Source: an uncultured bacterium (GTDB lineage: Bacteria; Acidobacteriota; Thermoanaerobaculia; Thermoanaerobaculales; Thermoanaerobaculaceae). Taken from it: 64,000 bases of DNA. Where the stretch lies: positions 1-64,000 of the forward strand of contig CALEVZ010000028.1 of assembly GCA_937924755.1 (NCBI GenBank). Reading direction: 5' to 3'. Shown here piece after piece: positions 1 through 64,000 of this stretch. Below the pieces are notes generated by a model that saw only the letters and a list, made by a program, of their open reading frames with translations, was not told the origin of the DNA and searched no databases. Position 1 is the first letter of the stretch. The number at the start of each line of letters is the position of its first letter. The position numbers and the translations under genes were made by a program.

Positions 1-245
1 CGCCGGCCCCCCACCCTCGCCTCCGCCGCGAAACCCCCCGAACCCCCCTCGGCGCGGCGGCAAAGCCGCTCGCGCCTCGCCTCTCACCTCCAACCCCCCC
101 ACTCGCCCACCGTCCCAGCCCCCGCGCAACGAAATGTCCACGAGCTGCGAAAAACACGGTTTCGCCGGCCCCCCACCCTCGCCTCCGCCGCGAAACCCCC
201 CGAACCCCCCTCGGCGCGGCGGCAAAGCCGCACGCCCCTCGCCTC
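1..245. repeat. GC-rich direct repeat, two copies
   Basis: Positions 1-83 and 163-245 are almost identical C-rich sequence (about two mismatches), separated by a non-repeated spacer at 84-162, giving a 162-base pitch. The first copy begins at the window edge, so the array may extend further left. No convincing reading frame runs through it. It lies downstream of the 3' end of the btuB-like gene. It could be an intergenic tandem repeat or the relic of a low-complexity gene; nothing else is visible in 246-333. Confidence 0.7.
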
Positions 246-333
246 CGAAAAGAGGGGGCCTAGTACCGAGTGTTCTGACGTTCCTGCGCAAGCTCGCTCC
301 GGCCCTTCCGTAAACGGTCGCCGGTTGGCCGCC

Positions 334-2148
334 CTAGCGCAGGGTGAAATCGGCGCCGAAGATCACGCGTCGGCCCAGGGCGGGGTAGCCGTTGACCTCC
401 TCGTACGCCCGATCGGCCAGGTTGTCCAGCCTCGCCCGCAGGCGCACCGCCCCGGTCAGGGGCACCGCCAAGGACAAGGAGGCGGTGACAAAACCGGGCT
501 GCTGCACCCTGACAAAGGTGACCGAAGCCACGTCGGGTCGTTCACCCACCCAGACGAGAGCCACCTCCCCCTCCGCCCCACGGGGAAACCGCCCCCCTAC
601 GGCCAGGTGCCCGGACCACTCGGGACGGCGCAAAAGAGGCAGCCCGTCGCCATCCTCGGCCTCCAGCCAGGTGAGGCCAGCCCGCAGGCGCGCCCCGCCC
701 AGACGCTGCAGGAAGGAAACCTCCACCCCATTCATCTCCGCGCGGCCCACGTTGGCGAAGGCGTAGCTGGCGAAGTCGAACTGAATGAGGTCGGTCACGC
801 GATTGGAAAAGGCCACCACCTGCGCCAGGGCGGCGCCACGGCCGAAAGCCCAGGAGACTCCCACCTCCCCACCGCGGCTGCGCTCGGCTTTGAGGTTGGG
901 GTTGCCGGAAAAGGGGAAATAGAGCTCCCCCAGCGCCGGAGCCCGGAAGGCCTCCCCCCACGAGGCCCAGATCCGGGCTGACCCGGCCAGGTGACTCACC
1001 GTGGCCCGAGGGGACAGCTCGCTCCCCCAGGGGTCGGCGTCATCCCAGCGCGCGCCTGCCAGCACCTCCCAGCGCTGCGAGGGCTTGATGCGGTCCTGCG
1101 CGAACAACGAGGTAGTCGTGAGCCGCGCATCGGTGAGGTTGGCGCCGAACGACGAGGAGTCGGTCACCTCGTCCCGCCGCCACTCGCCCCCCAGGGACAG
1201 CCGATGCACCCCGAGCGACCGGTGCCAGACGGCACGGCCCGCGGCGGTATCTGCGGCGGTGTCGGAGGCGGTGAACCCCCACGGGTCGTCGGGATCGCGG
1301 AAAGCCAGATCCCGCTGCACCCGCGACAGGGACCCTTCGAGCACCCCGCCGGCCACGCGCGTCAGTTGCAGCGGCACGGCGATGAGCGTCTCTTGCGCCT
1401 CGGTGCGGCGGTTGGGTGTGAAGTCGGCGCCGTCTCGGGGAATCCCCGTTTCCGTATCGGTGCGACGCGCCAGCAGGCCCAGCCGCCCCGTTTGGCCAAG
1501 GCGCGTCGACAAATAGACAGAGCCGAGCCGGGCCGAAAAATCGTCGTTGGGCAGAGGACCCTCGCCCTCGCGGTACGCGAGGTCGGCGACCACGGACAGG
1601 TGGCCCGTGGTCGTGGCGAGCCCCAGCTCGCCCCGCCGCCAACCACTGCCCCCCGCCTCTGCCAGCACGCGCAATTCGTCCTCGCCGCCCCGCGCGGGGA
1701 CCAGCTGGACGACTCCACCGAGGGCGTCGGCGCCGTGCAAAGCCGAGTACGGCCCGCGCACCACCTCCACCCGCTGCAGGCCGGCGGTCAGCGGCAGGCT
1801 CCAATCGTAACCGCCGAAATAGCCGGAATTAAGCCGCACCCCATCAAGTAAGACAAGTGTCTGATTGGAGTTGGCGCCGCGCACAAAAAACGACGTCACG
1901 CCGCCGTCGAGGCCCGAACGTAGCAGCGTGGCGCCCGGGACGCGGCGCAAAAGTTCGTGCACGGTGGGAGCCCCATACGCTTCCAGGTCTTCACGATCGA
2001 ACACGGTCGTGGCGGAACTGACTGCGGCGACAGGCGTTTCCTCACCGGTGGCGGTGACCACAACGGTGTCTTCGAAGACGGCCTGCTGCGCAGGGGATGG
2101 GGTGGCGGCCAGTGCCGCCGTGAGCACCAAGGGAACCAGCACTCGCAT
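334..2148 (-). CDS. btuB: TonB-dependent outer-membrane receptor, BtuB-like (cobalamin uptake)
   Basis: A 604-residue TonB-dependent receptor, predicted to import cobalamin or a related corrinoid across the outer membrane. The first 21 residues are a signal peptide (ending PSPAQ), followed by a TonB-box-like stretch DTVVVTATGEE and a plug domain (LRRVPGATLLRSG, then FVRGANSNQTLVLLDGVRLN at about residues 66-105). The rest is a beta-barrel ending in a C-terminal aromatic/basic strand (FGADFTLR). The start is the ATG preceded by GGGAGG. The family alone does not fix the substrate, but the cobalamin riboswitch just upstream on the same strand makes B12 uptake by far the best call. The gene stands alone; no BtuCDF genes are adjacent. 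Confidence 0.9.
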   Translation of the reverse strand: MRVLVPLVLTAALAATPSPAQQAVFEDTVVVTATGEETPVAAVSSATTVFDREDLEAYGAPTVHELLRRVPGATLLRSGLDGGVTSFFVRGANSNQTLVLLDGVRLNSGYFGGYDWSLPLTAGLQRVEVVRGPYSALHGADALGGVVQLVPARGGEDELRVLAEAGGSGWRRGELGLATTTGHLSVVADLAYREGEGPLPNDDFSARLGSVYLSTRLGQTGRLGLLARRTDTETGIPRDGADFTPNRRTEAQETLIAVPLQLTRVAGGVLEGSLSRVQRDLAFRDPDDPWGFTASDTAADTAAGRAVWHRSLGVHRLSLGGEWRRDEVTDSSSFGANLTDARLTTTSLFAQDRIKPSQRWEVLAGARWDDADPWGSELSPRATVSHLAGSARIWASWGEAFRAPALGELYFPFSGNPNLKAERSRGGEVGVSWAFGRGAALAQVVAFSNRVTDLIQFDFASYAFANVGRAEMNGVEVSFLQRLGGARLRAGLTWLEAEDGDGLPLLRRPEWSGHLAVGGRFPRGAEGEVALVWVGERPDVASVTFVRVQQPGFVTASLSLAVPLTGAVRLRARLDNLADRAYEEVNGYPALGRRVIFGADFTLR

Positions 2149-2171
2149 CGGAACCTCCCGTTCCTTCTCCG

Positions 2172-2350
2172 GAGTGGCAGGTCTCCTGGCTCCCGGATCT
2201 TCCGAATCCCCTCGCCTTCCCAGCCGCCGCGGGCGACCAGTGGCACCCGTGAGAGGTTCGTCCCCGGTTACAGTGGCGGGGGCCGCGCCGGCTTCTTACC
2301 GGCTTCCCTCACCTGCCCTTTGGGCAGGCTGCACCACCCCGGCTCTCTTG
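2172..2350 (-). promoter_or_regulatory. Cobalamin (AdoCbl) riboswitch
   Basis: Read on the minus strand, the leader of the btuB-like gene has the conserved blocks of a cobalamin riboswitch in order. They are a GCCGGTAAGAAGCCGGC hairpin region, CCGCCACTGTAA, the GCCACTG box at 2238-2244, GGGAAGGC, and the hallmark GAGCCAGGAGACCTGCC at 2176-2192. The aptamer ends only about 20 bases before the ribosome-binding site (about 2154-2160), so control at translation initiation is plausible. The 5' boundary is approximate. Confidence 0.95.
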
Positions 2351-2551
2351 TCTGCTACACCGTACCGCCGTTCACGCCGAAAGGCAAGACGGCACCCGCG
2401 GTCACGCCGCTCCCGCGATCCGCGCGGAGGGCGCGAAAAACGGAGAAACCCCGGGACTCGCTTCCCCTCGCTGTGCAACAATCGACCTCGGCCTGGGGGC
2501 CGCTCCTGCGCTTGTTCGCGACCCCCCGTCCATCATTTTGGGGGTTGACAG

Positions 2552-4252
2552 TTGACAGTGGTTGCATCGCTCGCGGCGGCGCTTGCGCTCGCCCTGGCCC
2601 TGGCGGCCGGCGGGGCGCGACTGCGTCGGCTGCTGCGCGTCCCCCTGCCCCCGTCACTGCGCCTGCCTACCGACTTCGCTCTGGGAGCGACGACGCTTGC
2701 CGTGGGCGTGCTGGCGCTCGGGATCTCCGGTGCGCTGTCCCGCTGGCCGTTGGCCGCTTTGGTCGCCGCCGTCGCGGCGGGTGGTCGCTGGCGTCGGCGC
2801 CTCTTTATTGCCGGTCTCGCCGCACCGGCGCTCGCCGGCCTTCTCGCGCTGGCGGTCGCGGTGTCCCCGCCGTTTTTCTACGATGCTCTCGTCTACCACC
2901 TGGCCCTCCCGTGGCAGGCGTTGCTGGACGGCCGCCTGCTGGCGCACCCCGAGAACCTTTTCGTCGTCTTTCCGCCCCTTGCGCAGCTCGTCTACACGCC
3001 GCCGCTGGCATTCGGTCTTGACCGCGCCCCGGCACTGCTGCACTGGACAGCGTTTGTCGCCGCGGGGGCGGTGCTCGCCGCCCTGGCGCGCGGGTTGGGC
3101 GCACCGCGTCGACTCGCCGCGCTTGCCGCCGCGGTGCTGCCGGTGCTGCCCTCGCACGTGCTGGTGGCGGGGTTCCCCGCCGCCGAGGGGTGGATGCTCG
3201 CCCCGCTCTTGACCGCTTATGCGCTGCTGCTACGCCGCCGTGTCCACCCAACGTGGCCGCCGCTTGCCGGCTTGCTCGCCGGGATTGCCTGCGCCGCACG
3301 CCTGCAGGCACTGCCGTGGGCGGCGGGTCTGGTGGTACTTGCCGCCGCGCGCGCCCGCGCGCCGCACCGTCTGGTCCTCACCGCAGCCGGAATGGTGCTC
3401 GGCGCACTGCCCTGGTGGGGGAAGAATCTCATCGTGCTCGGCGCGCCGCTGGCGCCTCTCGGGTGGCAGCGCGAAGGGATGGAAACGCTGTGGCGCGACG
3501 GCGGCACCCTGCTGTTCGCGTACCAGGGTGCGGCGGCGCTGCTTGGTCAGGTTTCCGGCGCATTCCTGCCGGTGGCCCCCTGGCTGGCGGCGCTCGCCCT
3601 GGCCGCCGCCCTGGCAGTGGTCCAGCGCCGCGACGCGCCGCGGTGCTGGGCCTTCACCGCCGCCGCCGCCGGCATCCTGGCGTGGCTGGCGCTCGCCTCG
3701 CTGCCGCGCTTTCTGGCGCTACCGGCGGCGTTGCTAGCGGCTCTTGCCGCGGCCCTGAGGCGGGGCCCCGGCCGCGCCGCGGCGGCCGCCGCCCTGCTGT
3801 TTGCCGGGGCACTTGGTCTCTGGCGCAGCGCCGGGCTCGCGGTTCAGCTGCGGCACACCGCGACGGTGACGGGCAGCCTGGTGGTCAACGATCCGGCGCC
3901 GGCCTTCGCCGCCGCCGCCACGCTGCCGCCCGACGCCCGCGTCCTCTTTGTCGGAGAAACCCGTGGATACGGCTTTCCACGCCGCTTCGTCGCGGCGTCG
4001 CAACACGATGTGTCACCGCTGCGCGAGCTTGTGGAGCGCGACGGAGAGGCCGACGCTATCCTCACCGAGCTGCGTGGGCAAAGGTTCACGCATCTGTTGG
4101 TGCATCGAGACGAGCTGGGGCGGCTGGCGCCCGCCTACCCGGTGGCGCCATGGCGCACGCCCGCGGGCCGTGCGGCCTTCGCGGCGTTGCTGCGCGGGCT
4201 CGGCGCGCCGGTGGTCAGCGCCGGCGGAGTCGAGGTGTATCAGCTGCCGTAG
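2552..4252 (+). CDS. Polytopic membrane protein, GT-C glycosyltransferase-like
   Basis: A protein of about 566 residues dominated by hydrophobic segments (roughly 10-12 membrane spans) with a soluble C-terminal part from about residue 430. The loop after the second or third span carries FYDALVYHLALPWQ (D111, H116). This resembles the acidic first-loop motif of GT-C glycosyltransferases that use polyprenyl-phosphate sugars, and the layout of spans then a C-terminal extracytoplasmic domain fits. No donor or acceptor can be named. The start is uncertain: TTG at 2552 or GTG at 2558, neither with a clear ribosome-binding site. The gene is divergent from the riboswitch/btuB unit and very Ala/Leu rich. 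Confidence 0.7.
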   Translation: MTVVASLAAALALALALAAGGARLRRLLRVPLPPSLRLPTDFALGATTLAVGVLALGISGALSRWPLAALVAAVAAGGRWRRRLFIAGLAAPALAGLLALAVAVSPPFFYDALVYHLALPWQALLDGRLLAHPENLFVVFPPLAQLVYTPPLAFGLDRAPALLHWTAFVAAGAVLAALARGLGAPRRLAALAAAVLPVLPSHVLVAGFPAAEGWMLAPLLTAYALLLRRRVHPTWPPLAGLLAGIACAARLQALPWAAGLVVLAAARARAPHRLVLTAAGMVLGALPWWGKNLIVLGAPLAPLGWQREGMETLWRDGGTLLFAYQGAAALLGQVSGAFLPVAPWLAALALAAALAVVQRRDAPRCWAFTAAAAGILAWLALASLPRFLALPAALLAALAAALRRGPGRAAAAAALLFAGALGLWRSAGLAVQLRHTATVTGSLVVNDPAPAFAAAATLPPDARVLFVGETRGYGFPRRFVAASQHDVSPLRELVERDGEADAILTELRGQRFTHLLVHRDELGRLAPAYPVAPWRTPAGRAAFAALLRGLGAPVVSAGGVEVYQLP

Positions 4253-4434
4253 GCGCGCCGTCCTTCACTCCCGCCCGCGGCCCCTCGCGGCGCGCTCCCC
4301 CGCAGCCCATGCCGATCGCTCGCCTCACCGCTCGTCGACCTCTGGATGGGGTGAGCGAGGCGGGCGTGTCCCCTTGGCATGAAAACGCGACCCGGCGCCG
4401 GCCGGGGCGCGGGGGATGCTTTGCTGGACTGGGG

Positions 4435-5442
4435 TCACTGCACCACGGCGAGGACCGGGACCTCGATGCTCGGGCGGGTCGGGTCGTTGGTGGCGATGCG
4501 CAGAATGGTGCGGTGCGTCCCCTTGGCCGTGCCGGCGCCCAGGGTCACCGCCACCTGGTAGCGCTGCCCGGCGGTCAGGGGGATCACCTCGGCAGTGAAA
4601 GCCTTGTTGTCCACCTCGACGGAGGTGAGCTCCAGCTTGGCGTTCTGCCGGTTGGAGATGAGCACCACGTTGCGCCCCACGGGAGCTGTCGCCTGGACCG
4701 TGCCGAAGTTGATCTCGCCCGGCACCACCTGAATGATTGGGCGGACGATGCCGCTCACCGACACCGCCACCTCGGGCGCCTTGGGGTTGGAGGTCTTCAA
4801 GGTGATTTTCTGGTTGAGCATCCCCTGGGGAGCGTCGGCGGGAACCGTGACGGTCACCTCCCACTGCGGCCCTTTCAGGTTGGGGATGCGCTCCTTCTCC
4901 GGCAGCTCCCGGTAGGTGATCTTGAACGGGCCACCACCGGCGTCGGCGCCGGTGATGCGCAGCGGCGAGCCGTCGGCGGTGGCCAGCACCACCTTGTCGG
5001 AGGCTGGCTCACCCTGCAGCACGTTGAGGGAGATCAGCGGCTTGGGGAAAACCTCCACGAACGACCGCGAGTCGAACTTGACGACCAGGTTGACCTGGGG
5101 GTTGTCGGGGTCATTGGTGAACACCAAAATGGCCTTGGAGTTGGGTCCGGAGAAGGAAGCCGTGTCCACCTCCGCGTGGATCTTGCCGACGGCACCCGGG
5201 GCAATCACACGGTCGTGCTTGGCGACGGTGCAGCCGCAGGTGGGACGCACCTGGGTGATCTCCAAGGGCGCCGAGCCGGTGTTGCGAATTTCGAAGTCGG
5301 CCTTGATCACCTCGCCCTTGGTGACGACGCCGAAGTCGAGGATCTTGGCGGCCACATCCATGGTGGGCTTGCCCGCCCCCTGGGCCAACGACAGCGCGGG
5401 CACCAGCGCCAGCGCCAGAAACGCCACGGTGCTCTTTCTCAT
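4435..5442 (-). CDS. Secreted DUF1573 protein (ASH/MSP-like Ig domains)
   Basis: A 335-residue exported protein. A signal peptide (MRKSTVAFLALALVPALSLAQ) leads into a DUF1573 domain: KILDFGVVTKGEVIKADFEI, then RNTGSAPLEITQVRPTCGCT and VFTNDPDNP. These are the family's pattern of an immunoglobulin-like fold with a TCGCT pair of cysteines. A second similar repeat (INFGTVQA, LRIATNDPTRPSIEVPV) fills the C-terminal third. The family role is unknown; it is common in Bacteroidota, Planctomycetota and Acidobacteriota envelopes. The start is the ATG at 5442, with GGAGGTGG upstream; the longer open frame beyond it is a shadow of the mpl gene. Confidence 0.85.
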   Translation of the reverse strand: MRKSTVAFLALALVPALSLAQGAGKPTMDVAAKILDFGVVTKGEVIKADFEIRNTGSAPLEITQVRPTCGCTVAKHDRVIAPGAVGKIHAEVDTASFSGPNSKAILVFTNDPDNPQVNLVVKFDSRSFVEVFPKPLISLNVLQGEPASDKVVLATADGSPLRITGADAGGGPFKITYRELPEKERIPNLKGPQWEVTVTVPADAPQGMLNQKITLKTSNPKAPEVAVSVSGIVRPIIQVVPGEINFGTVQATAPVGRNVVLISNRQNAKLELTSVEVDNKAFTAEVIPLTAGQRYQVAVTLGAGTAKGTHRTILRIATNDPTRPSIEVPVLAVVQ

Positions 5443-5523
5443 TCGATGCCACCTCCCACTTCGCTCCCTCGGACGCGGAGCGGGTGCTAGAGTACACCCC
5501 GCGCCGACCAGCGCGCTAGTACT

Positions 5524-6930
5524 ATGCATGAACCTTGCCACCTTTATTTCCTCCCCATCGGCGGCACCGCCACCGCCGCCCTCGCCGGCCTGGCCCACGA
5601 CGCCGGCTTCCGCGTCTCCGGAGTCGACACTGCCCTGTATCCGCCCACCTCTGAAATTCTTGCCACCCTCAAGGCGGCGGTGCGGGTGGGGTTCGACCCG
5701 GCGACCATCCCGGTCGATATCGACCGGGTGGTGATCGGCAACGCCCTGCCCCGCAGCAACGCGGAGGTGGAGGAGGTGTTGCGCCGCGGCACGCCCTACA
5801 CCTCTCAGGCCGCCGCCCTGGGCGAGTACTTCTGCCGCGACGCCCGCACCGTGGTGCTCGCCGGTACACACGGCAAGACCACGACGACGGCGCTGACTGC
5901 GCATCTCTTCGCACAGTGCGGACTGGACCCCACGGTGATGGTCGGCGGCGTGCCGTGCGGCGGACGGCCCTGGCGGCTGGGCCGCGGCGGCTGGACGGTG
6001 GTGGAAGGGGACGAGTACAACACCGCGTTTTTCGACCGGGGGCCCAAGTTTCTCCACTACTACCCTCACTTCTTCGTGGTCAATAACGTGGAGTTCGACC
6101 ACGGCGACATCTATCCCGACCTGGATGCCATCGTGGCAGCCTTCCGTGCCGGGGTGGCACATACCCTAAAGTTAGGGGGTACGGTCATCGCCAATGCCGG
6201 CGATGCCGGGGCGCGTCGGGCGGTGGACGGAGTCGCCTCGGTGGTCTGGTACGGTGAAGACCCGGACGCCGATGTCCGTGTCCTCCACCACGGGCAGCAA
6301 GAGGAGCGGCTGGTGGCCCACCTGAGCTGGCGCCAGCGCTCCTTTGACGTCGCCGTGCCGCTGGTGGGACGCCACAACCTGGACAACCTGCTGGCGGCTT
6401 CCACATGTGCCCTGCTGGCCGGCCTCGAACCTCGAGCCATCGCCGCGGCGGCCGCCTCGTTCCCTGGGGTGCGGCGGCGGCTGGAGCTGCTGGGCACGGC
6501 AGGCGGAGTAAATGTGGTAGACGATTTCGCCCATCACCCCACCGCCGTGCGCCTGACGCTGGCGGGGGCTAGGCAGCGCTTCCGGGGTCGCCGCCTGGTG
6601 GCGGTGCTGGAGCCCCGCTCCCTCACCGCCGGGCGCGCGCTGTTCGCCCGCGAGTGGGAAGAGGCGCTGGCGCAGGCCGAGGCGGCGGTGGTGGCCGAGG
6701 TGTTTCATCGCCACCGCCTGCCCCCGGGGGAGGTGCTGGACCGCCAGGCGCTGGTCACCGCCCTCGAGCGGCGGGGCGTCGAGGCGGTGGCCGTGCCGGA
6801 GGGCGAGGATCCCCTGGCCAGCGTGCTGGCCGTGGTTCGTCCCGGCGACGTGGTGGTGTGCATGTCCTCGGGGTCGTTCGGTGGGCTACCGGTCCGCCTG
6901 GTGACGGCTCTAGGGGAGGGTGCGAGATGA
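5524..6930 (+). CDS. mpl: UDP-MurNAc:L-Ala-gamma-D-Glu-meso-Dap ligase (Mpl)
   Basis: A Mur ligase family enzyme of 468 residues that attaches recycled murein tripeptide to UDP-MurNAc. The N-terminal Rossmann part has the Mpl/MurC-type IGGTATAALAGL and SGVDTALYPPTSE. The ATP loop GTHGKTTTTAL starts at residue 114, the central domain has EGDEYNTAFFDRGPKFLHY and HLDNLLA-type motifs, and the C-terminal ligase domain has VDDFAHHPTAVR, typical of MurC/Mpl. EYNTAFFD and the combination of motifs favour Mpl over MurC. It is the first gene of a translationally coupled trio: its TGA overlaps the ATG of pgpA. Confidence 0.88.
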   Translation: MHEPCHLYFLPIGGTATAALAGLAHDAGFRVSGVDTALYPPTSEILATLKAAVRVGFDPATIPVDIDRVVIGNALPRSNAEVEEVLRRGTPYTSQAAALGEYFCRDARTVVLAGTHGKTTTTALTAHLFAQCGLDPTVMVGGVPCGGRPWRLGRGGWTVVEGDEYNTAFFDRGPKFLHYYPHFFVVNNVEFDHGDIYPDLDAIVAAFRAGVAHTLKLGGTVIANAGDAGARRAVDGVASVVWYGEDPDADVRVLHHGQQEERLVAHLSWRQRSFDVAVPLVGRHNLDNLLAASTCALLAGLEPRAIAAAAASFPGVRRRLELLGTAGGVNVVDDFAHHPTAVRLTLAGARQRFRGRRLVAVLEPRSLTAGRALFAREWEEALAQAEAAVVAEVFHRHRLPPGEVLDRQALVTALERRGVEAVAVPEGEDPLASVLAVVRPGDVVVCMSSGSFGGLPVRLVTALGEGAR

Positions 6931-7406
6931 AGCTGGCCCGCGCCTTGGCCACTGTGGGTGGCCTGGGGGACCTCCTGCCGGCCCCCGGCACCACGGTGGG
7001 TTCGGTGGCCGGGGTGGTGCTTTTTGCCGCCGCCTGGCACCTATCCGGGGGGCTCGTCCCCTGGATGCCCCTGGCGGGAGCGTGTCTCCTGGCCGCCGTG
7101 GCGGTGCCCTCGTGTGGGCGGGAGGCGGCGCGGCGGGGCCAGGGCGACCCCGGCGCGGTGGTGCTGGACGAGACCGCCGGCCAGTGGGTGGCGCTGGCGA
7201 TGTGGGCGCTGGCGCGCCCTGCCCCTCTCACCCTCGGAGTCCTCGCCGCCTCGTTCTTGCTCTTTCGCCTCTTCGACGTGGCCAAGCCCTGGCCCATCTG
7301 CCGGCTGGAGCGACTGCCCGGCGGCTGGGGGATCGTCGCCGATGACCTAGCGGCGGGCGCGGCTGCCGGCGGGGCTCACCTCCTGCTGGCGGCGCTGTGG
7401 CCATGA
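6927..7406 (+). CDS. pgpA: Phosphatidylglycerophosphatase A
   Basis: A 159-residue integral-membrane phosphatase predicted to dephosphorylate phosphatidylglycerol phosphate to phosphatidylglycerol. Family signatures are GGLGDLLPAPGTTVGSVAG near the N-terminus, VVLDETAGQWVAL in the middle and FRLFDVAKPWPI near the C-terminus, with about four hydrophobic segments between them. The start ATG overlaps the mpl stop as ATGA, and its own stop overlaps the next ATG in the same way, so all three genes are probably coupled. Confidence 0.9.
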   Translation: MKLARALATVGGLGDLLPAPGTTVGSVAGVVLFAAAWHLSGGLVPWMPLAGACLLAAVAVPSCGREAARRGQGDPGAVVLDETAGQWVALAMWALARPAPLTLGVLAASFLLFRLFDVAKPWPICRLERLPGGWGIVADDLAAGAAAGGAHLLLAALWP

Positions 7407-8572
7407 GCGAGGGCCCGGCGCTTCGCCCGGCCCTGTGGACCTCCTCGTTTTCCCTGCTGGTGGTGGCCACGGCAATGCTGTTCGTGGGGTTTTATGCAGC
7501 CTTGCCGGCGCTGCCGGCGTTGGGGCGGCACCTGGGCGCCGAAACCTCCCAGCTGGGGTGGGTGATCACCGTCTTTGCCCTTGCCGCCATGGTCACCCGT
7601 CTACTGGCCGCCGGCTGTCTCGACGGGCCCCGGCGCCAACCGCTGCTGCTGGCTGGCCTGGCGCTGTACAGCGTTGCCGCTGCCGTCCACCTGATCTGCA
7701 GGGGGTGGGGGGAGCTGCTGACGGTTCGGCTGTTGCACGGGGTGGGGTGGGGGCTGGCAACCACCGCCATCGGAGCCCTGGTGGCCGACTTGACCCCTTC
7801 GGCCCGGCGCGGCGAGGGCATGGGAAGCTGGGGGCTGGCCCCCACCGCCGCCATGGCGGTTGGGCCACTTCTGGGAGAGAGTTTGCTGGGATGGGGCGGT
7901 TTCGCCGCCGTGTTCACCTGTACCGCCGCTGGCGGCGGGCTGGCCGCCCTCACCCTTGGCCTGCTCCGCCCGCCGATGGTCAGCTCGCCGCCCAGGGCTG
8001 CCACTCCGACGCCGACCATGGCCTTGACGCTTCCCCGCGGGGCAGGGCTGCCGGCGCTGGCGCTGTTCCTCTCCAGCCTGGCCTACGGTGCCCTGGTGGC
8101 GTTCTTGCCCCTGGAGATGGCCGCCGCACCGGGTCGCGCCGGCTCGTTCTTCACCTTCTATGCCTTCGCTGTCCTGGCGACGCGACCGGTGGCCGGGCGA
8201 CTGTCGGACCACTGGGGGCGCCGGCAGTTGATCGTCCCCGGTCTGCTCCTGGGTGCCGTCGGCACGGCGCTGTTGGGCGTGGCACCAGCGGGAGCCGGCC
8301 TGATCACGGCGGCGATCCTCATCGGGGCGGGGATCGGCGGCGCTTCCTACCCTGGCCTGATGGCGCTGGCGGTGGATCGCACCTCCCCCCAGCGGCGAGG
8401 GGCGACCATGGGCGCGTACTTCACCGCCTACGACCTGGCCATCGCCATTGGTGCCGCCCTTTCGGGGCCGGTGTACGCGCTGGGCGGCTTTGCCACCCTG
8501 AACATGGTGGCAGCCGCGGGGATCGTGGCGGCGGTGCCGGTGGCGCTTTCCTGCCGACCGCGTCCCTGCTAG
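7403..8572 (+). CDS. MFS transporter
   Basis: A 389-residue transporter with 12 predicted membrane spans in two six-helix halves. The MFS loop 2-3 signature appears in degenerate form (AAGCLDGPRRQPLLLAG), and the matching loop of the second half is clear (GRLSDHWGRRQLIVPG). It resembles YfcJ/YhhS-type or drug-efflux members, but no substrate can be assigned. The ATG at 7403 overlaps the pgpA stop (ATGA); an in-frame GTG lies two codons earlier. Co-transcription with mpl and pgpA does not indicate a function. Confidence 0.88.
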   Translation: MSEGPALRPALWTSSFSLLVVATAMLFVGFYAALPALPALGRHLGAETSQLGWVITVFALAAMVTRLLAAGCLDGPRRQPLLLAGLALYSVAAAVHLICRGWGELLTVRLLHGVGWGLATTAIGALVADLTPSARRGEGMGSWGLAPTAAMAVGPLLGESLLGWGGFAAVFTCTAAGGGLAALTLGLLRPPMVSSPPRAATPTPTMALTLPRGAGLPALALFLSSLAYGALVAFLPLEMAAAPGRAGSFFTFYAFAVLATRPVAGRLSDHWGRRQLIVPGLLLGAVGTALLGVAPAGAGLITAAILIGAGIGGASYPGLMALAVDRTSPQRRGATMGAYFTAYDLAIAIGAALSGPVYALGGFATLNMVAAAGIVAAVPVALSCRPRPC

Positions 8573-8674
8573 TGCCACCGTAACGGCGAAGGTGGAATAC
8601 CGCCGCTGCCACCTCGGTCTATACTGCTGCGGTCGCCAGTGCGACGACCCTGTAGGGAAAAAGGAGAATCAATC

Positions 8675-9169
8675 ATGATCAGCACCACGCTGCAGAAAGC
8701 TCTCAACGATCACCTGAACGAGGAGATGTTCTCGTTCTACCTTTATCTCTCCATGTCCGCGTACCTGGAAACCCAAAACATGAAGGGGATGGCCCAGTGG
8801 ATGCGAACCCAGGCTGAGGAGGAGTACGGGCACGCCAAAAAGTTCTACGAGTTCATCCACGACCGCGGCGGGCGCGTGATTCTGGGCGCCTTGCCGCAGC
8901 CGGAGGCGGAGTGGGCCAGCCCCCTCGCCGCCTTCGAGGCCGCCCTCGCCCATGAGCGTCATATCACCCAGCGAATCGGCGCTCTCGTCGACGCCGCCCG
9001 GGCCGAGAACGACCATGCCACCTTTGCCTTCCTGCAGTGGTTCGTCAACGAGCAGGTGGAGGAGGAGGCGACCCTGGAGCCGATTATTAGGCAGATGCAG
9101 GACACCCAGACCAGCAAGGGGGCGCTGTACTACCTGGATCGGCAGCTGGGCAAACGGGGCAAAGAGTAG
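8675..9169 (+). CDS. ftn: Ferritin (non-haem, FtnA-type)
   Basis: A 164-residue four-helix ferritin subunit that oxidises and stores iron in a 24-mer. The start reads MISTTLQKALNDHLNEEMFS, followed by YLYLSMSAYLE and EEEYGHAKKFYEFI with the ferroxidase-centre Glu/His residues, and HERHITQRI and QVEEEATLEPII in the later helices. It is a full-length ferritin rather than a bacterioferritin, as there is no haem Met. AAGGAG lies 9 bases before the ATG. It stands alone, followed by a hairpin at 9204-9224. Confidence 0.93.
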   Translation: MISTTLQKALNDHLNEEMFSFYLYLSMSAYLETQNMKGMAQWMRTQAEEEYGHAKKFYEFIHDRGGRVILGALPQPEAEWASPLAAFEAALAHERHITQRIGALVDAARAENDHATFAFLQWFVNEQVEEEATLEPIIRQMQDTQTSKGALYYLDRQLGKRGKE

Positions 9170-9203
9170 TAAGCAAAGGACGTCTCCCACGCGAAGCAGG
9201 GGC

Positions 9204-9224
9204 GGGCGAGGGATCATCTCGCCC
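9204..9224 (+). terminator. Hairpin terminator after ferritin
   Basis: Inverted repeat GGGCGAG/CTCGCCC with a 7-base loop, followed by a pyrimidine-rich tract (GTCTTCCTCTT). It lies between the convergent ferritin and malQ genes. The U-run is imperfect, so this is a probable rather than certain intrinsic terminator. Confidence 0.55.
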
Positions 9225-9258
9225 GTCTTCCTCTTGGCGCTGCCAGCGAAGTTTCCCT

Positions 9259-10743
9259 TTACTCGGCGCGGCCGTACACCCAGGCCAGGCGGTGCAGGCG
9301 GTGCGCCAGCGCCGGCGCCAGTGCCCCGGGGCCGAGACGAAAACCCCAGTTGCCGGCCGCCACCCCGGGAATGTTCATGCGCGCCTGCGACCCCAGGCCC
9401 GCCACGTCCTGGTGGGGAACGATGGCCAAATCGGCCACCGAGGCGAAGGCCAGGCGGATCATGTCCCAGTGCACCTCGCGGCCGTCGGAGTTGACGTACT
9501 CCAGAAAGAAGCGCCGCACCTGCGGGGAGGCCTCATCTCGCCACCAGCCGAGGGTGGTGTTGTTGTCGTGCGTACCGGTGTATACGACCAGGTTGGGCCG
9601 GTGGAGGTAGGGAAGGAAGGCGGAGCGCTCGCCCGGTTCGAAGGCGAACTGCAGGATGGCCATGCCCGCTAGCCCCAGCTCATCGCGCAGGGCTCGCACG
9701 TCGTCGGTGATAAAGCCCAGATCCTCGGCCACCAAAGGCAAGGGCCCCAGGGCCGCCGCCAACGCTTCGAACAGCGCCCGCCCGGGTCCAGGTGTCCAGC
9801 GCCCCTGGCGGGCCGTCGGCGCCCCCGCCGGGATTTCCCAGCACGCCACGAAGCCGCGGAAGTGATCCAACCGCAGGGCGTCCACCTGTCGCAGGTTGGC
9901 CGCCAGTCGATTTATCCACCAGTGGTACCCCTGCTCGGCCAGGCGCTGCCAGTCGTACAGGGGATTGCCCCAGAGCTGGCCGTCGGCGGAGAAGTAGTCG
10001 GGGGGGACGCCCGCCACCACCTCGGGTCGTCCCTCGTGGTCCAGACGGAAGAGGTGGCGGTTGGCCCACACGTCAGCGCTGTCCAGCGCCACGAAGATCG
10101 GCGCGTCACCCAAAAACCGGATGCCCCGGCGGGCCGCCTCGGCCCGCAGCCGTCGCCACTGGCGGAAGAACAGCCACTGCCGGAAAACGACTCGGCGTAC
10201 CTGACGCTCGTGCTGGGATCGCCACGCCGCCACGGCTTGGCGATCGCAACGCGCCAGGGGCGCCGGCCACTGCCACCACGGACGTTCGGCGTAAGCCCGT
10301 CGCAGGGCGGCGTAGGTGGCGTAGTCCTCCAGCCAGAACGCCTCCGCCTCGGCGAAGGCCTCCATCTCGGCAGGTGTCTGGTCGGCGGCGGCGGCCCAGG
10401 CACGCTCCAAGAGCTCCTCTTTCCATACCGCAACGCTCTCCCAGTCGACCCGTTCACCGTCTGCCGGCATGCTCCGGGAGATATCCTCCCGACTCAGCAG
10501 CCCCTGCTCCACCAAAAGCTCGGGGGAGACCAGCAGGGGGTTGCCCGCAAAAGCGGAGGTGGAGGAGTAGGGGGAAGCCCCCGGCCCGGCGGGATTCAAG
10601 GGAAGGACCTGCCACCACCGGGCGCCGGCCTCGTGCAGCCAATCGAGGTAGCCGACGGCGGCCGGGCCCACATCGCCGATGCCGAAGGGACCGGGCAGCG
10701 AGCTGGGGTGGAGGAGGATGCCGAAGGAGCGCGCGAATCGCAT
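9259..10743 (-). CDS. malQ: 4-alpha-glucanotransferase (amylomaltase, GH77)
   Basis: A 494-residue GH77 enzyme that transfers alpha-1,4-glucan segments in maltodextrin/glycogen metabolism. It has the family start RSFGILLHPSSLPGPFGIGD, the substrate-loop region around NPAGPGASPYSSTSAFAGNP, the nucleophile motif DALRLDHFRGF, the acid/base motif VAEDLGFITDDV and YTGTHDNNTTLGWW. The length is normal for bacterial MalQ. The ATG at 10743 gives the standard N-terminus; an ATG 14 codons earlier is possible. The open frame upstream of that is the antisense of the neighbouring EamA gene. No glycogen genes are adjacent. Confidence 0.93.
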   Translation of the reverse strand: MRFARSFGILLHPSSLPGPFGIGDVGPAAVGYLDWLHEAGARWWQVLPLNPAGPGASPYSSTSAFAGNPLLVSPELLVEQGLLSREDISRSMPADGERVDWESVAVWKEELLERAWAAAADQTPAEMEAFAEAEAFWLEDYATYAALRRAYAERPWWQWPAPLARCDRQAVAAWRSQHERQVRRVVFRQWLFFRQWRRLRAEAARRGIRFLGDAPIFVALDSADVWANRHLFRLDHEGRPEVVAGVPPDYFSADGQLWGNPLYDWQRLAEQGYHWWINRLAANLRQVDALRLDHFRGFVACWEIPAGAPTARQGRWTPGPGRALFEALAAALGPLPLVAEDLGFITDDVRALRDELGLAGMAILQFAFEPGERSAFLPYLHRPNLVVYTGTHDNNTTLGWWRDEASPQVRRFFLEYVNSDGREVHWDMIRLAFASVADLAIVPHQDVAGLGSQARMNIPGVAAGNWGFRLGPGALAPALAHRLHRLAWVYGRAE

Positions 10744-10823
10744 CGGTGCATGGTACTGCGTCACCCCTGGGAGTCTCCCCGGCATGGGTGAACGGAAAAA
10801 GCGGCGAGCGCAGGCCCGATTGG

Positions 10824-11753
10824 CTACTCCGAGCCGGCCGGGCGCAGCCGCCCCAGTGCCACCGTGGCGGCCACGATCACCCCCGCCCCGATCACCGTGT
10901 CCACCGTGGGCACCTCGGCAAAGACCACGTACCCCCACCCGCCGGCAAAGACGATCTGCAAATAACTGTAGGACATGGCCCGTCCGGCGAGCTCCCGCTG
11001 TAAGCCGAGGGTGAGAAACACCTGACCCAGAAAGGTTGCCACCCCCACCCCCAGCAACAGCACCCACTCCCACCCCTGGGGCCGCACCGCCACCGGAATC
11101 ATGGCCGGACCGGCCAGCACCACCGACACCGCGGCGAAGTAGAACACCACCACCATGGGATCGTTGTGGCGCAGACGTCGTACCAGGGTGTAGGCGGCGG
11201 CCGAGAGCAAAGCCCCGGCCAGCGCCGCCGCCAGCGCCGGCAGCGGGTACCCTTGCCCCGGCAGGCCCAACGCCGACACCGGCCGGGCCACGATGATCAC
11301 CCCCACCAGCGACGCCAGGGTGAAGGCCACCTCCCTCAGCCGCAGCGCCTCGCCCAGGAAGACCCCGGCGATCAGAGCGGTGAACAGGGGGTTGGTGAAG
11401 TGCAGCACAGTGGCCACCGCCAGCGGCAGCTTGACCACCGAGTAGTAGAAGCACGACAGGGCCGCCAGGCCAAAAAGCCCGCGCAACACCAGCAGGCGGA
11501 TATCGGAGCTCGCCAGCGAAACCCGGCGAACCCTGATCGCCACCAGGGCCAGCGCCGAGACCACCAGCGCGCGGGCGAACACCAGCTCCATGGTGGGGAA
11601 GCGCTGGCCGGCCAGCTTCACCAGCAAGCTCATCAAGGAGAAGAAGAACGCGCTCACCGCCATGTACTTGAGGCCCAGAGACAGGCGCGCTGTCGCCGCC
11701 TCGCGCGGGGGGGAGAGTGGGGGCGGCGGCTGCTCTCGGCTGCTGGCGGACAT
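10824..11753 (-). CDS. DMT superfamily transporter (EamA family)
   Basis: A 309-residue, ten-span membrane protein made of two EamA repeats of five helices. KYMAVSAFFFSLMSLLVKLA starts the first repeat, and LSAAAYTLVRRLRHNDPMVV starts the second. The first about 28 residues are a proline-rich cytoplasmic extension. It resembles the RhaT/YdcZ/S-adenosylmethionine-carrier branch of drug/metabolite transporters, but the substrate is unknown. It lies upstream of malQ on the same strand with an 80-base gap, and divergent from ndh. Confidence 0.85.
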   Translation of the reverse strand: MSASSREQPPPPLSPPREAATARLSLGLKYMAVSAFFFSLMSLLVKLAGQRFPTMELVFARALVVSALALVAIRVRRVSLASSDIRLLVLRGLFGLAALSCFYYSVVKLPLAVATVLHFTNPLFTALIAGVFLGEALRLREVAFTLASLVGVIIVARPVSALGLPGQGYPLPALAAALAGALLSAAAYTLVRRLRHNDPMVVVFYFAAVSVVLAGPAMIPVAVRPQGWEWVLLLGVGVATFLGQVFLTLGLQRELAGRAMSYSYLQIVFAGGWGYVVFAEVPTVDTVIGAGVIVAATVALGRLRPAGSE

Positions 11754-11917
11754 CGAACCGCGGGCATGCTAGCGCATTCGCCCCACCCTCACCGCGGCTG
11801 GGGGAGCCCCTCGCCGACGGAAATGCGATGGCGTCTCTGGAATAGGTTCCCGCTCGGGCAGGTTGTGAAAAGCGGGCACAAGCGATGGCGCGTTAGCTCC
11901 GTCGCGGGGGGTGTGAA

Positions 11918-13240
11918 ATGACCGGGCGACATCGGGTGGTCATTGTCGGGGGCGGATTCGGGGGGCTGCACGCCGCCCGGGCACTGCGGCGTGCACCGGT
12001 GGAGGTGACCCTCGTCGATCGGCGCAACTTCCACCTTTTTCAGCCTCTCCTCTACCAAGTGGCGACGGGCGGCCTGTCCCCCGCCAACATCGCCGCGCCC
12101 CTGCGCGCCATCTTAAAGCGCCAGCGCAACGCCCGCGTCCTGTTGGGCGAGGCGGTGGGTCTCGACCCCCAGCGGCAAGCCCTGCTGCTTGCCGACGGTG
12201 AACTTACCTACGACACCCTCATCGTTGCCGCCGGCGCCTCCCACCACTACTTCGGGCGGGAGGAGTGGGCGACGCTGGCCCCAGGCCTGAAGACCGTGGA
12301 GGACGCCACCGAAATCCGCGGCCGCGTGCTGGCCGCCTTCGAGCAGGCGGAGCGCGCCGCCTCCCCTTCCGAGGTGCGTGCCCTGCTGACGTTCGTCATC
12401 GTCGGCGCTGGCCCCACCGGGGTGGAGCTGGCGGGAGCTCTCGCCGAGATCGCCCGGGTTACCCTGGCGAAGGAATTCCGCGCCATCGACCCGACGGCGG
12501 CCCGCATCGTCCTGTTGGAGGGCGCCGATCGCGTCCTTCCCGGCTACCACCCCGACCTCTCCGCCCGGGCCGAGGCGGCGTTGCGGAGGCTGGGGGTGGA
12601 GGTACGCACCTCCACCCTGGTCACCGACATCGAGCCGGAGGTGGTGCGGGTGCAACGGGGGGACATCGCCGAGTTCGTCCCCGCTCACACGGTGCTGTGG
12701 GCGGCGGGGGTCAAGGCATCCCCCCTGGGCGAGGTGATCGCCGCTGCCACCGGCGCCAGCCTCGACCGCCAGGGGCGCGTCCGGGTCAACCCCGATCTCA
12801 CCGTGCCGGGGTATCCGGAAATCCTCGTCATCGGCGACCTCGCCCACTGCCTGGGGCGGGACAGTCATCCCTTGCCCGGCGTCGCCCAGGTGGCCATGCA
12901 GCAAGGAGCTTACGCCGCCCGCCTGATCACTTCCCGGCTGGCCGGGCGAACGGTTCCCCCTTTCCGCTACCGCGACTGGGGGTCGATGGCCACCATCGGG
13001 CGACATGCCGCCGTGGCAGACCTGCTCGGAGTGCGCTTCTCGGGGTTTCCGGCGTGGCTGGCCTGGCTGTTCGTCCACCTGATGAAAATGGTGGAGTTCT
13101 CCAACCGCGTCCTGGTCCTCGCCCAGTGGGCGTGGAATTACTTTACCTTCAACCGTTCCGCCCGGCTCATCACCAACACGGCCGCGGCCCGCCCGGCAAA
13201 CCCCGCTCCCCTGCGCCACGCGAGTCGCCGCGCCGTCTGA
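11918..13240 (+). CDS. ndh: Type II NADH:quinone oxidoreductase
   Basis: A 440-residue flavoprotein predicted to oxidise NADH and reduce quinone at the inner face of the cytoplasmic membrane without pumping protons. The N-terminal FAD site reads VVIVGGGFGGLHAARAL, followed by HLFQPLLYQVATGGLSP; the NADH site is VIVGAGPTGVELAGALAE, and ILVIGDLAH with VAQVAMQQGAYAARLI forms the second FAD motif. The C-terminal amphipathic and hydrophobic helices (VHLMKMVEFSNRVLVLAQW) are the membrane anchor. The start ATG follows GGGGGGTGTGAA. Confidence 0.93.
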   Translation: MTGRHRVVIVGGGFGGLHAARALRRAPVEVTLVDRRNFHLFQPLLYQVATGGLSPANIAAPLRAILKRQRNARVLLGEAVGLDPQRQALLLADGELTYDTLIVAAGASHHYFGREEWATLAPGLKTVEDATEIRGRVLAAFEQAERAASPSEVRALLTFVIVGAGPTGVELAGALAEIARVTLAKEFRAIDPTAARIVLLEGADRVLPGYHPDLSARAEAALRRLGVEVRTSTLVTDIEPEVVRVQRGDIAEFVPAHTVLWAAGVKASPLGEVIAAATGASLDRQGRVRVNPDLTVPGYPEILVIGDLAHCLGRDSHPLPGVAQVAMQQGAYAARLITSRLAGRTVPPFRYRDWGSMATIGRHAAVADLLGVRFSGFPAWLAWLFVHLMKMVEFSNRVLVLAQWAWNYFTFNRSARLITNTAAARPANPAPLRHASRRAV

Positions 13241-13549
13241 AAGTGGGTCCGTGGGGAAGAAAACGCCCGCCACCGGGCACGCACCACCCCCGCACCCGCG
13301 CAGCCAACCCAGACCGCCCGGGCGAGGCACCCCCCGTGCCGCTGGGTGCGCGGGCCTCTGGCCCGCCCCCACGGCCGGCGGGCCTTCCCCGGTCGGAACC
13401 GTGTCCGTGTCGGTGTCTGTGTCCGTTTCCGTGCCCGTGCCAAGGTCGGCGCCGGAGCCCCCGTGCGGACCGGCGGTTCGGGCGCAAACTTCGGGCCGCC
13501 CCGGGTCGGCGCGGCCCTGTGAGGCGTCACCCCCGTTGCCGCGGTGCTC
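13241..13549. other. Intergenic stretch with a hexanucleotide microsatellite
   Basis: About 310 bases between the convergent ndh and phasin genes. The only structure I see is a run of degenerate GTGTCC-type six-base units at about 13401-13440, roughly seven units in a row. It would read as (VS)n on plus and as a Gly/His/Arg alternation on minus. Neither frame looks like a gene. Confidence 0.6.
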
Positions 13550-13966
13550 TTACTCTGCCGGTTCGGCTGGCGTGGGGGCCGGCTTCTTGGGCTTGGCTGC
13601 GGGTGCCGCCGCCTTCTTCATCTTTTCGATGGCCTTGGAGAGCTCCTCGACGCGCTTTGTCAGCGCGGCGATCTCCTTGCGGGTGGGCACACCCAGCTTG
13701 GCCAGCGCGGCGCTTACCTGCTCATCCACGTTGTCCTGCAAGCGGCTTAGCATCACGCCCACGCCGGCCTTGGCGTCCTGCAGCTTGCCCTTGACTTTGT
13801 CCACTTGCCCCTTGCTGCGGCTCTCGATCTCCTCGCCCTTGGCTACGAGGGTCTGAAACAGGGTCTTGCCCTCTTCCCCCGCCACCGCCAGAGCGCCCAT
13901 CCCGGCAAGCCAGATCTTGTGTGCGGATTCTCTCAGGTCTTCCTGCATATCCTTGGTTTTCTTCAT
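13550..13966 (-). CDS. Phasin-family polyhydroxyalkanoate granule protein
   Basis: A 138-residue phasin (PhaF/PhaI-type) predicted to coat polyhydroxyalkanoate granules. The N-terminal amphipathic part (ESAHKIWLAGMGALAVAGEE, then GKTLFQTLVAKGEEIESRSK) is the family signature. It is followed by a helical or coiled-coil stretch with a leucine/valine heptad-like pattern (about residues 85-115, LTKRVEELSKAIEKMKK) that could mediate oligomerisation, and an Ala/Pro/Lys-rich tail. GGAGGTGA sits just before the ATG. It lies 102 bases downstream of phaR on the same strand, the usual pairing of phasin with its regulator. No PHA synthase gene is in the window. Confidence 0.88.
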   Translation of the reverse strand: MKKTKDMQEDLRESAHKIWLAGMGALAVAGEEGKTLFQTLVAKGEEIESRSKGQVDKVKGKLQDAKAGVGVMLSRLQDNVDEQVSAALAKLGVPTRKEIAALTKRVEELSKAIEKMKKAAAPAAKPKKPAPTPAEPAE

Positions 13967-14068
13967 CTGTCACCTCCGTACTCAACGTTCGATGAGCGGT
14001 TCAGTGCTGCCGGCCCGCCGAACCCACGCTGGCCCGGGCGCGCCGGGGTTTTCCAACGCCTGCCCCTG

Positions 14069-14563
14069 CTATGACTCCGCCCCCGCGGGCTTGACCGACT
14101 TCCTCGCGGTCTTGGCCGCCGTCGGTCGCCGCCGGGGGGTGTCCGAGAGATCGCGCGCGCTTTCGATCTCCTGCAGAGAGCTTTCCAGTTCAGCCAGCCG
14201 CCGCCGCAGCTGGTCCATCTCCTCGCGAGCCTGCCGGATGGGCGCCAGGCGATCTACCGAAGCGCGCACCACCCGATCCACTCCTGTTTGCAGCCGTCCC
14301 ACCCCCTCGCTCACGGCGTGCTGGCCGAAGCGGATGATCTCGTGCAGCACGCTCTCCGGAAGCGCCGAGCGCCCCCGCCGGCCCTCCTCGGAGATGATCT
14401 GGGTGAGCGTCTGGGCGGTGACATCTTCGCCCGAGGTGTTGTCCACCACCTTGAGTTCCTGACCCTGGCGGATCCACACCGCCAGCTCCTCCAGGTGGAC
14501 GTAACGGCTCTCCTCGGTGTCGTACAACTTGCGGCTGCCGTACCGTTTGATCAGTCGGATCAT
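14069..14563 (-). CDS. phaR: Polyhydroxyalkanoate synthesis repressor PhaR
   Basis: A 164-residue regulator. Residues 1-60 are the PHB/PHA accumulation regulator DNA-binding domain (IKRYGSRKLYDTEESRYVHLEE, then VDNTSGEDVTAQTLTQII). A PHB-accumulation domain (LPESVLHEIIRFGQHAV) follows, then a coiled coil (about 110-140) and a basic tail. Known PhaR proteins repress phasin and their own genes and leave DNA when they bind nascent PHA granules. GGGAGG lies upstream of the ATG. Three copies of a 14-base motif flank and overlap the promoter, which strongly suggests autorepression. Confidence 0.93.
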   Translation of the reverse strand: MIRLIKRYGSRKLYDTEESRYVHLEELAVWIRQGQELKVVDNTSGEDVTAQTLTQIISEEGRRGRSALPESVLHEIIRFGQHAVSEGVGRLQTGVDRVVRASVDRLAPIRQAREEMDQLRRRLAELESSLQEIESARDLSDTPRRRPTAAKTARKSVKPAGAES

Positions 14564-14588
14564 GATGTCCGCCTCCCTGCAACGCCTG

Positions 14589-14668
14589 CCGCGTTGCGGC
14601 AATCGACGAACGTCAATATACCGCGTTGCGGCAAACTTGTCAACCCCCCCGTTGCCGCGTTGCGTCAA
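14589..14668. promoter_or_regulatory. Triple operator at the phaR promoter
   Basis: The 14-mer CCGCGTTGCGGCAA occurs exactly at 14589-14602 and 14621-14634, and with one change (CCGCGTTGCGTCAA) at 14655-14668. The start-to-start spacings of 32 and 34 bases are near three helical turns. The core TTGCSGCAA is palindromic. One copy lies just downstream of the predicted transcription start, one between the -35 and -10 boxes, and one upstream of -35. PhaR itself is the likely binder; known PhaR sites are TGC/GCA-rich. Confidence 0.8.
14615..14643 (-). promoter_or_regulatory. phaR promoter (TTGACA-17-TATATT)
   Basis: On the minus strand, TTGACA at 14643-14638 and TATATT at 14620-14615 are separated by exactly 17 bases, a near-consensus sigma70-type promoter. 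Transcription should begin near 14608, giving a leader of about 45 bases that carries the GGGAGG ribosome-binding site of phaR. The 17-base spacer holds one whole copy of the repeated operator motif. Confidence 0.85.
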
Positions 14669-14699
14669 CGCGCTCTGTTGCCGAGCTCTGAGCTTTCGA

Positions 14700-15960
14700 T
14701 GCCGAGTGCCAGTGGGCCGGAACCAAGCCTGCGAGCCTGATCCCCCCGCTACGCGCTGCGCCTGGTCGCACCGGCGCGCTGGCGGCATGTGCGGCCGTGG
14801 CGACCTCGAAGGGGTGACCGGCGAACCCCTCTGCCGCGTCCTCGGGGAAGAGGTTGGGGAGGCGACTGACCCACCGCTGCAGCCTCTGCCCCCCCTCAAA
14901 CTCCCCGTGCGGCCACGCTGCCGCCGTGCTTATGACGTGGGTCGAGCTGCGCCCCGCCATGCTGCGCATGGGGGTGAGCACCACCTGGCTGCCGCAGGGG
15001 CGCCAGAAGTTCTTGCCGCCCGAGAGGGGGACGGTTCCGGACGTGGAGCTGGGAGACCACCGCAGCTTCACCGAGATCCTGGAAGGGTTGCGTCACCAGT
15101 TGCAGCTAGAGGGCCCCGGCGGCGCCCGGCTCGTCGCCGCCGGGGAGCGCCTGGAGTTGCAGCTCACCACCACTTGGGGTGCCCGCCGCGCGGTGAGTTT
15201 GCCGGCGCGGGTGCTGCCCGACCCCCTGGCGGCGGTGCACCCTCACCGGCACCCCCATCGAGAACAACCTGGCGGAGCTCTGTTCGGTGATGGACCTGGC
15301 CCTCCCCGGTTACCTGGGCAGCCAGCGCGCCTTGGCCGCCACTTACAGCGCGCCCTCCACCGGCCAGCTGGAGCGGCACAACCCCGAGAGAGGCGAGCGC
15401 CGGCGCCCAGGTCGCCGGTTTCCCCCCACCCAGCAATTCCACCCCTGGCACGCACATCGGGATGCGGAGACTGCCTAAAGCGAGAGGGTTCTCACTGCGG
15501 GCACCGACGCCATTGACGGTGGCTCCCGGGGGCAGGCGAAGCTCGATCTGACGGGCAGGCAGCATCGCTTTGCTCGCCATGGTCTGCTCGAAGCCAACCA
15601 CCTTTACGAGGTCGCACCCGATGGCGATCGTCCGGTCGATGGAGTAGCCGCCGGCGGCGATCGCCAGGGTCGCCTCGTAGGGGGATGGTGCCAGGGTGCG
15701 GGGCGCCGGGAACGCCGAGGCCCTAACCCGCCCTTCCACCGCCATCGAACTCGCCGAAGCCGAGCCGGGCCCCGGGGACGACGAGCCATGGCACCGCGAA
15801 CAAAGTCGTTTCCTGCACCGCCGTCTTGTCCCGCCACTCCCACTCCACCTCCCAACGGCAACGAGTGGCTGGTCATGAACATTGCCGGTGATGCCGACGA
15901 AGGGAATGCGCGAAAGCGACATGAAGCTCTTTCGGCGCGCCATCGTGAACCCTCCGAAGT
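14700..15960. other. Gene debris between phaR and the Fur-type gene
   Basis: About 1.3 kb with no intact recognisable gene. Plus-strand 15230-15480 holds an SNF2 helicase fragment (listed separately). On minus, a frame around 15850-15730 reads VEWEWRDKTAVQET then LFAVPWLVVPGARLGFGEFD before a stop. Another frame, around 15690-15480, reads IAAGGYSIDRTIAIGCDLVK and LPARQIELRLPPGATVNG. These look like pieces of a broken gene I cannot name. Codon use is as GC-rich as the neighbours. Confidence 0.5.
14938..15480 (+). pseudogene. SNF2-family helicase remnant
   Basis: From about 15240, one frame reads TLTGTPIENNLAELCSVMDL then ALPGYLGSQRALAATYSAP. This matches the helicase motif III region of SNF2/HepA ATPases (TGTPIENNL..L, with a leucine-rich helix and PGYLGS following). 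No Walker A, DEAH box or C-terminal helicase lobe is present. The preceding sequence is open in another frame (RSFTEILEGLRHQLQLEGPG and LELQLTTTWGARRAVSLPAR), which I do not recognise and which may or may not belong to the same gene. This is a decayed fragment, not an active gene. Confidence 0.6.
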
Positions 15961-15961
15961 G

Positions 15962-15990
15962 TTGACACCAGACAAGTGACCTTCTATATT
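15962..15990 (+). promoter_or_regulatory. Promoter of the Fur/PerR-type gene (TTGACA-17-TATATT)
   Basis: TTGACA at 15962-15967 and TATATT at 15985-15990 with a 17-base spacer, identical in boxes and spacing to the phaR promoter. The expected transcription start is about 15997-16000, the same place as the ATG at 16000, so the transcript appears leaderless. The AT-rich -10 region (CTATATTGGAATCGTTATGAAG) is also the only place for an autoregulatory Fur/PerR-like site, but its dyad symmetry is weak. Confidence 0.8.
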
Positions 15991-15999
15991 GGAATCGTT

Positions 16000-16524
16000 A
16001 TGAAGACGGAGTCGCTAGGGATAAACTCCAATTCGACCGCGGCAACCCTCCACCAGGCGGGCCTGCGCGTCACCGGGCCGCGGCTGGCGATTCTTGAGTT
16101 GCTTCGCCACGACTCCTCCCATCCGACAGCGGAGCAGGTGTACCAGCGCCTTCGCCCCACCCATCCGGGGCTTTCTCTCTCGACGGTCTACAACGCCCTC
16201 GAAGCCTTCAGTCGCCGCGGGTTGTGCCGGCGCATGCCCCCCGTGGGCGGCAGCCAGCGTTACGACGGCACCGTCGAACCCCACCACCACGCCCTGTGTA
16301 TCCGCTGCGGGCTCATTTATGATCTTCCCCCGGAGGTGTACCAGCCGTCTCCGCCGCCCCCGCAGCTCCAGCCCGGCTTGAGGGTTCGCGGCGTGCAGGT
16401 CACCTTCGAGGTCATCTGCGCCAACTGCCAGTCGCTCGCCGAGGGCGAGGCAAGGGTGGCGAGCGACAGCGGTTCCCTGCTGGATTCCCACACACGAGAA
16501 GGAGGTGTGAAATGCCCGAGCTGA
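16000..16524 (+). CDS. perR: Fur-family regulator, PerR-like
   Basis: A 174-residue Fur-family repressor. The N-terminal winged helix reads LHQAGLRVTGPRLAILELLR, then HPTAEQVYQRLRPTHPGLSL and STVYNALEAFSRRGL. The dimerisation domain has the metal residues VEPHHHALCIRCG (first CxxC) and VICANC (second CxxC for structural zinc). The first ligand set and the adjacent rubrerythrin point to a peroxide sensor (PerR) rather than an iron sensor. The C-terminal 30 residues are an unusual tail overlapping the rubrerythrin start by 13 bases. No ribosome-binding site precedes the ATG; a GTG at 15976 is the only alternative. Confidence 0.88.
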   Translation: MKTESLGINSNSTAATLHQAGLRVTGPRLAILELLRHDSSHPTAEQVYQRLRPTHPGLSLSTVYNALEAFSRRGLCRRMPPVGGSQRYDGTVEPHHHALCIRCGLIYDLPPEVYQPSPPPPQLQPGLRVRGVQVTFEVICANCQSLAEGEARVASDSGSLLDSHTREGGVKCPS

Positions 16525-16928
16525 AAGGCAGCAAGACCCAGGAAAACCTGAAGTACGCGTTTGCCGGTGAGTCCCAGGCCAACCGGCGCTACCTGTACTT
16601 CGCCAAGGCTGCAGATATCGAGGGGTATCCCGAGGTGGCAGGACTGTTCCGTGACACGGCCGAGGGCGAGACGGGCCATGCCCACGGCCATCTCGACTAC
16701 TTGAAGAAGGTGGGTGATCCCGCCACCGACCTGCCCATCGGCGACGTCCAGGAGATGCTGGCCGCCGCAGTGGCTGGGGAAACTCACGAGTACACCGACA
16801 TGTACCCCTCCATGGCCAAGACCGCCCGGGAGGAGGGTTTCCCGGAAATCGCCGACTGGTTCGAGACCCTCGCCAAGGCGGAGCGCTCCCACGCCGGCAA
16901 GTTCCAGAAAGCTCTGGAAAACCTCTAA
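16512..16928 (+). CDS. rbr: Rubrerythrin (diiron domain only)
   Basis: A 138-residue rubrerythrin with the ferritin-like diiron four-helix bundle ([15 protein letters not shown], then [25 protein letters not shown] and [14 protein letters not shown] supplying Glu/His ligands) but without the C-terminal rubredoxin [Fe(SCys)4] domain of classical rubrerythrin. It should reduce hydrogen peroxide using an external electron donor. GGAGG precedes the ATG inside the regulator gene. With the two genes that follow it forms a recurring cluster in deep-branching bacteria. Confidence 0.92.
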
Positions 16929-16936
16929 CGAAACCG

Positions 16937-16963
16937 GCCGGGGCGGCCACCCGCCGCCCCGGC
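16937..16963 (+). other. Strong hairpin between rubrerythrin and the Fe-S gene
   Basis: Perfect 11-bp inverted repeat GCCGGGGCGGC/GCCGCCCCGGC with a 5-base loop (16937-16947 and 16953-16963). There is no U-run after it, so it is more likely an mRNA-stabilising or attenuating structure that sets rubrerythrin apart from the downstream genes than a full terminator. Confidence 0.6.
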
Positions 16964-16999
16964 TCTCACTTCCTCCGGTGACCCCGAAGGAGAGCTCGG

Positions 17000-18382
17000 A
17001 TGACCCACCTCACACGGCACGACGCCCCCCTGGCGGTGCAGCCCACCGACGGGTTGACCTACAACCCCAACCAGCCCCTGTACTGGGACGAGGCGGCGCT
17101 GCAGAAGGAGCTCGACCGCAGCTTCGAGCTGTGTCACTCCTGCCGCATGTGCTTCAAGTATTGCCAATCCTTCCCCACCCTGTTTGCGGCGGTGGACCGC
17201 TACGGGGACGTGCGCGCCCTGCCGGCCGCGGTGACCCGCCAGGTGGTGGATGAGTGCTGCCAGTGCAAATTGTGCTACACCCAGTGCCCCTACACCGACA
17301 AGGAAGGGCACGAGTTCCGCCTGGACTTCCCGCGCTTGCTGCAACGCGCCAAGGCGGTGTGGCGGCGGCGGGAGGGGATCCCCTGGCGCGACCGACTGCT
17401 GGCCGACCCTGACCGCCTCGGTCGGATGGGTTGCCGAACCGCCGCTCTGACCAACTGGGCCAACCGGTTGCGGCCGGCTCGGGTGGTGATGGAAGCGGTG
17501 GGCGGCATCCACCGGGACAAGCTGCTGCCCACCTTTGCCGCCACGACCTTTGCCGAGCACTTTCGCAGCCTCACCGGGGGGGCCGAGGAAACCCCCGACG
17601 GCGACCACAAGGTGGTTCTCTTCGCCACCTGCTTCGTCACCTACAACAACCCCGGTATCGGCCGGGCAGCGTTGGAGGTGTTGCGTCACAACCGCTGTCG
17701 AGTGGCCTGTCCGCAGGTGAGCTGCTGCGGCATGCCGGCGCTGGACGCTGGGGACGTGGCCCTGGCCCAGGCCAAGGCCCGCTGCAACGTGCGGTCGCTG
17801 TTGCCCTGGGTGCGGCAGGGGTACCGCATCGCCGTGGTCAATCCCACCTGCTCCTTGATGATGCGGGAGGAATACCCTCTCCTGCTGGACGACCCTGCCG
17901 ACCCCGAGCTTGCCGCCGCCGCGAGCGAGGTGGCGCAGGCGGTGCGCGACCTCTCGGAGTATCTGTGGGAGCTCAAACAGGCCGGGTTGTTCGCCGAGGA
18001 CTTCAAGAGCTCCCCCGGCGGGACCTTGGCCTACCACGCCCCCTGCCACCTGCGCATGCAGAACATCGGCTTTCGCGGTCGCGACCTGCTGCGCCGCATC
18101 CCCGCCGTCAAGCCCCGGGCGGTCACCGAGTGCTGCGGCCACGACGGCACCTGGGCCATGAAGAAGGAATACTTCCCCCTCGCCCTCCGGCAGGGGGAAA
18201 AGGCTTTCGCGGGAATGCGCGAGGCGCAAGCGGAGGTATGGGTCAGCGACTGTCCCCTGGCGGCCATCCAGTTCCGCCAGGCCTGCGGGGTGGAGGTGTT
18301 GCACCCGGTGGAGGTGCTGGCCCGCGCCTATCGAAGCGACGGCTTTTCCACCCCCGTTCAACCCCCCGAGAAGACCAGCTGA
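17000..18382 (+). CDS. Fe-S oxidoreductase with two [4Fe-4S] and two CCG domains (HdrD/GlpC-like)
   Basis: A 460-residue protein. Two ferredoxin-type cluster motifs lie near the N-terminus (CHSCRMCFKYCQSFP and CCQCKLCYTQCPYTD). Two CCG domains follow (CPQVSCCGMPALDAGD in the middle and TECCGHDGTWAMKKEYFPLA near the C-terminus), as in heterodisulphide-reductase subunit D and anaerobic GlpC. It probably passes electrons from a reductant to its partner; as the gene between rubrerythrin and DUF3501 it is the obvious candidate reductant for this rubrerythrin, which lacks a rubredoxin domain. No catalytic substrate is known. Confidence 0.85.
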   Translation: MTHLTRHDAPLAVQPTDGLTYNPNQPLYWDEAALQKELDRSFELCHSCRMCFKYCQSFPTLFAAVDRYGDVRALPAAVTRQVVDECCQCKLCYTQCPYTDKEGHEFRLDFPRLLQRAKAVWRRREGIPWRDRLLADPDRLGRMGCRTAALTNWANRLRPARVVMEAVGGIHRDKLLPTFAATTFAEHFRSLTGGAEETPDGDHKVVLFATCFVTYNNPGIGRAALEVLRHNRCRVACPQVSCCGMPALDAGDVALAQAKARCNVRSLLPWVRQGYRIAVVNPTCSLMMREEYPLLLDDPADPELAAAASEVAQAVRDLSEYLWELKQAGLFAEDFKSSPGGTLAYHAPCHLRMQNIGFRGRDLLRRIPAVKPRAVTECCGHDGTWAMKKEYFPLALRQGEKAFAGMREAQAEVWVSDCPLAAIQFRQACGVEVLHPVEVLARAYRSDGFSTPVQPPEKTS

Positions 18383-18406
18383 GCCGCCACTATACAGGGA
18401 GCTGAT

Positions 18407-18988
18407 ATGGAGCCGATCCGCCGCGAGGAGATCCTGCCCGGTCCGGAGTACGAGAGGCAGCGTCCGGAACTGCGCCGCCGTATCATGGCCCTGAAGGCCC
18501 GGCGCCGCCTCCCGCTGGGGGAGCACGCCACTCTGCACTTCGAAAACCGCGAGACCATGTGGTATCAGGTGCACGAGATGCTGCGGGCGGAGGGGAGCTG
18601 GACTCGCCCGGGGGCGATCGAGGCGGAGCTCGCCGCCTACAACCCCCTCGTCCCGGCGCGCCGGGAGCTTTCCGCCACCCTGATGATCGAGTACGAGGAT
18701 CCTGCCCAGCGCGCGGCCAAGCTGGCCGAGCTGGTGGGGATCGAGGCGTGCCTGCGGATGCACATCGGTGACACCCAGCCGGTGGTGGCCGTCTTCGACG
18801 CGGCGCAGGCCTCCCCCACCCGCATCTCGTCGGTGCAGTACGTGAAGTTTCCCCTAAGTAAGGAGCAGGTGGAGTTGCTGCGCCGGGAAGGCACGGTGGT
18901 GAAACTGGTGCTCGATCACCCCGCCCTGCAGGCGCAAGCGGTGATGGGAGAGGAGACGCGGCGAGAGTTGGCGAGCGACCTCCAGTGA
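18407..18988 (+). CDS. DUF3501 family protein
   Basis: A 193-residue soluble protein of the DUF3501 family: EPIRREEILPGPEYERQRPE at the start, HLENRETMWYQ-like HFENRETMWYQVHEMLRAEG, NPLVPARRELSATLMIEY and a C-terminal YVKFPLSKEQVELLR. The function is unknown. It is consistently found directly after rubrerythrin and the CCG Fe-S protein, as here, implying a shared role in peroxide defence. GGGAGCTGAT lies before the ATG. A 9-bp hairpin (18992-19000/19007-19015) follows the stop. Confidence 0.88.
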   Translation: MEPIRREEILPGPEYERQRPELRRRIMALKARRRLPLGEHATLHFENRETMWYQVHEMLRAEGSWTRPGAIEAELAAYNPLVPARRELSATLMIEYEDPAQRAAKLAELVGIEACLRMHIGDTQPVVAVFDAAQASPTRISSVQYVKFPLSKEQVELLRREGTVVKLVLDHPALQAQAVMGEETRRELASDLQ

Positions 18989-18991
18989 TCG

Positions 18992-19015
18992 GGGGGGCGG
19001 ATCGCCCCGCCCCCC
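18992..19015 (+). terminator. Hairpin after the rubrerythrin operon
   Basis: Inverted repeat GGGGGGCGG/CCGCCCCCC with a 6-base loop immediately after the DUF3501 stop. No T-run follows, so it would need Rho or act only as an mRNA end-stabiliser; position and stem strength make it the likely operon end. Confidence 0.45.
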
Positions 19016-19070
19016 GCCAACGCCGTCACCGGAACAACCGTCGCCGCGCTGGCCCCCTACCCCCGTCGCC

Positions 19071-20360
19071 CTAGCAGCATCCCCCCGCCAGGGCGCCCAT
19101 CCCAGCCCTGATGAAACCGAAGCACACCGAGGTCGGGTTGACGGTCATGCCCGCCATCATCCGGCCCGAGGGCGCCCCCAGGCCAGCGATGATGCCATCC
19201 GCTGCCGACCCGTGATCCCCTTTGGAGCCGTCTTTCAGGAACAGGCGAACCTGAGCGTAGCTAACCTTTGGCCAGATCTCCGCCCCCGGCAGCGACCGGT
19301 GGTAGTGCAGCAACTCGTACCGGTTGGGGGCAGCATTGTCCGGCGGGGGACCGCAGTTCCAGTGCGACTTGCGCTGAGCCGAAGGCAAAATAACGTCCAG
19401 GTTCGCCCAGCCCGCCACACTCACGCCCGTCGCCTGGAACTGCAAAAACCCGAAGGGAAAGCCCACGGCGGGCGGCCCAGTGGCGGGCGAGGGGTTACCC
19501 ACTGCAGCCACGCCGGCCAGCTGCGCCGGGGTGTAGGAGTACCGTATTGCCCCGAGCGTCGGTTCGCTCGGTCAGGCGATCCAGCTTGCCGTACGTGAGC
19601 GTCGACGCGCCGACCGGCTCGGTGACCGTGACCACGAGGCCCGCGACGCTGTAGGCGTAGGGGACGGAGACCGGGCTTCCTCCCGGCAGCGTAAGACGGC
19701 TGAGACGGCCTCCCGCAAGGATGGTGTGTTTCGCTCGCCGTCAATCACCCGGAGGAGGCGGCCGTTGGCGCCGTAGACCTGGGTGATGGCGTTGCCCGAG
19801 GGGGGCGCCACCACCACCTGCCGCCGACCGCCGTTCAGCGCGGCGGAGCCGAAGGTGCTGACCTGCCCGGCCGCATCGGTCTGGGGGGCCACCCGTCGCG
19901 GTCCGTCGTACGCGGTCGAAAGCACCACTGTGCCCCGCCGGGCGCGCTCGGAAAGCAGCCGGTGCTGGGCGTCGTCGGTGAACGCCCAGGCATGGCCGCG
20001 GGCGTCGCTGATACCGGTGAGGTTGCCGGCACCGTCGCAGGCGAACTGCACGGTGGGGTTAACGAGGCGGGTGTGATGCTGGCGATGCGCCCACCGCTCC
20101 AGGTGAGGTCGATCTCCCCCCCCCGGCGTTGGTGATGCGGTCGGGCCGGGTTGAGTGCGTCGATGCTGTAGTTGCGAGGGTTGGTGATCCTTTCCAGGCG
20201 TCCTCGGGCGTCGAACAGCCGCTGCGTCTGCTCGGGGGACGCATAGGTCCACCCGGAGGGCGAGCGGTCGGCGAGGGTCCCGGTCGAATCGCAACGGAGA
20301 CCAGCGCGCACTCCAGCGCGGCCTTGAAACTCGCCCGTGAACTCAACTCCCACTGCCTTG
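19071..20360 (-). pseudogene. Decayed RHS-repeat protein with a choice-of-anchor-U-like end
   Basis: On minus, RHS/YD-type repeats appear in at least three alternating frames: QRLFDARGRLERITNPRNYS, CDGAGNLTGISDARGHAWAF, YGANGRLLRVIDGERN and GKLDRLTERTDARGNTVLLH. The longest clean stretch is about 20070-19740. The last part (19511-19071) is one frame, GFPFGFLQFQATGVSVAGWA, then RYELLHYHRSLPGAEIW and VRLFLKDGSKGDHGSAADGI. This resembles the C-terminal choice-of-anchor U domain of secreted proteins. The gene has no intact start and several frameshifts, so it is a relic of a large surface or toxin-delivery protein. Confidence 0.75.
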
Positions 20361-20494
20361 CGAGCATCATCCTAGGCAACTTCACCTACCTGGCCGCGGG
20401 CGCGCAGCGGCAGGCGTCCCCCCGCGAGATTTTCCTGGACGCCCCCGAGCTGGGCGACGCACCGCCCGCGCCTGCGCCGGAGGTCTCGCCAAGG

Positions 20495-22093
20495 TCAGCC
20501 GTCGCCTTTGCCGGCCGCGTCGCGCCAGGCGCGCGGCACCACCGCGTCGCACTCGGCGAGCAGCTCCTCCACGTCCCGGGAACGGTCCAGGACCACCTTC
20601 TCGGTGCCGCGGAACTCCTCCGGCGGCTCGAAGACCGCCAGCTGCGCTTCATAAATCTCGGGGCGGCCGTCGGACACCGAAGAGGTCCTTGCTGCCCGCC
20701 GACGCAGACGCTCCCGGATCACTTCGTCACTGGTGCGACACTCTAGCAGCAGGAAGGGCACCCCGGCGCGATGGGCCGCCTCCACGGCCCAGCGGCGGTG
20801 CTGGCGGGTGATGAAGCTGGCATCGAGAATAGCCGAGTGCCCCTGGGCCAGCAACCGTTCCGCCCGCTCCATCATCGCCCAGTAGGTCCGCTCCGTCACA
20901 CTCGGGGCATACTCCCCCTCCCCGAAGGGCACGTGGCACCGCTGCTGCGGGTCCAATCCCAAGAGCTCCTTGCGCACCACATCGGAGCGCACCACCTCGA
21001 CGGCATATCGCTCCCCCAGGCGGCGGGCCAGGGTGCTCTTGCCGGAGCCGGCCAGACCACAGGTGACGATGAGTCGCCGCGGGTTGAAGGCGTGGGCGTA
21101 CTCCAGGGCCAGCTCGTAGTAGCGGCGCGCCACCTCCGCCAGTCGCCCGCGCCGGGCCTCCTCCTCCGCCTGATCCTCCCACTGGAAAGAGTGCACCTTG
21201 GCCCGCACGAAGGCGCGGTAGGCCTTGAAAAACTCCAGAAGCTGCAGTAACTCGCCATCGCCCGAAGCTTCCACGTAGGCGTCCACGAAGGCCCTGGCAA
21301 AGGGGGCATGGCCGTGGAATTCCAGGTCCATGGCTAGAAACGCCACCTCCTCGGCCACGTCCAGGATGCGGAAGCGCTCGTTGAACTCAATGCAGTCGAA
21401 CAGGCACGGCGGCTCGGTGGCGCAGATGGAGTCCAGGTGCAAATCGCCGTGACCGTCAACGATCCGCCCCTCCCTCACCCGGCGAGCGAAGAGCTCGCGG
21501 TGGCGCTTGAGGAAGAGCTCGGTGGAGGTGCGCAGGAAGGCGTGAACCGCAGGCGTGACCAGTTGCCCCACGTACCGCTCGGTCTGGGTGAAGTTCTCTT
21601 CGCAGTTGTGCCTCACCCCGGCCAGGCCTTTCAGAGCTCCGGCGTGCTCGTCCAGACGAGCCCGGGCATGAAAGTCGGCGAGGGTGCGCGCCAGCTTCGC
21701 AAACAGCTCGGCCCTCCCCTCCCCCCGCGCCAGGACCTGGCGGAGCATGCGCTCGGCGGGTAGACGGCGCATCTTCACCAGCACCTCCACGACCTCCCCC
21801 TGCCCTCCCAGGTAGAGCTCCTCCCCCCGCTGGCGGACCTCCTCCACCCCCAGGTACACCCCCGGGCAGAGGCGAGAGTTAAGCTGCACCTCTTGCTCGC
21901 ACATCAGCCGGCGAAGCTTGAGCGTGGTGTAGTCGAGAAATCCGAAGTCCACTGGCTTCTTAAGTTTGTAGACGAACTCATCGGTGAGAAAGAGCCAGGA
22001 GATGTGGGTCTGCAGCACCTGAACGCTGCCGGTGGGGTGGGGGTAGAAGGTCGGATCGGACAGCCGCTCCACGAGCTTGGCGGTAAGGGTCAT
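20495..22093 (-). CDS. Bifunctional aminoglycoside-phosphotransferase-like / P-loop ATPase protein
   Basis: A 532-residue two-domain protein. Residues 1-330 are an APH/choline-kinase-like fold: QTHISWLFLTDEFVYKLKKP with the ATP-binding Lys, then the catalytic loop RIVDGHGDLHLDSICATEPP and LFDCIEFNERFRILDVAEEV. Residues about 345-530 are a P-loop kinase of the AAA_33/zeta-toxin type with Walker A CGLAGSGKSTLARRLGE and a region containing RSDVVRKELLGL. The same fusion is widespread and generally annotated as bifunctional APH/ATP-binding protein; its physiological substrate is unknown and antibiotic resistance should not be inferred. It is the last gene of the fabL-GDPD group. Confidence 0.85.
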   Translation of the reverse strand: MTLTAKLVERLSDPTFYPHPTGSVQVLQTHISWLFLTDEFVYKLKKPVDFGFLDYTTLKLRRLMCEQEVQLNSRLCPGVYLGVEEVRQRGEELYLGGQGEVVEVLVKMRRLPAERMLRQVLARGEGRAELFAKLARTLADFHARARLDEHAGALKGLAGVRHNCEENFTQTERYVGQLVTPAVHAFLRTSTELFLKRHRELFARRVREGRIVDGHGDLHLDSICATEPPCLFDCIEFNERFRILDVAEEVAFLAMDLEFHGHAPFARAFVDAYVEASGDGELLQLLEFFKAYRAFVRAKVHSFQWEDQAEEEARRGRLAEVARRYYELALEYAHAFNPRRLIVTCGLAGSGKSTLARRLGERYAVEVVRSDVVRKELLGLDPQQRCHVPFGEGEYAPSVTERTYWAMMERAERLLAQGHSAILDASFITRQHRRWAVEAAHRAGVPFLLLECRTSDEVIRERLRRRAARTSSVSDGRPEIYEAQLAVFEPPEEFRGTEKVVLDRSRDVEELLAECDAVVPRAWRDAAGKGDG

Positions 22094-22155
22094 GCGTCGG
22101 CTCCCGCGAAATTATAGGGAAGAACCCCCCCCGGCCCGCGCCTCCCCGTAGGCCG

Positions 22156-22626
22156 TCAGGATCGGCCCCTCGACCTCCCGGCGGGGGTTCCCTTCCTGCC
22201 GGCGCTGCCGAGGGCCAGTTCGAGCAGCTCGGGCAAGCGCGGAAAGAAGGCCGAACGGGGCAGGGCCACCGCCCCCACGGCCCGCGCCGCCGCCAGCGCG
22301 GGTCCCTCCACATGAGGGCCGAAGGCCAGCACCACCACCCCCGCCCGGCACAGCGGCGCCAGGCGAGTGGCGGCGGCCTCTCCCAGCTCGCCGAGATCCA
22401 CCACCAGCACCCCACATCCCGCGTGCTCTACCTCCTCCGGCTGGCGCACCGCCACCGGCACGGCGCCGGCACCCTTGACAGCCGCTTCCACCGGCACGAA
22501 GAGAAAGAGGTTGGGCACGCAAATGGCGACGTGACGGGGGTGGTGGCGCGAGCGAGCCGTTCCACCCGGCACTGCCGCCGAGGGCTCGTCCCGCCGTCTT
22601 CTAGCCACGCAACGCCTCCACGGCAC
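22156..22626 (-). CDS. Small receiver-like protein of unknown function
   Basis: About 156 residues starting at a GTG that overlaps the end of the GDPD gene by 26 bases. After a basic, likely disordered N-terminus come alternating strands and helices: HVAICVPNLFLFVPVEAAVK, GVLVVDLGELGEAAATRLAP and AGVVVLAFGPHVEGPALAAA, then AVALPRSAFFPRLPELLELA. This resembles a response-regulator receiver fold (a D at the end of strand 3 and a Lys/Arg-like strand-5 region), but the usual acidic pocket is incomplete. The exact start is uncertain. I do not recognise a named family. Confidence 0.5.
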   Translation of the reverse strand: MPWRRCVARRRRDEPSAAVPGGTARSRHHPRHVAICVPNLFLFVPVEAAVKGAGAVPVAVRQPEEVEHAGCGVLVVDLGELGEAAATRLAPLCRAGVVVLAFGPHVEGPALAAARAVGAVALPRSAFFPRLPELLELALGSAGRKGTPAGRSRGRS

Positions 22627-23272
22627 GGTCGGGGTGGTTGGTGGTAATGGAGGCCACCCCCATCCCGGCCAGCTCCACCATCCGCGCCCTTCGGTTCACC
22701 GTCCAGGGGTGCAGCGGCACCCCGTGCCCCAGCAGCCGCTCCACCAGGATGTGGTGGGGGGACAACTCCACCCCGGGCAAGGAATCCGCCGGCAGCTCGT
22801 CCACCACCCAGGAGCGGGACAACCGCGGGGCGAGGCCCTGGAATAAACCCAGGATGATGCGGGAGGACGAGAGAATGCGGGTGGTTGCCGAGCGCGGCTC
22901 CAGAAGGCGCAGCAAAGGTTCCGCCAGCCAAGTGAGGGAGGCGAAGGGCAAGGGCTTAACCTCGACGTACAACCAGGCCGCCCGGGGTATTAGATCGACC
23001 ACTGCGGCCAGAGTAGGGACTTTCGCGCTCCGGAGATCCGCCAGAGACCAGCTGGAGACCGGTCGCCCGCCGCGGCTGCGGTCGTGGTGGCACACCCACA
23101 CCCCCTCTGCCGACGGGCGCACGTCCACCTCCACTCCGTCGGCGCCGGTATCCAGGGCGGCTTGGATCCCTGCCAGAGAGTTGTCGGGGAAGCGGGCGGG
23201 AAAGCCCCGGTGCCCGATGATCAAGGGCCGGGGCTGGGGGTGCGCCGAGGTGCCGGCCTGGAACTCGACCAT
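22601..23272 (-). CDS. Glycerophosphodiester phosphodiesterase (GDPD)
   Basis: A 223-residue cytosolic GDPD-fold enzyme hydrolysing glycerophosphodiesters. Catalytic motifs are IIGHRGFPARFPDNSLAGI (HRG with the following E/N region), ADGVEVDVRPSAEGVWVCHH (metal-binding E and D, and catalytic H), YVEVKP and the C-terminal HPWTVNRRARM with TNHPD. The expected E in the first metal motif (usually PENT) is replaced by D in FPDNSLAG. No signal peptide is present. The ATG at 23272 lies 4 bases after the fabL stop; an ATG-less extension to 23302 overlaps fabL. Confidence 0.88.
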   Translation of the reverse strand: MVEFQAGTSAHPQPRPLIIGHRGFPARFPDNSLAGIQAALDTGADGVEVDVRPSAEGVWVCHHDRSRGGRPVSSWSLADLRSAKVPTLAAVVDLIPRAAWLYVEVKPLPFASLTWLAEPLLRLLEPRSATTRILSSSRIILGLFQGLAPRLSRSWVVDELPADSLPGVELSPHHILVERLLGHGVPLHPWTVNRRARMVELAGMGVASITTNHPDRAVEALRG

Positions 23273-23276
23273 GGAC

Positions 23277-24035
23277 TCAGGCGCGGATGGCGTACCCGCC
23301 ATCCACCAGGATGGTTTGCCCGTGAATCATGGAGGCGAACTCGGTGCATAGGAACACCACGGCGTTGGCCACGTCCTGGGGCGTGATAAGCCGCCCGGCC
23401 GGGGTGCGGCGGCGGGATTCCTCCAAGAGGTCGTCCCGGTTGGGAAAGTGCTTCAGCGCATCGGTATCCACCGTCCCGGCGGAGACGGCGTTGACCCGCA
23501 CCCCGCGGGGGGCCAGCTCGGCCGCCAGGTGCCGCACCATCGACTCCAGTGCCGCCTTGGAGGCCCCCACGAGGGTGTAGTTGGGGATGGCTCGCACCGC
23601 CCCGAGGGAGGACACCGCCACGATGATCTTTTCACCCGAGGACGGCAACTTGACGAAGTGCTGCGCCAGGGGCAACAGCGCCGCGGCGTTAATCTCCATG
23701 GTCCACTGAAAGTGGTGTAAGGTCAGCTCCTCGACGGGTTTGAGCACACCCGAGGCGGCGTTGGACACGAGGATGTCGAGACCTCCCCAGGCCTGCTCGA
23801 TTTCGCGAAACATTTCCGCCACGTGGGCGGGGTTGGCAACATTCCCCTTGACCACCAGACAGCGCGCGCCTCGTTTCTCAATCTCGCCGCGGACCTCTTC
23901 GGCGGCGGCGCGATGGCGAAAGAAGTTGATCGCCACGTCCACCTTGAAGTCCGCCAGGGAAAGGGCAATGGCTCGACCGATGCCGCGCGAGGCACCGGTC
24001 ACCAGGGCGCGCTTGCCGCGCAATCGCAAGTCCAT
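23277..24035 (-). CDS. fabL: Enoyl-ACP reductase, FabL type
   Basis: A 252-residue short-chain dehydrogenase-fold enzyme catalysing the last reduction of fatty-acid elongation. The N-terminal cofactor motif is TGASRGIGRAIALSLADF. NAASGVLKPVEELTLHHFQW, SSLGAVRAIPNYTLVGASKA and the diagnostic DTDALKHFPNRDDLLEESRR and GQTILVDGGYAI closely follow Bacillus FabL. The catalytic pair is Tyr-x6-Lys (YTLVGASK), the spacing of enoyl-ACP reductases rather than the Tyr-x3-Lys of ordinary SDRs. AAGGAGG precedes the ATG at 24035. Confidence 0.85.
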   Translation of the reverse strand: MDLRLRGKRALVTGASRGIGRAIALSLADFKVDVAINFFRHRAAAEEVRGEIEKRGARCLVVKGNVANPAHVAEMFREIEQAWGGLDILVSNAASGVLKPVEELTLHHFQWTMEINAAALLPLAQHFVKLPSSGEKIIVAVSSLGAVRAIPNYTLVGASKAALESMVRHLAAELAPRGVRVNAVSAGTVDTDALKHFPNRDDLLEESRRRTPAGRLITPQDVANAVVFLCTEFASMIHGQTILVDGGYAIRA

Positions 24036-24105
24036 ACCCGAAAATGCCTCCTTCCGCCCCACCATACCTTAGATCCCGTCTCATCGGCAATCCCTTGGCG
24101 GCTGG

Positions 24106-24114
24106 TGATATACT
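24106..24114 (+). promoter_or_regulatory. Extended -10 promoter of efp
   Basis: TGATATACT (TG at 24106-24107, TATACT at 24109-24114) forms an extended -10 element without a recognisable -35 box, about 40 bases before the efp ATG. The leader contains a C/G-rich hairpin and AGGAGG. Confidence 0.45.
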
Positions 24115-24154
24115 TCTTCATCCCCGCGCCGAGGCCGGGGAGGAGGTCGTCGTC

Positions 24155-24715
24155 ATGCAAGTGGTTGCCACCGATCTCAGGGCCGGCTACGTTATCGTCC
24201 ACAACGGCCAGTTACACCGCGTTTTGAGTGTGGTGCATGTCACCCCCGGAAACTGGCGTGGCATGGTCCAGACTAAGCTGCGCAACCTGAAGACCGGCAG
24301 TCAGCTGGAGCATCGTTTTCGGTCCGAGGATCGAGTCGAGAAGGCGACCTTCGACACCCAGGAAATGCAGTACCTCTACTCCGATTCTGCCGGTCACCAC
24401 TTCATGAACACCGAGACGTACGAGCAGATCACCCTTTCCGACGAAGTCCTCGGTAGCGCCCTGGAGTGGATGCTGCCCGATACGGTGATCACCGTGGACT
24501 TCTACGAGGGGCAGCCGGTGGCGCTGGAGCTGCCCAACAGCGTGGTGCTGCAGGTGGTGGAGACCGATCCGCCGCTCAAAGGTGCCACCGCCGCCGGGGG
24601 GTCCAAGCCGGCCAAGCTGGAAACCGGCGTGGTGGTGCAGGTGCCGCAGTTCATCGAGGCCGGGACCAGGATCGTGGTGGACACCCGCACCGGCGAGTAT
24701 CTCTCCCGCGCTTGA
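24155..24715 (+). CDS. efp: Translation elongation factor P
   Basis: A 186-residue EF-P, which relieves ribosome stalling at consecutive prolines. It has all three beta-barrel domains: KOW-like LRAGYVIVHNGQLHRVLSVV, the central domain ending MQYLYSDSAGHHFMNTETYE, and the S1/OB-like C-terminus GVVVQVPQFIEAGTRIVVDT. The loop that enters the peptidyl-transferase centre reads T-P-G-N-W-R35-G instead of the common P-G-K-G; the tip residue is thus Arg with a preceding Trp. AGGAGG precedes the ATG. Confidence 0.94.
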   Translation: MQVVATDLRAGYVIVHNGQLHRVLSVVHVTPGNWRGMVQTKLRNLKTGSQLEHRFRSEDRVEKATFDTQEMQYLYSDSAGHHFMNTETYEQITLSDEVLGSALEWMLPDTVITVDFYEGQPVALELPNSVVLQVVETDPPLKGATAAGGSKPAKLETGVVVQVPQFIEAGTRIVVDTRTGEYLSRA

Positions 24716-24745
24716 AACGCGCCTCGGCTGCCGGTCACCAGCCCT

Positions 24746-26353
24746 CTAAAACAGTGTCTGCCCGGTGATGAGGAACAGCGGTTTGCCGCCATCGTCGGGC
24801 TTGGCCAGCTCGATGCGCACCACCTTCACCCGGGCGGAGCGGGTGATTTCGGCGAGCAGTCCCACCCCCACGTCCCCCCGGAGGCGACCGGTGCTCCGCC
24901 CGATCCTCGCCCCCCAGCTGTACCCGGCGTCGGCGAACACGGTCACACCCAGGATCGCCACCTGCAGCAACTCATCGGTGAGGCGCGCCCGCCACTCCAA
25001 ATTGGCCACCACCCGCGAGGTGCCGTCGAAGGTGTCCGGGTCCCATCCCCGCAGGCCGGTATCGGCCCCGAGGGTGAGCTGACGGTCACGCTCCAGACGC
25101 ACCCCCACATCGGCGGCCACCCGCCCCCGCCACCCCCGCTCGCCAATGGTGGCCACCACCCCCTCGACACCGAGCACGCCGTCGTCCAGACGGCCCTTCT
25201 CCACTCGCCCCGCGAACCTTCCCTCCAGCGAGGTGTAGAGCTGGCCGCGAAGAAACCCGACGCTGCCGTTTCCCCGCAGGAGCACGCGCGGCCGGTCACC
25301 ACCCAGCCCCGGCAGAGAAACCCCCACGCCGGCCGACCAGTTGGGGCCCAGGCCCAGGTCCTCCTGGCGTTGCCAGGAGCGGAACCCCTGCGCCACCACG
25401 AACCGGTCGGCCTGTCGTTCCCACCCCAGCTCGAGGCCGGAGAGATCCCGACTGGGAGGTGGCTCGAAGGGGGGGCCGGTCACCCATGACCAGTTGTCAT
25501 ACGACACCCGCTCTTGGAAGTAGGCGACAATCAGGCGATCGTGGGTGCCCTCCCAGCTGGGCAGGCGCACGCCCCCCCAGACCCGCGCCGCCGTCCGCGA
25601 GGTTCGCCCGGACACCTGCTTCTTGCCCCCGGCGTACAGCCATGAGGTGCGGGTCTCGTGCTTGAAACGCCCACCCCCAGCGTAGGGAGTGGAAAGGGCA
25701 AAGAAGGGGTAGTCCAGCCGGAACTCGTCGCCTTCGCCGTCCGACGCCTCCACGTGCTTGAACGCCAACCGCCAACGCGTACCCAGGAACACCGAATCCT
25801 CGTACCCTAAGGTCACCGAGTGGCGCTCCTGATCCCGGCGCCAGTCCACCAGCAGGTTCTTGCCCAGCCCCAGAAAGTTGGAATCCTCCAGCACCAGGCC
25901 GGAGCGCCGGCGCGAGCCGTGGACACCGAAGCTGACGTCCACCGCCAGCGTCCACTGGTCGAAGGTCTCCACCACCACCTCGACACCCCCTGGGGCGGAG
26001 TGCGCGGTGACGCTCACCGGGTTCAAAAACCCGGTGGCCCGCAGCAGGCGCTCGCTTTCGGCCAGTCGGGCCGGATCCAGCGGGTCGCCCTCCTTGAACA
26101 GCAGCAGGGAGCGGATGAAGCGCTCGCGAGAGACGATGTGCAGGGCGTTGGCGGCGCGATAGGGCCAAGCCGAGGTCTCGGGTTTGTCCACGTCGAAGAC
26201 GTTGTGGCGCACCAAGCGGATGGCCACTATCCTCGCCCCCTCCACCATGGGGATGGGAGTAGGCTGGGTCACCTGCGCCAGGGCAGAGGTGGCCACCAGG
26301 AGGGTGAGGAGCATCGTCAATTTTACGATGCTCACCCGCCGTCCGTCAGTCAC
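24746..26353 (-). CDS. BamA/D15-type outer-membrane protein with POTRA-like domain
   Basis: A protein of about 535 residues with a signal peptide (LTMLLTLLVATSALAQ) and a POTRA-like domain (residues about 75-130: LFKEGDPLDPARLAESERLL, then FLNPVSVTAHSAPGG). From about 145 it has alternating amphipathic strands typical of an outer-membrane barrel (NFLGLGKNLLVDWRRDQERH) up to a C-terminal Phe (LITGQTLF). It belongs to the surface-antigen (D15)/Omp85 superfamily, but it is not the essential BamA, having too few POTRA domains. Its GTG start overlaps the ferredoxin stop (GTGA). Confidence 0.75.
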   Translation of the reverse strand: MTDGRRVSIVKLTMLLTLLVATSALAQVTQPTPIPMVEGARIVAIRLVRHNVFDVDKPETSAWPYRAANALHIVSRERFIRSLLLFKEGDPLDPARLAESERLLRATGFLNPVSVTAHSAPGGVEVVVETFDQWTLAVDVSFGVHGSRRRSGLVLEDSNFLGLGKNLLVDWRRDQERHSVTLGYEDSVFLGTRWRLAFKHVEASDGEGDEFRLDYPFFALSTPYAGGGRFKHETRTSWLYAGGKKQVSGRTSRTAARVWGGVRLPSWEGTHDRLIVAYFQERVSYDNWSWVTGPPFEPPPSRDLSGLELGWERQADRFVVAQGFRSWQRQEDLGLGPNWSAGVGVSLPGLGGDRPRVLLRGNGSVGFLRGQLYTSLEGRFAGRVEKGRLDDGVLGVEGVVATIGERGWRGRVAADVGVRLERDRQLTLGADTGLRGWDPDTFDGTSRVVANLEWRARLTDELLQVAILGVTVFADAGYSWGARIGRSTGRLRGDVGVGLLAEITRSARVKVVRIELAKPDDGGKPLFLITGQTLF

Positions 26354-27063
26354 ACCACGGCGAGTTCTCCCCGGCTGCCCTCAGCGCTGTCGTACATCAC
26401 CTGGCCGCCCACCCCCAGCACCCCCACCCGCACCGGAACTCCCGCGCCCGCCCGGGCGAGGGCCCGCTCGGCCAGGCGCACCAGCCCCGAACAGCACGGG
26501 ACTTCCATGATGAGCACCGTCAGGGAGGCGAGGGAGGAGCAACGCAGCATCGCCACCAGCTTTTCCTCGTACGCCTCCTGACCCCCATCCAGCTTGGGGC
26601 AGGCAATGGCCAGGGTGCGGCCGGCCAGCCAGTCGGCGTGGAAACCGCCGCAGGCGAAGGCGGCACAGTCCGCCGCCAGCAGCAGGTGGCTGCCGGTGAG
26701 AAACGGCGCGGCGGGGGAGAGGAGGTGCAGCTGGATCGGCCACTGCCGCAGCGCCGATGCGCTCCTTTCAAGCCCGCCGACGGGCACCGGCGCCAGGGTG
26801 CGGTGGGCGGCGCCCGGGCAGCCCGTCGGGGAGGCGGTGGTGGGTTGGGTCTGGGGCTCTGGGCACGGCCTGGCCGCGGCTACCTCCTCGAAGACGATGG
26901 CGCCCCGGGGACACTCGCCGATACACGCCCCCGCCCCGTCGCAGGCCGCCGCGTCCACCAGTCTGGCCTTGCCATCGACGATGCGCAGGGCTCCCTCGTG
27001 GCAGGCGGGGATGCACTCCCCGCAGCCGTCACACAGCTCTTCGATGATGCGAATCAGTGGCAT
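26350..27063 (-). CDS. Two-[4Fe-4S] ferredoxin-like protein with CPKLD domain
   Basis: A 237-residue protein with an N-terminal pair of cluster motifs (CDGCGECIPACHEG at 11-24, and CDGAGACIGECPRG, in which one ligand spacing is altered). A linker follows, then a C-terminal domain with clustered cysteines: CAAFACGGFHADWL, IACPKLDGGQEAYEEKL and MEVPCCSGLVRLAERAL. Ferredoxins with this second domain occur widely in anaerobes and near redox enzymes; the role is unassigned. GGAGGGG precedes the ATG. It is translationally coupled to the downstream outer-membrane protein gene, an odd pairing. Confidence 0.82.
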   Translation of the reverse strand: MPLIRIIEELCDGCGECIPACHEGALRIVDGKARLVDAAACDGAGACIGECPRGAIVFEEVAAARPCPEPQTQPTTASPTGCPGAAHRTLAPVPVGGLERSASALRQWPIQLHLLSPAAPFLTGSHLLLAADCAAFACGGFHADWLAGRTLAIACPKLDGGQEAYEEKLVAMLRCSSLASLTVLIMEVPCCSGLVRLAERALARAGAGVPVRVGVLGVGGQVMYDSAEGSRGELAVV

Positions 27064-27219
27064 TGCCCCTCCCCATTTCCGTCTGGAGAATCTCCCCCCT
27101 CCGACCGGTGTCACCGCGCCCTCGCGCCAGTGACGTGACTCTGATCCTCGACAGGATTGACCGCTTTCGCCTTGACCCAGGTCAACCGCCCCCCCACCTG
27201 GGGTTGCCTACAATGCGCC

Positions 27220-28749
27220 ATGGCTTTATGGTCCTCGATCGGTCACCTTGTCCAGGCCAGCGTCGCCGCCACCCTGCTTTTCGCCGCCGGGGTCACCGCC
27301 GCCACGGCGCCACTGCCGCGCACCCCGGGCGAGCTGCGCCGCAGCGTCAGCCACGCCGAAATGCTGATCTTTCTCCAGTCGCTTCCGCGATCGCCTGGCG
27401 ATCTCGAGATCTCAATTACAGAACTCACCCGCTCGCCGGAGGGGCGCAGCATCCCGATCGTCCACCTGCGCCGACGCGGGGCTCGCAACCCCCTGCGCGC
27501 CCTCGTCTTCGCCCAGCAGCACGGCGAGGAGGTTTCCGGCAAGGACGCGCTGCTCTTCCTGCTACGGGACTTCGCCGCCGCGCCCGACAGCTTCCCCCCC
27601 GACCTGGAGCTGTGGCTCGTGCCCATGCTCAACCCCGACGGGGCGGAGGGCGGCCGCCGGAACAACGGCGCCGGGGTCGATCTCAACCGTGATCACCTGC
27701 TGCTCTCCCAGCCGGAAACCCGCGCCCTGCACGCCCTGGCGCGGCGCCTGCACCCCCACCTGAGCGTCGACTGCCACGAGTTCACCCGGGACAGCCGCGA
27801 CTACCTGCAGCGGGGGTGGAGCGAGTGGCCGCTGATCACAATGGACGCGGCCAACCACCCACTGCTGCCGGCACAGGTGTACGAGACCGGCCTCCACTGG
27901 GTAGAAGAGGCAGCCGCCGCCATGGCTGGCCTGGGGATTGCCTACCAGCGCTACCTGGTGGGCGACGCACCGCCCCAGGGGGAGCTACGGCCCTCCACCC
28001 TGGACGCCGACGACGCGCGAAACTCGCTGGCGCTGCACGGCGGGCTGTCGTTCATCATCGAAGCGGGAGTCAGGCGGCGCGCTGCCAACCCCGATGCCGA
28101 CCTGGGGGAAAGGGTGAGCGCCTACCTCCACCTGCTGCGCTGGTTGCTGGCCCCGGACCCGCAGCGCCGCGCCCAGCTGGTGGCCCTGGACCCGGCGCGC
28201 GGAACCCCCCTTCCGAGCTGGCTGCCGACCAACGTCTTCTGGGCGAATACCCGGGTGCGGGAAACGCTGGTGCCGGTCATCGAGCTGGCCAGCGGCCGCA
28301 CCGTGAAAATCTCCACCGCCACCGTCATGTACGACCGCATCGTCAAGACCGCCCAGCCCACCCCCTGGGGGTACGCCGTCGCGAGCGATGCTGCTGGAAT
28401 CTTTCGCGTCCTGTTGGGGGCCCACGGCATCAGCTTCGAAAGCGTCACCGCTGGTCGCACCGTGGCGACATCGCGCTGTCGCCTGCTGCGCCTGGAGGAG
28501 GAGTACGACGAGGTCTACCACCGCTACGAGGGGCGCCAGATCGTCACCTGCGCCGAGGCGCAGCCGCAAACGCTGCCGGCGGGCACCCTGCTGGTCGCCC
28601 TCGACCAGCCAGCCGCCCGCACCGCCGCCGCGGTGCTGGATCCCAGGATGCTGTACGGCCTCTACCAGTACCCCCCCTTTCGCGCCCTCGTCGGGGAGTA
28701 CGGCACCCTTCCCGTCGACCTCGTCGCTGCCCCGGGGGTGACGCCGTGA
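27220..28749 (+). CDS. M14-family zinc carboxypeptidase, secreted
   Basis: A 509-residue exported peptidase. The signal peptide is within residues 1-30. The zinc ligands H101 and E104 sit in QQHGEEVSGKDA, the substrate-binding N156/R157 in GVDLNRDH, and the third ligand H186 in LSVDCHEFTRD. A Glu in FIIEAGVRR is the likely general base. A C-terminal all-beta extension (about 330-509) is unlike simple carboxypeptidases. The chosen ATG gives a clean signal peptide; TTG at 27157 would add 21 residues. Its stop overlaps the next start (GTGA). Confidence 0.82.
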   Translation: MALWSSIGHLVQASVAATLLFAAGVTAATAPLPRTPGELRRSVSHAEMLIFLQSLPRSPGDLEISITELTRSPEGRSIPIVHLRRRGARNPLRALVFAQQHGEEVSGKDALLFLLRDFAAAPDSFPPDLELWLVPMLNPDGAEGGRRNNGAGVDLNRDHLLLSQPETRALHALARRLHPHLSVDCHEFTRDSRDYLQRGWSEWPLITMDAANHPLLPAQVYETGLHWVEEAAAAMAGLGIAYQRYLVGDAPPQGELRPSTLDADDARNSLALHGGLSFIIEAGVRRRAANPDADLGERVSAYLHLLRWLLAPDPQRRAQLVALDPARGTPLPSWLPTNVFWANTRVRETLVPVIELASGRTVKISTATVMYDRIVKTAQPTPWGYAVASDAAGIFRVLLGAHGISFESVTAGRTVATSRCRLLRLEEEYDEVYHRYEGRQIVTCAEAQPQTLPAGTLLVALDQPAARTAAAVLDPRMLYGLYQYPPFRALVGEYGTLPVDLVAAPGVTP

Positions 28750-29726
28750 AGGCGGTCATGGTCATGCGTCCCGGGGACGAGGAGGTGCTCCAACTGGTGG
28801 AACTGCCCTCTCCAGTGCCCGGTCCAGGGGAAGTGCTCATCCGGGTGATGGCCACCGCCCTGAACCGCGCCGACCTGCTGCAGCGGCAGGGGCGCTACCC
28901 ACCGCCGCCGGGGGCAAGCCAGGTGCTGGGGTTGGAGTGTGCCGGGGTAATCGTCCGGGTGGGGGAGGGGGTCTCGCCCGCCCGAGTGGGGGAGCGGGTT
29001 ATGGCGCTGCTGGCCGGGGGCGGCTACGCGGAGGAGGCGGTGGCGCCCGCCGGCTGCGCCGTTCCCATTCCCCCCTGCCTCACCTGGGAGCAGGCGGCAG
29101 CGCTGCCCGAGGCGGCCCTGACGGTGTTCCTCACCGTCTTCCAACTGGCCCGGCTGCGGCCGGGGGAGGCGCTGCTGGTGCACGGGGGCGGCAGCGGCAT
29201 CGGCACCACCGCCATCGCCATGGGGCAGGAGGTGGGGGTCGAAGTCTTTGTCACCGCGGGAACCCGGGAAAAGTGCAACCGCTGCCGGGAGCTCGGCGCC
29301 CGGGAGGCGATCTGCTATCGGGAGGAGGACTTCGCCGCGCGGTTGCTGGACCTCACCGGTGGTCGCGGTGTCGACGTGGTCCTCGACTCCGTGGGCGCCC
29401 CCTACCTGGCCCGCAACCTCGCGGTGCTCGCCCAGGGTGGGCGGCTGGTGCTCATCGCCACCATGGGGGGAGGTGAGGCCCCCATCGATCTGCGCACCGT
29501 TTTGCGCAAGCACCTGGCCATCATCGGTTCCACCTTGCGTTCCCGGCCAGCGGCCGAGAAAGAGGCGTTGGTTGCCGCCTTCCTGGCCTCCTTTGGAGAG
29601 GCACTACAGGCCGGCCGGCTGCGGCCGGTGATCGACAGCGTTTACCCCCTGGCCGAGGTTGCCGACGCCCACCGGCACATGGCCGCCTCCGCCCACGTGG
29701 GCAAGATCGTGCTGCGGGTGAGCTAG
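28746..29726 (+). CDS. NAD(P)H:quinone oxidoreductase, zinc-independent MDR family
   Basis: A 326-residue medium-chain dehydrogenase/reductase of the zeta-crystallin/TP53I3 type, reducing quinones or alpha,beta-unsaturated carbonyls with NADPH. It has the family start MVMRPGDEEVLQLVELPSPV and LNRADLLQRQGRYPPPPGAS. The cofactor region is ALLVHGGGSGIGTTAIAMGQ, and GRGVDVVLDSVGAPYLARNL and SVYPLAEVADAHRHMAASAH complete the fold. The structural and catalytic zinc cysteines of alcohol dehydrogenases are absent. GTG start overlaps the carboxypeptidase stop; its TAG shares bases with the stop of the convergent symporter. Confidence 0.88.
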   Translation: MKAVMVMRPGDEEVLQLVELPSPVPGPGEVLIRVMATALNRADLLQRQGRYPPPPGASQVLGLECAGVIVRVGEGVSPARVGERVMALLAGGGYAEEAVAPAGCAVPIPPCLTWEQAAALPEAALTVFLTVFQLARLRPGEALLVHGGGSGIGTTAIAMGQEVGVEVFVTAGTREKCNRCRELGAREAICYREEDFAARLLDLTGGRGVDVVLDSVGAPYLARNLAVLAQGGRLVLIATMGGGEAPIDLRTVLRKHLAIIGSTLRSRPAAEKEALVAAFLASFGEALQAGRLRPVIDSVYPLAEVADAHRHMAASAHVGKIVLRVS

Positions 29727-31189
29727 CGCCCGGGCCGTTGCCGTAGCGACGAGTCATACTCGCCGGCCCGCAGCCTGGCCAGCGCCGCGTTGCGGTCGCG
29801 GAAGTAGTCGCGGGAAAAGCGCGCCACGTAACCTGTGAGCAACAGCAACGCCGCCAGGTTGGGCAGGGCCATGAAGGCGTTGAAGGTGTCCCCCACGTAC
29901 CAGACGATGTTGAGGTACCGTCCCTGCAGCAGCGCTCCCACGAACAGCAAGAAGAGAAACGCCCAGCGGTAGGCCATGGTCAGCCGCACCCCGAAGAGGT
30001 ACTTGAAGCACTGCTCGCCGTAGTAGCACCAGGCGAGCAGGGTCGAGTAGCCGAAGAGGAAGGACGCCACCGCCACGATGAAGCCGCCGTAGGGGATCAC
30101 CGAGGAGAACGCTGAGGCCGTCAGAGCAGTGGAGGTAAGGTTGCCCGCCGCGGGCCCTCGCCAGGCGTCGGTGAGCTGGTACATGCCGGTGACGACAATG
30201 GTCAAGGTGGTGAGGGTGTTCACCACCAGAGTGTCGATGAAGGTCCCGGTCATCGCCAGCAGGCCGTTCTTGGTCGGGTCATCACTCCTGGCGGCGGCCT
30301 GGGCAATGGCGGCGGAGCCCAGGCCCGACTCGTTGGACAGCACGCCGCGCCGCACCCCCAGGCTCACCGCCCGCTGCACCGTGGTTCCCACCAGCGCCCC
30401 GGCCACCGCCTGGATCCCGAAGGCGGACTGGACAATGATGCGAAAGGCCTCGGGAACGTGGGTGATGCGGGTCCCGATTACCACCAGAGCGCCGCCGAAG
30501 TACAGCAGGATCATGAACGGTACCAGGCGTTCCGAGACCTCGGCGATGCGCTTGATGCCGCCGATGATGACGATTCCCACCAGGGCGGTCATGACCACCG
30601 CCGAAATAAGGAACGGCACGCCGAACTGGTCGTGGAAAGCCAGCGCCATGGAGTTGGACTGCGCCATGTTGCCGGTACCGAACAGCGCCGTCACCATGCC
30701 CGCCAGGGCGAAGATGCCACCCAGAAAGAGACCCACCTTCCTGTTGCCGACGGCGTCCCGGGCGTAATACATGGGCCCGCCCAGCATGGTGCCGTCCGGC
30801 GCCACCCGGCGGAAGCGCACCCCCAGAAAACCCTCGGCATACTTGGTGGCCATGCCGAAAAAGCCCGACACCCACATCCACAAGGGCGCCCCAGGGCCCC
30901 CCACCGCAATGGCCGTGGCGACGCCGGCGATGTTGCCGTTGCCCACAGTGGCCGCCAGCGCGGTCATCAGGGCGGCAAACGGGCTGACGTCCCCTTCCCC
31001 CTCGCCGGCGCGGCTGCCCCGCCCTAGGAGCAGGCGGAGGGACTCGCCCAGCCGGCGCACCTGCAGGCCGCGGGTGGCCACCGTCAGGATGATCCCGGTG
31101 CCCACCAGGGCGGCAATCATCCAGTTACCCCACATGAAGTTGGCTACCGCCGTGGTGAGTTCCAGGAGGCTGTCGAGGGCTTCGGTCAT
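29723..31189 (-). CDS. Sodium:alanine/glycine symporter (AGCS family)
   Basis: A 488-residue membrane transporter, about 10-11 spans, of the alanine-or-glycine:cation symporter family. Typical motifs are GTGIILTVATRGLQVRRLGE, MTALAATVGNGNIAGVATAI, GPGAPLWMWVSGFFGMATKY, GVRRGVLSNESGLGSAAIAQ and YGGFIVAVASFLFGYSTLLA. GGAGGGAGC precedes the ATG at 31189. The stop is TAG at 29725-29723, sharing bases with the TAG of the opposing gene. Confidence 0.9.
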   Translation of the reverse strand: MTEALDSLLELTTAVANFMWGNWMIAALVGTGIILTVATRGLQVRRLGESLRLLLGRGSRAGEGEGDVSPFAALMTALAATVGNGNIAGVATAIAVGGPGAPLWMWVSGFFGMATKYAEGFLGVRFRRVAPDGTMLGGPMYYARDAVGNRKVGLFLGGIFALAGMVTALFGTGNMAQSNSMALAFHDQFGVPFLISAVVMTALVGIVIIGGIKRIAEVSERLVPFMILLYFGGALVVIGTRITHVPEAFRIIVQSAFGIQAVAGALVGTTVQRAVSLGVRRGVLSNESGLGSAAIAQAAARSDDPTKNGLLAMTGTFIDTLVVNTLTTLTIVVTGMYQLTDAWRGPAAGNLTSTALTASAFSSVIPYGGFIVAVASFLFGYSTLLAWCYYGEQCFKYLFGVRLTMAYRWAFLFLLFVGALLQGRYLNIVWYVGDTFNAFMALPNLAALLLLTGYVARFSRDYFRDRNAALARLRAGEYDSSLRQRPGR

Positions 31190-31289
31190 GCTCCCTCCAA
31201 CGCTCGTCACACGCCCCGCGGCTGAACGTGTTCACTCATGGCAGCCGGGGCCGCGAAGGCGCCGCGTCCGTGAACCCGAGGTTTTCCCT

Positions 31290-32330
31290 CTACCGGCGAG
31301 CCGCAGCGCTGGCGCGGGCGATTTCATCATCAATGACTTCCTTGAACGCCTCGAACGGCTGCGCCCCCATGACCATGCGCCCGTTGACCACGAACGCCGG
31401 GGTACCGGTGATCCCGAGCTCCCGCGCCGTCATCATGTCAGCGTTCACCTCGTCCGCCTTCTCGCCCTCGGTAAGGCAGCGGGTGAACCGGTCCACATCG
31501 AGCCCCAGGGCGGTGGCCTGAGCGATCAGCTGAGGCTTGGCGAGCTGGTTGATGTTGGCAAACATCCAATCGTGCAACTCCCAGAACTTCCCCTGGTCGG
31601 CGGCGCACAGCGACGCCTCGGCGGCCTGGCGGGCATCCTTGTGCATGTCCAGGGGGAGGTGCTTGAACACCAGCCGAACCTTGTCCCCGTAGGTCCCCTG
31701 GATTTGCTGCAGGACCGCCTGGCTGCGGGCGCAGAAGGGGCACTGAAAGTCGGAGAACTCCACCACCGTCACCGGGGCCTCGGCCGGGCCCCGCGCCGGC
31801 TCGTGCCCAGCCAGGCGCACGCTGGCGCGGGGCGGCTCCAGCAGGATGCGCAGCTCCACCCCGGCCAGCAGCTCCTCGCGGTAGGCTGCCTCGCGCTGCT
31901 GCAGCCGCTGCTGGGTCAGGCCCTGGAGAACGACGGTCTTTGCCTGTTCCTCGTCGGCCGGCAGCCGCGAGCGGTACTGTTGCACGACCTGAGCCACCTC
32001 TTCCTCCGAGGGAGGGCTCACCTTCGCCGTCACCTCCCGCTGCATCAACTGCTCCACCGAGACGCCGGCGGCCGCAGCGGCGCGCTCCAGCTGCCGACGA
32101 AAGGCGATTTCTCGGATCGCTTCGCTCTGGACCTGGTAGATCTGCTGGCGCAAGGTCACCAGTCGCGAGCCCACCTCCTTCTCGAGCTCGTCGACCGTAA
32201 TGGGCTGCCCGGCGATGGTGGCCACGACGACCGCGCCGGTCTCCGCCGGCGCCGGCGTTTTCGCCTGCTGTGCACAGGCCAGTGTGGAGGAAAGCGAAAG
32301 CGCAAGGACGACGAAAACGATGGGGATCAT
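31290..32330 (-). CDS. Exported DsbA-like thioredoxin with SurA-like N-terminal helical domain
   Basis: A 346-residue periplasmic protein. Signal peptide MIPIVFVVLALSLSSTLACA (the Cys could be lipidated). Residues about 35-170 are a helical region resembling the SurA/PpiD chaperone N-domain (VATIAGQPITVDELEKEVGS, then REIAFRRQLERAAAAAGVSV). From about 180 comes a thioredoxin fold with active site FQCPFCARS and the cis-Pro loop TGTPAFVVNGR, as in DsbA/DsbG or Na+/H+ antiporter-linked NhaA-type thioredoxins. It probably forms or isomerises disulphides. The domain fusion is seen in many Acidobacteriota and Deltaproteobacteria. GGGAGAC lies before the ATG. Confidence 0.83.
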   Translation of the reverse strand: MIPIVFVVLALSLSSTLACAQQAKTPAPAETGAVVVATIAGQPITVDELEKEVGSRLVTLRQQIYQVQSEAIREIAFRRQLERAAAAAGVSVEQLMQREVTAKVSPPSEEEVAQVVQQYRSRLPADEEQAKTVVLQGLTQQRLQQREAAYREELLAGVELRILLEPPRASVRLAGHEPARGPAEAPVTVVEFSDFQCPFCARSQAVLQQIQGTYGDKVRLVFKHLPLDMHKDARQAAEASLCAADQGKFWELHDWMFANINQLAKPQLIAQATALGLDVDRFTRCLTEGEKADEVNADMMTARELGITGTPAFVVNGRMVMGAQPFEAFKEVIDDEIARASAAARR

Positions 32331-32416
32331 GGTGTCTCCCTTACCGGGCTCGCGGGGCAAGCCGGCGGCGAGTATAGCCGATGAGCAGAGCAAAGGAGGA
32401 GCTTGTCATCACGGAG

Positions 32417-32422
32417 TATAAT
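32417..32422 (+). promoter_or_regulatory. TATAAT -10 element immediately before the binding-protein gene
   Basis: A perfect TATAAT whose 3' end is 10 bases before the ATG at 32433. Transcription starting 6-8 bases downstream would give a leader of only about 3-5 bases, that is, a leaderless mRNA. No convincing -35 box is present. Confidence 0.5.
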
Positions 32423-32432
32423 AAAAGCAGCC

Positions 32433-33971
32433 ATGGACCCACGGCGGCTAGGTTTGCCTGGGCGGCCCGCAAAGGGGCGCCGTCGCGGATGCGCCCTCGT
32501 CGTAGCGGCGTTGCTGGCGGGGTGCGCCCGTTCTCCGGCGCCGCTGCGCGTGGCCTTCGAGGACGGCCTCCGCACCCTCGATCCCCACCACCACAACGAC
32601 GTGGTCGCCTGGTCGCTGCTCTCCAATTTCTTCGATGCGGTGGTGCGCTTCGACCCCGAGATGCGCCTCGAGCCCGCCTTGGCTACACGCTGGCAGTTCG
32701 TGAGTTCCGACCATTTGCGCCTTGAGCTGCGGCCGCACGTCCGCTTCCACGACGGCTCCCTCCTCACCGCCGCCGACGTCGCCGCCTCGCTGCGGCGGGC
32801 CCGGGACGACCCCGCCTCGCGCATCCGCCACCTGCTGGAAGGCGTGCGCTCGGTAAGCGTCCACGACCAGCTGACGCTCGACGTGCACACCGCCGCCGGC
32901 TCACCGACACTGCTGAACCGACTGGCCCTGGTCTTCGTCATCCCCCGCCACCATGCCCAAAACCCCGAGATCGAGGTCCCGGTGGGCACCGGTTCGTACC
33001 ATTTCGTACACCGGCGCGACGACGGGGTGGTCGAAGCCCAGGCATTCGAGGGATGGCGGGGGCGTCCGCCGATTGCGGCGGTGGAGTTCGCCTTCGTCCC
33101 CGACGACGGCGACCGCGCCCGGCTCATCCTCACCGGCCACGCGGACCTCGCGGTGCGACTCTCCCCCGACGCCGCAGACGCCGTCCAGCGCCGTCCCGGC
33201 TGCCGCCTGATCGCCCAGCCGCGCACCGCCGTGCAGGTCCTCGAGCTCAACCCCACGCACGCTTCCGGCGCAACCCGGACAGCGCTCGCCGATGTCCGGG
33301 TGCGGCGCGCCCTGCTCGCCGCCACCAATCGGCAGCGCTACGTCAACGTCGCCTACCGCGGCGGCGGGGCGGTCGCTTCCCAGTACGTGCATCCGGTGGT
33401 CTTCGGCTTCGACCCGGCCATCGCCGAAACGCCCTACAACCCACGGCAGGCGGCTGCGCTGCTCGAACAGGCCGGGATAGCGGCAGGCGACGTCGAGTTG
33501 GGGCTCGGCTTCGGCGCCGCCTCCGCGAACCTCGCCGCTTTGGTGGCGGAAGACTGGCGGCGGCTGGGGGTGCGCGTCACCCTTCATCAGCTTCCCTTCA
33601 AGGAGCTCATGGATCGGGCCGCCACACCGCAGGTGACCGTGCGCCTATACGGCCGACGGTGCACCACCGGAGACGCCGCCGAGCTGCTCAACGCCGCTTT
33701 CCATTCGCCGCTGCCCGACGGCAGCTACGGCAACGAGAACTTCTCGGGCCACGCCGACCCCGACACCGACGCGTTGCTCGAAGCCGCCGGCCGGGAGATG
33801 GACCCCGAGCGCCGCCTCCTCCTCCTTCAGCGGGCGCAAAGGCGCATCCTCGAGGCACTGCCTGTTTTACCCCTGGTCCTCACCTGGAGTCAGACCGGGG
33901 TACGCAACGGACTGGAGTTCACGCCCCGGCACGATCAGTGGCTGGATGTCGCGTCGTTCCGCTGGCGCTGA
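32433..33971 (+). CDS. Peptide/oligopeptide ABC transporter substrate-binding lipoprotein (SBP_bac_5)
   Basis: A 512-residue solute-binding protein of the DppA/OppA type. A basic N-terminus and lipobox (VVAALLAGC) predict a lipoprotein. The family pattern includes EDGLRTLDPHHHNDVVAWSL, the LAxxW region LEPALATRWQFVSSDHLRLE, RPHVRFHDGSLLTAADVAAS, VRRALLAATNRQRYVN and a C-terminal LPVLPLVLTWS. No permease or ATPase genes are adjacent, so its partner is unknown. The ATG at 32433 has no ribosome-binding site but a perfect TATAAT 11 bases upstream; TTG at 32403 would place the TATAAT inside the gene. Confidence 0.88.
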   Translation: MDPRRLGLPGRPAKGRRRGCALVVAALLAGCARSPAPLRVAFEDGLRTLDPHHHNDVVAWSLLSNFFDAVVRFDPEMRLEPALATRWQFVSSDHLRLELRPHVRFHDGSLLTAADVAASLRRARDDPASRIRHLLEGVRSVSVHDQLTLDVHTAAGSPTLLNRLALVFVIPRHHAQNPEIEVPVGTGSYHFVHRRDDGVVEAQAFEGWRGRPPIAAVEFAFVPDDGDRARLILTGHADLAVRLSPDAADAVQRRPGCRLIAQPRTAVQVLELNPTHASGATRTALADVRVRRALLAATNRQRYVNVAYRGGGAVASQYVHPVVFGFDPAIAETPYNPRQAAALLEQAGIAAGDVELGLGFGAASANLAALVAEDWRRLGVRVTLHQLPFKELMDRAATPQVTVRLYGRRCTTGDAAELLNAAFHSPLPDGSYGNENFSGHADPDTDALLEAAGREMDPERRLLLLQRAQRRILEALPVLPLVLTWSQTGVRNGLEFTPRHDQWLDVASFRWR

Positions 33972-34011
33972 CCCCCCCTGTCCCCGCTCGTCTGTGCTAG
34001 GGTGCCGGCCC

Positions 34012-35454
34012 ATGAGCCCGGCCCTTCGTTTTCAGCGGGTCAAGATCATGGCCTCCCTGGGCCCCGCCTCGGCCGCGGTGGACACCGTCGCTGCCATGGC
34101 CGAGGCGGGCGCGGACGGCTTTCGCATCAACGCCTCCCACGCCCCACCCGGGCAGTTCGCCCAGCTGGTGGACCTGGTGCGCGAGGCCGAGCGCGCCACC
34201 GGTCGACCCCTGGCGGTGCTGTGCGACCTGCCCGGCCCCAAATTGCGGGTCCACCCCGAGGCCGCGGAGCGATCCGTGAGCACCGGGGAAGAGCTCCAGA
34301 TCGGCCCCCCTGGCAGCGGCGCCGCCGTCCCCGTGGAGGGGTTCGACCCGGTGGGTGAGCTGGCGGTGGGCCACCGCGTTTTGCTGGGGGACGGCCTGCT
34401 CTCCCTCACAGTGGTGGCGCACCGCCCCCCCTTGGCGGTGGTCACGGCCAGCGGTGCTGGTCGCATCGCCCCGCGCATGGGGGTCAATCTACCCGACGGC
34501 GAGACCTCCCTCCCCTCCCTCGGCCCCCGCGATCTGGCGGCGCTGGAGGCCGCGGTGGCGGCCGGCGTGGACGTCTTTGCCCTCTCCTTCGTGCGCCGCG
34601 CCGCCGACGTGGCGGAGCTGCGCCAGCGGCTGGCCTCCCTGGGCAGTGGAGCTCCCATCGTGGCCAAACTGGAGAAGGCGCAGGCGGTGCAGCCGCCCGA
34701 GCTCGAAGCCATCGTGGCCGCCAGCGACATGGTGATGGTGGCGCGCGGGGATCTGGGCGCCGAGACCTCCCCCGAGCGGGTGCCGGTGCTGCAGAAATCC
34801 ATCCTGCGCCTGGCCCGGCACCGGGGGGTGCCGGCGATGATCGCCACCGAGATGCTGGAGAGCCTCACCCGCTCGACTCGCCCCACCCGTGCCGAGGCCT
34901 CCGACGTGGCCAACGCCGTGTACGACGGCGCCGACACCCTGCTGCTTACCGCCGAAACCGCCATCGGTCCCCACCCGGTGCTAGCGGTGGAAACCTGCGC
35001 CCGCCTGGTGGCCGGGGCCGAGGCCCACCCCAGCTTCGCCGTCCGCTGGGGACCTCCCGCCACCCCGGCCGGCACGGGAGGCGAGCTGGTGGCCGACGCC
35101 GTGGCCCGCGCCGCCGTGGTGGCCGCCGCCGAGGTGGGGGCGGCGGCCATCGTCTGCTTCACCACCTCCGGGCGGACCGCCCGGTTGGTAGCCCGCTACC
35201 GCCCCGGGGTCCCCATCCTGGGCCTCACCCCCCACCCCGCGGTGGCCCGGGCCCTGGCGCTGGTGTGGGGGGTGGAGCCGCGCTTGACCACCGGCGCCCC
35301 GCCGGAGCACGAGGGCGTGGTGGCTCTGGCCGAGACCGAGGCGGCCGCCCACGGGCTGTTGTCGCCCGGGGGGATCATCGTCATCACCCACGGCGCCCCG
35401 CTGGGCGAGCGCCCCGTAACCAACCTGCTCCGCATCAATTCTTACCGTGTCTGA
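34012..35454 (+). CDS. pyk: Pyruvate kinase
   Basis: A 480-residue pyruvate kinase (phosphoenolpyruvate + ADP to pyruvate + ATP). The catalytic barrel has KIMASLGPAS, RINASHA in place of the usual RINFSHG-type segment, DLPGPKLRV, ALSFVRRAADV, VAKLEKAQAV, MVARGDLGAE and TEMLESL-type IATEMLESLTRSTRPTRAEA with SDVANAVYDGADTLLLTAET. The C-terminal allosteric domain includes FTTSGRTARLVARYRP and a final NLLRINSYRV. The Phe-to-Ala change in the NFSHG segment is shared with other short deep-branching enzymes and probably neutral. There is no strong ribosome-binding site, and the gene is well separated from the Rrf2 operon. Confidence 0.93.
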   Translation: MSPALRFQRVKIMASLGPASAAVDTVAAMAEAGADGFRINASHAPPGQFAQLVDLVREAERATGRPLAVLCDLPGPKLRVHPEAAERSVSTGEELQIGPPGSGAAVPVEGFDPVGELAVGHRVLLGDGLLSLTVVAHRPPLAVVTASGAGRIAPRMGVNLPDGETSLPSLGPRDLAALEAAVAAGVDVFALSFVRRAADVAELRQRLASLGSGAPIVAKLEKAQAVQPPELEAIVAASDMVMVARGDLGAETSPERVPVLQKSILRLARHRGVPAMIATEMLESLTRSTRPTRAEASDVANAVYDGADTLLLTAETAIGPHPVLAVETCARLVAGAEAHPSFAVRWGPPATPAGTGGELVADAVARAAVVAAAEVGAAAIVCFTTSGRTARLVARYRPGVPILGLTPHPAVARALALVWGVEPRLTTGAPPEHEGVVALAETEAAAHGLLSPGGIIVITHGAPLGERPVTNLLRINSYRV

Positions 35455-35485
35455 CGGGACAACCTCGCAGGAGGTGGGGGAGGGC

Positions 35486-35515
35486 TTGACAGGCCGAGTT
35501 GGCCTATTCTAGAGT
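35486..35515 (+). promoter_or_regulatory. Promoter of the Rrf2/molybdoenzyme operon
   Basis: TTGACA at 35486-35491; the best -10 at allowed spacing is TAGAGT (35510-35515, 18-base spacer). It overlaps the first arm of the inverted repeat at 35506. Transcription should start around 35522, so the leader would be only about 14 bases and lacks a clear ribosome-binding site. Confidence 0.6.
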
Positions 35516-35537
35516 TCTGGATCGGGAACTCCAGAAT
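35506..35537. promoter_or_regulatory. Rrf2 operator: 12-bp inverted repeat over the -10 box and start codon
   Basis: ATTCTAGAGTTC (35506-35517) and GAACTCCAGAAT (35526-35537) are inverted copies with one mismatch around an 8-base centre. The left arm covers the predicted -10 box; the right arm ends in the first two bases of the start codon (ATG at 35536). The long dyad form resembles Rrf2-family operators. It is the expected binding site of the regulator encoded immediately downstream, so bound protein would block transcription of the whole operon. Confidence 0.85.
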
Positions 35538-35976
35538 GTTGTCCACCACCGCCGCTCACGCCGTTCGTGCCCTCTTGTGCCTCACCCGTCAGGCCGTCGA
35601 CGCCCCGGTACTGGCCAAAGACCTGTCGGCCTGCGCCCAGGTGCCCATGAGCTACCTCTCCAAGATCCTCGCCATCCTTACGCGCGCCGGCCTCCTGCAG
35701 GCGGCGCGGGGCCTCAACGGAGGCTACCGGCTGGCGCGGCCCGCCGATCAGATCACCCTCTTCGAGGTGGTGGAGCTCTTCGACGGCCCGCAGAGTCAGG
35801 CGACGTGCCTGCTCGGGCCGCTGCACCACTGTTCCGACGACGACCCCTGCCCGGCTCATGGGCGCTGGCGGGGCGTGCGTGACACCTACCTGGAGTTTCT
35901 CCGCACCGTCACCCTCGACCAACTGCGCGGCCCCTTGCCGTGGGCGGCGACAGCGGCCACCGGGGAGTCGTCGTGA
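35536..35976 (+). CDS. Rrf2-family Fe-S transcriptional regulator
   Basis: A 146-residue regulator heading the operon. The winged helix is in residues 1-75 (STTAAHAVRALLCLTRQAVD, VPMSYLSKILAILTRAGLLQ and RGLNGGYRLARPADQITLFE). Three cysteines, C91, C99 and C105 (CLLGPLHHCSDDDPCPAHGRW), have the spacing of Rrf2 proteins that bind [2Fe-2S] or [4Fe-4S] clusters and sense redox state, NO or iron-sulphur supply. Its own start is inside the operator palindrome. The stop overlaps the next start (GTGA), so it is co-translated with the energy-metabolism genes it presumably controls. Confidence 0.9.
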   Translation: MLSTTAAHAVRALLCLTRQAVDAPVLAKDLSACAQVPMSYLSKILAILTRAGLLQAARGLNGGYRLARPADQITLFEVVELFDGPQSQATCLLGPLHHCSDDDPCPAHGRWRGVRDTYLEFLRTVTLDQLRGPLPWAATAATGESS

Positions 35977-37895
35977 GCGCCCGCTCTCACCCGCCGCTGC
36001 GCGTTGCCGTGCCCGGGGAGGGGTACCACCGGGACCTGATTTCCTGCCAGCAGGGCTGTCCGGTGCACACCGACGCCCGCGGCTACGTGCGCGCCATTGC
36101 CGCCGGCCGCTTCGAGGAGGCGTACCTGATCGCCCGCGGCCCCAACCCCTTCGCCTCCATCTGCGGGCGGGTATGCGGCGCGCCGTGCGAGGCCGCCTGT
36201 CGCCGCGGTCGCATCCCCCGGGTCGACGAGAGCGGCGCCTGGCTTGGCGACGATCGTCCCATCGCCATCCGCGCCTTGAAGCGCTTTGCCTGCGAACGAC
36301 ACGGGGTTGACGCTCACCCCCCGGAGGCGGTGTGGGAGGCGGTGCGCTCGTTCATCCCGGAGGTGGCGGCGGACGCCGAGGAGCTGGCCGCCCTGCTGCA
36401 CACCCGGGCCAGCCAGTTGCCGCGCGCCGGCGGCGAGCGGGTCGCCATCATCGGCGCCGGGCCGGCGGGGCTGTCGGCCGCCCATGATCTGGCCCTTCTG
36501 GGGTTTTCCCCCGTCGTCTTCGAAAGCGAGCCGGTGCCCGCCGGCATGCTCTACCTGGGGGTGCCGGCGTACCGCCTGCCGAGGGAAGTGATCCGCCGGG
36601 AAGTGGCGGTGATCGAGGCGCTGGGGGTGGAGATCCGCTGCTCTACCACGGTCGGCAAGGATGTTTCGTTTGCTCAGCTGCGCCGGGAGTTCGCCGCGGT
36701 GATCGTGGCGGTGGGGGCCAAGCGTTCGCGGTCGCTGGGGCTGCCCGGGGAGCACGGGCCGGGGGTGTTCGGGGGCGTCGATCTGCTGCGGGCGGCGGCT
36801 CTCGACCAGCCGTTCGAGCTGGGCTCGGAGGTGGTGGTGATCGGTGGCGGCAACGTCGCCTACGACGTGGCCCGCACCGTACTGCGGCAGGCCGCCTATG
36901 ACACCGCCCGCACCGCGGCCCGCCTGCCCGGGGTGCGGCGGGTACGCCTGGTGGCCCTGGAAACCCTCGAGGAGATGCCCGCCGACACGGTGGAAATCCT
37001 GGAAGGAGATGAGGAAGGGGTGGAGCGCCTGAACGGCTGGGGCCCGGTGGAGATCCTGCGGGACGACGGCCAGGTGAAGGGGGTGCTGTTTTGTCGCTGC
37101 CTCAAGGTGTACGACGAGCAGCGTCGCTTTTCGCCGGTGTTCGACCACTCCGACCGCCTCACCGTGCCCGCCGACACCGTGTTGCTGGCGGTCGGACAGA
37201 CCACCGAGCTGGGCTTCCTCGCCGACGGCGGGGCAGACGTGGAGCAGGCGCGCCCCGGGTGGCCCAAGGTGGATCCGGAGACACTGGCGACGAGCGCCCC
37301 CGGCGTCTTCGTCGCCGGCGACCTGGCCCACGGCACACGGCTGCTCATCGACGCGGTGGCCTCCGGCAAGCGTGCCGCCCGCTCGGTGTACCAGTACGTT
37401 ACCAGGCGCACCCTGCGGGCAGACTGGCATCAGGTGTTCGTCAAGCTGCCGGGATACGCCCGTGAGCTGGGGTACGAGGCCATCCCTCGGCACGATGTTC
37501 CCACCCTGCCCCCCGGCGACCGCCTCGCTGATCACACGGCTCTGGTGGAAATCGGCTTCAACCAGGAGGCGGCGCAGCGGGAGGCTTCCCGCTGCCTGGA
37601 CTGCGGAGTCACGCCGGTCTTCGACGGTACCCGCTGCGTGCTGTGTGGTGGCTGCGTCGACGTCTGCCCCACCGCCTGCCTGAAACTGGTGGCCCTCGCC
37701 GACCTCGAGCCGTCCCCAGCCCTGGCGGAGGTCGTCCGCTGGGCGCTCGGCGACGGCGTGGAGCCCGGCGAGCACTCCGCCATCCTCAAGGACGAGGATC
37801 GCTGCATCCGCTGCGCCCTGTGCGTCATGCGTTGTCCCACCGAGGCCATCGCCATGGAGCGCGTCACCTTCACCTGCCACTGGAGGGTTGCATGA
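35973..37895 (+). CDS. GltD-like NAD(P)/FAD oxidoreductase with extra [4Fe-4S] domain
   Basis: A 640-residue flavoprotein. The N-terminal Fe-S region matches the glutamate synthase small subunit (GRFEEAYLIARGPNPFASIC, then GRVCGAPCEAACRRG). The FAD site is VAIIGAGPAGLSAAHDLALL, the NAD(P) site VVVIGGGNVAYDVARTVLRQ, and PGVFVAGDLAHGTRLLIDAV is the second FAD motif. A C-terminal dicluster ferredoxin (CVLCGGCVDVCP and CIRCALCVMRCP) is added. No glutamine amidotransferase or synthase large subunit is nearby. Directly ahead of Rieske and cytochrome b genes, it probably links NAD(P)H or ferredoxin to that complex. Similar genes accompany Rieske/cytochrome b clusters in anammox bacteria, as I recall. 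Confidence 0.88.
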   Translation: MSARSHPPLRVAVPGEGYHRDLISCQQGCPVHTDARGYVRAIAAGRFEEAYLIARGPNPFASICGRVCGAPCEAACRRGRIPRVDESGAWLGDDRPIAIRALKRFACERHGVDAHPPEAVWEAVRSFIPEVAADAEELAALLHTRASQLPRAGGERVAIIGAGPAGLSAAHDLALLGFSPVVFESEPVPAGMLYLGVPAYRLPREVIRREVAVIEALGVEIRCSTTVGKDVSFAQLRREFAAVIVAVGAKRSRSLGLPGEHGPGVFGGVDLLRAAALDQPFELGSEVVVIGGGNVAYDVARTVLRQAAYDTARTAARLPGVRRVRLVALETLEEMPADTVEILEGDEEGVERLNGWGPVEILRDDGQVKGVLFCRCLKVYDEQRRFSPVFDHSDRLTVPADTVLLAVGQTTELGFLADGGADVEQARPGWPKVDPETLATSAPGVFVAGDLAHGTRLLIDAVASGKRAARSVYQYVTRRTLRADWHQVFVKLPGYARELGYEAIPRHDVPTLPPGDRLADHTALVEIGFNQEAAQREASRCLDCGVTPVFDGTRCVLCGGCVDVCPTACLKLVALADLEPSPALAEVVRWALGDGVEPGEHSAILKDEDRCIRCALCVMRCPTEAIAMERVTFTCHWRVA

Positions 37896-38386
37896 GCACC
37901 GCCCACCCCTCGCTTCCCCGCCGCTCTCGCCTGGACCCCGAGCCGGTGGCGCGTCGGGATTTCTTGGGCCTGGCCGCCCTGTGGTCCGCCGCCGCCGCGC
38001 TGGGCTTCGCCGCCCTGGGCGCCCTGCGCCTGCCCAAGGCGGCGGTGTTGCCTTCGCCGTCGAAGAAGTTCCGCGTCCATCTGCCGGAGTCCCTGGCGCC
38101 GGGGGAGGCCTACGTTCCTCCGGGGCGGTCGGTGGCGCTGTTCAAGGGCGCCGACGGCGTGTTCGCCATTTCCACCGTGTGCACGCACCTGGGCTGCATC
38201 GTCAAGCCGACTCCGCACGGCTTCGACTGCCCCTGTCACGGCTCCCGGTTCGCCCCCGACGGCTCGGTGGTGCGTGGCCCGGCACCGGCGCCGTTGCCCT
38301 GGCTGGCGGTCACCTCGGCAGGGGGGGGCAGCGTCATCGTCGACGAGGGAGCCAGCGTACCCCCGGGTACCAAGGTGGCGGTATGA
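37892..38386 (+). CDS. Rieske [2Fe-2S] protein
   Basis: A 164-residue Rieske protein. A Tat-like or anchoring N-terminus (LDPEPVARRDFLGLAALWSA) includes RRDFLG and one transmembrane helix. The Rieske fold has both cluster motifs, CTHLGCI and CPCHGSRF, with the conserved disulphide cysteines between them, and a C-terminal strand end. The four ligands (two His, two Cys) are intact, implying a high-potential cluster working with the adjacent cytochrome b. ATG overlaps the flavoprotein stop (ATGA). Confidence 0.93.
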   Translation: MSTAHPSLPRRSRLDPEPVARRDFLGLAALWSAAAALGFAALGALRLPKAAVLPSPSKKFRVHLPESLAPGEAYVPPGRSVALFKGADGVFAISTVCTHLGCIVKPTPHGFDCPCHGSRFAPDGSVVRGPAPAPLPWLAVTSAGGGSVIVDEGASVPPGTKVAV

Positions 38387-39933
38387 GCGCCAGGTCTTCC
38401 GACGACGGTCTCGCCCGACTCTGGGCCAACCTGCGCGCCGCCCCCCGCCGGCTGCGGGAAACCATGTTCCGCTCCGGCCCACCGGTGAGCGACCGCGCCC
38501 GCTCTTCCTTCATCTTCGGCAACGTCTTCCTGCACCTGCACCCGGCGAGAGTGCACCGCTGGAGCCTGCGTTGGGCCACCACCTGGGGACTGGGGATGAT
38601 CGCCCTGTCGGCGTTCCTCGTCACCCTCGTCACCGGCGTCCTGCTCATGTTCTACTACAAGCCCTACCCCGACGTGGCCTACGAGTCGATCAAAAACATC
38701 CACTTCGTCGTGCCCACCGGGCGGTTCATGCGCAACATCCACCGCTGGGCGGCGCACGTCATGGTCATCGCCGTGCTGGCGCACATGGCGCGGGTGTTCT
38801 TCACCGCCGCCTACCGCCGGCCGCGCGAGTTCAACTGGCTGATCGGCATGGGGTTGCTGGTGACCACCCTGGGGCTTTCCTTCTCCGGCTACCTGTTGCC
38901 CTGGGACCAGCTGGCCTACTGGGCCATCACCATCGGCGCCAACATCGCCCAGTCGCCGCGCGAAATCACCGATGCACTCGGGATCACGGCCTCGTTCGAC
39001 CCGGGGGGGCTGCAGAAACTGCTGCTGCTGGGCTCCGACGAGGTCGGCGAGGAAGCGCTGATCCGCTTCTACCTCTTCCACGTCATGCTGTTGCCGCTCA
39101 TCCTGGTAGCCCTCCTGGCGGTGCATTTCTGGCGCATCCGCAAGGACGGCGGACTGGCTCGTCCCGCCGACGCCGAGGCCCGTCTGGGGCCGCCGCACCC
39201 GGCCACCTATCCCGTTTTCACCGAGGCTCCCCAGAAGACCTACCACCTGGCTGCCGTCGTGCGGGGGCGCACCCCGGCGGTGGGCAACGGCCCGGAGGGT
39301 ACCGTCCCGGCCATGCCCCACCTCCTCTACGGCGAGCTGGCGTTGTTCATGCTGACCGTGGGCATCTGTCTCGTCCTGTCCGTCCTCTTCGACGCCCCCT
39401 TGAAGGAACTGGCCAACCCGGCGGTGCCGGAGAATCCCGCCAAGGCCCCCTGGTACTTCTTGGGCCTGCAGGAGTTGGTGTCCTTCTCCGCCTTCATGGG
39501 GGGCATCGGCATTCCCACCATGGTGCTCATCGGTCTGGGCCTGATCCCCTACCTGGACCGCGAGGAAGCGGGCACCGGGGAGTGGTTCGGCGGGCCCGGG
39601 GGCGGCGCCCTGGTGGGCCGGGCGGCGGTGTTCGGACTCACCACGGCGGTGGCCCTGGAGGCCTTGGCCATCCATTTTGGGTGGTTGCGGCAGTGGTGGC
39701 CGGAGGTGCCGCAACTGCTCATCACCGCCTTCAATCCAGGAACGGTGCTGACGGCCATCTACGCCGCCTACTCCCTGTGGCTGGTGCGTCGCCACAACTC
39801 CACCCGGGCCGGCGCCCTGGGGCTTTTCACCTGTTTTCTCGCCGGCTTCGTGGTGCTCACCGTGATCGGCACCTACTTCCGCGGCCCCAACTGGGAGTTC
39901 TACTGGTCCCCGACCCACTGGCCCGGACATTAG
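38383..39933 (+). CDS. Cytochrome b6/subunit IV fusion of a Rieske/b complex
   Basis: A 516-residue di-haem membrane cytochrome. The first half carries two haem-ligand pairs: NIHRWAAHVMVIAVLAH (H-x13-H) and FHVMLLPLILVALLAVH (H-x14-H, the b6-type spacing). GYLLPWDQLAYWA is the quinone-site helix. The second half has NPAKAPWYFLGLQE in place of the PEWY motif. The length shows b6 and subunit IV fused in one chain. It should oxidise or reduce quinone and exchange electrons with the Rieske protein. The ATG overlaps the Rieske stop (ATGA). Confidence 0.93.
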   Translation: MSARSSDDGLARLWANLRAAPRRLRETMFRSGPPVSDRARSSFIFGNVFLHLHPARVHRWSLRWATTWGLGMIALSAFLVTLVTGVLLMFYYKPYPDVAYESIKNIHFVVPTGRFMRNIHRWAAHVMVIAVLAHMARVFFTAAYRRPREFNWLIGMGLLVTTLGLSFSGYLLPWDQLAYWAITIGANIAQSPREITDALGITASFDPGGLQKLLLLGSDEVGEEALIRFYLFHVMLLPLILVALLAVHFWRIRKDGGLARPADAEARLGPPHPATYPVFTEAPQKTYHLAAVVRGRTPAVGNGPEGTVPAMPHLLYGELALFMLTVGICLVLSVLFDAPLKELANPAVPENPAKAPWYFLGLQELVSFSAFMGGIGIPTMVLIGLGLIPYLDREEAGTGEWFGGPGGGALVGRAAVFGLTTAVALEALAIHFGWLRQWWPEVPQLLITAFNPGTVLTAIYAAYSLWLVRRHNSTRAGALGLFTCFLAGFVVLTVIGTYFRGPNWEFYWSPTHWPGH

Positions 39934-39942
39934 AGGACGATC

Positions 39943-41676
39943 ATGCCTGCTCCCCACCCCTCGCCTTCTGCCACCCCACCCCGGTCAGCGCGTGGCGTGA
40001 CCTCGCACGCCAACAAAATCCTGCTGCTAGTGTCCTCCCTTGCCACCTTGGTGGTGCTGGGGTGGGCGGCCTTGGAAGAAAACCTCCTGCGCGACTGGCG
40101 GGTGATTCAGCGCAACTACGCTGCCGCCCTGCCCCCCGACGCCAAGGCCAGCTTCAACCCCCAGTTGCGGCAAATCATCGTCCCCGCGCTTCGGACCACC
40201 GACCGCTGCGTCACCTGCCACCTGGGTATGGCCCCCGGCGAGCAGGTGGTTCCGGGGCAGCGGCTGTTCGCGGCTCACCCACCCATTCCCCACGACCCGG
40301 GCGAGTTCGGCTGCGTGGTCTGCCACGGCGGCCAGGGCCTCGCCAGCGAGACCGCCGACGCCCACGGCACGGTGCCCCACTGGCCGGAGCCCCTGGTGCC
40401 GCGGCGCTACGCCCAGGCGGGGTGCGGGAGTTGCCACACCCACCTGAGAGTGCCCAATCTGGAACAGCTCCGCCTGGGTCAGGCGCTGCTCGAGCGGTAC
40501 GACTGCCTCGCCTGCCACGCGGTCGACGGCCGCGGCGGCACCCTCCGCCCCGGGGGTGCGGCGGGGTTGCCGGCGCCGGACCTCACTCTGGTCGGCGCGC
40601 GCGGCTACGACCCCGGTTGGTATGCGGGCCACCTCCGGTCGCACGCCGCCGCCGCGGCGGGACCGTGGCGCACCTCCTTCCGGCCGATCCCCGACGATGA
40701 GCGCGGCGCGCTGGCGGCTTTTTTGGACTCGCGCGTCGGCGCGCCCCAGCTCATCGAGGCCAAGGCGCTGTTCCACTCCCTGGGGTGCCGCGGTTGCCAC
40801 AAGGTGGGGGGGGTTGGCGGCGACGACGGTCCGGACCTGACAATCGCCGGCCAGCGCGACCCGGGCCAGACCTCCTTTGCCGGCGTGCCGGGGGAGCGGA
40901 GCCTGGCCCACTGGTTTGCCGAGCACTTCCGCAATCCCTCGGCGGTGGTGGCGGGCTCGCAGATGCCCGCCATGGGCTTGAGCGAAGAGGAGATCGACGC
41001 CCTTGTGCTGTTCACCTTTTCGTTGCGCCGCAGCCCGTTCCCGGAGGCGTACTGGCCCCGCGACCGTATCCGCTCCGAGCGCTTCGGCGAGCGGGAGTTC
41101 GCCACCGACGGCGCGACTCTCTACGGGACCTTCTGCGCCGCCTGTCACGGGCGTTCGGGGGAAGGGATGCGCTACCCCGGCATGACACCCTTTCCGGCCA
41201 TTGCCAACCCCGACTTTTTGGCCCTCGCCTCCGACGAGTTCTTGACCGCCGCCATAACCCGCGGCCGCCCCGGCCGGCGCATGCCCGCCTGGGGGGTAGG
41301 GGAGGGCGGCCTGCGCCCCGCCGAGATTGCCACCCTGGTCAACTGGCTGCGAAAGTCTTCGGGTGTTCAGCCCGAAAGAGATCCTCGCCCCCCGCGCTGG
41401 GTGAGGGGCGAAAGGAGCGAGGGCGAGCGGCTCTACCGAGCCGCCTGCAGCGGCTGCCACGGCCCCGCCGGAGAGGGGGCGGAGGGACCCGCCCTGGCCA
41501 ATCCGGTGTTCCTGTCCACCGCCTCGGATACTTACCTCGTGGAAACCATCGCCCGGGGACGACGCGGCACCACCATGGAGGGATTCACCCGCCCCTCCCC
41601 CACCCGCCGCGCCCTGGCCAGCTATGAGATTCACACCATCGTCGCCTTCATCCGTACCTGGGAGGCCAAGCCATGA
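39943..41676 (+). CDS. Membrane-anchored seven-haem cytochrome c
   Basis: A 577-residue protein with an N-terminal transmembrane anchor ([20 protein letters not shown], about residues 27-46) and seven CxxCH sites: CVTCH, CVVCH, CGSCH, CLACH, CRGCH, CAACH and CSGCH. The last three lie in class I cytochrome c-like modules (for example [14 protein letters not shown] and [13 protein letters not shown], with Met-rich distal stretches [11 protein letters not shown] and GTTMEGF). It replaces cytochrome c1 or f of a bc complex and should carry electrons between the Rieske/b part and the molybdoenzyme. Its stop overlaps the alpha-subunit ATG. Confidence 0.92.
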
Positions 41677-44600
41677 CCCCACCTCGACCGTCCCGCCGTC
41701 AATTCCTGAGCTCCGCCGCCGCGGCCGGTTTCGCCGGCTTCATCGCCTCCGCCACCCGGGCGTGGGGCCTGGGGGCCCTGGACAACCCTCTCGCCCACTA
41801 CCCGGACCGCGACTGGGAAAAGGTGTACCGCGACCTCTACAAATACGACGAAGTGTTCACCTTCCTTTGCGCTCCCAACGACACGCACAACTGCTTGCTC
41901 AATGCCTACGTGCGCGCGGGGGTAATCACCCGCATCGGTCCTACCATGAAGTACGGGCTGGCAACCGACTTGGACGGCAACCGCGCCTCCCACCGCTGGG
42001 ACCCGCGGGTGTGCCAGAAGGGGCTGGCCTTGACGCGGCGCTTCTATGGCGACCGGCGGGTGCGCCACCCCATGGTGCGCAAGGGGTTCAAGGCCTGGGT
42101 GGAGGCGGGCTTCCCCCGCGGCGCCGATGGCAAGCCCCCCAAGGAGTACTTCAACCGCGGCCGGGACGAGTGGGTTCGAGCCAGCCACGCCGAGGCGGCA
42201 GGCCTGGTGGCCGCCGCCCTGCATGACATCGCCGCCACTTACTCCGGTGAAGAGGGAGCGGCGAGGCTGCGCCGCCAGGGGTACGACGAGGAGATGATCG
42301 CCGTCATGAAGGGGGCAGGCACGCAGACCTTGAAGCTGCGAGGCGGCATGCCTCTTTTGGGGATCACGCGGGTGTTCGGCCTCTACCGCATGGCCAACAC
42401 CCTGGCGCTGCTGGACGCCCATATCCGGGGCATCGGTCCTGATGCGGCGCTGGGTGGACGCGGGTTCGACAACTACTCCTGGCACACCGACCTGCCGCCC
42501 GGCCACCCCATGGTAACCGGCCAGCAGACCGTGGAGTTTGACCTCAACGCCATCGAGCACAGCAAGATCGCCGTCATCTGGGGGATGAACTGGATCACCA
42601 CCAAGATGCCCGACGCCCACTGGCTCACCGAGGCGCGCCTGCAGGGCACCAGGATCGTGGTGATCGCCTGCGAGCTCTCGGCCACCTGCTGCAAGGCCGA
42701 CGAGGCCATCGTCGTGCGCCCCGGCACCACCCCGGCGCTCGCCCTCGGGCTGGCGCACGTAGTGATGCGGGAGCGCCTCTATGACGCCAGCTACGTGCGC
42801 CGCTTCACCGACCTGCCCTTGCTGGTGCGCTCCGACACCCTAGCCTACCTGCGCGCCGCCGACGTCTTCGCCACCCCCCCCAGCCCCCTCGCCAACCAGA
42901 CCAAGGTCCTGGCGAAGGGGGAAAAGGCGCCCCCCCCCGGCGTGCACAACGACATGCTCCTGCCCGCCGGCATGCGCGCAGAGTGGGGGGACCTGGTGTG
43001 GTGGGACCGCCGCGCCAACGCTCCCCGGGCCATCACCCGCGACCAGGTGGGCAAGCTGTCTCCGGTGGACGATCCGCTCCTGGAGGGGGCGGTGGACGTG
43101 CCCCTGGCGGCCGGGGGCACGGTGCGCTGCCGGCCTGTGTTCGACTTGCTCAAAGAATACACTGCCCACTTCGACCCCAAGACCGTGGAAGAGCTCACTT
43201 GGGCACCGGCGACGGCGGTGGAGCGGTTGGCGCGAGAAATTGCCGCCGTGCCGGGGCACACCCTGTTCGCCACCGGCATGGGGCCCAACCAGTTCTTCAA
43301 CAACGACAACAAGGACCGCGCCATCCTCCTGCTGGCTGCCTTGACCGGCAACATCGGCCGGCTGGGGGGCAACGTCGGGTCCTACGCCGGCAACTACCGC
43401 GTCGCCCTGTTCAATGGCGCCCCCCAGTACATCAACGAAAACCCCTTCGAGCCCGAGCTGGATGCCTCCAAGCCCGCCAAGGTGAAACAGTTCTGGCGCG
43501 CCGAATCGGCCCACTACTACAACCACGAGGACCACCCCCTGCGGGTGGGCCACCGCCTGCTCACCGGCAGCACTCACATGCCCGCCCCCACCAAGGCCAT
43601 GTGGTTCGCCAACGCCAACTCCATTCTGGGCAACGTCAAGTGGCACTACAACACGGTGATCAACGTGCTGCCCAAGATCGAAATGATCGCCGTCAACGAG
43701 TGGTGGTGGTCGGCCTCCTGCGAGTGGGCGGACGTGGTGTTCGCGGTGGACTCCTGGGCCGAGCTCAAGCATGCGGACATGACCGCTTCGGTCACCAACC
43801 CCTTCCTCAACGTCTTCCCCCGAACCCCGCTGAAGCGCATTTTCGAAACCATAGGGGACATCGAGGTTTTAGCGCTGGTGGGGGAAAAGCTCGCCGAGCG
43901 CACCGGCGATCGGCGCTTTGCCGACGCCTGGAAGTTTGTCCGGGAGGGGCGCACCGAGGTGTACCTCCAGCGGGTGCTGGACGCCTCCTCCAACACCCGC
44001 GGCTGGCGCATCGCCGAGCTGGAGGCCAAGGCCAAGCAAGGCATCCCGGCCATCATGCAAAATCGCACCTACCCCAAGGCGGTGGGGTTCGAGCAGGTGG
44101 AGGACTCCCGCCCCTGGTTCACCAAGTCGGGGCGGCTGGAGTTCTACCGCGAGGAGCCGGAGTTCATCGAGGCTGGCGAAAACCTGCCCGTGCACCGGGA
44201 ACCCATCGACTCCACCTTCTACGAACCCAACGTCATCGTCGCCCCGCCCATGGAGGTCATCCGCCCCGCCGGGCCGCGCGACTACGGCGTCGAGGACGAC
44301 GATCTCTCCTGCGAGGTGCGCCAGGGACGCAACGTGGTCAAGCCGTGGGCGGCGGTGAAGCAAACCGCCCACCCTCTGGCCAAGGAAGGCTACCGCTTCA
44401 TCTTTCACACCCCCAAGTACCGCCACGGTGCCCATACCACTCCCATCGACACCGACCAGATCGCCGTCCTGTTCGGCCCCTTCGGCGACATCTACCGGCG
44501 CGATGCCCGCTCCCCCTGGGTGGGGGAGGGGTACGTGGACATCAACCCCGACGACGCCCGCGAGCTGGGGATCGACGACGGCGACTACGTGTGGATCGAC

Positions 44601-45128
44601 TCCGACCCCTCCGATCGCCCCTTCCGCGGCTGGCAGAAGGACCGGCGCAACGCGGGATTTTCCCGGCTGCTGTGTCGCGCCCGCTTCTACCCCGGCACCC
44701 CCCGCGGGGTGACCCGCATGTGGTTCAACATGTACGCGGCCACCCCCGGCTCCCACGAGGGGCATACCACCCGCCCCGACGGTTTGGCCCGCAACCCCCG
44801 CACCGGCTACCAGGCCATGTTCCGCTCCGGTTCCCACCAGTCTGCCACCCGCGGCTGGCTCAAACCCACCTGGATGACCGATTCCTTGGTGCGCAAGGGA
44901 CTGTTTGGACAGGAGATCGGCACGGGGTTCCTGCCCGACGTACACTGCCCCACCGGCGCGCCGCGCGAGGCCATCGTCAAAATCACCCGCGCCGAGCCCG
45001 GCGGCCTGCAGGGCAAGGGGCGCTGGCGGCCGGTGGAACTGGGCTTGCGCCCCCGCTACGAGAACGAGGCGATGCGCCGCTACCTGGCCGGCGCCTTCGT
45101 CACCACCACCTCGGGAAAGGAAGGGTAA
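41673..45128 (+). CDS. Molybdopterin oxidoreductase alpha subunit, NarG/NxrA-like, Tat-exported
   Basis: An 1151-residue bis-MGD enzyme of the type II DMSO reductase group. Residues 5-30 are a Tat signal ([20 protein letters not shown]), so catalysis is periplasmic. The FS0 cluster region is [16 protein letters not shown] with later C114: ligands would be C66, D70, C74 and C114, Asp taking the place of the second NarG cysteine, preceded by N69 like NarG Asn52. The molybdenum ligand motif is [19 protein letters not shown] (D273). The closest relatives by motif are nitrate reductase/nitrite oxidoreductase alpha subunits. The substrate (nitrate or nitrite, selenate, chlorate or other) is not fixed by the sequence. 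Confidence 0.9.
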
Positions 45129-45132
45129 CGCC

Positions 45133-46260
<1,128 letters not shown>

Positions 46261-46279
46261 TCGGCAAGGAGAGCAAACC

Positions 46280-47128
46280 ATGCGCACCCTAGTCACCGTT
46301 GTTCTGGTCTTCCTCGTCATCGGCTGCGGAAGCAAGCCCCAGGCTCCCCTGCCCGAAGTCACCGCTTTCGCCCGCCCGGCGCTCCCCCAGGGATGCGAAG
46401 ACCCAGCCTGGCGGAGTGTGCCCGCCCACGTGGCGCCGTTGCTGCTGCAGGACCTGGTAGAGCCCCGGCAACTGGTCGCCACCACCGCGGCGGTCACCGT
46501 GCAGGCGGTGCATGACGGCTCCCGGGTCGCCTTCCGCCTCAGCTGGGCCGATCCCACCCACGACGATTCGCCCGGCGCCGCCCGGTTTTCCGACGCCTGT
46601 GCCGTGCAGCTACCCGCCGTCGCCGGCGCCGACCTGCCGGCTCCGCAAATGGGAGAGACCGGCCGCCCGGTGGAAATCACCGCCTGGCGGGCCTCTTGGC
46701 AGGCCAGCGTGGACGGTCGGGGGGACGACATGACCGCCCTCTACCCCCGGGCTCAGGTGGACCACTACCCCTTCACCGCGCCCTCCCTCGCGCCCGGCTC
46801 GCCGGAGCAGGAGGAGATGGCCCGCCGTTACGCCCCTGCCCGCGCCCTGGGCAACCCCATGGAGGGGCCCCGCAGCAGCCCGGTGGAGGACCTCGTCGCC
46901 GACGGGCCCGGAACCCTGCGACCCGCCCCCCGGGCGATGTCCACCGGCTCCGGCCGGCGCACCCGCGACGGCTGGACGGTGCAGCTCGTCCGGCCGCTGC
47001 CGGCGGGCGTCAGACCGGGGCAACGGGGGGCGGTGGCCTTCGCCGTCTGGGATGGGTCCCACGAAGAGGCCGGAGCGCGCAAGATGCGCACCGGCTGGGT
47101 GCCGCTGGCCATTGGCGAGGGCTCGTGA
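46280..47128 (+). CDS. Haem b gamma subunit, ethylbenzene-dehydrogenase-like lipoprotein
   Basis: A 282-residue periplasmic lipoprotein. The lipobox VFLVIGC gives a lipidated Cys16. The body matches the EbdC/ClrC/SerC haem-binding family: FRLSWADPTHDDS, QMGETGRPVEITAWRASWQ with candidate axial Met124, and a C-terminal AVWDGSHEEAGARKMRTGWV with candidate axial Lys268, as in the known Met/Lys-ligated haem b of EbdC. It would take electrons from the beta subunit to the multihaem cytochrome. The lipid anchor is unlike soluble EbdC and keeps the complex near the membrane. Confidence 0.83.
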   Translation: MRTLVTVVLVFLVIGCGSKPQAPLPEVTAFARPALPQGCEDPAWRSVPAHVAPLLLQDLVEPRQLVATTAAVTVQAVHDGSRVAFRLSWADPTHDDSPGAARFSDACAVQLPAVAGADLPAPQMGETGRPVEITAWRASWQASVDGRGDDMTALYPRAQVDHYPFTAPSLAPGSPEQEEMARRYAPARALGNPMEGPRSSPVEDLVADGPGTLRPAPRAMSTGSGRRTRDGWTVQLVRPLPAGVRPGQRGAVAFAVWDGSHEEAGARKMRTGWVPLAIGEGS

Positions 47129-47670
47129 GCGCATCGCTCCTCGCCGAAGCGGCGGCCTGGCGCCTGCTCTCCTGCCTGCTGGAGCGACCGCGTCAAGGCT
47201 GGCGGGAAGACATCCGGGCGCTCGCCGCCGAAGTTCCAGATGCGCCGCTCGCCTCCGCCGCCCGCCGGGTCGCCGAAGAGGGCAGTGAGGGCGCCTACCT
47301 CGCCGTCTTAGGACCGGGAGGACCCGTGTCGCCGCGCGAGGTGGCTTACCACCCCGATCGCGACCCGGCGACCATCCTGGCGCGGCTGCACACTCTCTAC
47401 CACGCCTTTGGCTTTCGGCCGGCGAGCGAAGACCCCCCCGATCACATCGCCGTGGAGCTGGGGTTCGGAGGCTTTCTGGCCCTCAAGCGGGCGTGGGTCA
47501 TCAGCCAGGGGGATGAGACGGCCCTGGCCACCGTGGAGTCGGCAGCCGAGCTTTTTCGGCGCGAGCACCTGGACCCCTTTGCCGCCGCCCTCGGTCAGCG
47601 GTTGGCCGCCGCCGACGGCTATCTTGCTTCCGTGGGGAGGGCTCTGCAGACGGTCAGCCGGATCGGTTGA
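47125..47670 (+). CDS. TorD/NarJ-like molybdoenzyme chaperone
   Basis: A 181-residue all-helical protein predicted to insert the cofactor and proofread the Tat signal of the alpha subunit. Weak but consistent TorD-family features are LLAEAAAWRLLSCLLERPRQ at the start, LHTLYHAFGFRP and DHIAVELGFGGFLALKRAWV (the conserved E-x3-(F/M) segment), and FRREHLDPFAAALGQRL. GTG start overlaps the gamma-subunit stop (GTGA). Position between the enzyme genes and moeA supports the call. Confidence 0.85.
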   Translation: MSASLLAEAAAWRLLSCLLERPRQGWREDIRALAAEVPDAPLASAARRVAEEGSEGAYLAVLGPGGPVSPREVAYHPDRDPATILARLHTLYHAFGFRPASEDPPDHIAVELGFGGFLALKRAWVISQGDETALATVESAAELFRREHLDPFAAALGQRLAAADGYLASVGRALQTVSRIG

Positions 47671-47702
47671 GCCGGACCACCGGGGACGGTAGTCTTTCGC
47701 CC

Positions 47703-48926
47703 ATGGTTTCCTTCGACGACGCCCGGGCCCTGTTGGCCAGCCGCGTCCAACCGCTGGCGGCGGCGCTCCGACCCCTGGCGGCGGCGCTGGGGTGCCGCCT
47801 GGCGGCGTCACCCCACGCCGCCGTGGACTACCCTGCCGCCGACGTCTCGGCCATGGACGGCTACGCCGTGCGGGGGGCCCAGCTGCCCGGGGAGTTCGGG
47901 GTGGCCTTCACCGCTTCGGCGGGGCATCCACCGAGTGCATTGCCGGCCGGGGCGGCCGCCCGCATCTTCACCGGTGCTCCCCTCCCGGTGGGGGCGGACA
48001 CGGTGGTGGTCCAGGAGGTCGCCGAGACGCTGGAGGGAGGTCGGGTGCGCCTGCCCGCCACCGCCCCGGGCGCCAACGTCCGCCGCCAGGGGGAGGTGTT
48101 CGCCGGCGGGACGGCGATCGCCGCGGCGGCGGAGGTCCTCACCCCCGCCCGCCTGGCCCTGCTGGCGGCAGCCGGGGTGGCGGACGTTGTGGTCACCCCC
48201 CGCCCCCGCCTGGGCCTGCTGGTGACGGGAGACGAGCTCACCCCTTTGGGGCAGCCGCTGGCGTTCGGCCACCTGTACGACTCCAACGGCCCCATGCTGG
48301 CGGCCCTGGCGGCGGAGGCGCACCTGGAGGTGACGGCGGTGCACCGGGTGGGGGACGAGCCGGTAGCGCTGCGGCAGGCCTTGGCGGGGCTGGCCGGCCA
48401 CTGCGACCTGCTGCTCACCTCCGGGGGGGTTTCGCAAGGAGAGCGGGACCTCCTGCCCCACCTCCTCCCCGAGTTGGGGGCAGAGCTGGCCTTCCACAAG
48501 GTGGCCATGCAGCCGACCAAACCCATCCTGGTGGCTCGCCTCCAGAACACCTGGGTGGTTGGGCTGCCCGGCAACCCGGTTTCCGCTCTGGTGGGGTGGC
48601 GCCTGTTCGCCCGCCCCCTGGCCGAGGCCCTGGCCGGCGACCGCCGGGCGTTCGCCGAGCGCCCACTCGCCGCCACCCTCGCCGCCCCCCTGGCCAGCCC
48701 CGCCAAGCGCCTGCTCCTCCGACCCGCCCGGGTGGCTTGGACGGGCACCCGCTGGGAGGTGGAGGTGATCCCCTGGCAGGGCTCGCACGACCTGGCCGCC
48801 GCCGCCCCCGCCACCGCCCTGGCCCGTCTGGAGCGGGGGCAAGGGGCCGCCGCGGGGGAGGTTGTGGCGGCTTACCCCCTTCCCTGGCCTGAATGGAACA
48901 TCGGTACCCGAGGCGTCGATGGGTAA
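47703..48926 (+). CDS. moeA: Molybdopterin molybdenumtransferase
   Basis: A 407-residue MoeA that inserts molybdate into adenylated molybdopterin. It has the PAADVSAMDGYAVRGAQLPG segment, FTGAPLPVGADTVVVQEVAE, LLVTGDELTPLGQPLAFGHL, YDSNGPMLAALA, LLLTSGGVSQGERDLL and KVAMQPTKPILVARLQNTWV with GLPGNPVSA. The ATG at 47703 is used; a TTG at 47667 overlapping the chaperone stop would couple translation and adds 12 residues. Being the second-last gene of the molybdoenzyme operon, it supplies a dedicated cofactor pathway. Confidence 0.93.
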   Translation: MVSFDDARALLASRVQPLAAALRPLAAALGCRLAASPHAAVDYPAADVSAMDGYAVRGAQLPGEFGVAFTASAGHPPSALPAGAAARIFTGAPLPVGADTVVVQEVAETLEGGRVRLPATAPGANVRRQGEVFAGGTAIAAAAEVLTPARLALLAAAGVADVVVTPRPRLGLLVTGDELTPLGQPLAFGHLYDSNGPMLAALAAEAHLEVTAVHRVGDEPVALRQALAGLAGHCDLLLTSGGVSQGERDLLPHLLPELGAELAFHKVAMQPTKPILVARLQNTWVVGLPGNPVSALVGWRLFARPLAEALAGDRRAFAERPLAATLAAPLASPAKRLLLRPARVAWTGTRWEVEVIPWQGSHDLAAAAPATALARLERGQGAAAGEVVAAYPLPWPEWNIGTRGVDG

Positions 48927-49479
48927 TGCGCACGGCGACAACCTTTTCCCGCTCATGAGCGCGGCGGTGCTCACCGTCTCCGACCGCTGCAGCGCCGGCA
49001 CCGCCGTGGACACCGCCGGGCCGGCCGCCGCCGCCCTCCTGCGCCAGTCGGGAGCCCAGGTGGTGTGGACGGGACTGGTGCCCGATGAAGCGGCCGTCAT
49101 CGCCGAGCGGCTGGTGGACCTTTGCCGGGACGGGATCGACCTGGTGCTGACTGTGGGGGGCACCGGCTTCGGTCCCCGGGACGTCACCCCCGAGGCCACC
49201 CGGGGGGTGCTGGAGCGGGAGGCGCCGGGCCTGGCCGAGGCCATGCGCCTGGGCTCCTCCGCCTCCACCCGCCGCGCCTTTCTCTCCCGGGCCGTTGTCG
49301 GGGTGCGGGGGTGCACCCTGATCGTCAACCTGCCCGGCAGCGAGGGGGCGGCCCGGGAAAATCTCCAGGCCATCCTGGACCTGCTCCCCCACGCGGTGGC
49401 CATGCTGCGGGGGGCGGCGCATTCCCACCTCGATTCACCCCGACCAGCGCCCACCGGCTCAGGGGAACAGCGGGGGTAG
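48919..49479 (+). CDS. mog: Molybdopterin adenylyltransferase-like protein (Mog/MoaB)
   Basis: About 186 residues; the MoaB/Mog fold activates molybdopterin with ATP before MoeA. Signature stretches are SAAVLTVSDRCSAGTAVDTA, LVLTVGGTGFGPRDVTPEAT and GVRGCTLIVNLPGSEGAARE. The start at 48919 overlaps the moeA stop and has GAGG upstream; ATG 48955 gives the more usual N-terminus and is equally possible. This is the last gene of the operon. Confidence 0.88.
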   Translation: MGNAHGDNLFPLMSAAVLTVSDRCSAGTAVDTAGPAAAALLRQSGAQVVWTGLVPDEAAVIAERLVDLCRDGIDLVLTVGGTGFGPRDVTPEATRGVLEREAPGLAEAMRLGSSASTRRAFLSRAVVGVRGCTLIVNLPGSEGAARENLQAILDLLPHAVAMLRGAAHSHLDSPRPAPTGSGEQRG

Positions 49480-49504
49480 AATCCCTCCCCCCGAGGAGGC
49501 GACC

Positions 49505-50899
49505 GTGACCTTTCCCCCCTTCGAGCCCTACCGCAGCCGGGTAGTGGAGCCCATCCACCTGACTACCCCCGAAGAGCGCGCTGGCCACCTGGCCGAGGCC
49601 GGCTATAACCCCTTTCTGCTCAAGGCGGAGCAAGTGATGATCGACCTCGTGACCGACTCCGGAACCTCGGCGTTGTCCGTGGCCCAGTGGGCGGCCATGC
49701 ACGGCTCCGATGAGTCGTTCACCGGCTCTGCGAGCTTCGAGCGCTTTGCGGCGGCGGCCCGGGAACTCTTCGGGCACCCCCACATCATCCCCTGCCACCA
49801 GGGGCGGGCTGGCGAGCACCTGCTGGCCCGGGCGGTTCTGCACCCCGGGGATGTGGTGCTGGCCAACACCCTTTTCGCCACCACCCGGCAAAACTTCGAG
49901 GAGGCCGGGGCTCACTGCCAGGACCTGCCGATCGCGGAGGCTCTCGACGTGGGCAGCCGCCACCCCTTCAAGGGCAACATTCACCTGGAGCGTCTGGCCG
50001 ACTACCTCTCCCGGCGCGAGGAGGCGGTCAAGCTGGTGGTCCTCACCGTCACCGACAACGCCCGCGGCGGCCAGCCGGTCTCCCTGGCCAACCTGCGCGC
50101 GGCCGCCGAGTTGTGTGCTCGCCACGGCGCCCCTCTGTGGCTGGACGCCGCGCGGGTGGCGGAGAACTGCTATCTCATCCGGGAGCGGGAAGAGGGGCAG
50201 GGTGACCGCGCTCCGGTGGAGGTCGCCCGGGAGGTGTTCTCCCTGGTGGATGGCCTCTTCATGAGCATGAAGAAGGACGGCCTCGGCAACGTGGGCGGGG
50301 TGATCTCCTGCCGCGATGCCGCCTGGGCCGAGGCCATTCGCTCCCGCCTGCTGGTCTCCGAGGGGATCCCCACCGCCGGGGGCCTGGCCGGCCGCGACCT
50401 GGAGTGCATGCGGGTGGCCCTCCACGAAATGTTCGACACAGCCCACCTGGCGTGGCGGGTGGGGGCCACCCAGCGCTTCGCCCAGCTCCTGCTCGCCGGC
50501 GGCGTACCGGTGCTGGAGCCGGTGGGGGCCCACGCCGTCTACGTGGACGGCCGCGCCTTTTGCCCCCACCTCCCCGACGAGCAGTTCCCCGCCTGGTCCC
50601 TCTCCGCCGCCTACTACCTGGCCAGTGGGGTGCGCAGCTGGGAGTCGGGCAACGTCACCTACGGCCGCCTGGACCCCGTCACCGGCCGCTGGCGCTGGCC
50701 GGAGCTCGATCTGCTGCGCCTGGCCATCCCTCGCCGGGTGTACTCCGACGCCCACCTGGCCTTCGCCGCCCGGGCCCTGGTGGAGCTCCACGCCCACCGC
50801 CAACGGGTACGGGGGCTGCGTTGCACCTACCGACCCCCGGCTCTGCCCCAGTTCATCGCCCGCTTCACCCCCGTGGAGAGCGGCGATGGGGTAGCATAG
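49505..50899 (+). CDS. Tryptophanase/tyrosine phenol-lyase-like PLP beta-eliminating lyase
   Basis: A 464-residue PLP enzyme of the tryptophanase family, with YNPFLLKAEQVMIDLVTDSG, FGHPHIIPCHQGRAGEHLLA, LTVTDNARGGQPVSLANLRA, PLWLDAARVAENCYLI and the PLP-Lys segment FMSMKKDGLGN (probably K257). The family's catalytic Tyr (E. coli Tyr74 of tryptophanase, in the DExYxGSR segment) is Phe72 here (DESFTGSASF), and the following Arg is also missing. Substrate may therefore not be tryptophan or tyrosine. GTG start with GAGGAGG upstream, 26 bases after mog. Confidence 0.83.
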   Translation: MTFPPFEPYRSRVVEPIHLTTPEERAGHLAEAGYNPFLLKAEQVMIDLVTDSGTSALSVAQWAAMHGSDESFTGSASFERFAAAARELFGHPHIIPCHQGRAGEHLLARAVLHPGDVVLANTLFATTRQNFEEAGAHCQDLPIAEALDVGSRHPFKGNIHLERLADYLSRREEAVKLVVLTVTDNARGGQPVSLANLRAAAELCARHGAPLWLDAARVAENCYLIREREEGQGDRAPVEVAREVFSLVDGLFMSMKKDGLGNVGGVISCRDAAWAEAIRSRLLVSEGIPTAGGLAGRDLECMRVALHEMFDTAHLAWRVGATQRFAQLLLAGGVPVLEPVGAHAVYVDGRAFCPHLPDEQFPAWSLSAAYYLASGVRSWESGNVTYGRLDPVTGRWRWPELDLLRLAIPRRVYSDAHLAFAARALVELHAHRQRVRGLRCTYRPPALPQFIARFTPVESGDGVA

Positions 50900-50913
50900 G
50901 GACGGGGGACACC

Positions 50914-51123
50914 ATGCTTCTCCACGACCAGCCGAGGCCACGAGCTCTGCCCACCTATCGCACCTTGACCTGCCCTTACAACGGCCGGCAGGTGAGTTTT
51001 TGCCGCGGGCTGTGCGCCCCCGTCGCGGGGGTAGGGGCCTGTGGCCGCCTGGCCCCCCACGCCATGCTGGGCCGTACCCAGCTGGCCATTGCCCGCCAGC
51101 TGGCGACGGGCGCGGGGGCGTAG
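50914..51123 (+). CDS. Small Cys-containing protein of unknown function
   Basis: A 69-residue protein with four cysteines in LTCPYNGRQVSFCRGLCAPV and VGACGRLAP, possibly a zinc site (C20/C29/C33/C42-like spacing). There is no signal peptide or membrane segment. It begins 15 bases after the lyase and has GGGG before the ATG. No family recognised. Confidence 0.55.
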   Translation: MLLHDQPRPRALPTYRTLTCPYNGRQVSFCRGLCAPVAGVGACGRLAPHAMLGRTQLAIARQLATGAGA

Positions 51124-51159
51124 GTCGGCGTTATCCGCCGCGCTCGGGGGGAGGGCCTA

Positions 51160-51492
51160 ATGCGCCCCACCGTCTTGCAGATCAAGATCGTCCACACGGT
51201 GATCTTCTGGGTGCTCTCCGGCTGCCTGCTCTACGCCCTCTACAGCGGCCTGGTCGATCGCATCACCCCCTGGACATGGATGGCGGTGGTCGCGCTGGCG
51301 GTGGAGAGCCTCGTGCTGGCGGCCTCCGGTTGGGTCTGCCCGCTCACCCTGCTGGCCGAGCGCCGGGGTGCCGTGCGTGGGTCGGTGGCCGACATCTTTC
51401 TCCCCAAGGTCCTGGCCGATCGGATCTTTCCCGTTTGCGGGACGCTCTACGGCGTTGCCCTGGCGCTGCTCATCTGGCGAGTGATGCACTAG
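51160..51492 (+). CDS. Small integral membrane protein of unknown function
   Basis: A 110-residue protein with three predicted membrane helices (about residues 11-30, 38-60 and 88-107). The middle helix ends with SGWVCPLTLLAERRG, a phrase resembling small DUF2784-like membrane proteins. No catalytic residues are apparent. It follows the small Cys protein on the same strand. Confidence 0.6.
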   Translation: MRPTVLQIKIVHTVIFWVLSGCLLYALYSGLVDRITPWTWMAVVALAVESLVLAASGWVCPLTLLAERRGAVRGSVADIFLPKVLADRIFPVCGTLYGVALALLIWRVMH

Positions 51493-51551
51493 TCGATTCG
51501 ACACGCCCCGGATGCCCCACGCGCCCGCCGTGGCGAAGCCGGCGTCTGCGG

Positions 51552-52280
51552 TCATCCGGCCAGCGGCACCACGTAAAACAGCACGGCGAAGAAGTGCAGG
51601 GTGCTGCCGGCGAGGACGAAACCGTGCCAGACGGCGTGGTGGTAGGGCAGACGGGCCCAGGCATAGAAGGCGACGCCGGTGGTGTACGCCACCCCGCCGG
51701 CGATGAGCAGCACCAGCCCACCCAACTCCACCGATTGGCTCAAGGGGCGGGCGGCGATGAGCACCAGCCACCCCATGAGCACGTAGAAGGCCACCGAGAG
51801 AACCCGCAGGCGGCCGATCAGCGTCGCCTTGAAGATGATCCCCAGTACCGCCATCCCCCACACCACGCCGAACAGCGTCCACCCCCAGGGTCCACGCAGG
51901 TTGACCAGCGTGAAAGGCGTGTACGTTCCGGCGATGAGCAGGTAAATGGCGGCGTGGTCGAGCACCCGCAGGACCCGCTTGGCGCGCTGAAAAGCGCCGG
52001 GAATGGCGTGGTAGAGCGTGCTGGCGGTGTAGGCGAGCACCAAGGTGGTGCCGAAAACGCTGCAGCCCACGATGTGCCAGGCGTCGCCGTGGAGCGCCGC
52101 GAACGCCACCAGCACCGCCAGACCGGCGATGGACAGCACGATGCCGACGCCATGGGTGACGCTGTGGGCGATCTCTTCCCCCGGGGTGTAGACGGGGACG
52201 ACCGGGCGGGTTTTCACGGGCGCGATGGTAGCACGGTGGGTACCTGGTATAGCCTTCTTTCTTTCCTTGTTTATCTTCAT
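51552..52280 (-). CDS. Haemolysin III / PAQR-family membrane protein
   Basis: A 242-residue seven-span protein of the haemolysin III (YqfA/TrhA) branch of the PAQR superfamily. Conserved residues: EEIAHSVTHGVGIVLSIAGL, YTASTLYHAI, RVLRVLDHAAIYLLIAGTYT and the C-terminal HAVWHGFVLAGSTLHFFAVL. The Ser/His/Asp/His set resembles the zinc-hydrolase site of PAQR proteins. The ATG at 52280 with GGGAG upstream begins a basic N-terminus. The haemolysis label is historical. Confidence 0.9.
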   Translation of the reverse strand: MKINKERKKAIPGTHRATIAPVKTRPVVPVYTPGEEIAHSVTHGVGIVLSIAGLAVLVAFAALHGDAWHIVGCSVFGTTLVLAYTASTLYHAIPGAFQRAKRVLRVLDHAAIYLLIAGTYTPFTLVNLRGPWGWTLFGVVWGMAVLGIIFKATLIGRLRVLSVAFYVLMGWLVLIAARPLSQSVELGGLVLLIAGGVAYTTGVAFYAWARLPYHHAVWHGFVLAGSTLHFFAVLFYVVPLAG

Positions 52281-52367
52281 TGAGCTCCCGGCCTCGGCCG
52301 ACGGACTGGAGGGGCCCTCACGTGCCCCCCAAATCCGGTGCACCGATCGGCGTCCGGCCAGCCGAGC

Positions 52368-53675
52368 TCAAAAGGCCTCCGAAAAGAGCGAAGAAATCAG
52401 CTCCAGCAGGCGGTCCCACGCGCCCCGGGTTTTCCATTCGTGGTAGGTGAACAAATCCGAGACGGCAATGTCCTTGAGGATCGCCGCCTCCACCGCAGCG
52501 GCGAAGGGACGATCGTAGATGACGACGTTGGCCTCGGCGTTCTTTTTCATCGAACGGTTGGAGAAGTTGACCGAGCCGATGGTCGTCCACACTCCGTCCA
52601 CCACCATCGCCTTGGTGTGCATCATGGTGGGCTGATACTCGTAGATCTGCACACCGCCGGCGAGCAGCTCGCCGTAGTAGAAGCGCGAGGCCCGCCGCAC
52701 CGGCGGGATGTCCGCATGGGGACCGGGGACCACCACGCGCACGTCCACCCCTCGTCGGGCCGCCTCCACCAGCGCGCGACGAATCTGCCGGTCGGGAACG
52801 AAGTAGGCACTGGCGATAAAGATGCGCTCCCGCGCCGCCTGGATGCCCATGTACAGCATGAGCTTGGCCATGGAGCTCTGATCGGTGCGCGAGGACGAGA
52901 TGGCCTGGGCAAGCACCTCTCCTGCAGGGGGAACCACCGGGAAGTGGCGCGCCCCATGCAGCACCTCGCCGGTGGTGTGGACCCAGTCCTCCATGAAGAT
53001 GCGCTGCATCTGGCGCACCACCGGACCGTCGAGGCGCACCGCCAGCTCTCGCCACTCGGAGGAGGAACCGGCGTCGCCCCGCCAGCGGTCATCGATGCCC
53101 CAGCCGCCGCAGTAACCGATGCGCCCGTCGATGACCAACAGGCGCCGATGGGTGCGATCGCCCAGCCGGAAGATGGAAAACAGACGAATGGGCTTGTACA
53201 CCCGTACATTTACCCCGGCGGCGCGCATCTTGTCCGTCAGGGTGGCGCCGAGCCTGGCTCCCACGCCATCCACTAGTACCCGGACCTCGACACCGGCGCG
53301 CGCCCGTTCGGCCAGGGCGCGGGCGAAGGCGGAGGGGATTTCCCCATCCGCAAAAAGGTAGGTTTCCAGGTTGATGGAGTGTTGCGCCGCGGCAACGGCC
53401 GCCAACATGTCGGGAAAGAAGCCGTCCCCGTTTTCCAGCAGCACCGCCCGGTTCCCGGGCACCATACCGGCGCGCAGGGCCTCCAGGGAGTTGAGAAACT
53501 CCTTGCTGCTCACACCGTAGTCCGGGTCGTACCGGTAAAAGGTGCGCTTGCCGGCCGAGAGGCAGCCGGCGGCGGGCAGGGCCAGAGCCAGAAACAGCAA
53601 GGCCTGCAGCTGCCTCCGCCATCTCCAGCATCCGCTCCTCCCCGCGGGTCCTCCCGGCCAAGGGATCGCCGCCAC
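52368..53675 (-). CDS. Phospholipase D-like/cardiolipin synthase-like lipoprotein
   Basis: A 435-residue PLD-superfamily protein. The lipobox LALPAAGC (Cys38) after a hydrophobic stretch predicts a lipoprotein. The second HKD motif is canonical (HTKAMVVDG followed by GSVN). In the first, the Lys is replaced by Arg (H176-R-R178-LLVIDG). FPDMLAAVAAAQHSINLETY is typical of cardiolipin synthases of the ClsC/YbhO type. The GTG at 53675 is the only start that keeps the signal segment; it lies 10 bases from the DmpA-family gene stop, so they form a pair. Confidence 0.85.
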   Translation of the reverse strand: MAAIPWPGGPAGRSGCWRWRRQLQALLFLALALPAAGCLSAGKRTFYRYDPDYGVSSKEFLNSLEALRAGMVPGNRAVLLENGDGFFPDMLAAVAAAQHSINLETYLFADGEIPSAFARALAERARAGVEVRVLVDGVGARLGATLTDKMRAAGVNVRVYKPIRLFSIFRLGDRTHRRLLVIDGRIGYCGGWGIDDRWRGDAGSSSEWRELAVRLDGPVVRQMQRIFMEDWVHTTGEVLHGARHFPVVPPAGEVLAQAISSSRTDQSSMAKLMLYMGIQAARERIFIASAYFVPDRQIRRALVEAARRGVDVRVVVPGPHADIPPVRRASRFYYGELLAGGVQIYEYQPTMMHTKAMVVDGVWTTIGSVNFSNRSMKKNAEANVVIYDRPFAAAVEAAILKDIAVSDLFTYHEWKTRGAWDRLLELISSLFSEAF

Positions 53676-53685
53676 GCTCGCCCCG

Positions 53686-54813
53686 CTATTCCGGTTCGCG
53701 CAGCGCGCCGCGGGCCCGCAGCAGGTCCAGCACCTGCGCTACCGGCAGGGCTTCGACCGTCCGCCCCCGTCCGGTGACGGTGGTGGCGGCGAACAGCGAG
53801 TTCACCACCGCCTCCTCGGTGGCCTCGATGACGGCCAGGAAAAGAGGGGAAAGCGCGTCATCTCCCAGTCGGGGAGCCGGCCGAGCCTGCCGTTCACCGT
53901 GGCGCCGTCGCACCTCGGGGTGAGCGGAGAAGGCAATGGCATAGTCGCCGCTGCCGCCGGAACCAGAGGACCCGGCCCGTGCCAGCCCCAGAGGCGCCCG
54001 CGCCGCCAGCCGCTCCAGCTGGCGGGCGTCCAGGGGGGCGTCGGTGGCGATGACGATCATGCAGGAGCCGCCCGCATCCGCGTCCGGTGCCTGTTTGAAG
54101 CTGTATCGGCCGAGCAGCTGCCCCACCGGCACGCCGGCGATGGTCAAGGCCCCGCCGAAGTTGGTCTGCACCAGCACCCCAACGGTGAAACCACCCAGGG
54201 AGGGGGGAAGCCGCCGGGAGGAGGTGCCGATCCCTCCCTTCCACCCCAGACACACCGTCCCGGTGCCGGCTCCCACCGACCCTTCCGCCACCGGCCCGCT
54301 GGCCGCGGCGGCCAGAGCCTGACGCAGTTCGCTGCGCCCCGCTGGCCGCCGCCGGATATCGGAGAGGTGGGCGTCGTTGCACTCCCCCACCACCGGATTG
54401 ACCGAGATCACCTCCTGGTTGTCAGGCTGCTCCAGGGTCCACTCGGCCAGGGCATCGGCCAATCGCCACACCGACAGGGTGGAGGTGAGGGCGATGGGCG
54501 TCTCCAGCGCCCCCAGCTCGCGCACCTGGGACAGTCCGATGAGCTTGCCAAAGCCGTTGAACACCGCCACCGCGGCGGGAACCTTGTCCTGGAAGATATT
54601 GCCCGGATGGGGAAGCACCACCGTGACGCCGGTGCGCACCTCCTCCCCCTCCACCAGGGTGGCATGCCCCACCCGCACCCCGGGCACGTCGGTGATGGCG
54701 TTATCCGGCCCGGGCGGGAGAATTCCGATCACCACCCCGGCCTGGCGGGGTCGCGGGCCGGCGGCCGCGGCCACACCGCCGACCAGCAGCAAGGGGAGGA
54801 GCAGGCGCAGCAT
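53686..54813 (-). CDS. P1 family peptidase (DmpA/ornithine acyltransferase fold)
   Basis: A 375-residue autoprocessing N-terminal nucleophile hydrolase (L-aminopeptidase/D-esterase family S58), preceded by a signal peptide (LRLLLPLLLVGGVAAAAG). Signature stretches are NAITDVPGVRVGHATLVEGE, TGVTVVLPHPG, VFNGFGKLIGLSQVRELGAL and VGAGTGTVCLGWKGGIGTSS; the processing site probably lies in GGIGTSSRRLP. VIEATEEAVVNSLFAATTVT closes the fold. It cleaves N-terminal residues from peptides or beta-amino acids. GGAGGTGTCC precedes the ATG. Confidence 0.88.
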   Translation of the reverse strand: MLRLLLPLLLVGGVAAAAGPRPRQAGVVIGILPPGPDNAITDVPGVRVGHATLVEGEEVRTGVTVVLPHPGNIFQDKVPAAVAVFNGFGKLIGLSQVRELGALETPIALTSTLSVWRLADALAEWTLEQPDNQEVISVNPVVGECNDAHLSDIRRRPAGRSELRQALAAAASGPVAEGSVGAGTGTVCLGWKGGIGTSSRRLPPSLGGFTVGVLVQTNFGGALTIAGVPVGQLLGRYSFKQAPDADAGGSCMIVIATDAPLDARQLERLAARAPLGLARAGSSGSGGSGDYAIAFSAHPEVRRRHGERQARPAPRLGDDALSPLFLAVIEATEEAVVNSLFAATTVTGRGRTVEALPVAQVLDLLRARGALREPE

Positions 54814-54879
54814 GGACACCTCCAACGCTGGGGCATTGTAGCCGCCGCGCCCGCACGCTGCCCGACGAGCCGCTGGATG

Positions 54880-55729
54880 CTACTCCAGCGTAGCTACTGG
54901 CAGGACCGTGCGCGGGTCGTGGGTGGTGCGGTCCACCACCGACACGTAGGCTGTCACCGGCTGATCGCTGGTGAAAAACAGATCGACCAGCTCGGGGGCT
55001 ATACACACGATCAGTGGGGGTTCGGGCGCGCTGACCCGCAGCTGCCGCCACGACTCCGGCTCCAGTGTCAGTTCATAGGGTGTCCTCACCTCCAACCCGT
55101 TGATGGTGAGGCGCCCCGGGCTGCCGGCGCGGTCTCGCCCGAGGCGCACGGTCGCTTTGACCGCCCCCGGGTTGACCAAGTGGAGGTGGAGATCAAAAAG
55201 CGGCGGCCCGCAGGGTCCGGGGTGCCAGATCAGTCCGGCAGCATCCACACAACCCCGGTCCCGCCAGCTCGGACCATGGGATGCCGGGAATGACCTGCCC
55301 GAAGCCGCGCAGCAGATCCTCCCGCGACACGTCCCTGGCGCCCGGCCCGTTGACCATGGGGGCGGTGATCTCCAGCCGGCGGTCAGCTGCGAAGACCACA
55401 GCCCCCAGCAGGCGATCCACATATCCCAGGTCCCGGGCGATGTGGCTGGCCGGCCAGGCGATCGTGGTGTAGGCGGGAACGCGAAGTTCCACCACGCTGA
55501 GCGGCAGGCAGGGCCGCTCGGCGCGCTGATCCGAGACGATGGCCCGCACCAGGAGCACCGCCACCTCGACCGGGTGCGGGTTGGCGATGTAGAGCTCGGT
55601 GGTCCAGCGGTTGCCCCCCATGCCGCCGGTCTGGTAGGCGAAAATCGGCAGCACCGTGTCCTCCGCCCCCGCCAGCCCGGCCGACAACATGCCTGCCAGC
55701 AGGAGTACGGCTGCCTTGAACTTCGACAT
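54880..55729 (-). pseudogene. Frameshifted secreted beta-sandwich protein
   Basis: The first frame (55729 to about 55260) has a signal peptide (MSKFKAAVLLLAGMLSAGLA) and an exported beta-rich start (VLPIFAYQTGGMGGNRWTTE, then LYIANPHPVEVAVLLVRAI), ending GQVIPGIPWSELAGPG. The meaning then continues in another frame (CVDAAGLIWHPGPCGPPLFD to VVDRTTHDPRTVLPVATLE*). The two parts make one coherent protein of about 280 residues, so a one-base lesion lies near 55255-55270. It may be a real mutation or a sequencing error in a G-rich run. Resembles extracellular Ig-like or DUF5719-like modules. No function. Confidence 0.7.
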
Positions 55730-55900
55730 GAGCCACTACTTGCGGTCACGGCGCGGGAGTGCATCCCCTGCTCCCGGCCACTGTTTTCTCCCCCCAGTAC
55801 CACCAACTTGGTGCACCAGCTTCCCCATGTCACGCCGGCCGGCCAGCGGCGGCCGTGGTGCAGAACCCCCTGGTGGGGGTACCATGCGCCAGTGGGCCTG

Positions 55901-57766
55901 ATGTTCTCCCCTTGGCGCGCCCCGGGCAGCGGCGCCAGCTTGGTCCAGCGCGGGGTGCGGCTGGTGCGCCGGCAGGTGCGGAGGGCAGCTTTTGCGCTGC
56001 GTCCTCCGCGGGTCCGGTTCGTTTACGACCCGGCCTACGATCGCCACCTATGGGGCGTGCCCCTGGATCCCCTGCGCGCCGATCGCATCCTCGCCTTTCT
56101 CACCGAGGAAGGGCTCATCACCCACGAAGAGATCTCCACCCCGCGTCCGGCGGCGATGAAGAACCTCCTGCTTGCCCACACCCCGGAGTACGTAGAGACA
56201 CTGCAGCGCGCCTCCACCCTCACCTCCATCCTTGGCACGCCGGTGGCCGAAGAGGAACGGGAGGCCATCCTGGACTTGCAGCGCCTGATGGTGGGAGGAA
56301 CCATCCAGGCGACCCGCATCGCCCTCGCCTCGGGTAACGTGGGGATCAACCTGGGTGGCGGATTCCATCACGCCGCGGCCGACCGTGGCATGGGGTTTTG
56401 CGTCTTCAACGACGTGGTGGTGGCCATCCGCCGCTTGCGGCAACGGGGGTGGCAGGGGCGGGTGCTGGTGGTGGACCTGGACCTGCACGATGGCAACGGC
56501 ACCCGCGCCGCCTTCTCCGGGGACGCCACCGTGCACACCTATTCCATCCACAACGACCACTGGGGGGAGACGGCGGCGGTGGAGTCCACCAGCATCGCCC
56601 TGGGTGCAGGAGTGGCGGACGAGGCGTACCTGGGCACCCTGCTTAAGACTTTGCCGCCGGTGGTTGAACGATTCTCCCCCAACCTCATCATCTACATTGC
56701 CGGCTGCGACGTAGCCGCCGGGGATGCCTTGGGGAACTGGCGCATCACCGCCGACGGCATCCTCGCCCGCGATCGGCTGGTGGCCGAGATGGCCCTCGGC
56801 CGGCGAATCCCTCTCGTGGTGCTCCTGGGAGGCGGCTACGGCGACGAGGCGTGGCGCCACTCGGCCCGCTTCTTCGCCTGGCTGCTGGCCGGTCGCGCCA
56901 TCGAGCCGCCCGACAACGAGGAGTTGACGCTACTGCGTTTTCGACAGATCAAAGCGCGGCTGGATCCCCTCGCCCTCACCTCGACCACGGCGGACAGCGA
57001 CTGGGGGCTCACCGAGGAAGACCTAGTGGGCATCCTGCCCGGGGTACCGCGCCAGACCCGCTTTCTCAACTATTACTCCAGGGTCGGCGTGGAGTTGATG
57101 CTGGAACGCTTCGGCATCTTCAACCTGCTGCGCGCGAGAGGGTTTTCCAGCCCCAGCTTGCAGCTGGAGCTGGACCACCCGCTGGGCCAGACGCTGCGGG
57201 TGTGGAACGGCGGCGTGGGCGCCGAGCTGCTTCTCGAGGTGCGCCTCAACCGCTCCGTCCGCGCCGTGCCCGAAATGGAGGTTCTCGTCGTCGAGTGGTT
57301 GCTGCTGCAAAACCCTCGTGCCTCCTTTCCCGCCCATCGCCCGCCCCTGCCCGGGCAGCAGCACCCGGGGCTCGGCATCCTCACCGAAATCTTCGGCTGG
57401 CTGGTGGTCATGTGCGAAAGCCTCTCCCTCGACGGCATCTTCGTCCACCCCAGCCACTACCACATTGCTGTCTTGAGCCGCAAGCACCTGCGCTTTCTCC
57501 ACCCGGCGCACGAGGCGCTGTTTCGCGCCCTCACCGTGGCCCTCGCCGGGATGCCTCTGGCCATCGCCTCACGCGCCGTCGATACCCTCGCGGTGTGGGA
57601 CAGGGATACTGACCAACCGGTGCGCTGGGGGGTACATCCCATGGTTCTGCCGGTCTCGGAGCGTTTGCGGCAGCTGGTGGAGGGGGAAGACTACCTGGCG
57701 GCGGTGGAGGCGGCGGTTCGCCATCTGGAGTACCGGCCCGGCAAAGCCACCGGCGGGGTACACTGA
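55901..57766 (+). CDS. Histone-deacetylase superfamily protein with unknown C-terminal half
   Basis: A protein of about 621 residues. Residues about 40-330 form an arginase/HDAC fold: RFVYDPAYDRHLWGVPLDPL, GGGFHHAAADRGMGFCVFND (the double His site), VVDLDLHDGNGT (metal ligands D and H), YIAGCDVAAGDALGNW (third metal Asp) and LLGGGYGDEAW. It is expected to be a deacetylase of acetylpolyamines or acetate-modified small molecules as in AcuC. Residues about 335-621 (FRQIKARLDPLALTSTTADS, then a domain ending VLPVSERLRQLVEGEDYLAA) match nothing I recognise. ATG 55901 or GTG 55892 could start it. Confidence 0.83.
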   Translation: MFSPWRAPGSGASLVQRGVRLVRRQVRRAAFALRPPRVRFVYDPAYDRHLWGVPLDPLRADRILAFLTEEGLITHEEISTPRPAAMKNLLLAHTPEYVETLQRASTLTSILGTPVAEEEREAILDLQRLMVGGTIQATRIALASGNVGINLGGGFHHAAADRGMGFCVFNDVVVAIRRLRQRGWQGRVLVVDLDLHDGNGTRAAFSGDATVHTYSIHNDHWGETAAVESTSIALGAGVADEAYLGTLLKTLPPVVERFSPNLIIYIAGCDVAAGDALGNWRITADGILARDRLVAEMALGRRIPLVVLLGGGYGDEAWRHSARFFAWLLAGRAIEPPDNEELTLLRFRQIKARLDPLALTSTTADSDWGLTEEDLVGILPGVPRQTRFLNYYSRVGVELMLERFGIFNLLRARGFSSPSLQLELDHPLGQTLRVWNGGVGAELLLEVRLNRSVRAVPEMEVLVVEWLLLQNPRASFPAHRPPLPGQQHPGLGILTEIFGWLVVMCESLSLDGIFVHPSHYHIAVLSRKHLRFLHPAHEALFRALTVALAGMPLAIASRAVDTLAVWDRDTDQPVRWGVHPMVLPVSERLRQLVEGEDYLAAVEAAVRHLEYRPGKATGGVH

Positions 57767-57771
57767 TCCCA

Positions 57772-58673
57772 TGACCACGCGCGTTGCCCTGGTGCACTAC
57801 GAGGTGAACCACGATTCGCGCTTCAATCTGGAGCGCGGCCTGGCGGCGGTGCGGCAGGCCGCCGCCCACGGCGCCCGTCTGGTGGTCTTTCCAGAGCTGG
57901 CGCTGACCCCGTTCTTTCCCCAGCGACCGGTCTGCGGCCCGCCACCCCTCGAGCTCGCCGAGTCGGTGCCGGGGCCCACCACCGATGCCTTCGCCGCCCT
58001 GGCGCGGGAGCTCGAGGTGGTGATTGTCCTTAACCTGGACGAGCGCGAGAACTTTCCCAGCTTGGACAATTGACGCCGACGGCCGCCTGCGGGGCGTGAA
58101 GCGGATGCTGCACATCGCCGAGATGCCGGCCTTCCACAAGCAGGGGTACTACACCCCCGGGGAACGCGGCATGCCGGTGTACGCCACTGCGGTGGGACGC
58201 CTGGGAGTGGTCATCTGCTACGACCGCCACTACCCGTAGGTGATGCGCGCCCTGACCTTGAGAGGTGCCGAGATCATCGCCATCCCGCTGGCCGGAGCGG
58301 TGGGGGAGTGGCCGGAGGGGCTGTTCGAGGCGGAGATGCGCGCGGCAGCTTTCCAGAACGCTTACTTCACCGCCCTCGCCAATCGCGTCGGCCGCGAGGA
58401 GGTACTGAAATTTGCCGGCGGCTTTTCTGTCTGCAACCCACTGGGGCAGAGGTCATTGCCCGGGCTCCTCTGGGGGAGGGATGCATTCTCCACGCCGACT
58501 GCGACCTTTCTCTCGTCGCGTCCTCGCCGGCGCGCCGCCTCTTCCTGCGCGACCGCCGCGCCGAGCCGATGCCGCATCTCTTGAAGTCAGGGGACTGGCT
58601 GCCGCGGTCGCTGCTCGGCACCCCTCCCCGTTGCCAATGCGGACCGCAGCCGAGAGCGAAGGCTCGGTGTTAA
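57772..58673 (+). pseudogene. Broken carbon-nitrogen hydrolase (nitrilase family)
   Basis: Three frames together spell one nitrilase-superfamily enzyme. Frame 1 (57772-58074) has the catalytic Glu (VVFPELALTPFFP) and stops after ENFPSLDN. A shifted frame continues IDADGRLRGVKRMLHIAEMP with the catalytic Lys, then GVVICYDRHYP with the catalytic Cys and an in-frame TAG at 58237-58239, apparently a one-base change from GAG. It then reads VMRALTLRGAEIIAIPLAGA. A third shift near 58440 gives TGAEVIARAPLGEGCILHAD. At least three lesions make the gene dead. Confidence 0.88.
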
Positions 58674-58678
58674 AGGCC

Positions 58679-58707
58679 TTGACAACTTTTGCGAGGCGAT
58701 CTAGTCT
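58679..58707 (+). promoter_or_regulatory. Promoter of the surface-protein gene
   Basis: TTGACA at 58679-58684 followed after 17 bases by TAGTCT at 58702-58707; transcription would start about 20 bases before AAGGAGGAATCC and the ATG at 58728. The -35 box is perfect, the -10 weak. Confidence 0.6.
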
Positions 58708-58727
58708 GCACAACGAAGGAGGAATCC

Positions 58728-59681
58728 ATGCAAAAGCTTCTTGCTGTCGCATCCCTCGTCTGCCCGCTTGTTCTCGTGGCTGGGGCGGTGGCCAGCGACC
58801 ACGGACAGGCTCCGCCGCCCCCGGCTCCGCCTCTCGCGACCGCCCTTGCAACCAGCGGGGCCACCTACCTGACCGACACCGACAACGAGAACAACGCCGG
58901 CACCGGCGTCGCCGACGGCGACATGGGGGCGGCGAGCACCGGCTGCCTGTTCAAGAGCAGTTCCATCCACCCCATCGAGTTCAACATCTTCGTGACCGGG
59001 CCGCTGCCCACCACCTCGGCGGTGCTGTTGGTCGAGACCTGGGACGTCGACTTCAGCGATGGCGAGCTGGACGAGGTGTTTTTCAACAACGTGTCGCTGG
59101 GCTACGCCACCGGCGCCAACAACCAGTGGTCCAATACCACGTTCACTCTCCCGCTGGGGCTTGTCGTGGCCGGCAAGAATACGGTGCGGATGATGGTTGA
59201 CCAGGGCACCTCCGGCAGTTGGTGCACGTGGATCGCCCGCGGCCAGTTGATCATCGACGGCGGCGCCGCGGCCACCGCGTCCTGCCGCACCATCACCACC
59301 GACAAGGCCAACTACCAGTGGGGCGAGCAGGTCACGGTGACGGTCGAGGCGGACACCACCCTGCCCACCCAGAGCGTGCGCATCGAGGCCAACATCAAGA
59401 ACTCCTCCAACGTGATCGTGGCCGGCTCGTCGCGTACCGTCACCATCACCGGAACCAACAACGATCCCGAGTCGTTCGTCTTGAGCTTGCCAGCCAGCGG
59501 CGGCATCGAGACGTATACTGCCGAGGCGATCATTTTCGATGCCCAAACCGGAGCTTTCCAGACCACCTGCAGCGTCAACTTCCAGGTGGGGCGCGAGGCG
59601 ATCCCGGCTCTCGGCTACGCCGGTCTCGCGGCGCTGGCGCTGTTGCTGGCCGCCGCCGCCGCTTTCGTGCTGCGTCGGTAG
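58728..59681 (+). CDS. Exported surface protein with sorting-signal-like C-terminus
   Basis: A 317-residue secreted protein. Signal peptide MQKLLAVASLVCPLVLVAGA (about 1-22), then a beta-sandwich region (TDTDNENNAGTGVADGDMGA, SSSIHPIEFNIFVTGPLP) and an Ig-like module (ITTDKANYQWGEQVTVTVEA). It ends in EAIPALGYAGLAALALLLAA followed by FVLRR: a short Pro motif, one membrane helix and basic residues, as in IPTL-CTERM/PEP-CTERM-type sorting tails. It could be a substrate of an exosortase-like system, but no such enzyme is in the window. AAGGAGG precedes the ATG; two terminators follow. Confidence 0.8.
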   Translation: MQKLLAVASLVCPLVLVAGAVASDHGQAPPPPAPPLATALATSGATYLTDTDNENNAGTGVADGDMGAASTGCLFKSSSIHPIEFNIFVTGPLPTTSAVLLVETWDVDFSDGELDEVFFNNVSLGYATGANNQWSNTTFTLPLGLVVAGKNTVRMMVDQGTSGSWCTWIARGQLIIDGGAAATASCRTITTDKANYQWGEQVTVTVEADTTLPTQSVRIEANIKNSSNVIVAGSSRTVTITGTNNDPESFVLSLPASGGIETYTAEAIIFDAQTGAFQTTCSVNFQVGREAIPALGYAGLAALALLLAAAAAFVLRR

Positions 59682-59706
59682 CGCGTTCGTACTTTTTTTA
59701 CTCCTC

Positions 59707-59735
59707 AACCCGGGGCACCGCTCCCCGGGTTTTTT
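59707..59735 (+). terminator. Intrinsic terminator 1
   Basis: Perfect 9-bp stem AACCCGGGG/CCCCGGGTT with a 7-base loop (59707-59715 and 59723-59731) followed by TTTTT. Terminates the surface-protein transcript. Confidence 0.88.
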
Positions 59736-59803
59736 CTTTCGCTGCCGCCGTTGGTGGCTTCGGGTTGCTCTCGGCGTGGGCATTTGAGGCCGAGCCAGTC
59801 CTC

Positions 59804-59835
59804 CGCCCCCGCGGAGAGACCGCGGGGGCGTTTTT
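59804..59835 (+). terminator. Intrinsic terminator 2
   Basis: Perfect 11-bp stem CGCCCCCGCGG/CCGCGGGGGCG with a 5-base loop (59804-59814 and 59820-59830) followed by TTTTT. It follows terminator 1 by about 70 bases and acts in the plus direction, probably as a backup before the convergent DUF523 gene. Confidence 0.85.
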
Positions 59836-59855
59836 CTTTCCGCGTCACACTCCTG

Positions 59856-60833
59856 CTAGACGTGATTGCGCAGCATGAGTTCCTTGGGGTGAGGCTCGAG
59901 GTACGTCTGGCCCGCCAGGTAGGCCACCTGGTGCACCCGCACCCAGTGGCGCAACAGAGTCACCGGCACCACCAGAGGAAGCAGACCGGCGCGGTAGTCT
60001 TCGATGAGACCGAGCAGCTCCGCCCGGTCCTCGGCGCTCAGCAGCTTCTTGAAGTGACCGAGGACGTGGAGCAGGACGTTGGCGTTGCGGCGGGGGGTGG
60101 CAATGACCTGGAGAGCGGCCATGAATTTCATAGTGTAGGTCGCCTGGATCTCGAGAGGGGGAACCCCCTTGGCGGTGGCGACCAGCCGCCCGAGGGCCTG
60201 GTAGGTCTGTGGGCTGTGGGCCATGAGCTGCAGCTTGTGGGCGGTGTGAAAAGCCACCAGATCGCCGAGCCGCCAGCGTCCGGCAAAAAACGTCCGCAGG
60301 CGGTGATGGGCGAACACTCGTTCGACGAAGTTGTCCCGCAACCGGGGATCGTTGAGGCGCCCCTCCTCCTCCACCGGCAAGGAGGGAAGGCGCGCCATTA
60401 AGGCGGCGGCAAACAGGCCCACCCCGTTCTTGGTGGGCATACCACCGTGGTGGTAGACCTTGACCCGCTCCATCCCGCAGGAGGGGGAATCCTTTTTGAG
60501 CACGAAGCCGTCCAGCTGCATCTCCGCCAGCGCCGCAGCACGGCGGGCCGACAACTCCCGCATGCGCTCGGTCCAATCGGCTCCCGAGCGGGGGGCGATC
60601 ATGCGAATCTCTCCCTGCTGCTCCACCAGCCGCACCGACTCCCGGGGCACCCCCATTCCCACCTCCAGTTCGGGGCACACCGGCACCCACTCCACCCAGC
60701 GGCCGAAGGTGTGGACCAGGAAAGAGTCCTGCTTGTGGCCGCCGTCGAAGCGTACTTTCTTGCCCAGCAGGCAGGAGGAAATCCCTAGCCGGATGGGATC
60801 TTCACCGTCGGGCCTGGGGGGCTTTTCGCTCAT
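59856..60833 (-). CDS. DUF523/DUF1722 protein (YbgA-like)
   Basis: A 325-residue protein with two domains. DUF523 (about 10-160): IRLGISSCLLGKKVRFDGGH, VCPELEVGMGVPRESVRL and GFVLKKDSPSCGMERV, with clustered Cys residues (SSCLLG, VCPE, PSCG) suggesting an Fe-S or metal site. DUF1722/YbgA (about 195-310): FHTAHKLQLMAHSP, LHVLGHFKKLLS and HWVRVHQVAYLAGQTYLEPH. In many bacteria the gene accompanies photolyase; here it follows ferrochelatase with an ATGA overlap, which suggests a haem, metal or redox link. Confidence 0.85.
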   Translation of the reverse strand: MSEKPPRPDGEDPIRLGISSCLLGKKVRFDGGHKQDSFLVHTFGRWVEWVPVCPELEVGMGVPRESVRLVEQQGEIRMIAPRSGADWTERMRELSARRAAALAEMQLDGFVLKKDSPSCGMERVKVYHHGGMPTKNGVGLFAAALMARLPSLPVEEEGRLNDPRLRDNFVERVFAHHRLRTFFAGRWRLGDLVAFHTAHKLQLMAHSPQTYQALGRLVATAKGVPPLEIQATYTMKFMAALQVIATPRRNANVLLHVLGHFKKLLSAEDRAELLGLIEDYRAGLLPLVVPVTLLRHWVRVHQVAYLAGQTYLEPHPKELMLRNHV

Positions 60834-62020
60834 GGTCGCTCCTTGGAAAAGGTGACCACCATCGCTGCTGCCCGCCGGCGGGTTTCTTCCGCCTGCCGCC
60901 GGGCGGCGGCCGGATCCCACTGGTCTCCAGAAACTGTCCAGCCGTGCAGGTGGGCAAGGCAGAGATCGGCGAGCGCAGCGATGTGGTCGGCACGGTCGTT
61001 CAAGGCCGGCAGGTAGCGGAAGCTCCCACCCCCGGCGCGGTGGAAGACCTCCCGGTTCGTCTCGGCGATCTCTTCCAGGGTCTCCAGGCAGTCGGCTGCA
61101 AACCCGGGACAGACGACGTCCACCGAGGCCAACCGCTCGCTCCCCCAGCGACGCAGGGTGGCATCGGTGGAGGGTTCCAGCCACCGCTGCCGCCCGAATC
61201 GGGACTGAAACGCCACCGCCCAGCGCCCTTTGGCGAGCCCCAGCGCCTCGGTTAGCAATCGGGCCGTCTTGTGGCAATGGCAGAAGTAGGGGTCACCGGC
61301 GAGAAAGGCGCGCCTGGGGATCCCGTGGAAGGAGATCAGGAGGCGCTCCGGCTCCCCTCCCACGGCCCAGACCTCGCGCACGGAGGCGACAAGGGCGGCC
61401 ATGTACCCGGGGTGGTCGTGATACGAGGCCACCGTGCGCAGCTCCGGGATCCAGCGCCACCTGGCAACCTCGGCGAACACCGCTGCCAGCGTCGACCCGG
61501 TGGTGGCCGAGCAGTACTGGGGATAAAGGGGCAACACCAGGATGCGCTGGCAACCCCTGTCCCGCAGCTCACCCAGAGCGGCGCTCAGGGAGGGGGTGCC
61601 GTAGCGCATCCCCAGCGCCACGTGCAGTGGCGATCCGATGCGCGCGCGCAGCGCCTGCTCGAGCGCCGTCGCCTGCCGGCGAGAAATCACCAAGAGGGGT
61701 GAGCCCGCTGCAGTCCAGATGCGGCGATAAAGCCGCGCCGAGCGCCGTGGTCGAGTGGTCAGGACGAAGAGGTGCAAGATCGCCCACCACAGAGGGCGCG
61801 GCAGCTCCACCACCCGGGGGTCGGAGAGAAACTCCCTCAAATAACGGCGCAGCGCCCGCGGTGTGGGAGCGGCGGGGCTGCCCAGATTCGCCAGCAACAC
61901 CCCCGCCGCCGTAATGGCGCCGTGGTTCCACTCGGGCAGGGCGCTCAGACCACCCACGGCCGCTTTCCCAGCCTCTCCACCTCCCGACCAACGGCGCCAG
62001 CTTGCCAGGAGGAACACCAT
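60830..62020 (-). CDS. hemH: Ferrochelatase
   Basis: About 396 residues. HemH inserts Fe2+ into protoporphyrin (or coproporphyrin) IX. Family stretches are GVLLANLGSPAAPTPRALRR, YLREFLSDPRVVELP, GMRYGTPSLSAALGELRDRG, LPLYPQYCSATTGS, LLISFHGIPRRAFLAGDPYF (catalytic His) and VAFQSRFGRQRWLEPSTDAT, with CPGFAADCLETLEEIAETNR. The N-terminus before GVLLANLG is 38 residues longer than usual, so the true start is uncertain; ATG 62020 and GTG 61957 are candidates. The TGA overlaps the ATG of the DUF523 gene. Confidence 0.88.
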   Translation of the reverse strand: MVFLLASWRRWSGGGEAGKAAVGGLSALPEWNHGAITAAGVLLANLGSPAAPTPRALRRYLREFLSDPRVVELPRPLWWAILHLFVLTTRPRRSARLYRRIWTAAGSPLLVISRRQATALEQALRARIGSPLHVALGMRYGTPSLSAALGELRDRGCQRILVLPLYPQYCSATTGSTLAAVFAEVARWRWIPELRTVASYHDHPGYMAALVASVREVWAVGGEPERLLISFHGIPRRAFLAGDPYFCHCHKTARLLTEALGLAKGRWAVAFQSRFGRQRWLEPSTDATLRRWGSERLASVDVVCPGFAADCLETLEEIAETNREVFHRAGGGSFRYLPALNDRADHIAALADLCLAHLHGWTVSGDQWDPAAARRQAEETRRRAAAMVVTFSKERP

Positions 62021-62166
62021 CTGCAGCCCATGGCCATGTCCCGGCGATCGCCCCGACTCCCGCCGCTCAGCATAGCAGCTCGCTCCCCCCTCGGGACAAA
62101 ACTCGTGTAGAATAACTGGCCCGACCGTGCGGGCCACCCGCTCGGGCCATGCGGGAAGGATCGCCG

Positions 62167-63588
62167 ATGCTGGAAGAGAACTCCTCCACCCCCGACGCCC
62201 AGAGCTTTGCTGAAGCGCTGGCCGAATCGTTTACCCACGACACCATCGAGGTCGGTCAACTGGTGAGCGGTGAAATCATGGCCGTCGCCGGCGACGTGGC
62301 GCTCATCTCGGTGGGCGGCAAGACTGAGGCCGTCATGGACCGCTCGGAGCTGGGTGAATTGCGACCCGGCGATGGCCTCGATGCGGTGGTGGTGGCGCTG
62401 CAGCCTGAGCTGCGCGTTTCCCATCGTTTGGCCATCGAGCGCCGGCAGCGCGAAGCCCTGCGCGGTGCCTACGCCAATTTGGTGCCGGTGGAGGGCAAGA
62501 TCACCGGGCGTAACAAGGGTGGCTACGACGTTTCTATCGCCGGGATTCGCGCGTTCTGCCCTATGTCGCAGATCGATCTCGCCTTCCCCCGCAACGTCGA
62601 CGCCTACCTGGGCAAGTCCTATCGCTTCCGGATCACCGAGTTGTCCGACGACCTCTCCACCATGGTGGTCTCCCGGGCGGCGGTGCTGAAGGAGGAGCGG
62701 GAGCAGAGCGAGGCGCAGGCGTGGGAACGGATCACCACCGGCGCGGTGCTGGAGGGCGAGGTCAAGTCGATCCGTGATTTCGGGGTGTTCGTCGATCTCG
62801 GTGGCGTCGATGGCATGGTGCATGTCAGCGAGCTTTCGCACCGCGCCAGTGTGCGCCCCTCCCAGGTGGTCAAACAAGGGCAGCGGGTTCGCGTCAAGGT
62901 CCTCGAAGCAGACCGGGAAAAGCACCGTATCTCTCTCTCCATTAAGGCCCTGGAGGCTGACCCGTGGGCCGAGGCGAAGGACAGATTTTCCCCGGGCTCA
63001 TCCTTTACCGGTACCGTTGCGCGCAAGACCGAGTTCGGGATCTTCGTGGAACTTCTGCCCGGCGTCGATGGGCTGATCCACGTTTCCCAGCTTCCCCCGG
63101 GGCAGGGCATGGACGACGAAACCTTTGCTCGCGGCAACTCAGTTTCCGGGTGGGTCAAGGAGTTCGACCAGAATCGCCGGCGCATCTCATTGACCTTGAG
63201 GGAAATGGCCACCACCGACCCGTGGGCTGACGCCGCCGCTCGCTACCCCACCGGGACTCTGGTGGAGGGGGTCGTGGAACGTACAGCTTCGTTCGGTGTC
63301 TTCGTTGCCCTCGAAGCTGGTCTCACTGGTCTCATTCCCGCCTCGGAGGCGGACGTGCCCAAAGGCACCGACCTGGCCAGCCGTTTTGTTCCCGGCAGCA
63401 AGGTGTCCGCCGCGGTGCTGTCGGTGGACCCGGAGCGCAAGCGGCTTTCCCTGTCCGTCAAGAAGGCCAAGGAAAGCAAGGCCGCCAAGGAGTTCCGCAA
63501 GTGGTCCGAAGAGCGCCAGAGCGAGCGCCGCCAGGAGGTGACAGCGTTCGGCGCTGCCCTGGCCAAGGCCCTGGAGAGTAAACGTTAG
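62167..63588 (+). CDS. rpsA: S1-domain RNA-binding protein (RpsA-like, five repeats)
   Basis: A 473-residue protein with five S1/OB folds at roughly residues 30-95, 105-175, 190-260, 278-350 and 362-435: GQLVSGEIMAVAGDVALISV, EGKITGRNKGGYDVSIAGIR, GEVKSIRDFGVFVDLGGVDG, TVARKTEFGIFVELLPGVDG and VVERTASFGVFVALEAGLTG. It ends in a Lys/Glu-rich tail. Longer than Tex-like proteins and without enzymatic domains, it fits ribosomal protein S1. GGAAGGA before ATG 62167 supports this start over ATG 62149. Confidence 0.85.
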   Translation: MLEENSSTPDAQSFAEALAESFTHDTIEVGQLVSGEIMAVAGDVALISVGGKTEAVMDRSELGELRPGDGLDAVVVALQPELRVSHRLAIERRQREALRGAYANLVPVEGKITGRNKGGYDVSIAGIRAFCPMSQIDLAFPRNVDAYLGKSYRFRITELSDDLSTMVVSRAAVLKEEREQSEAQAWERITTGAVLEGEVKSIRDFGVFVDLGGVDGMVHVSELSHRASVRPSQVVKQGQRVRVKVLEADREKHRISLSIKALEADPWAEAKDRFSPGSSFTGTVARKTEFGIFVELLPGVDGLIHVSQLPPGQGMDDETFARGNSVSGWVKEFDQNRRRISLTLREMATTDPWADAAARYPTGTLVEGVVERTASFGVFVALEAGLTGLIPASEADVPKGTDLASRFVPGSKVSAAVLSVDPERKRLSLSVKKAKESKAAKEFRKWSEERQSERRQEVTAFGAALAKALESKR

Positions 63589-64000
63589 TTCCCTTTTTCG
63601 GGCTCTTGCCCCGAAGGCTCACCCCCGTGGCGGGGAAGCTGGACGACGACAGTGGTGCCGACTCCCTCCTGCGAGGTGAGGTGCACGGTCCCACCGAGTA
63701 CCTTCATGAGGTGCTTAACGATGGCGAGGCCGAGCCCTGAGCCGGTGCTCTGTTCATCCCGCCTGACGCGGTAAAAGCGCTGGAAAACAAAGGGGATTTC
63801 CTGCGCCGGGATGCCCACTCCCGTGTCGCTGACGGAGATCACTGCGCCGCCACCCTCGGCCGCGACCGACACTCTCACCTCGCCCCCGCGCCGATTGAAG
63901 CGAATGCCGTTGGAGACCAGGTTGGTGAGGACTTGCCCGAGGCGAACGGGATCACTCTCCAGCCAAACCGGCTCGCCCTCCACCACCAGGGTTACCTCCC
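63585..64000 (-). CDS. Histidine kinase, C-terminal part (cut by window edge)
   Basis: The 3' end of a sensor kinase gene: the HATPase_c domain with VRLGQVLTNLVSNGIRFNRR (N box), VSVSDTGVGIPAQEIPFVFQ (G1), STGSGLGLAIVKHLMKVLGG (G2) and EGVGTTVVVQLPR. The open frame continues beyond the right end, so the sensor and HisKA parts are outside the window. Stop codons of this gene and the S1 gene overlap (63585-63588). Confidence 0.9.
   Translation of the reverse strand, partial: EVTLVVEGEPVWLESDPVRLGQVLTNLVSNGIRFNRRGGEVRVSVAAEGGGAVISVSDTGVGIPAQEIPFVFQRFYRVRRDEQSTGSGLGLAIVKHLMKVLGGTVHLTSQEGVGTTVVVQLPRHGGEPSGQEPEKGN

What the first reader, a model, noticed from the sequence alone, without database searches (positions are those of the whole stretch)
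35486..49479. Single operon joining a Rieske/cytochrome b/7-haem complex, a GltD-like NAD(P) module and a Tat-exported NarG/NxrA-type molybdoenzyme with its own cofactor genes
Thirteen or so consecutive plus-strand genes, mostly with ATGA/GTGA overlaps, encode every part of a quinone-to-periplasm redox chain and its regulator. Haloarchaeal nar operons pair Rieske/cytochrome b with NarGH, and anammox bacteria carry Rieske/b clusters with a GltD-like subunit (both from memory), but I do not know a described system combining all of these with a seven-haem cytochrome, EbdC-like gamma subunit, moeA and mog under an Rrf2 regulator. It could work as nitrite oxidation with NAD(P) reduction or as oxyanion reduction.
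Basis: partly seen in the sequence, partly recalled or inferred. Interest (0 to 1): 0.85.

Follow-up and report, generated by a model that had tools for sequence, protein, structure and literature searches.

The report
Nitrate reductase operon with NAD(P) module
A tight bacterial gene cluster joins a nitrate/nitrite enzyme of the nitrite-oxidiser family to a quinone-oxidising membrane complex with an attached NAD(P) module; it recurs in several phyla and apparently in one cultured nitrate-breathing species, so a debated way of making cellular reducing power could be tested.

Summary
Window 35536-49479 carries 11 packed plus-strand genes: rrf2, GltD-like flavoprotein, Rieske, cytochrome b, seven-haem cytochrome c, molybdoenzyme alpha, beta, gamma, chaperone, moeA, mog. 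The alpha is of the NXR family: its best solved match is nitrite oxidoreductase 7b04, full length, 904 bits, and it forms a clade sister to canonical periplasmic NXR. The order gltD-Rieske-cytb-c7-alpha is kept in 53 of 55 relatives with enough upstream DNA; moeA/mog are local. A genome whose chromosome is exactly as long as that of Thermogutta terrifontis R1, which the paper says grows anaerobically with nitrate, carries the core set, and alpha is its only nitrate-reductase candidate among PF00384 hits. In an Acidobacteriota sample NrfA is in 17 of 22 carriers and 0 of 16 canonical-NXR carriers; outside, in 9 of 26. I favour nitrate reduction over nitrite oxidation. The Rieske/b-GltD part is homologous to anammox NAD(P)-linked complexes, with the proposed extra haem ligand conserved. 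Most novel reading: nitrate-driven quinol bifurcation making NAD(P)H. No activity has been shown.

The parts
35486..35515 (+). promoter-like site TTGACA-18-TAGAGT (candidate)
   Evidence: only sigma-70-like site found in 35300-51200; 0.6 expected by chance, so no evidence of function
35536..35976 (+). Rrf2-family regulator with Cys91, Cys99, Cys105
   Evidence: PF02082 8.5e-31; C91 and C105 in 22 of 22, C99 in 9 of 22 relatives; upstream in 21 of 55 relatives
35973..37895 (+). GltD-like FAD/NAD(P) flavoprotein with N-terminal Fer4_20 and C-terminal [4Fe-4S] motifs
   Evidence: Pfam and NCBIfam; best solved match 9bov/9bp5, 268 bits; start GTG 35973 inferred from the GTGA overlap, an in-frame GTG lies at 35940
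37892..38386 (+). Rieske [2Fe-2S] protein, twin-arginine-like N terminus
   Evidence: PF00355 8.5e-10; CTHLGC...CPCHGS; best solved matches 9rk4 and 9rk3
38383..39933 (+). cytochrome b, b6-like part fused to a subunit IV-like part; haem ligands H120/H134 and H233/H248; H51
   Evidence: PF13631, PF00033 and the ExtP/ExtQ models; these His in 61 of 61 relatives; H51 aligns with His43 and His62 of the two Kuenenia-type cytochromes b
39943..41676 (+). seven-haem c-type cytochrome with hydrophobic N terminus
   Evidence: 7 CXXCH; first Cys of each motif in 58 or 59 of 59 relatives
41673..45128 (+). NXR-family molybdoenzyme alpha subunit, twin-arginine signal
   Evidence: 904.6 bits over 7-1143 to 7b04 'Nitrite oxidoreductase subunit A'; C66, N69, D70, C74 in 72 of 76 relatives (4 gapped), C114 and D273 in 76 of 76
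45133..46260 (+). beta subunit, iron-sulfur protein
   Evidence: PF13247 1.4e-29, TIGR03478 below cut-off; start at ATG 45133; 17 Cys
46280..47128 (+). gamma subunit, EbdC-like haem b lipoprotein (start ATG 46280, or 46250); M134 and K278, numbered from 46250, as likely haem ligands
   Evidence: PF09459 3.9e-23; M134 in 50 of 50, K278 in 49 of 50 relatives
47125..47670 (+). TorD/NarJ-type chaperone
   Evidence: PF02613 7.9e-8, TIGR03482 below cut-off
47667..48926 (+). moeA (start TTG 47667 or ATG 47703), local addition
   Evidence: MoeA_N, MoCF_biosynth, MoeA_C; match near the cluster in 1 of 80 relatives
48919..49479 (+). mog/moaB-type molybdopterin-binding protein (start 48919 or 48955), local addition
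   Evidence: PF00994 1.4e-30

Best explanation
It is a periplasmic nitrate-reducing respiratory system. An NXR-family alpha-beta-gamma enzyme is wired to a (mena)quinol-oxidising Rieske/cytochrome b complex that carries an NAD(P) flavoprotein on the cytoplasmic side. Shown by sequence: the parts, their cofactor ligands, their conserved order and their homologues. Inferred: quinol is oxidised at the Qo site; one electron passes by the Rieske cluster and the seven-haem cytochrome to the gamma haem b, the beta iron-sulfur clusters and the Mo site, where nitrate becomes nitrite, which NrfA in many carriers could take on to ammonium. The other electron passes to the b haems; by analogy with the proposal for the anammox complexes it goes by a haem at the dimer interface (ligand H51) to the GltD-like subunit, making NAD(P)H. 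I hold the nitrate-reduction part at about 0.75 and the NAD(P)H-forming direction at about 0.35.
For: Alpha matches 7b04 nitrite oxidoreductase over its full length, 904.6 bits; the next solved chains reach at most 179.5 bits. The substrate Asn, Mo-ligand Asp and 3Cys/1Asp FS0 ligands of Kuenenia NXR (PMC8387239, passages) are kept. Gene order in 53 of 55 relatives. The core set, gltD to chaperone, lies in a genome whose chromosome has exactly the published length of Thermogutta terrifontis R1, 4,810,751 bp; the paper speaks of its anaerobic growth with nitrate; that genome's only other PF00384 hits are TtrA-like and NuoG-like, both below cut-off. NrfA (E below 1e-40) in 17 of 22 carriers, 0 of 16 canonical-NXR carriers and 61 of 259 other genomes of the Acidobacteriota sample, and in 4 of 4 carriers against 3 of 25 canonical-only genomes in the order of G337 (Fisher p 0.0015). 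The window Rieske's best solved matches, 9rk4 and 9rk3, I take for the two anammox Rieske proteins of PMC12954380. H51 and the R-x-R-K motif align with both Kuenenia-type cytochromes b, and the equivalent of Kustd1483 Arg550 is kept in GltD. The same module sits beside PcrA-type, N2O-reductase and cbb3-like genes.
Against: No activity, expression or complex was measured. Canonical members of the alpha family oxidise nitrite, and Kuenenia NXR works both ways. NrfA is strong in only 9 of 26 carriers tested mostly outside Acidobacteriota. The window genome also has a NapA-like protein, so the operon is not its only candidate. The haem c_N cysteine of the Kuenenia-type complexes is not kept. Arg511 of Kuste4570 is not kept in the window GltD. 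H51 is also present in two complexes with no GltD nearby (L155, L156). L020, L098 and L128 lack Rieske/b genes in about 10 kb upstream of alpha.
Confidence: 0.6

Rival explanations
1. It is a nitrite oxidoreductase: nitrite is oxidised in the periplasm and electrons run backwards through the seven-haem cytochrome and the Rieske/b complex to quinone and NAD(P)+.
For: The alpha belongs to the NXR family; Suarez et al. read Planctomycetota genes of a clade that holds both NXR and T. terrifontis as putative NXR (PMC10732223, sections 9 and 10); Kuenenia NXR is bidirectional.
Against: The Thermogutta genome, the NrfA association, and separation from the canonical NXR clade. Pushing electrons from +420 mV uphill through a Rieske/b complex would need a large proton motive force (general bioenergetics, not tested).
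Confidence: 0.12
2. The flavoprotein works the other way: NAD(P)H is oxidised and feeds electrons through cytochrome b to quinone and on to nitrate, an NAD(P)H-fed nitrate reductase.
For: The cofactor order from FAD by [4Fe-4S] clusters to the cytochrome b haems allows both directions.
Against: Hauser et al. judge this direction wasteful for Kuenenia, which makes NADH dehydrogenases (PMC12954380, passages). The identified partners of the module are mostly high-potential terminal enzymes, which is what bifurcation needs.
Confidence: 0.25
3. The alpha acts on another substrate (chlorate, perchlorate, selenate or a hydrocarbon) and nitrate is incidental.
For: Enzymes of the wider type II family use such substrates (recalled); the sister operon has an alpha close to 5e7o/4ydd, recalled as perchlorate reductase PcrA.
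Against: Full-length kinship to nitrite oxidoreductase and the conserved Asn that is Ile in ethylbenzene dehydrogenase; TIGR03479 far below its cut-off, 300.8 against 984.75 bits.
Confidence: 0.08
4. The flavoprotein and Rieske/b genes are only neighbours and serve the general respiratory chain.
For: GltD-Rieske-b modules also occur where the neighbours I tested gave no terminal reductase of known family (L157, L158, L165).
Against: 53 of 55 relatives keep the order; in the Acidobacteriota sample cytochrome b of 70 per cent identity or more is in 20 of 22 alpha carriers and in none of the other 275 genomes.
Confidence: 0.1

Closest known systems
Periplasmic nitrite oxidoreductase NXR-ABC (Kuenenia, PDB 7b04)
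   Same: full-length alpha homology, FS0 3Cys/1Asp, substrate Asn, Mo Asp, EbdC-like gamma with Met and Lys
   Different: separate clade, about 43 per cent identical to the canonical group; coupled Rieske/b-GltD genes, not found in the fetched stretches around canonical alphas L036-L046
Anammox NAD(P)-linked Rieske/b complexes Kuste4569-4574 and Kustd1480-1485
   Same: Rieske, b6-like cytochrome b, multihaem c, GltD-like NAD(P) protein, proposed extra haem ligand
   Different: b6 and subunit IV fused, no haem c_N cysteine, seven haems, and an NXR-family enzyme as partner instead of an HAO-like protein
Thermogutta terrifontis THTE_1506-1512, 'NarGHI, TorD and cytochrome b/c1'
   Different: in the passages seen described as cytoplasmic Nar near complex III; GltD, the seven haems and the NXR kinship not mentioned; no rrf2, moeA or mog match in the 19 kb stretch
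Haloarchaeal nar operons and Methanoperedens Nar
   Same: pseudoperiplasmic NarG with Tat signal in Methanoperedens; Rieske/b in the same cluster as nitrate reductase in haloarchaea (PMC4683180, passages)
   Different: no GltD-like subunit mentioned in the passages; in Methanoperedens Rieske/b lies in a separate cluster
Nap cluster of Caldithrix abyssi
   Same: a nitrate reductase cluster with Rieske and cytochrome b genes and a multihaem cytochrome (PMC5317091, passages)
   Different: NapA-type enzyme; no GltD-like gene mentioned in the passages

Membership tests
Periplasmic NXR (Nitrospira/anammox type) | FS0 ligated by three Cys and one Asp | tested here: met
   C66, D70, C74 in 72 of 76 rows (4 gapped), C114 in 76 of 76; reference residues from PMC8387239
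Periplasmic NXR (Nitrospira/anammox type) | substrate Asn and Mo-ligand Asp | tested here: met
   N69 in 72 of 76 (4 gapped), D273 in 76 of 76
Periplasmic NXR (Nitrospira/anammox type) | alpha nested in the canonical NXR clade | tested here: not met
   sister clade, SH-aLRT 99 and 98, quick tree of 37 rows
Periplasmic NXR (Nitrospira/anammox type) | EbdC-like gamma with Met and Lys haem ligands | tested here: met
   M134 50 of 50, K278 49 of 50
Periplasmic NXR (Nitrospira/anammox type) | oxidises nitrite in vivo | not testable with these tools
   needs physiology or enzymology
Anammox-type NAD(P)-linked Rieske/b complex | Rieske, b6-like cytochrome b, multihaem c and NAD(P) oxidoreductase in one cluster | tested here: met
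Anammox-type NAD(P)-linked Rieske/b complex | His proposed to bind a haem b at the dimer interface (Kuste4571 His43, Kustd1481 His62) | tested here: met
   both align with window H51; H51 in 61 of 61 relatives; but also in two complexes without GltD nearby
Anammox-type NAD(P)-linked Rieske/b complex | haem c_N cysteine in cytochrome b | tested here: not met
   Cys of both Kuenenia-type proteins aligns with a Gly in the window; in a pattern tally 60 of 61 relatives could be read, none with Cys at that column, two with Cys one column earlier
Anammox-type NAD(P)-linked Rieske/b complex | reduces NAD(P)+ by bifurcation | not testable with these tools
   a proposal even in anammox (PMC12954380)
NarGHI | 3Cys/1His FS0 in NarG | tested here: not met
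   the His position is C66 and the second ligand is D70
NarGHI | membrane dihaem NarI subunit | tested here: not met
   the third subunit is an EB_dh-type lipoprotein; no NarI match among the proteins scanned
DMSO reductase type II (TIGR03479) | score above curated cut-off | tested here: not met
   300.8 against 984.75 bits

The most novel reading that the evidence does not exclude
GltD-linked Rieske/cytochrome b complexes are a widespread class of oxidant-driven NAD(P)H generators. Each is paired with a high-potential terminal enzyme (here an NXR-type nitrate reductase; elsewhere PcrA-type enzymes, N2O reductase, cbb3-like oxidase, and the HAO-like protein of anammox), and each splits menaquinol electrons so that the high-potential half pays for NAD(P)+ reduction. 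The nitrate version would be present in a pure culture, Thermogutta terrifontis.
Probability: 0.3. Interest if true: 0.9.

Novelty: new variant of a known kind. Interest (0 to 1): 0.74.

Why it matters
NAD(P)H formation by Rieske/b complexes has been proposed for anammox bacteria, and PMC12954380 states that the precise role of those complexes remains unclear. The same module, with its proposed haem ligand, occurs beside a defined terminal enzyme in several phyla and, by exact chromosome length, in Thermogutta terrifontis, an isolate. That would make the proposal testable in a culture. The alpha clade also matters for surveys: genes of a wider clade that includes T. terrifontis have been read as putative nitrite oxidoreductases (PMC10732223, section 9), and the evidence here points to nitrate reduction for the part of it that carries the Rieske/b genes.

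Tried and rejected
Rejected: alpha as NarG, PcrA or EbdA type; moeA and mog as core members; NrfA as universal in carriers (9 of 26); the Rieske Ser/Phe pair as diagnostic, since the two complexes without GltD nearby have it too; a repeat suggested by two equal-length ORFs at 13550 and 16512, which are a phasin and a rubrerythrin with no inverted repeat found. The first tree held two antisense translations among its outgroups and is not used; one search replaces it. That tree holds 22 of the 80 named relatives (23 were chosen; no alpha ORF was picked up for L122), the window, the Thermogutta row, L020, 9 canonical rows and 3 distant outgroup rows. Nitrotoga, Hydrogenobaculum and Methanoperedens alphas could not be placed, since I had no sequence of them. 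Structure prediction and fold search were not used.

Print: no paper describing this NXR-Rieske/b-GltD combination turned up. These search open-access papers only, and most hits were seen as listings. Passages or sections were opened of PMC10732223, PMC12485887, PMC13253579, PMC10203281, PMC8387239, PMC4683180, PMC5317091, PMC5673643, PMC12954380 and PMC6037941; none was read whole.

Rows and choices behind the counts: G118 (60 per cent alpha, no strong NrfA) was put in neither class and sits among the 259 others; with it the operon clade is 17 of 23. G345 has both alpha types and was counted as operon type. Of the three NrfA hits in canonical-only genomes of the G337 order, that of G363 has internal stops. 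'Strong NrfA' means E below 1e-40, chosen after seeing the list. L060, one of the 26, shares a contig length with an Acidobacteriota genome, so 9 of 25 is the count outside. In one search the Rieske/b linkage of L098, L128, L020 and the canonical rows was set to absent by hand.
Full report
The genes. ORFs, codon-position composition and family scans confirm 11 plus-strand genes between 35536 and 49479. Neighbours overlap by ATGA, GTGA or TTGA, or lie 4 or 9 bases apart; gamma overlaps beta if it starts at 46250 and lies 19 bases on if it starts at 46280. The one sigma-70-like site in 35300-51200 starts at 35486; 0.6 are expected by chance. A beta-eliminating lyase gene follows 25 bases after mog. 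Pyruvate kinase lies upstream.

The alpha subunit. It matches 7b04, nitrite oxidoreductase subunit A, over residues 7-1143 with 904.6 bits; the next solved chains (4ydd and 5e7o, recalled as PcrA; then EbdA and NarG) reach at most 179.5 bits. NCBIfam scores it far below its type II and NarG cut-offs. In 297 genomes of the window's phylum 39 had a match at E below 1e-40: 22 of the window's kind (69-100 per cent identity, fragments included), 16 at 40-46 per cent, and one, G118, at 60 per cent. One member of the second group scores 1757.6 bits against 7b04, so I call that group canonical NXR. A quick tree of 37 rows separates the two clades with SH-aLRT 99 and 98.

Ligands. In Kuenenia NXR-A the FS0 ligands are C67, D71, C75 and C115, Asn70 is placed to bind substrate, Asp275 binds Mo, and the gamma haem b is held by Met and Lys (PMC8387239, passages). 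The window clade keeps these: C66, N69, D70 and C74 in 72 of 76 rows (the other 4 gapped), C114 and D273 in 76 of 76, gamma M134 in 50 of 50 and K278 in 49 of 50.

Conservation of the cluster. A scan of GTDB contigs gave 365 relatives, of which the best 80 were kept. Their titles name Acidobacteria, Planctomycetota, Deltaproteobacteria, Myxococcota, Verrucomicrobiae, Poribacteria and Abyssobacteria; two are titled Acidimicrobiia, one of which shares a contig length with an Acidobacteriota genome. Of 55 loci with 7 kb or more upstream of alpha, 53 have gltD, Rieske, cytb and c7 upstream on the same strand; L098 and L128 do not. Of 61 loci with enough downstream DNA, 60 have beta, gamma and chaperone. 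L118, L119 and L126 carry a more diverged GltD-Rieske-b set, 43-44 per cent for GltD, next to an alpha of the same clade. The stretches fetched around the canonical alphas L036-L046 gave no gltD, Rieske or cytb match. On the tree the linkage needs two changes. L020, with a 60 per cent alpha, also has no such genes in 9.6 kb upstream.

Direction. The strongest lead is Thermogutta terrifontis R1. A genome in the sample of the order of G337 (L077, titled Pirellulales) has a contig of 4,810,751 bases, the published length of its chromosome (PMC5673643). It carries gltD to chaperone in the same order, with seven haem motifs, the FS0 motif and the Mo-Asp motif; rrf2, moeA and mog gave no match in the 19 kb read. 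The paper assigns THTE_1509-1506 to NarG, NarH, NarI and TorD, with 'cytochrome b/c1' genes THTE_1510-1512 adjacent, and speaks of anaerobic growth with nitrate (passages). PF00384 finds two further proteins there, TtrA-like and NuoG-like, both below their cut-offs, so alpha is the only nitrate-reductase candidate by that search. NrfA, at E below 1e-40, is in 17 of 22 carriers, 0 of 16 canonical carriers and 61 of 259 others in the Acidobacteriota sample; by family 11 of 13 against 0 of 11. In the order of G337 it is 4 of 4 against 3 of 25 (test). In 26 named carriers, all but one outside Acidobacteriota, it is 9, so the link is not general. The window genome has NrfA and also a NapA-like protein.

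The Rieske/b-GltD module. Hauser et al. (PMC12954380; abstract, passages, part of Methods and part 1 of the Discussion) describe two Kuenenia complexes with Rieske, b6-like cytochrome b, subunit IV, multihaem c and an NAD(P) oxidoreductase, Rieske potentials of +303 and +335 mV, and a model in which quinol electrons split between a high-potential acceptor and NAD(P)+. They note that no driving reaction has been proposed for Kustd1480-1485. The window Rieske's two best solved matches are 9rk4 and 9rk3, which I take to be these two proteins. Their cytochromes b are 47 and 49 per cent identical to the window's b6 part; His43 and His62, the ligands proposed for a new interface haem, fall on window H51, which is in 61 of 61 relatives. 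The R-x-R-K motif with the proposed propionate partners is in 57 of 61. The GltD Arg equivalent to Kustd1483 R550 is kept in the window, that of Kuste4570 R511 is not. The haem c_N cysteine is not kept; two relatives have a Cys one column earlier. H51 is also present in two complexes without GltD nearby (L155, L156), so it is not specific to NAD(P) linkage. The best solved match of the GltD-like protein is 9bov/9bp5, the entry that Hauser et al. found for Kuste4570.

Other partners. The same module lies beside an alpha of the PcrA kind in L147-L150: 984 bits to 5e7o and above the TIGR03479 cut-off for L147; L148-L150 judged by layout and weak matches, and L150 is cut before GltD. It lies beside N2O reductase in L151, L152, L164 and L168 (NosZ above cut-off in each), and beside cbb3-like CcoN in L154 and L160, with CcoO in L160, all below their cut-offs, and L161-L163 judged by layout. 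Of the other GltD loci, the neighbours tested in L157, L158 and L165 matched no family, L166 has QrcC- and DsrP-like genes, L159 a cytochrome bd-like gene some kilobases away, and L153 and L167 were not tested.

Conclusion. The finding is real. It is a nitrate/nitrite enzyme of the NXR family, most likely a periplasmic nitrate reductase, coupled to an anammox-type NAD(P)-linked Rieske/b complex. What is new is the fixed combination, its spread and the isolate in which it can be tested. What is not shown is any activity, and the direction of electron flow at the flavoprotein remains a proposal.

Noticed in passing
L147:1333-11899, L148, L149, L150: A sister operon in the window's phylum: GltD, Rieske, cytochrome b (59-60 per cent to the window's), six-haem c, PcrA-type alpha, beta, and gamma- and chaperone-sized genes; L150 is cut before GltD, and only L147 alpha and beta were scanned against families.
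   Followed up: partly
L151:544-10377, L152, L164, L168: GltD-Rieske-cytochrome b-five-haem c directly upstream of a Sec-dependent-type nosZ, with NosD identified in L151.
   Followed up: partly
L160:1104-9153, L154, and by layout L161, L162, L163: Rieske-cytochrome b-seven-haem c with cbb3-like CcoN (and CcoO in L160) and a GltD-like gene.
   Followed up: partly
L117:3717-4247 and relatives: A recurrent small membrane-protein gene, in 13 of 80 loci by clustering; the representative has no Pfam match and lies between alpha and beta in L117.
   Followed up: no
L105:17972-18724 and L125:1200-2024, with relatives: Clusters of ScdA/hemerythrin-type genes (14 of 80 loci) and Crp-like regulators (13 of 80) near the operon, named from one scanned representative each; they would fit nitrosative chemistry.
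   Followed up: partly
window 49505-50899: Beta-eliminating-lyase gene (tryptophanase type by recall) 25 bases after mog on the same strand.
   Followed up: no
G000:C28:144529-145851 (outside the window, same contig; locus L138): A second nitrate-reductase candidate, NapA-like, in the window genome; its best score, 694 bits, is below the curated NapA cut-off of 904.
   Followed up: partly
L020: Same-order relative (G025) with a 60 per cent alpha and no Rieske/b genes in 9.6 kb upstream; it joins the base of the operon clade on a long branch.
   Followed up: partly

Follow-up and report, generated by a model that had tools for sequence, protein, structure and literature searches.

In Acidobacteriota and other bacteria, genes for a Rieske/cytochrome b complex and an NAD(P)-linked flavoprotein accompany an NXR-type alpha subunit with a predicted aspartate FS0 ligand

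We have identified a fixed operon in which an NXR-type enzyme is joined by a bc-type complex of its own and a flavoprotein linked to NAD(P), and this combination is the new part of our findings. The operon lies in a 64,000-nucleotide stretch of DNA (the window) from an uncultured member of the Thermoanaerobaculaceae (contig CALEVZ010000028.1) and is carried by many unrelated soil and groundwater bacteria. Its product is probably a periplasmic alpha-beta-gamma nitrate/nitrite oxidoreductase with a dedicated Rieske/cytochrome b complex, acting as a quinol-fed nitrate reductase. The aspartate ligand of the FS0 cluster, by contrast, is not new, as it is already known from the crystal structure of the NXR of the anammox bacterium Kuenenia.

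The operon genes of the window overlap or nearly so, and all features described here are on the + strand. The first gene encodes a GltD-like NAD(P)/FAD protein that has conserved Cys clusters at each terminus (35940..37895; start codon uncertain), followed by a Rieske [2Fe-2S] protein with the motifs CTHLGC and CPCHGS (37892..38386). A cytochrome b (38383..39933) combines the b6 and subunit-IV parts in one chain and has KAPWY in place of the canonical PEWY, and a cytochrome c of 577 aa with seven CxxCH hemes is encoded at 39943..41676. The alpha (catalytic) subunit (41673..45128) is followed by a beta subunit (45133..46260) whose 15 conserved Cys suffice for three [4Fe-4S] clusters and one [3Fe-4S] cluster, and by a gamma subunit (46250..47128) with an EB_dh heme-b domain, a lipobox-like signal (LVIGC) and the heme ligands Met134 and Lys278. 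A TorD/NarJ-type chaperone (47125..47670) overlaps the gene for MoeA, which serves in molybdenum insertion (47667..48926), and a MogA/MoaB-like molybdopterin adenylyltransferase is found at 48862..49479 (start uncertain). Of 48 well-flanked loci, 44 keep the order NAD(P)/FAD-[FeS] protein, Rieske protein, cytochrome b, 7-heme cytochrome c, alpha, beta, gamma and chaperone, and ligands are fully conserved in the partner subunits as they are in alpha. The cytochrome b is dedicated to this alpha: of the acidobacterial genomes sampled, all 20 whose cytochrome b reaches 70% identity also carry the alpha.

The alpha open reading frame is unbroken and encodes 1151 aa with a Tat signal (SRRQFL), a member of the Mo-bisMGD type II DMSO reductase family. 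It is 41% identical to the Kuenenia NXR in PDB 7b04 (E 7.8e-271), in which the FS0 residues, the His and the Mo-ligand Asp occupy equivalent positions. The FS0 motif C66-A-P-N69-D70-T-H-N-C74 (41868..41894) contains Asp70, equivalent to the Asp71 ligand of Kuenenia NxrA, and Asn69, which alignment identifies as the substrate-side Asn (PMC8387239); the fourth FS0 ligand would be Cys114 (42012..42014), equivalent to C115 of Kuenenia NxrA. In the active-site motif Y268-S-W-H271-T-D273 (42474..42491), Asp273 aligns with the Mo ligands Asp222 of NarG and Asp275 of Kuenenia. The codons of these residues start at 41868 (C66), 41877 (N69), 41880 (D70), 41892 (C74), 42012 (C114), 42483 (H271) and 42489 (D273). 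By analogy with the ligation in 7b04, Cys66, Asp70, Cys74 and Cys114 would thus hold FS0, with Asp273 as the Mo ligand.

A preliminary description of this DNA had placed Asp70 at the second-ligand Cys of NarG and Cys66 at the NarG His, and had put His271 at the position of NarG Tyr220 with the Mo-ligand Asp retained. Alignment to canonical NarG of related genomes (RSTHGVNCTGSC; FYDWYCD) bears out these placements, and the further proposal that Asp70 is an FS0 ligand is supported by the homologous Asp71 of 7b04. The set also separates the alpha from cytoplasmic NarG, as had been claimed, but for its family it is neither unusual nor new, since Kuenenia NxrA has the same set, including the His at the Tyr220 position. 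The outcome that the description itself had named as counter-evidence, one ligand set constant across a clade whose substrate is known, holds for the nitrate/nitrite couple. Residues C66, P68, N69, D70, T71, H72, N73, C74, C114, W270, H271, T272 and D273 do not vary among 22 aligned homologues, which rules out a chance motif, and the FS0/active-site pattern occurs in nearly all of approximately 80 clade loci from several phyla; a natural homologue, L121, has Cys at the Asp70 position. This set of residues is the fixed family state. The Asp ligand is no peculiarity of this protein, because Kuenenia 7b04 has matching residues and its FS0 was described as 3Cys/1Asp through Asp71 (PMC8387239). NXRs and NARs have a 3Cys/1Asp or 3Cys/1His FS0 depending on lineage (PMC8387239). 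Because it is common to a nitrite-oxidizing enzyme, the ligand set gives no reaction direction.

The type II DMSO reductase features are present, with the Asp Mo ligand in Y-4x-D-11x-Q, a beta subunit with four FeS clusters, a heme-b gamma subunit and a TorD-like chaperone, and the NCBIfam model TIGR03479 (DMSO_red_II_alp) gave 300.8 bits, under its curated cut-off of 984.75. The NarG model TIGR01580 gave 149 bits, below its cut-off of 1084, and D70/C66 and H271 stand where NarG has His/3Cys and Tyr220. The residues that mark the Kuenenia/Nitrospira-type NXR (3Cys/1Asp FS0, substrate Asn and WHxD) are present. However, the alpha falls outside the Kuenenia NxrA clade: in a quick tree with long branches, whose references exclude Nitrospira, Nitrospina, Nitrotoga and Hydrogenobacter, it belongs to a sister clade of the Kuenenia-type NXRs, both clades having SH-aLRT support of 100. 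The clade of the window alpha is missing from most relatives.

Carriage of this alpha is associated with NrfA. Of 23 acidobacterial genomes with the alpha, 17 have NrfA, versus 61 of 274 that lack the alpha (Fisher p 8e-7); counted by genus, the figures are 13 of 18 and 28 of 149 (p 8e-6), this genus-level count being the only treatment of kinship. By comparison, none of 16 acidobacterial genomes with a Kuenenia-type alpha has NrfA. Among non-acidobacterial carriers it occurs in 9 of 29, a figure that stands alone, with no background rate for comparison. NrfA was considered as a fixed operon member and rejected: only G308, where it sits approximately 5 kb downstream of the alpha, and G065, where the two share a contig, have it near the module, and it is at none of the other loci examined. 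The window's own genome has NrfA and an aa3 oxidase, and searches of it turned up no RuBisCO, NirK or 16S gene; its place in the Acidobacteriota is indicated by a same-class genome (G264) whose locus matches that of an Acidobacteria MAG (L069). It also encodes a NapA-like protein of 755 aa, below the cut-off, which rules out the clade enzyme as the host's sole nitrate reductase candidate; this NapA-like protein could itself supply NrfA.

The alpha-beta-gamma enzyme most likely docks onto the partners encoded with it: the Rieske/cytochrome b complex, the 7-heme cytochrome c and the NAD(P)/FAD-[FeS] protein. The Rieske/cytochrome b complex would oxidize quinol, and the high-potential electron would pass from the Rieske protein to the 7-heme cytochrome c, the gamma heme b, the beta FeS chain, FS0(Asp) and finally Mo, where nitrate would be reduced to nitrite. 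Where NrfA is present, it would reduce the nitrite to ammonium. More speculatively, the low-potential electron may reach the cytoplasmic flavoprotein and form NAD(P)H, a route already proposed for the Kuenenia Rieske/cytochrome b complexes, which include an NAD(P) oxidoreductase (PMC12954380). There is precedent for the nitrate branch in the haloarchaeal nar operons with Rieske/cytochrome b genes, where nitrate reduction is antimycin-sensitive (PMC4683180). Tentatively, and with considerable doubt, such split quinol oxidation, with one electron going to nitrate through the NXR-type enzyme and the other to NAD(P)H through the flavoprotein, may be widespread, the chassis being fitted with different Mo enzymes by lineage.

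The NrfA association, strong in this clade and lacking in the Kuenenia-type clade, argues against a nitrite oxidoreductase, in which nitrite electrons would pass through gamma and cytochrome c to the aa3 oxidase while the Rieske/cytochrome b-flavoprotein module ran backwards and formed NAD(P)H. A dedicated quinol-oxidizing complex fits electron delivery to the enzyme instead, the alpha is absent from most relatives, and RuBisCO, the one route of CO2 fixation searched for, was not found. We regard nitrite oxidation as unlikely, although the host's aa3 oxidase makes this direction possible, the nearest solved enzyme is an NXR that oxidizes nitrite, as does the Nitrotoga NXR, reportedly from a clade sister to the Kuenenia type (PMC6050957), and related Planctomycetota sequences have been proposed as NxrA (PMC10732223). 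Another physiological substrate, such as chlorate, perchlorate, selenate or an organic C-H compound, is improbable: a similar chassis bears a PcrA-like alpha in some genomes and some soil contigs have chlorite dismutase next to pNxr-like genes (PMC9751292), but the substrate-side Asn of nitrate/nitrite enzymes (N69), which is Ile in ethylbenzene dehydrogenase (PMC8387239), is invariant, and the NrfA association also points elsewhere. That Asp70 is no ligand, with FS0 held by three Cys and water or another residue or being a [3Fe-4S] cluster, is very improbable given the 41% identity to 7b04, the near-identical motif around its Asp71 ligand and the invariance of D70 in the aligned homologues, even though an AlphaFold2 model of alpha made with the 22 homologues (mean pLDDT 51, below 50 in the FS0 region) gave nothing usable at FS0.

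In some Acidobacteriota, a similar Rieske/cytochrome b chassis is paired with a PcrA/NarG-like alpha bearing Tyr and the classical His/3Cys ligands; one such alpha (locus L144) gave 1179 bits with TIGR03479, above the cut-off of 984.75. Because a comparable chassis occurs with a His-ligated, Tyr-containing alpha, the Asp set tracks the alpha lineage and is not dictated by the electron-transfer partner, and the two kinds of alpha on one kind of chassis offer a natural comparison for the role of the FS0 ligand. Metagenome annotation easily gives genes of this clade the name nxrA or narG. The NrfA pattern sets the clade apart from the Kuenenia-type NXRs of other Acidobacteriota and argues against counting its carriers as nitrite oxidizers. 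The operon would also extend the proposed NAD(P)H-forming Rieske/cytochrome b chemistry to many more organisms, possibly cultivable ones.

Among known systems, E. coli NarGHI shares the type II Mo enzyme, the Asp Mo ligand and the overall FeS chain, but it is cytoplasmic, with a His/3Cys FS0, Tyr220 and a membrane NarI; NarG homologues are at most 27% identical to the window alpha. The haloarchaeal nar operons (pNar) likewise encode an outward-facing Nar with Rieske/cytochrome b, which carries quinol electrons to nitrate, although their NarG mostly has a His/3Cys FS0 and no NAD(P)/FAD-[FeS] gene is described for them in the literature consulted. Nitrotoga NxrA and the periplasmic nitrate reductase of Hydrogenobacter thermophilus have been described as a periplasmic sister lineage of the Kuenenia/Nitrospira type. 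Compared by description only, Nitrotoga and Hydrogenobaculum are reportedly approximately 40% identical to Kuenenia NxrA, in agreement with the 41% of the window alpha, and the reported lack of a transmembrane helix in Nitrotoga NxrC is a further likeness; Nitrotoga has Y-4x-D-11x-QM, whereas the window has QT at that place. The Kuenenia clusters Kustd1480-1485 and Kuste4569-4574 combine a Rieske protein, a b6-like cytochrome b, a multiheme cytochrome c and an NAD(P) oxidoreductase, and by gene content the window has all four kinds of component, with the Rieske protein recognized by its motif and an NAD(P)/FAD-[FeS] protein as the last. However, where the window has the NXR-type alpha-beta-gamma, the positive side of those complexes has an HAO-like protein and hexa/octaheme cytochromes, and their cytochrome b and subunit IV are separate. 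NXR-ABC of Kuenenia stuttgartiensis (7b04) shares the Cys/Asp/Cys/Cys FS0, the substrate Asn, the His before the Mo-Asp, the beta FeS chain and a heme-b gamma with Met and Lys; it nevertheless belongs to a separate sister clade at only 41% identity, and unlike the window, the Kuenenia-type loci examined have no Rieske, cytochrome b or flavoprotein genes within approximately 5 kb.

The gene for the alpha (catalytic Mo) subunit of the predicted nitrate/nitrite oxidoreductase lies at 41673-45128 on the forward strand; its product, 1151 aa long, bears a Tat signal (SRRQFL). The translated ORF carries C66-A-P-N69-D70-T-H-N-C74, C114 and Y-S-W-H271-T-D273, where the canonical NarG of related genomes has RSTHGVNCTGSC and FYDWYCD in the same alignment columns. 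The preliminary description had assigned Asp to the second Cys, Cys to His and His to Tyr220, and this alignment bears the assignment out. Its view of the set as unusual finds no support, as the closest PDB match, Kuenenia stuttgartiensis NxrA (7b04; E 7.8e-271), has the identical set (C67, N70, D71, C75, C115, H273 and D275, positions taken from printed alignments), and the motif for FS0, the alpha FeS cluster, was found in nearly all of ~80 loci surveyed and is invariant across a 22-sequence alignment. The predicted ligand set is thus already known from Kuenenia NxrA, whose FS0 is published as 3Cys/1Asp (PMC8387239). A natural ligand-position variant (CSPNCTHEC, Cys at the Asp position) occurs in an acidobacterial Kuenenia-type NxrA homologue (L121:5014-8496, genome G050).

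More interesting than the ligand set is the conserved NXR-type/Rieske-cytb/NAD(P) operon, for which no describing paper was found in a literature search that fell short of most subscription journals, including specialised Rieske/cytb reviews. Genes for a GltD-like NAD(P)/FAD-[FeS] protein, a Rieske protein, cytochrome b and a 7-heme cytochrome c lie 5' of alpha, and those for beta, gamma, a chaperone, MoeA and MogA lie 3', most neighbours overlapping or nearly so. The order and strand of the first eight genes are kept in 44 of the 48 loci with enough flank in clade A, the alpha lineage holding the window protein, and the Rieske, heme b, heme c, FeS and gamma heme ligands are essentially invariant among relatives. 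Within ~5 kb of the alpha genes of clade B, the Kuenenia-type NxrA lineage, no Rieske, cytochrome b or flavoprotein homologues were found. Cytochrome b has KAPWYF at 39442-39459, where PEWY is usual (identical in 66/66 relatives), and three nearly invariant N-terminal His, candidate ligands of an extra heme. A tryptophanase-like beta-eliminating lyase gene (49505-50899) directly follows the molybdenum cofactor genes.

In 20/297 acidobacterial genomes there is a cytochrome b sharing 70% identity or more with that of the window, and every one of these genomes has a clade-A alpha. The next closest (59-60% identity) is in four acidobacterial genomes, all without one. The three inspected (loci L144, L145 and L146) share the window's gene order: flavoprotein, Rieske, cytochrome b, multiheme cytochrome c, alpha, beta, gamma-like and chaperone-like. 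Their alpha subunits are PcrA/NarG-like (921-923 aa; for L144, E 7e-295 to perchlorate reductase and a TIGR03479 score above cut-off) and carry the classical combination of His/3Cys and Tyr, in RSTHSANCTGSC and FYDWYCD. With a His/3Cys alpha on the same kind of chassis, FS0 ligand type, as read from these sequences, goes with alpha lineage and is not dictated by the electron-transfer partner.

Clades A and B are sisters in a quick maximum likelihood tree of alpha built without the published Nitrotoga, Hydrogenobacter and related Planctomycetota references. Clade A comprises the window protein and sequences from Acidobacteriota, Planctomycetota, Myxococcota/Deltaproteobacteria, Actinomycetota, Verrucomicrobiota and others, phylum labels being drawn from MAG titles with possible binning errors. 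At its base is a plasmid sequence from the haloarchaeon Natronococcus occultus (L094:9001-12380), a clade-A-like alpha that is seemingly frame-disrupted near the N-terminus, is absent from the PLSDB gene table and has no adjoining annotated Rieske/cytb gene. Window alpha shares 41% identity with Kuenenia NxrA, close to the figure published for Nitrotoga and Hydrogenobaculum (PMC8387239). Published work places Nitrotoga NXR and the Hydrogenobacter periplasmic nitrate reductase in a sister lineage whose members are mostly uncharacterised (PMC6050957), and leaves the reaction direction of related Planctomycetota sequences open (PMC10732223). No genome sampled from the window's own family had a close alpha copy, and a single one from its order had a full copy; this patchy distribution suggests horizontal transfer or repeated loss.

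Among the 297 acidobacterial genomes, NrfA occurs in 17/23 with a clade-A alpha vs 61/274 others (p 8e-7; by genus 13/18 vs 28/149, p 8e-6), a correlative result with kinship controlled only crudely, which speaks for clade A reducing nitrate, with ammonification as the next step. NrfA lies near the clade-A module in two genomes. This reading is tempered by the occurrence of NrfA in only 9/29 clade-A carriers outside Acidobacteriota, and by the gene content of the window's genome, which also encodes an aa3 oxidase and, on the same contig beyond the window, a NapA-like protein (G000:C28:144253-146505; 755 aa) scoring below the NapA cut-off. Clade B joins Kuenenia NxrA with acidobacterial proteins 62-69% identical to it, from 16/297 sampled genomes (loci L118-L125), none with NrfA and four with NirK-like matches; these Acidobacteriota are possibly unrecognised nitrite oxidisers.

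In clade A, electrons would likely pass from quinol through Rieske, the 7-heme cytochrome c, gamma, beta, FS0(Asp) and Mo to nitrate. We hypothesize that the window complex may also form NAD(P)H by quinol bifurcation. Given potentials of +433 mV for nitrate/nitrite and -80 mV for menaquinone (PMC4683180) and -320 mV for NAD(P) (PMC12954380), the two branches summed are favourable (+513 mV vs -240 mV by our own arithmetic). The window flavoprotein has a parallel in the NAD(P) oxidoreductases that belong to two Rieske/cytb complexes of Kuenenia, which have been proposed to form NAD(P)H by quinol bifurcation (PMC12954380). A functional precedent for nitrate reduction in clade A comes from haloarchaea, in which a nar operon includes Rieske/cytb and nitrate reduction is sensitive to antimycin (PMC4683180).
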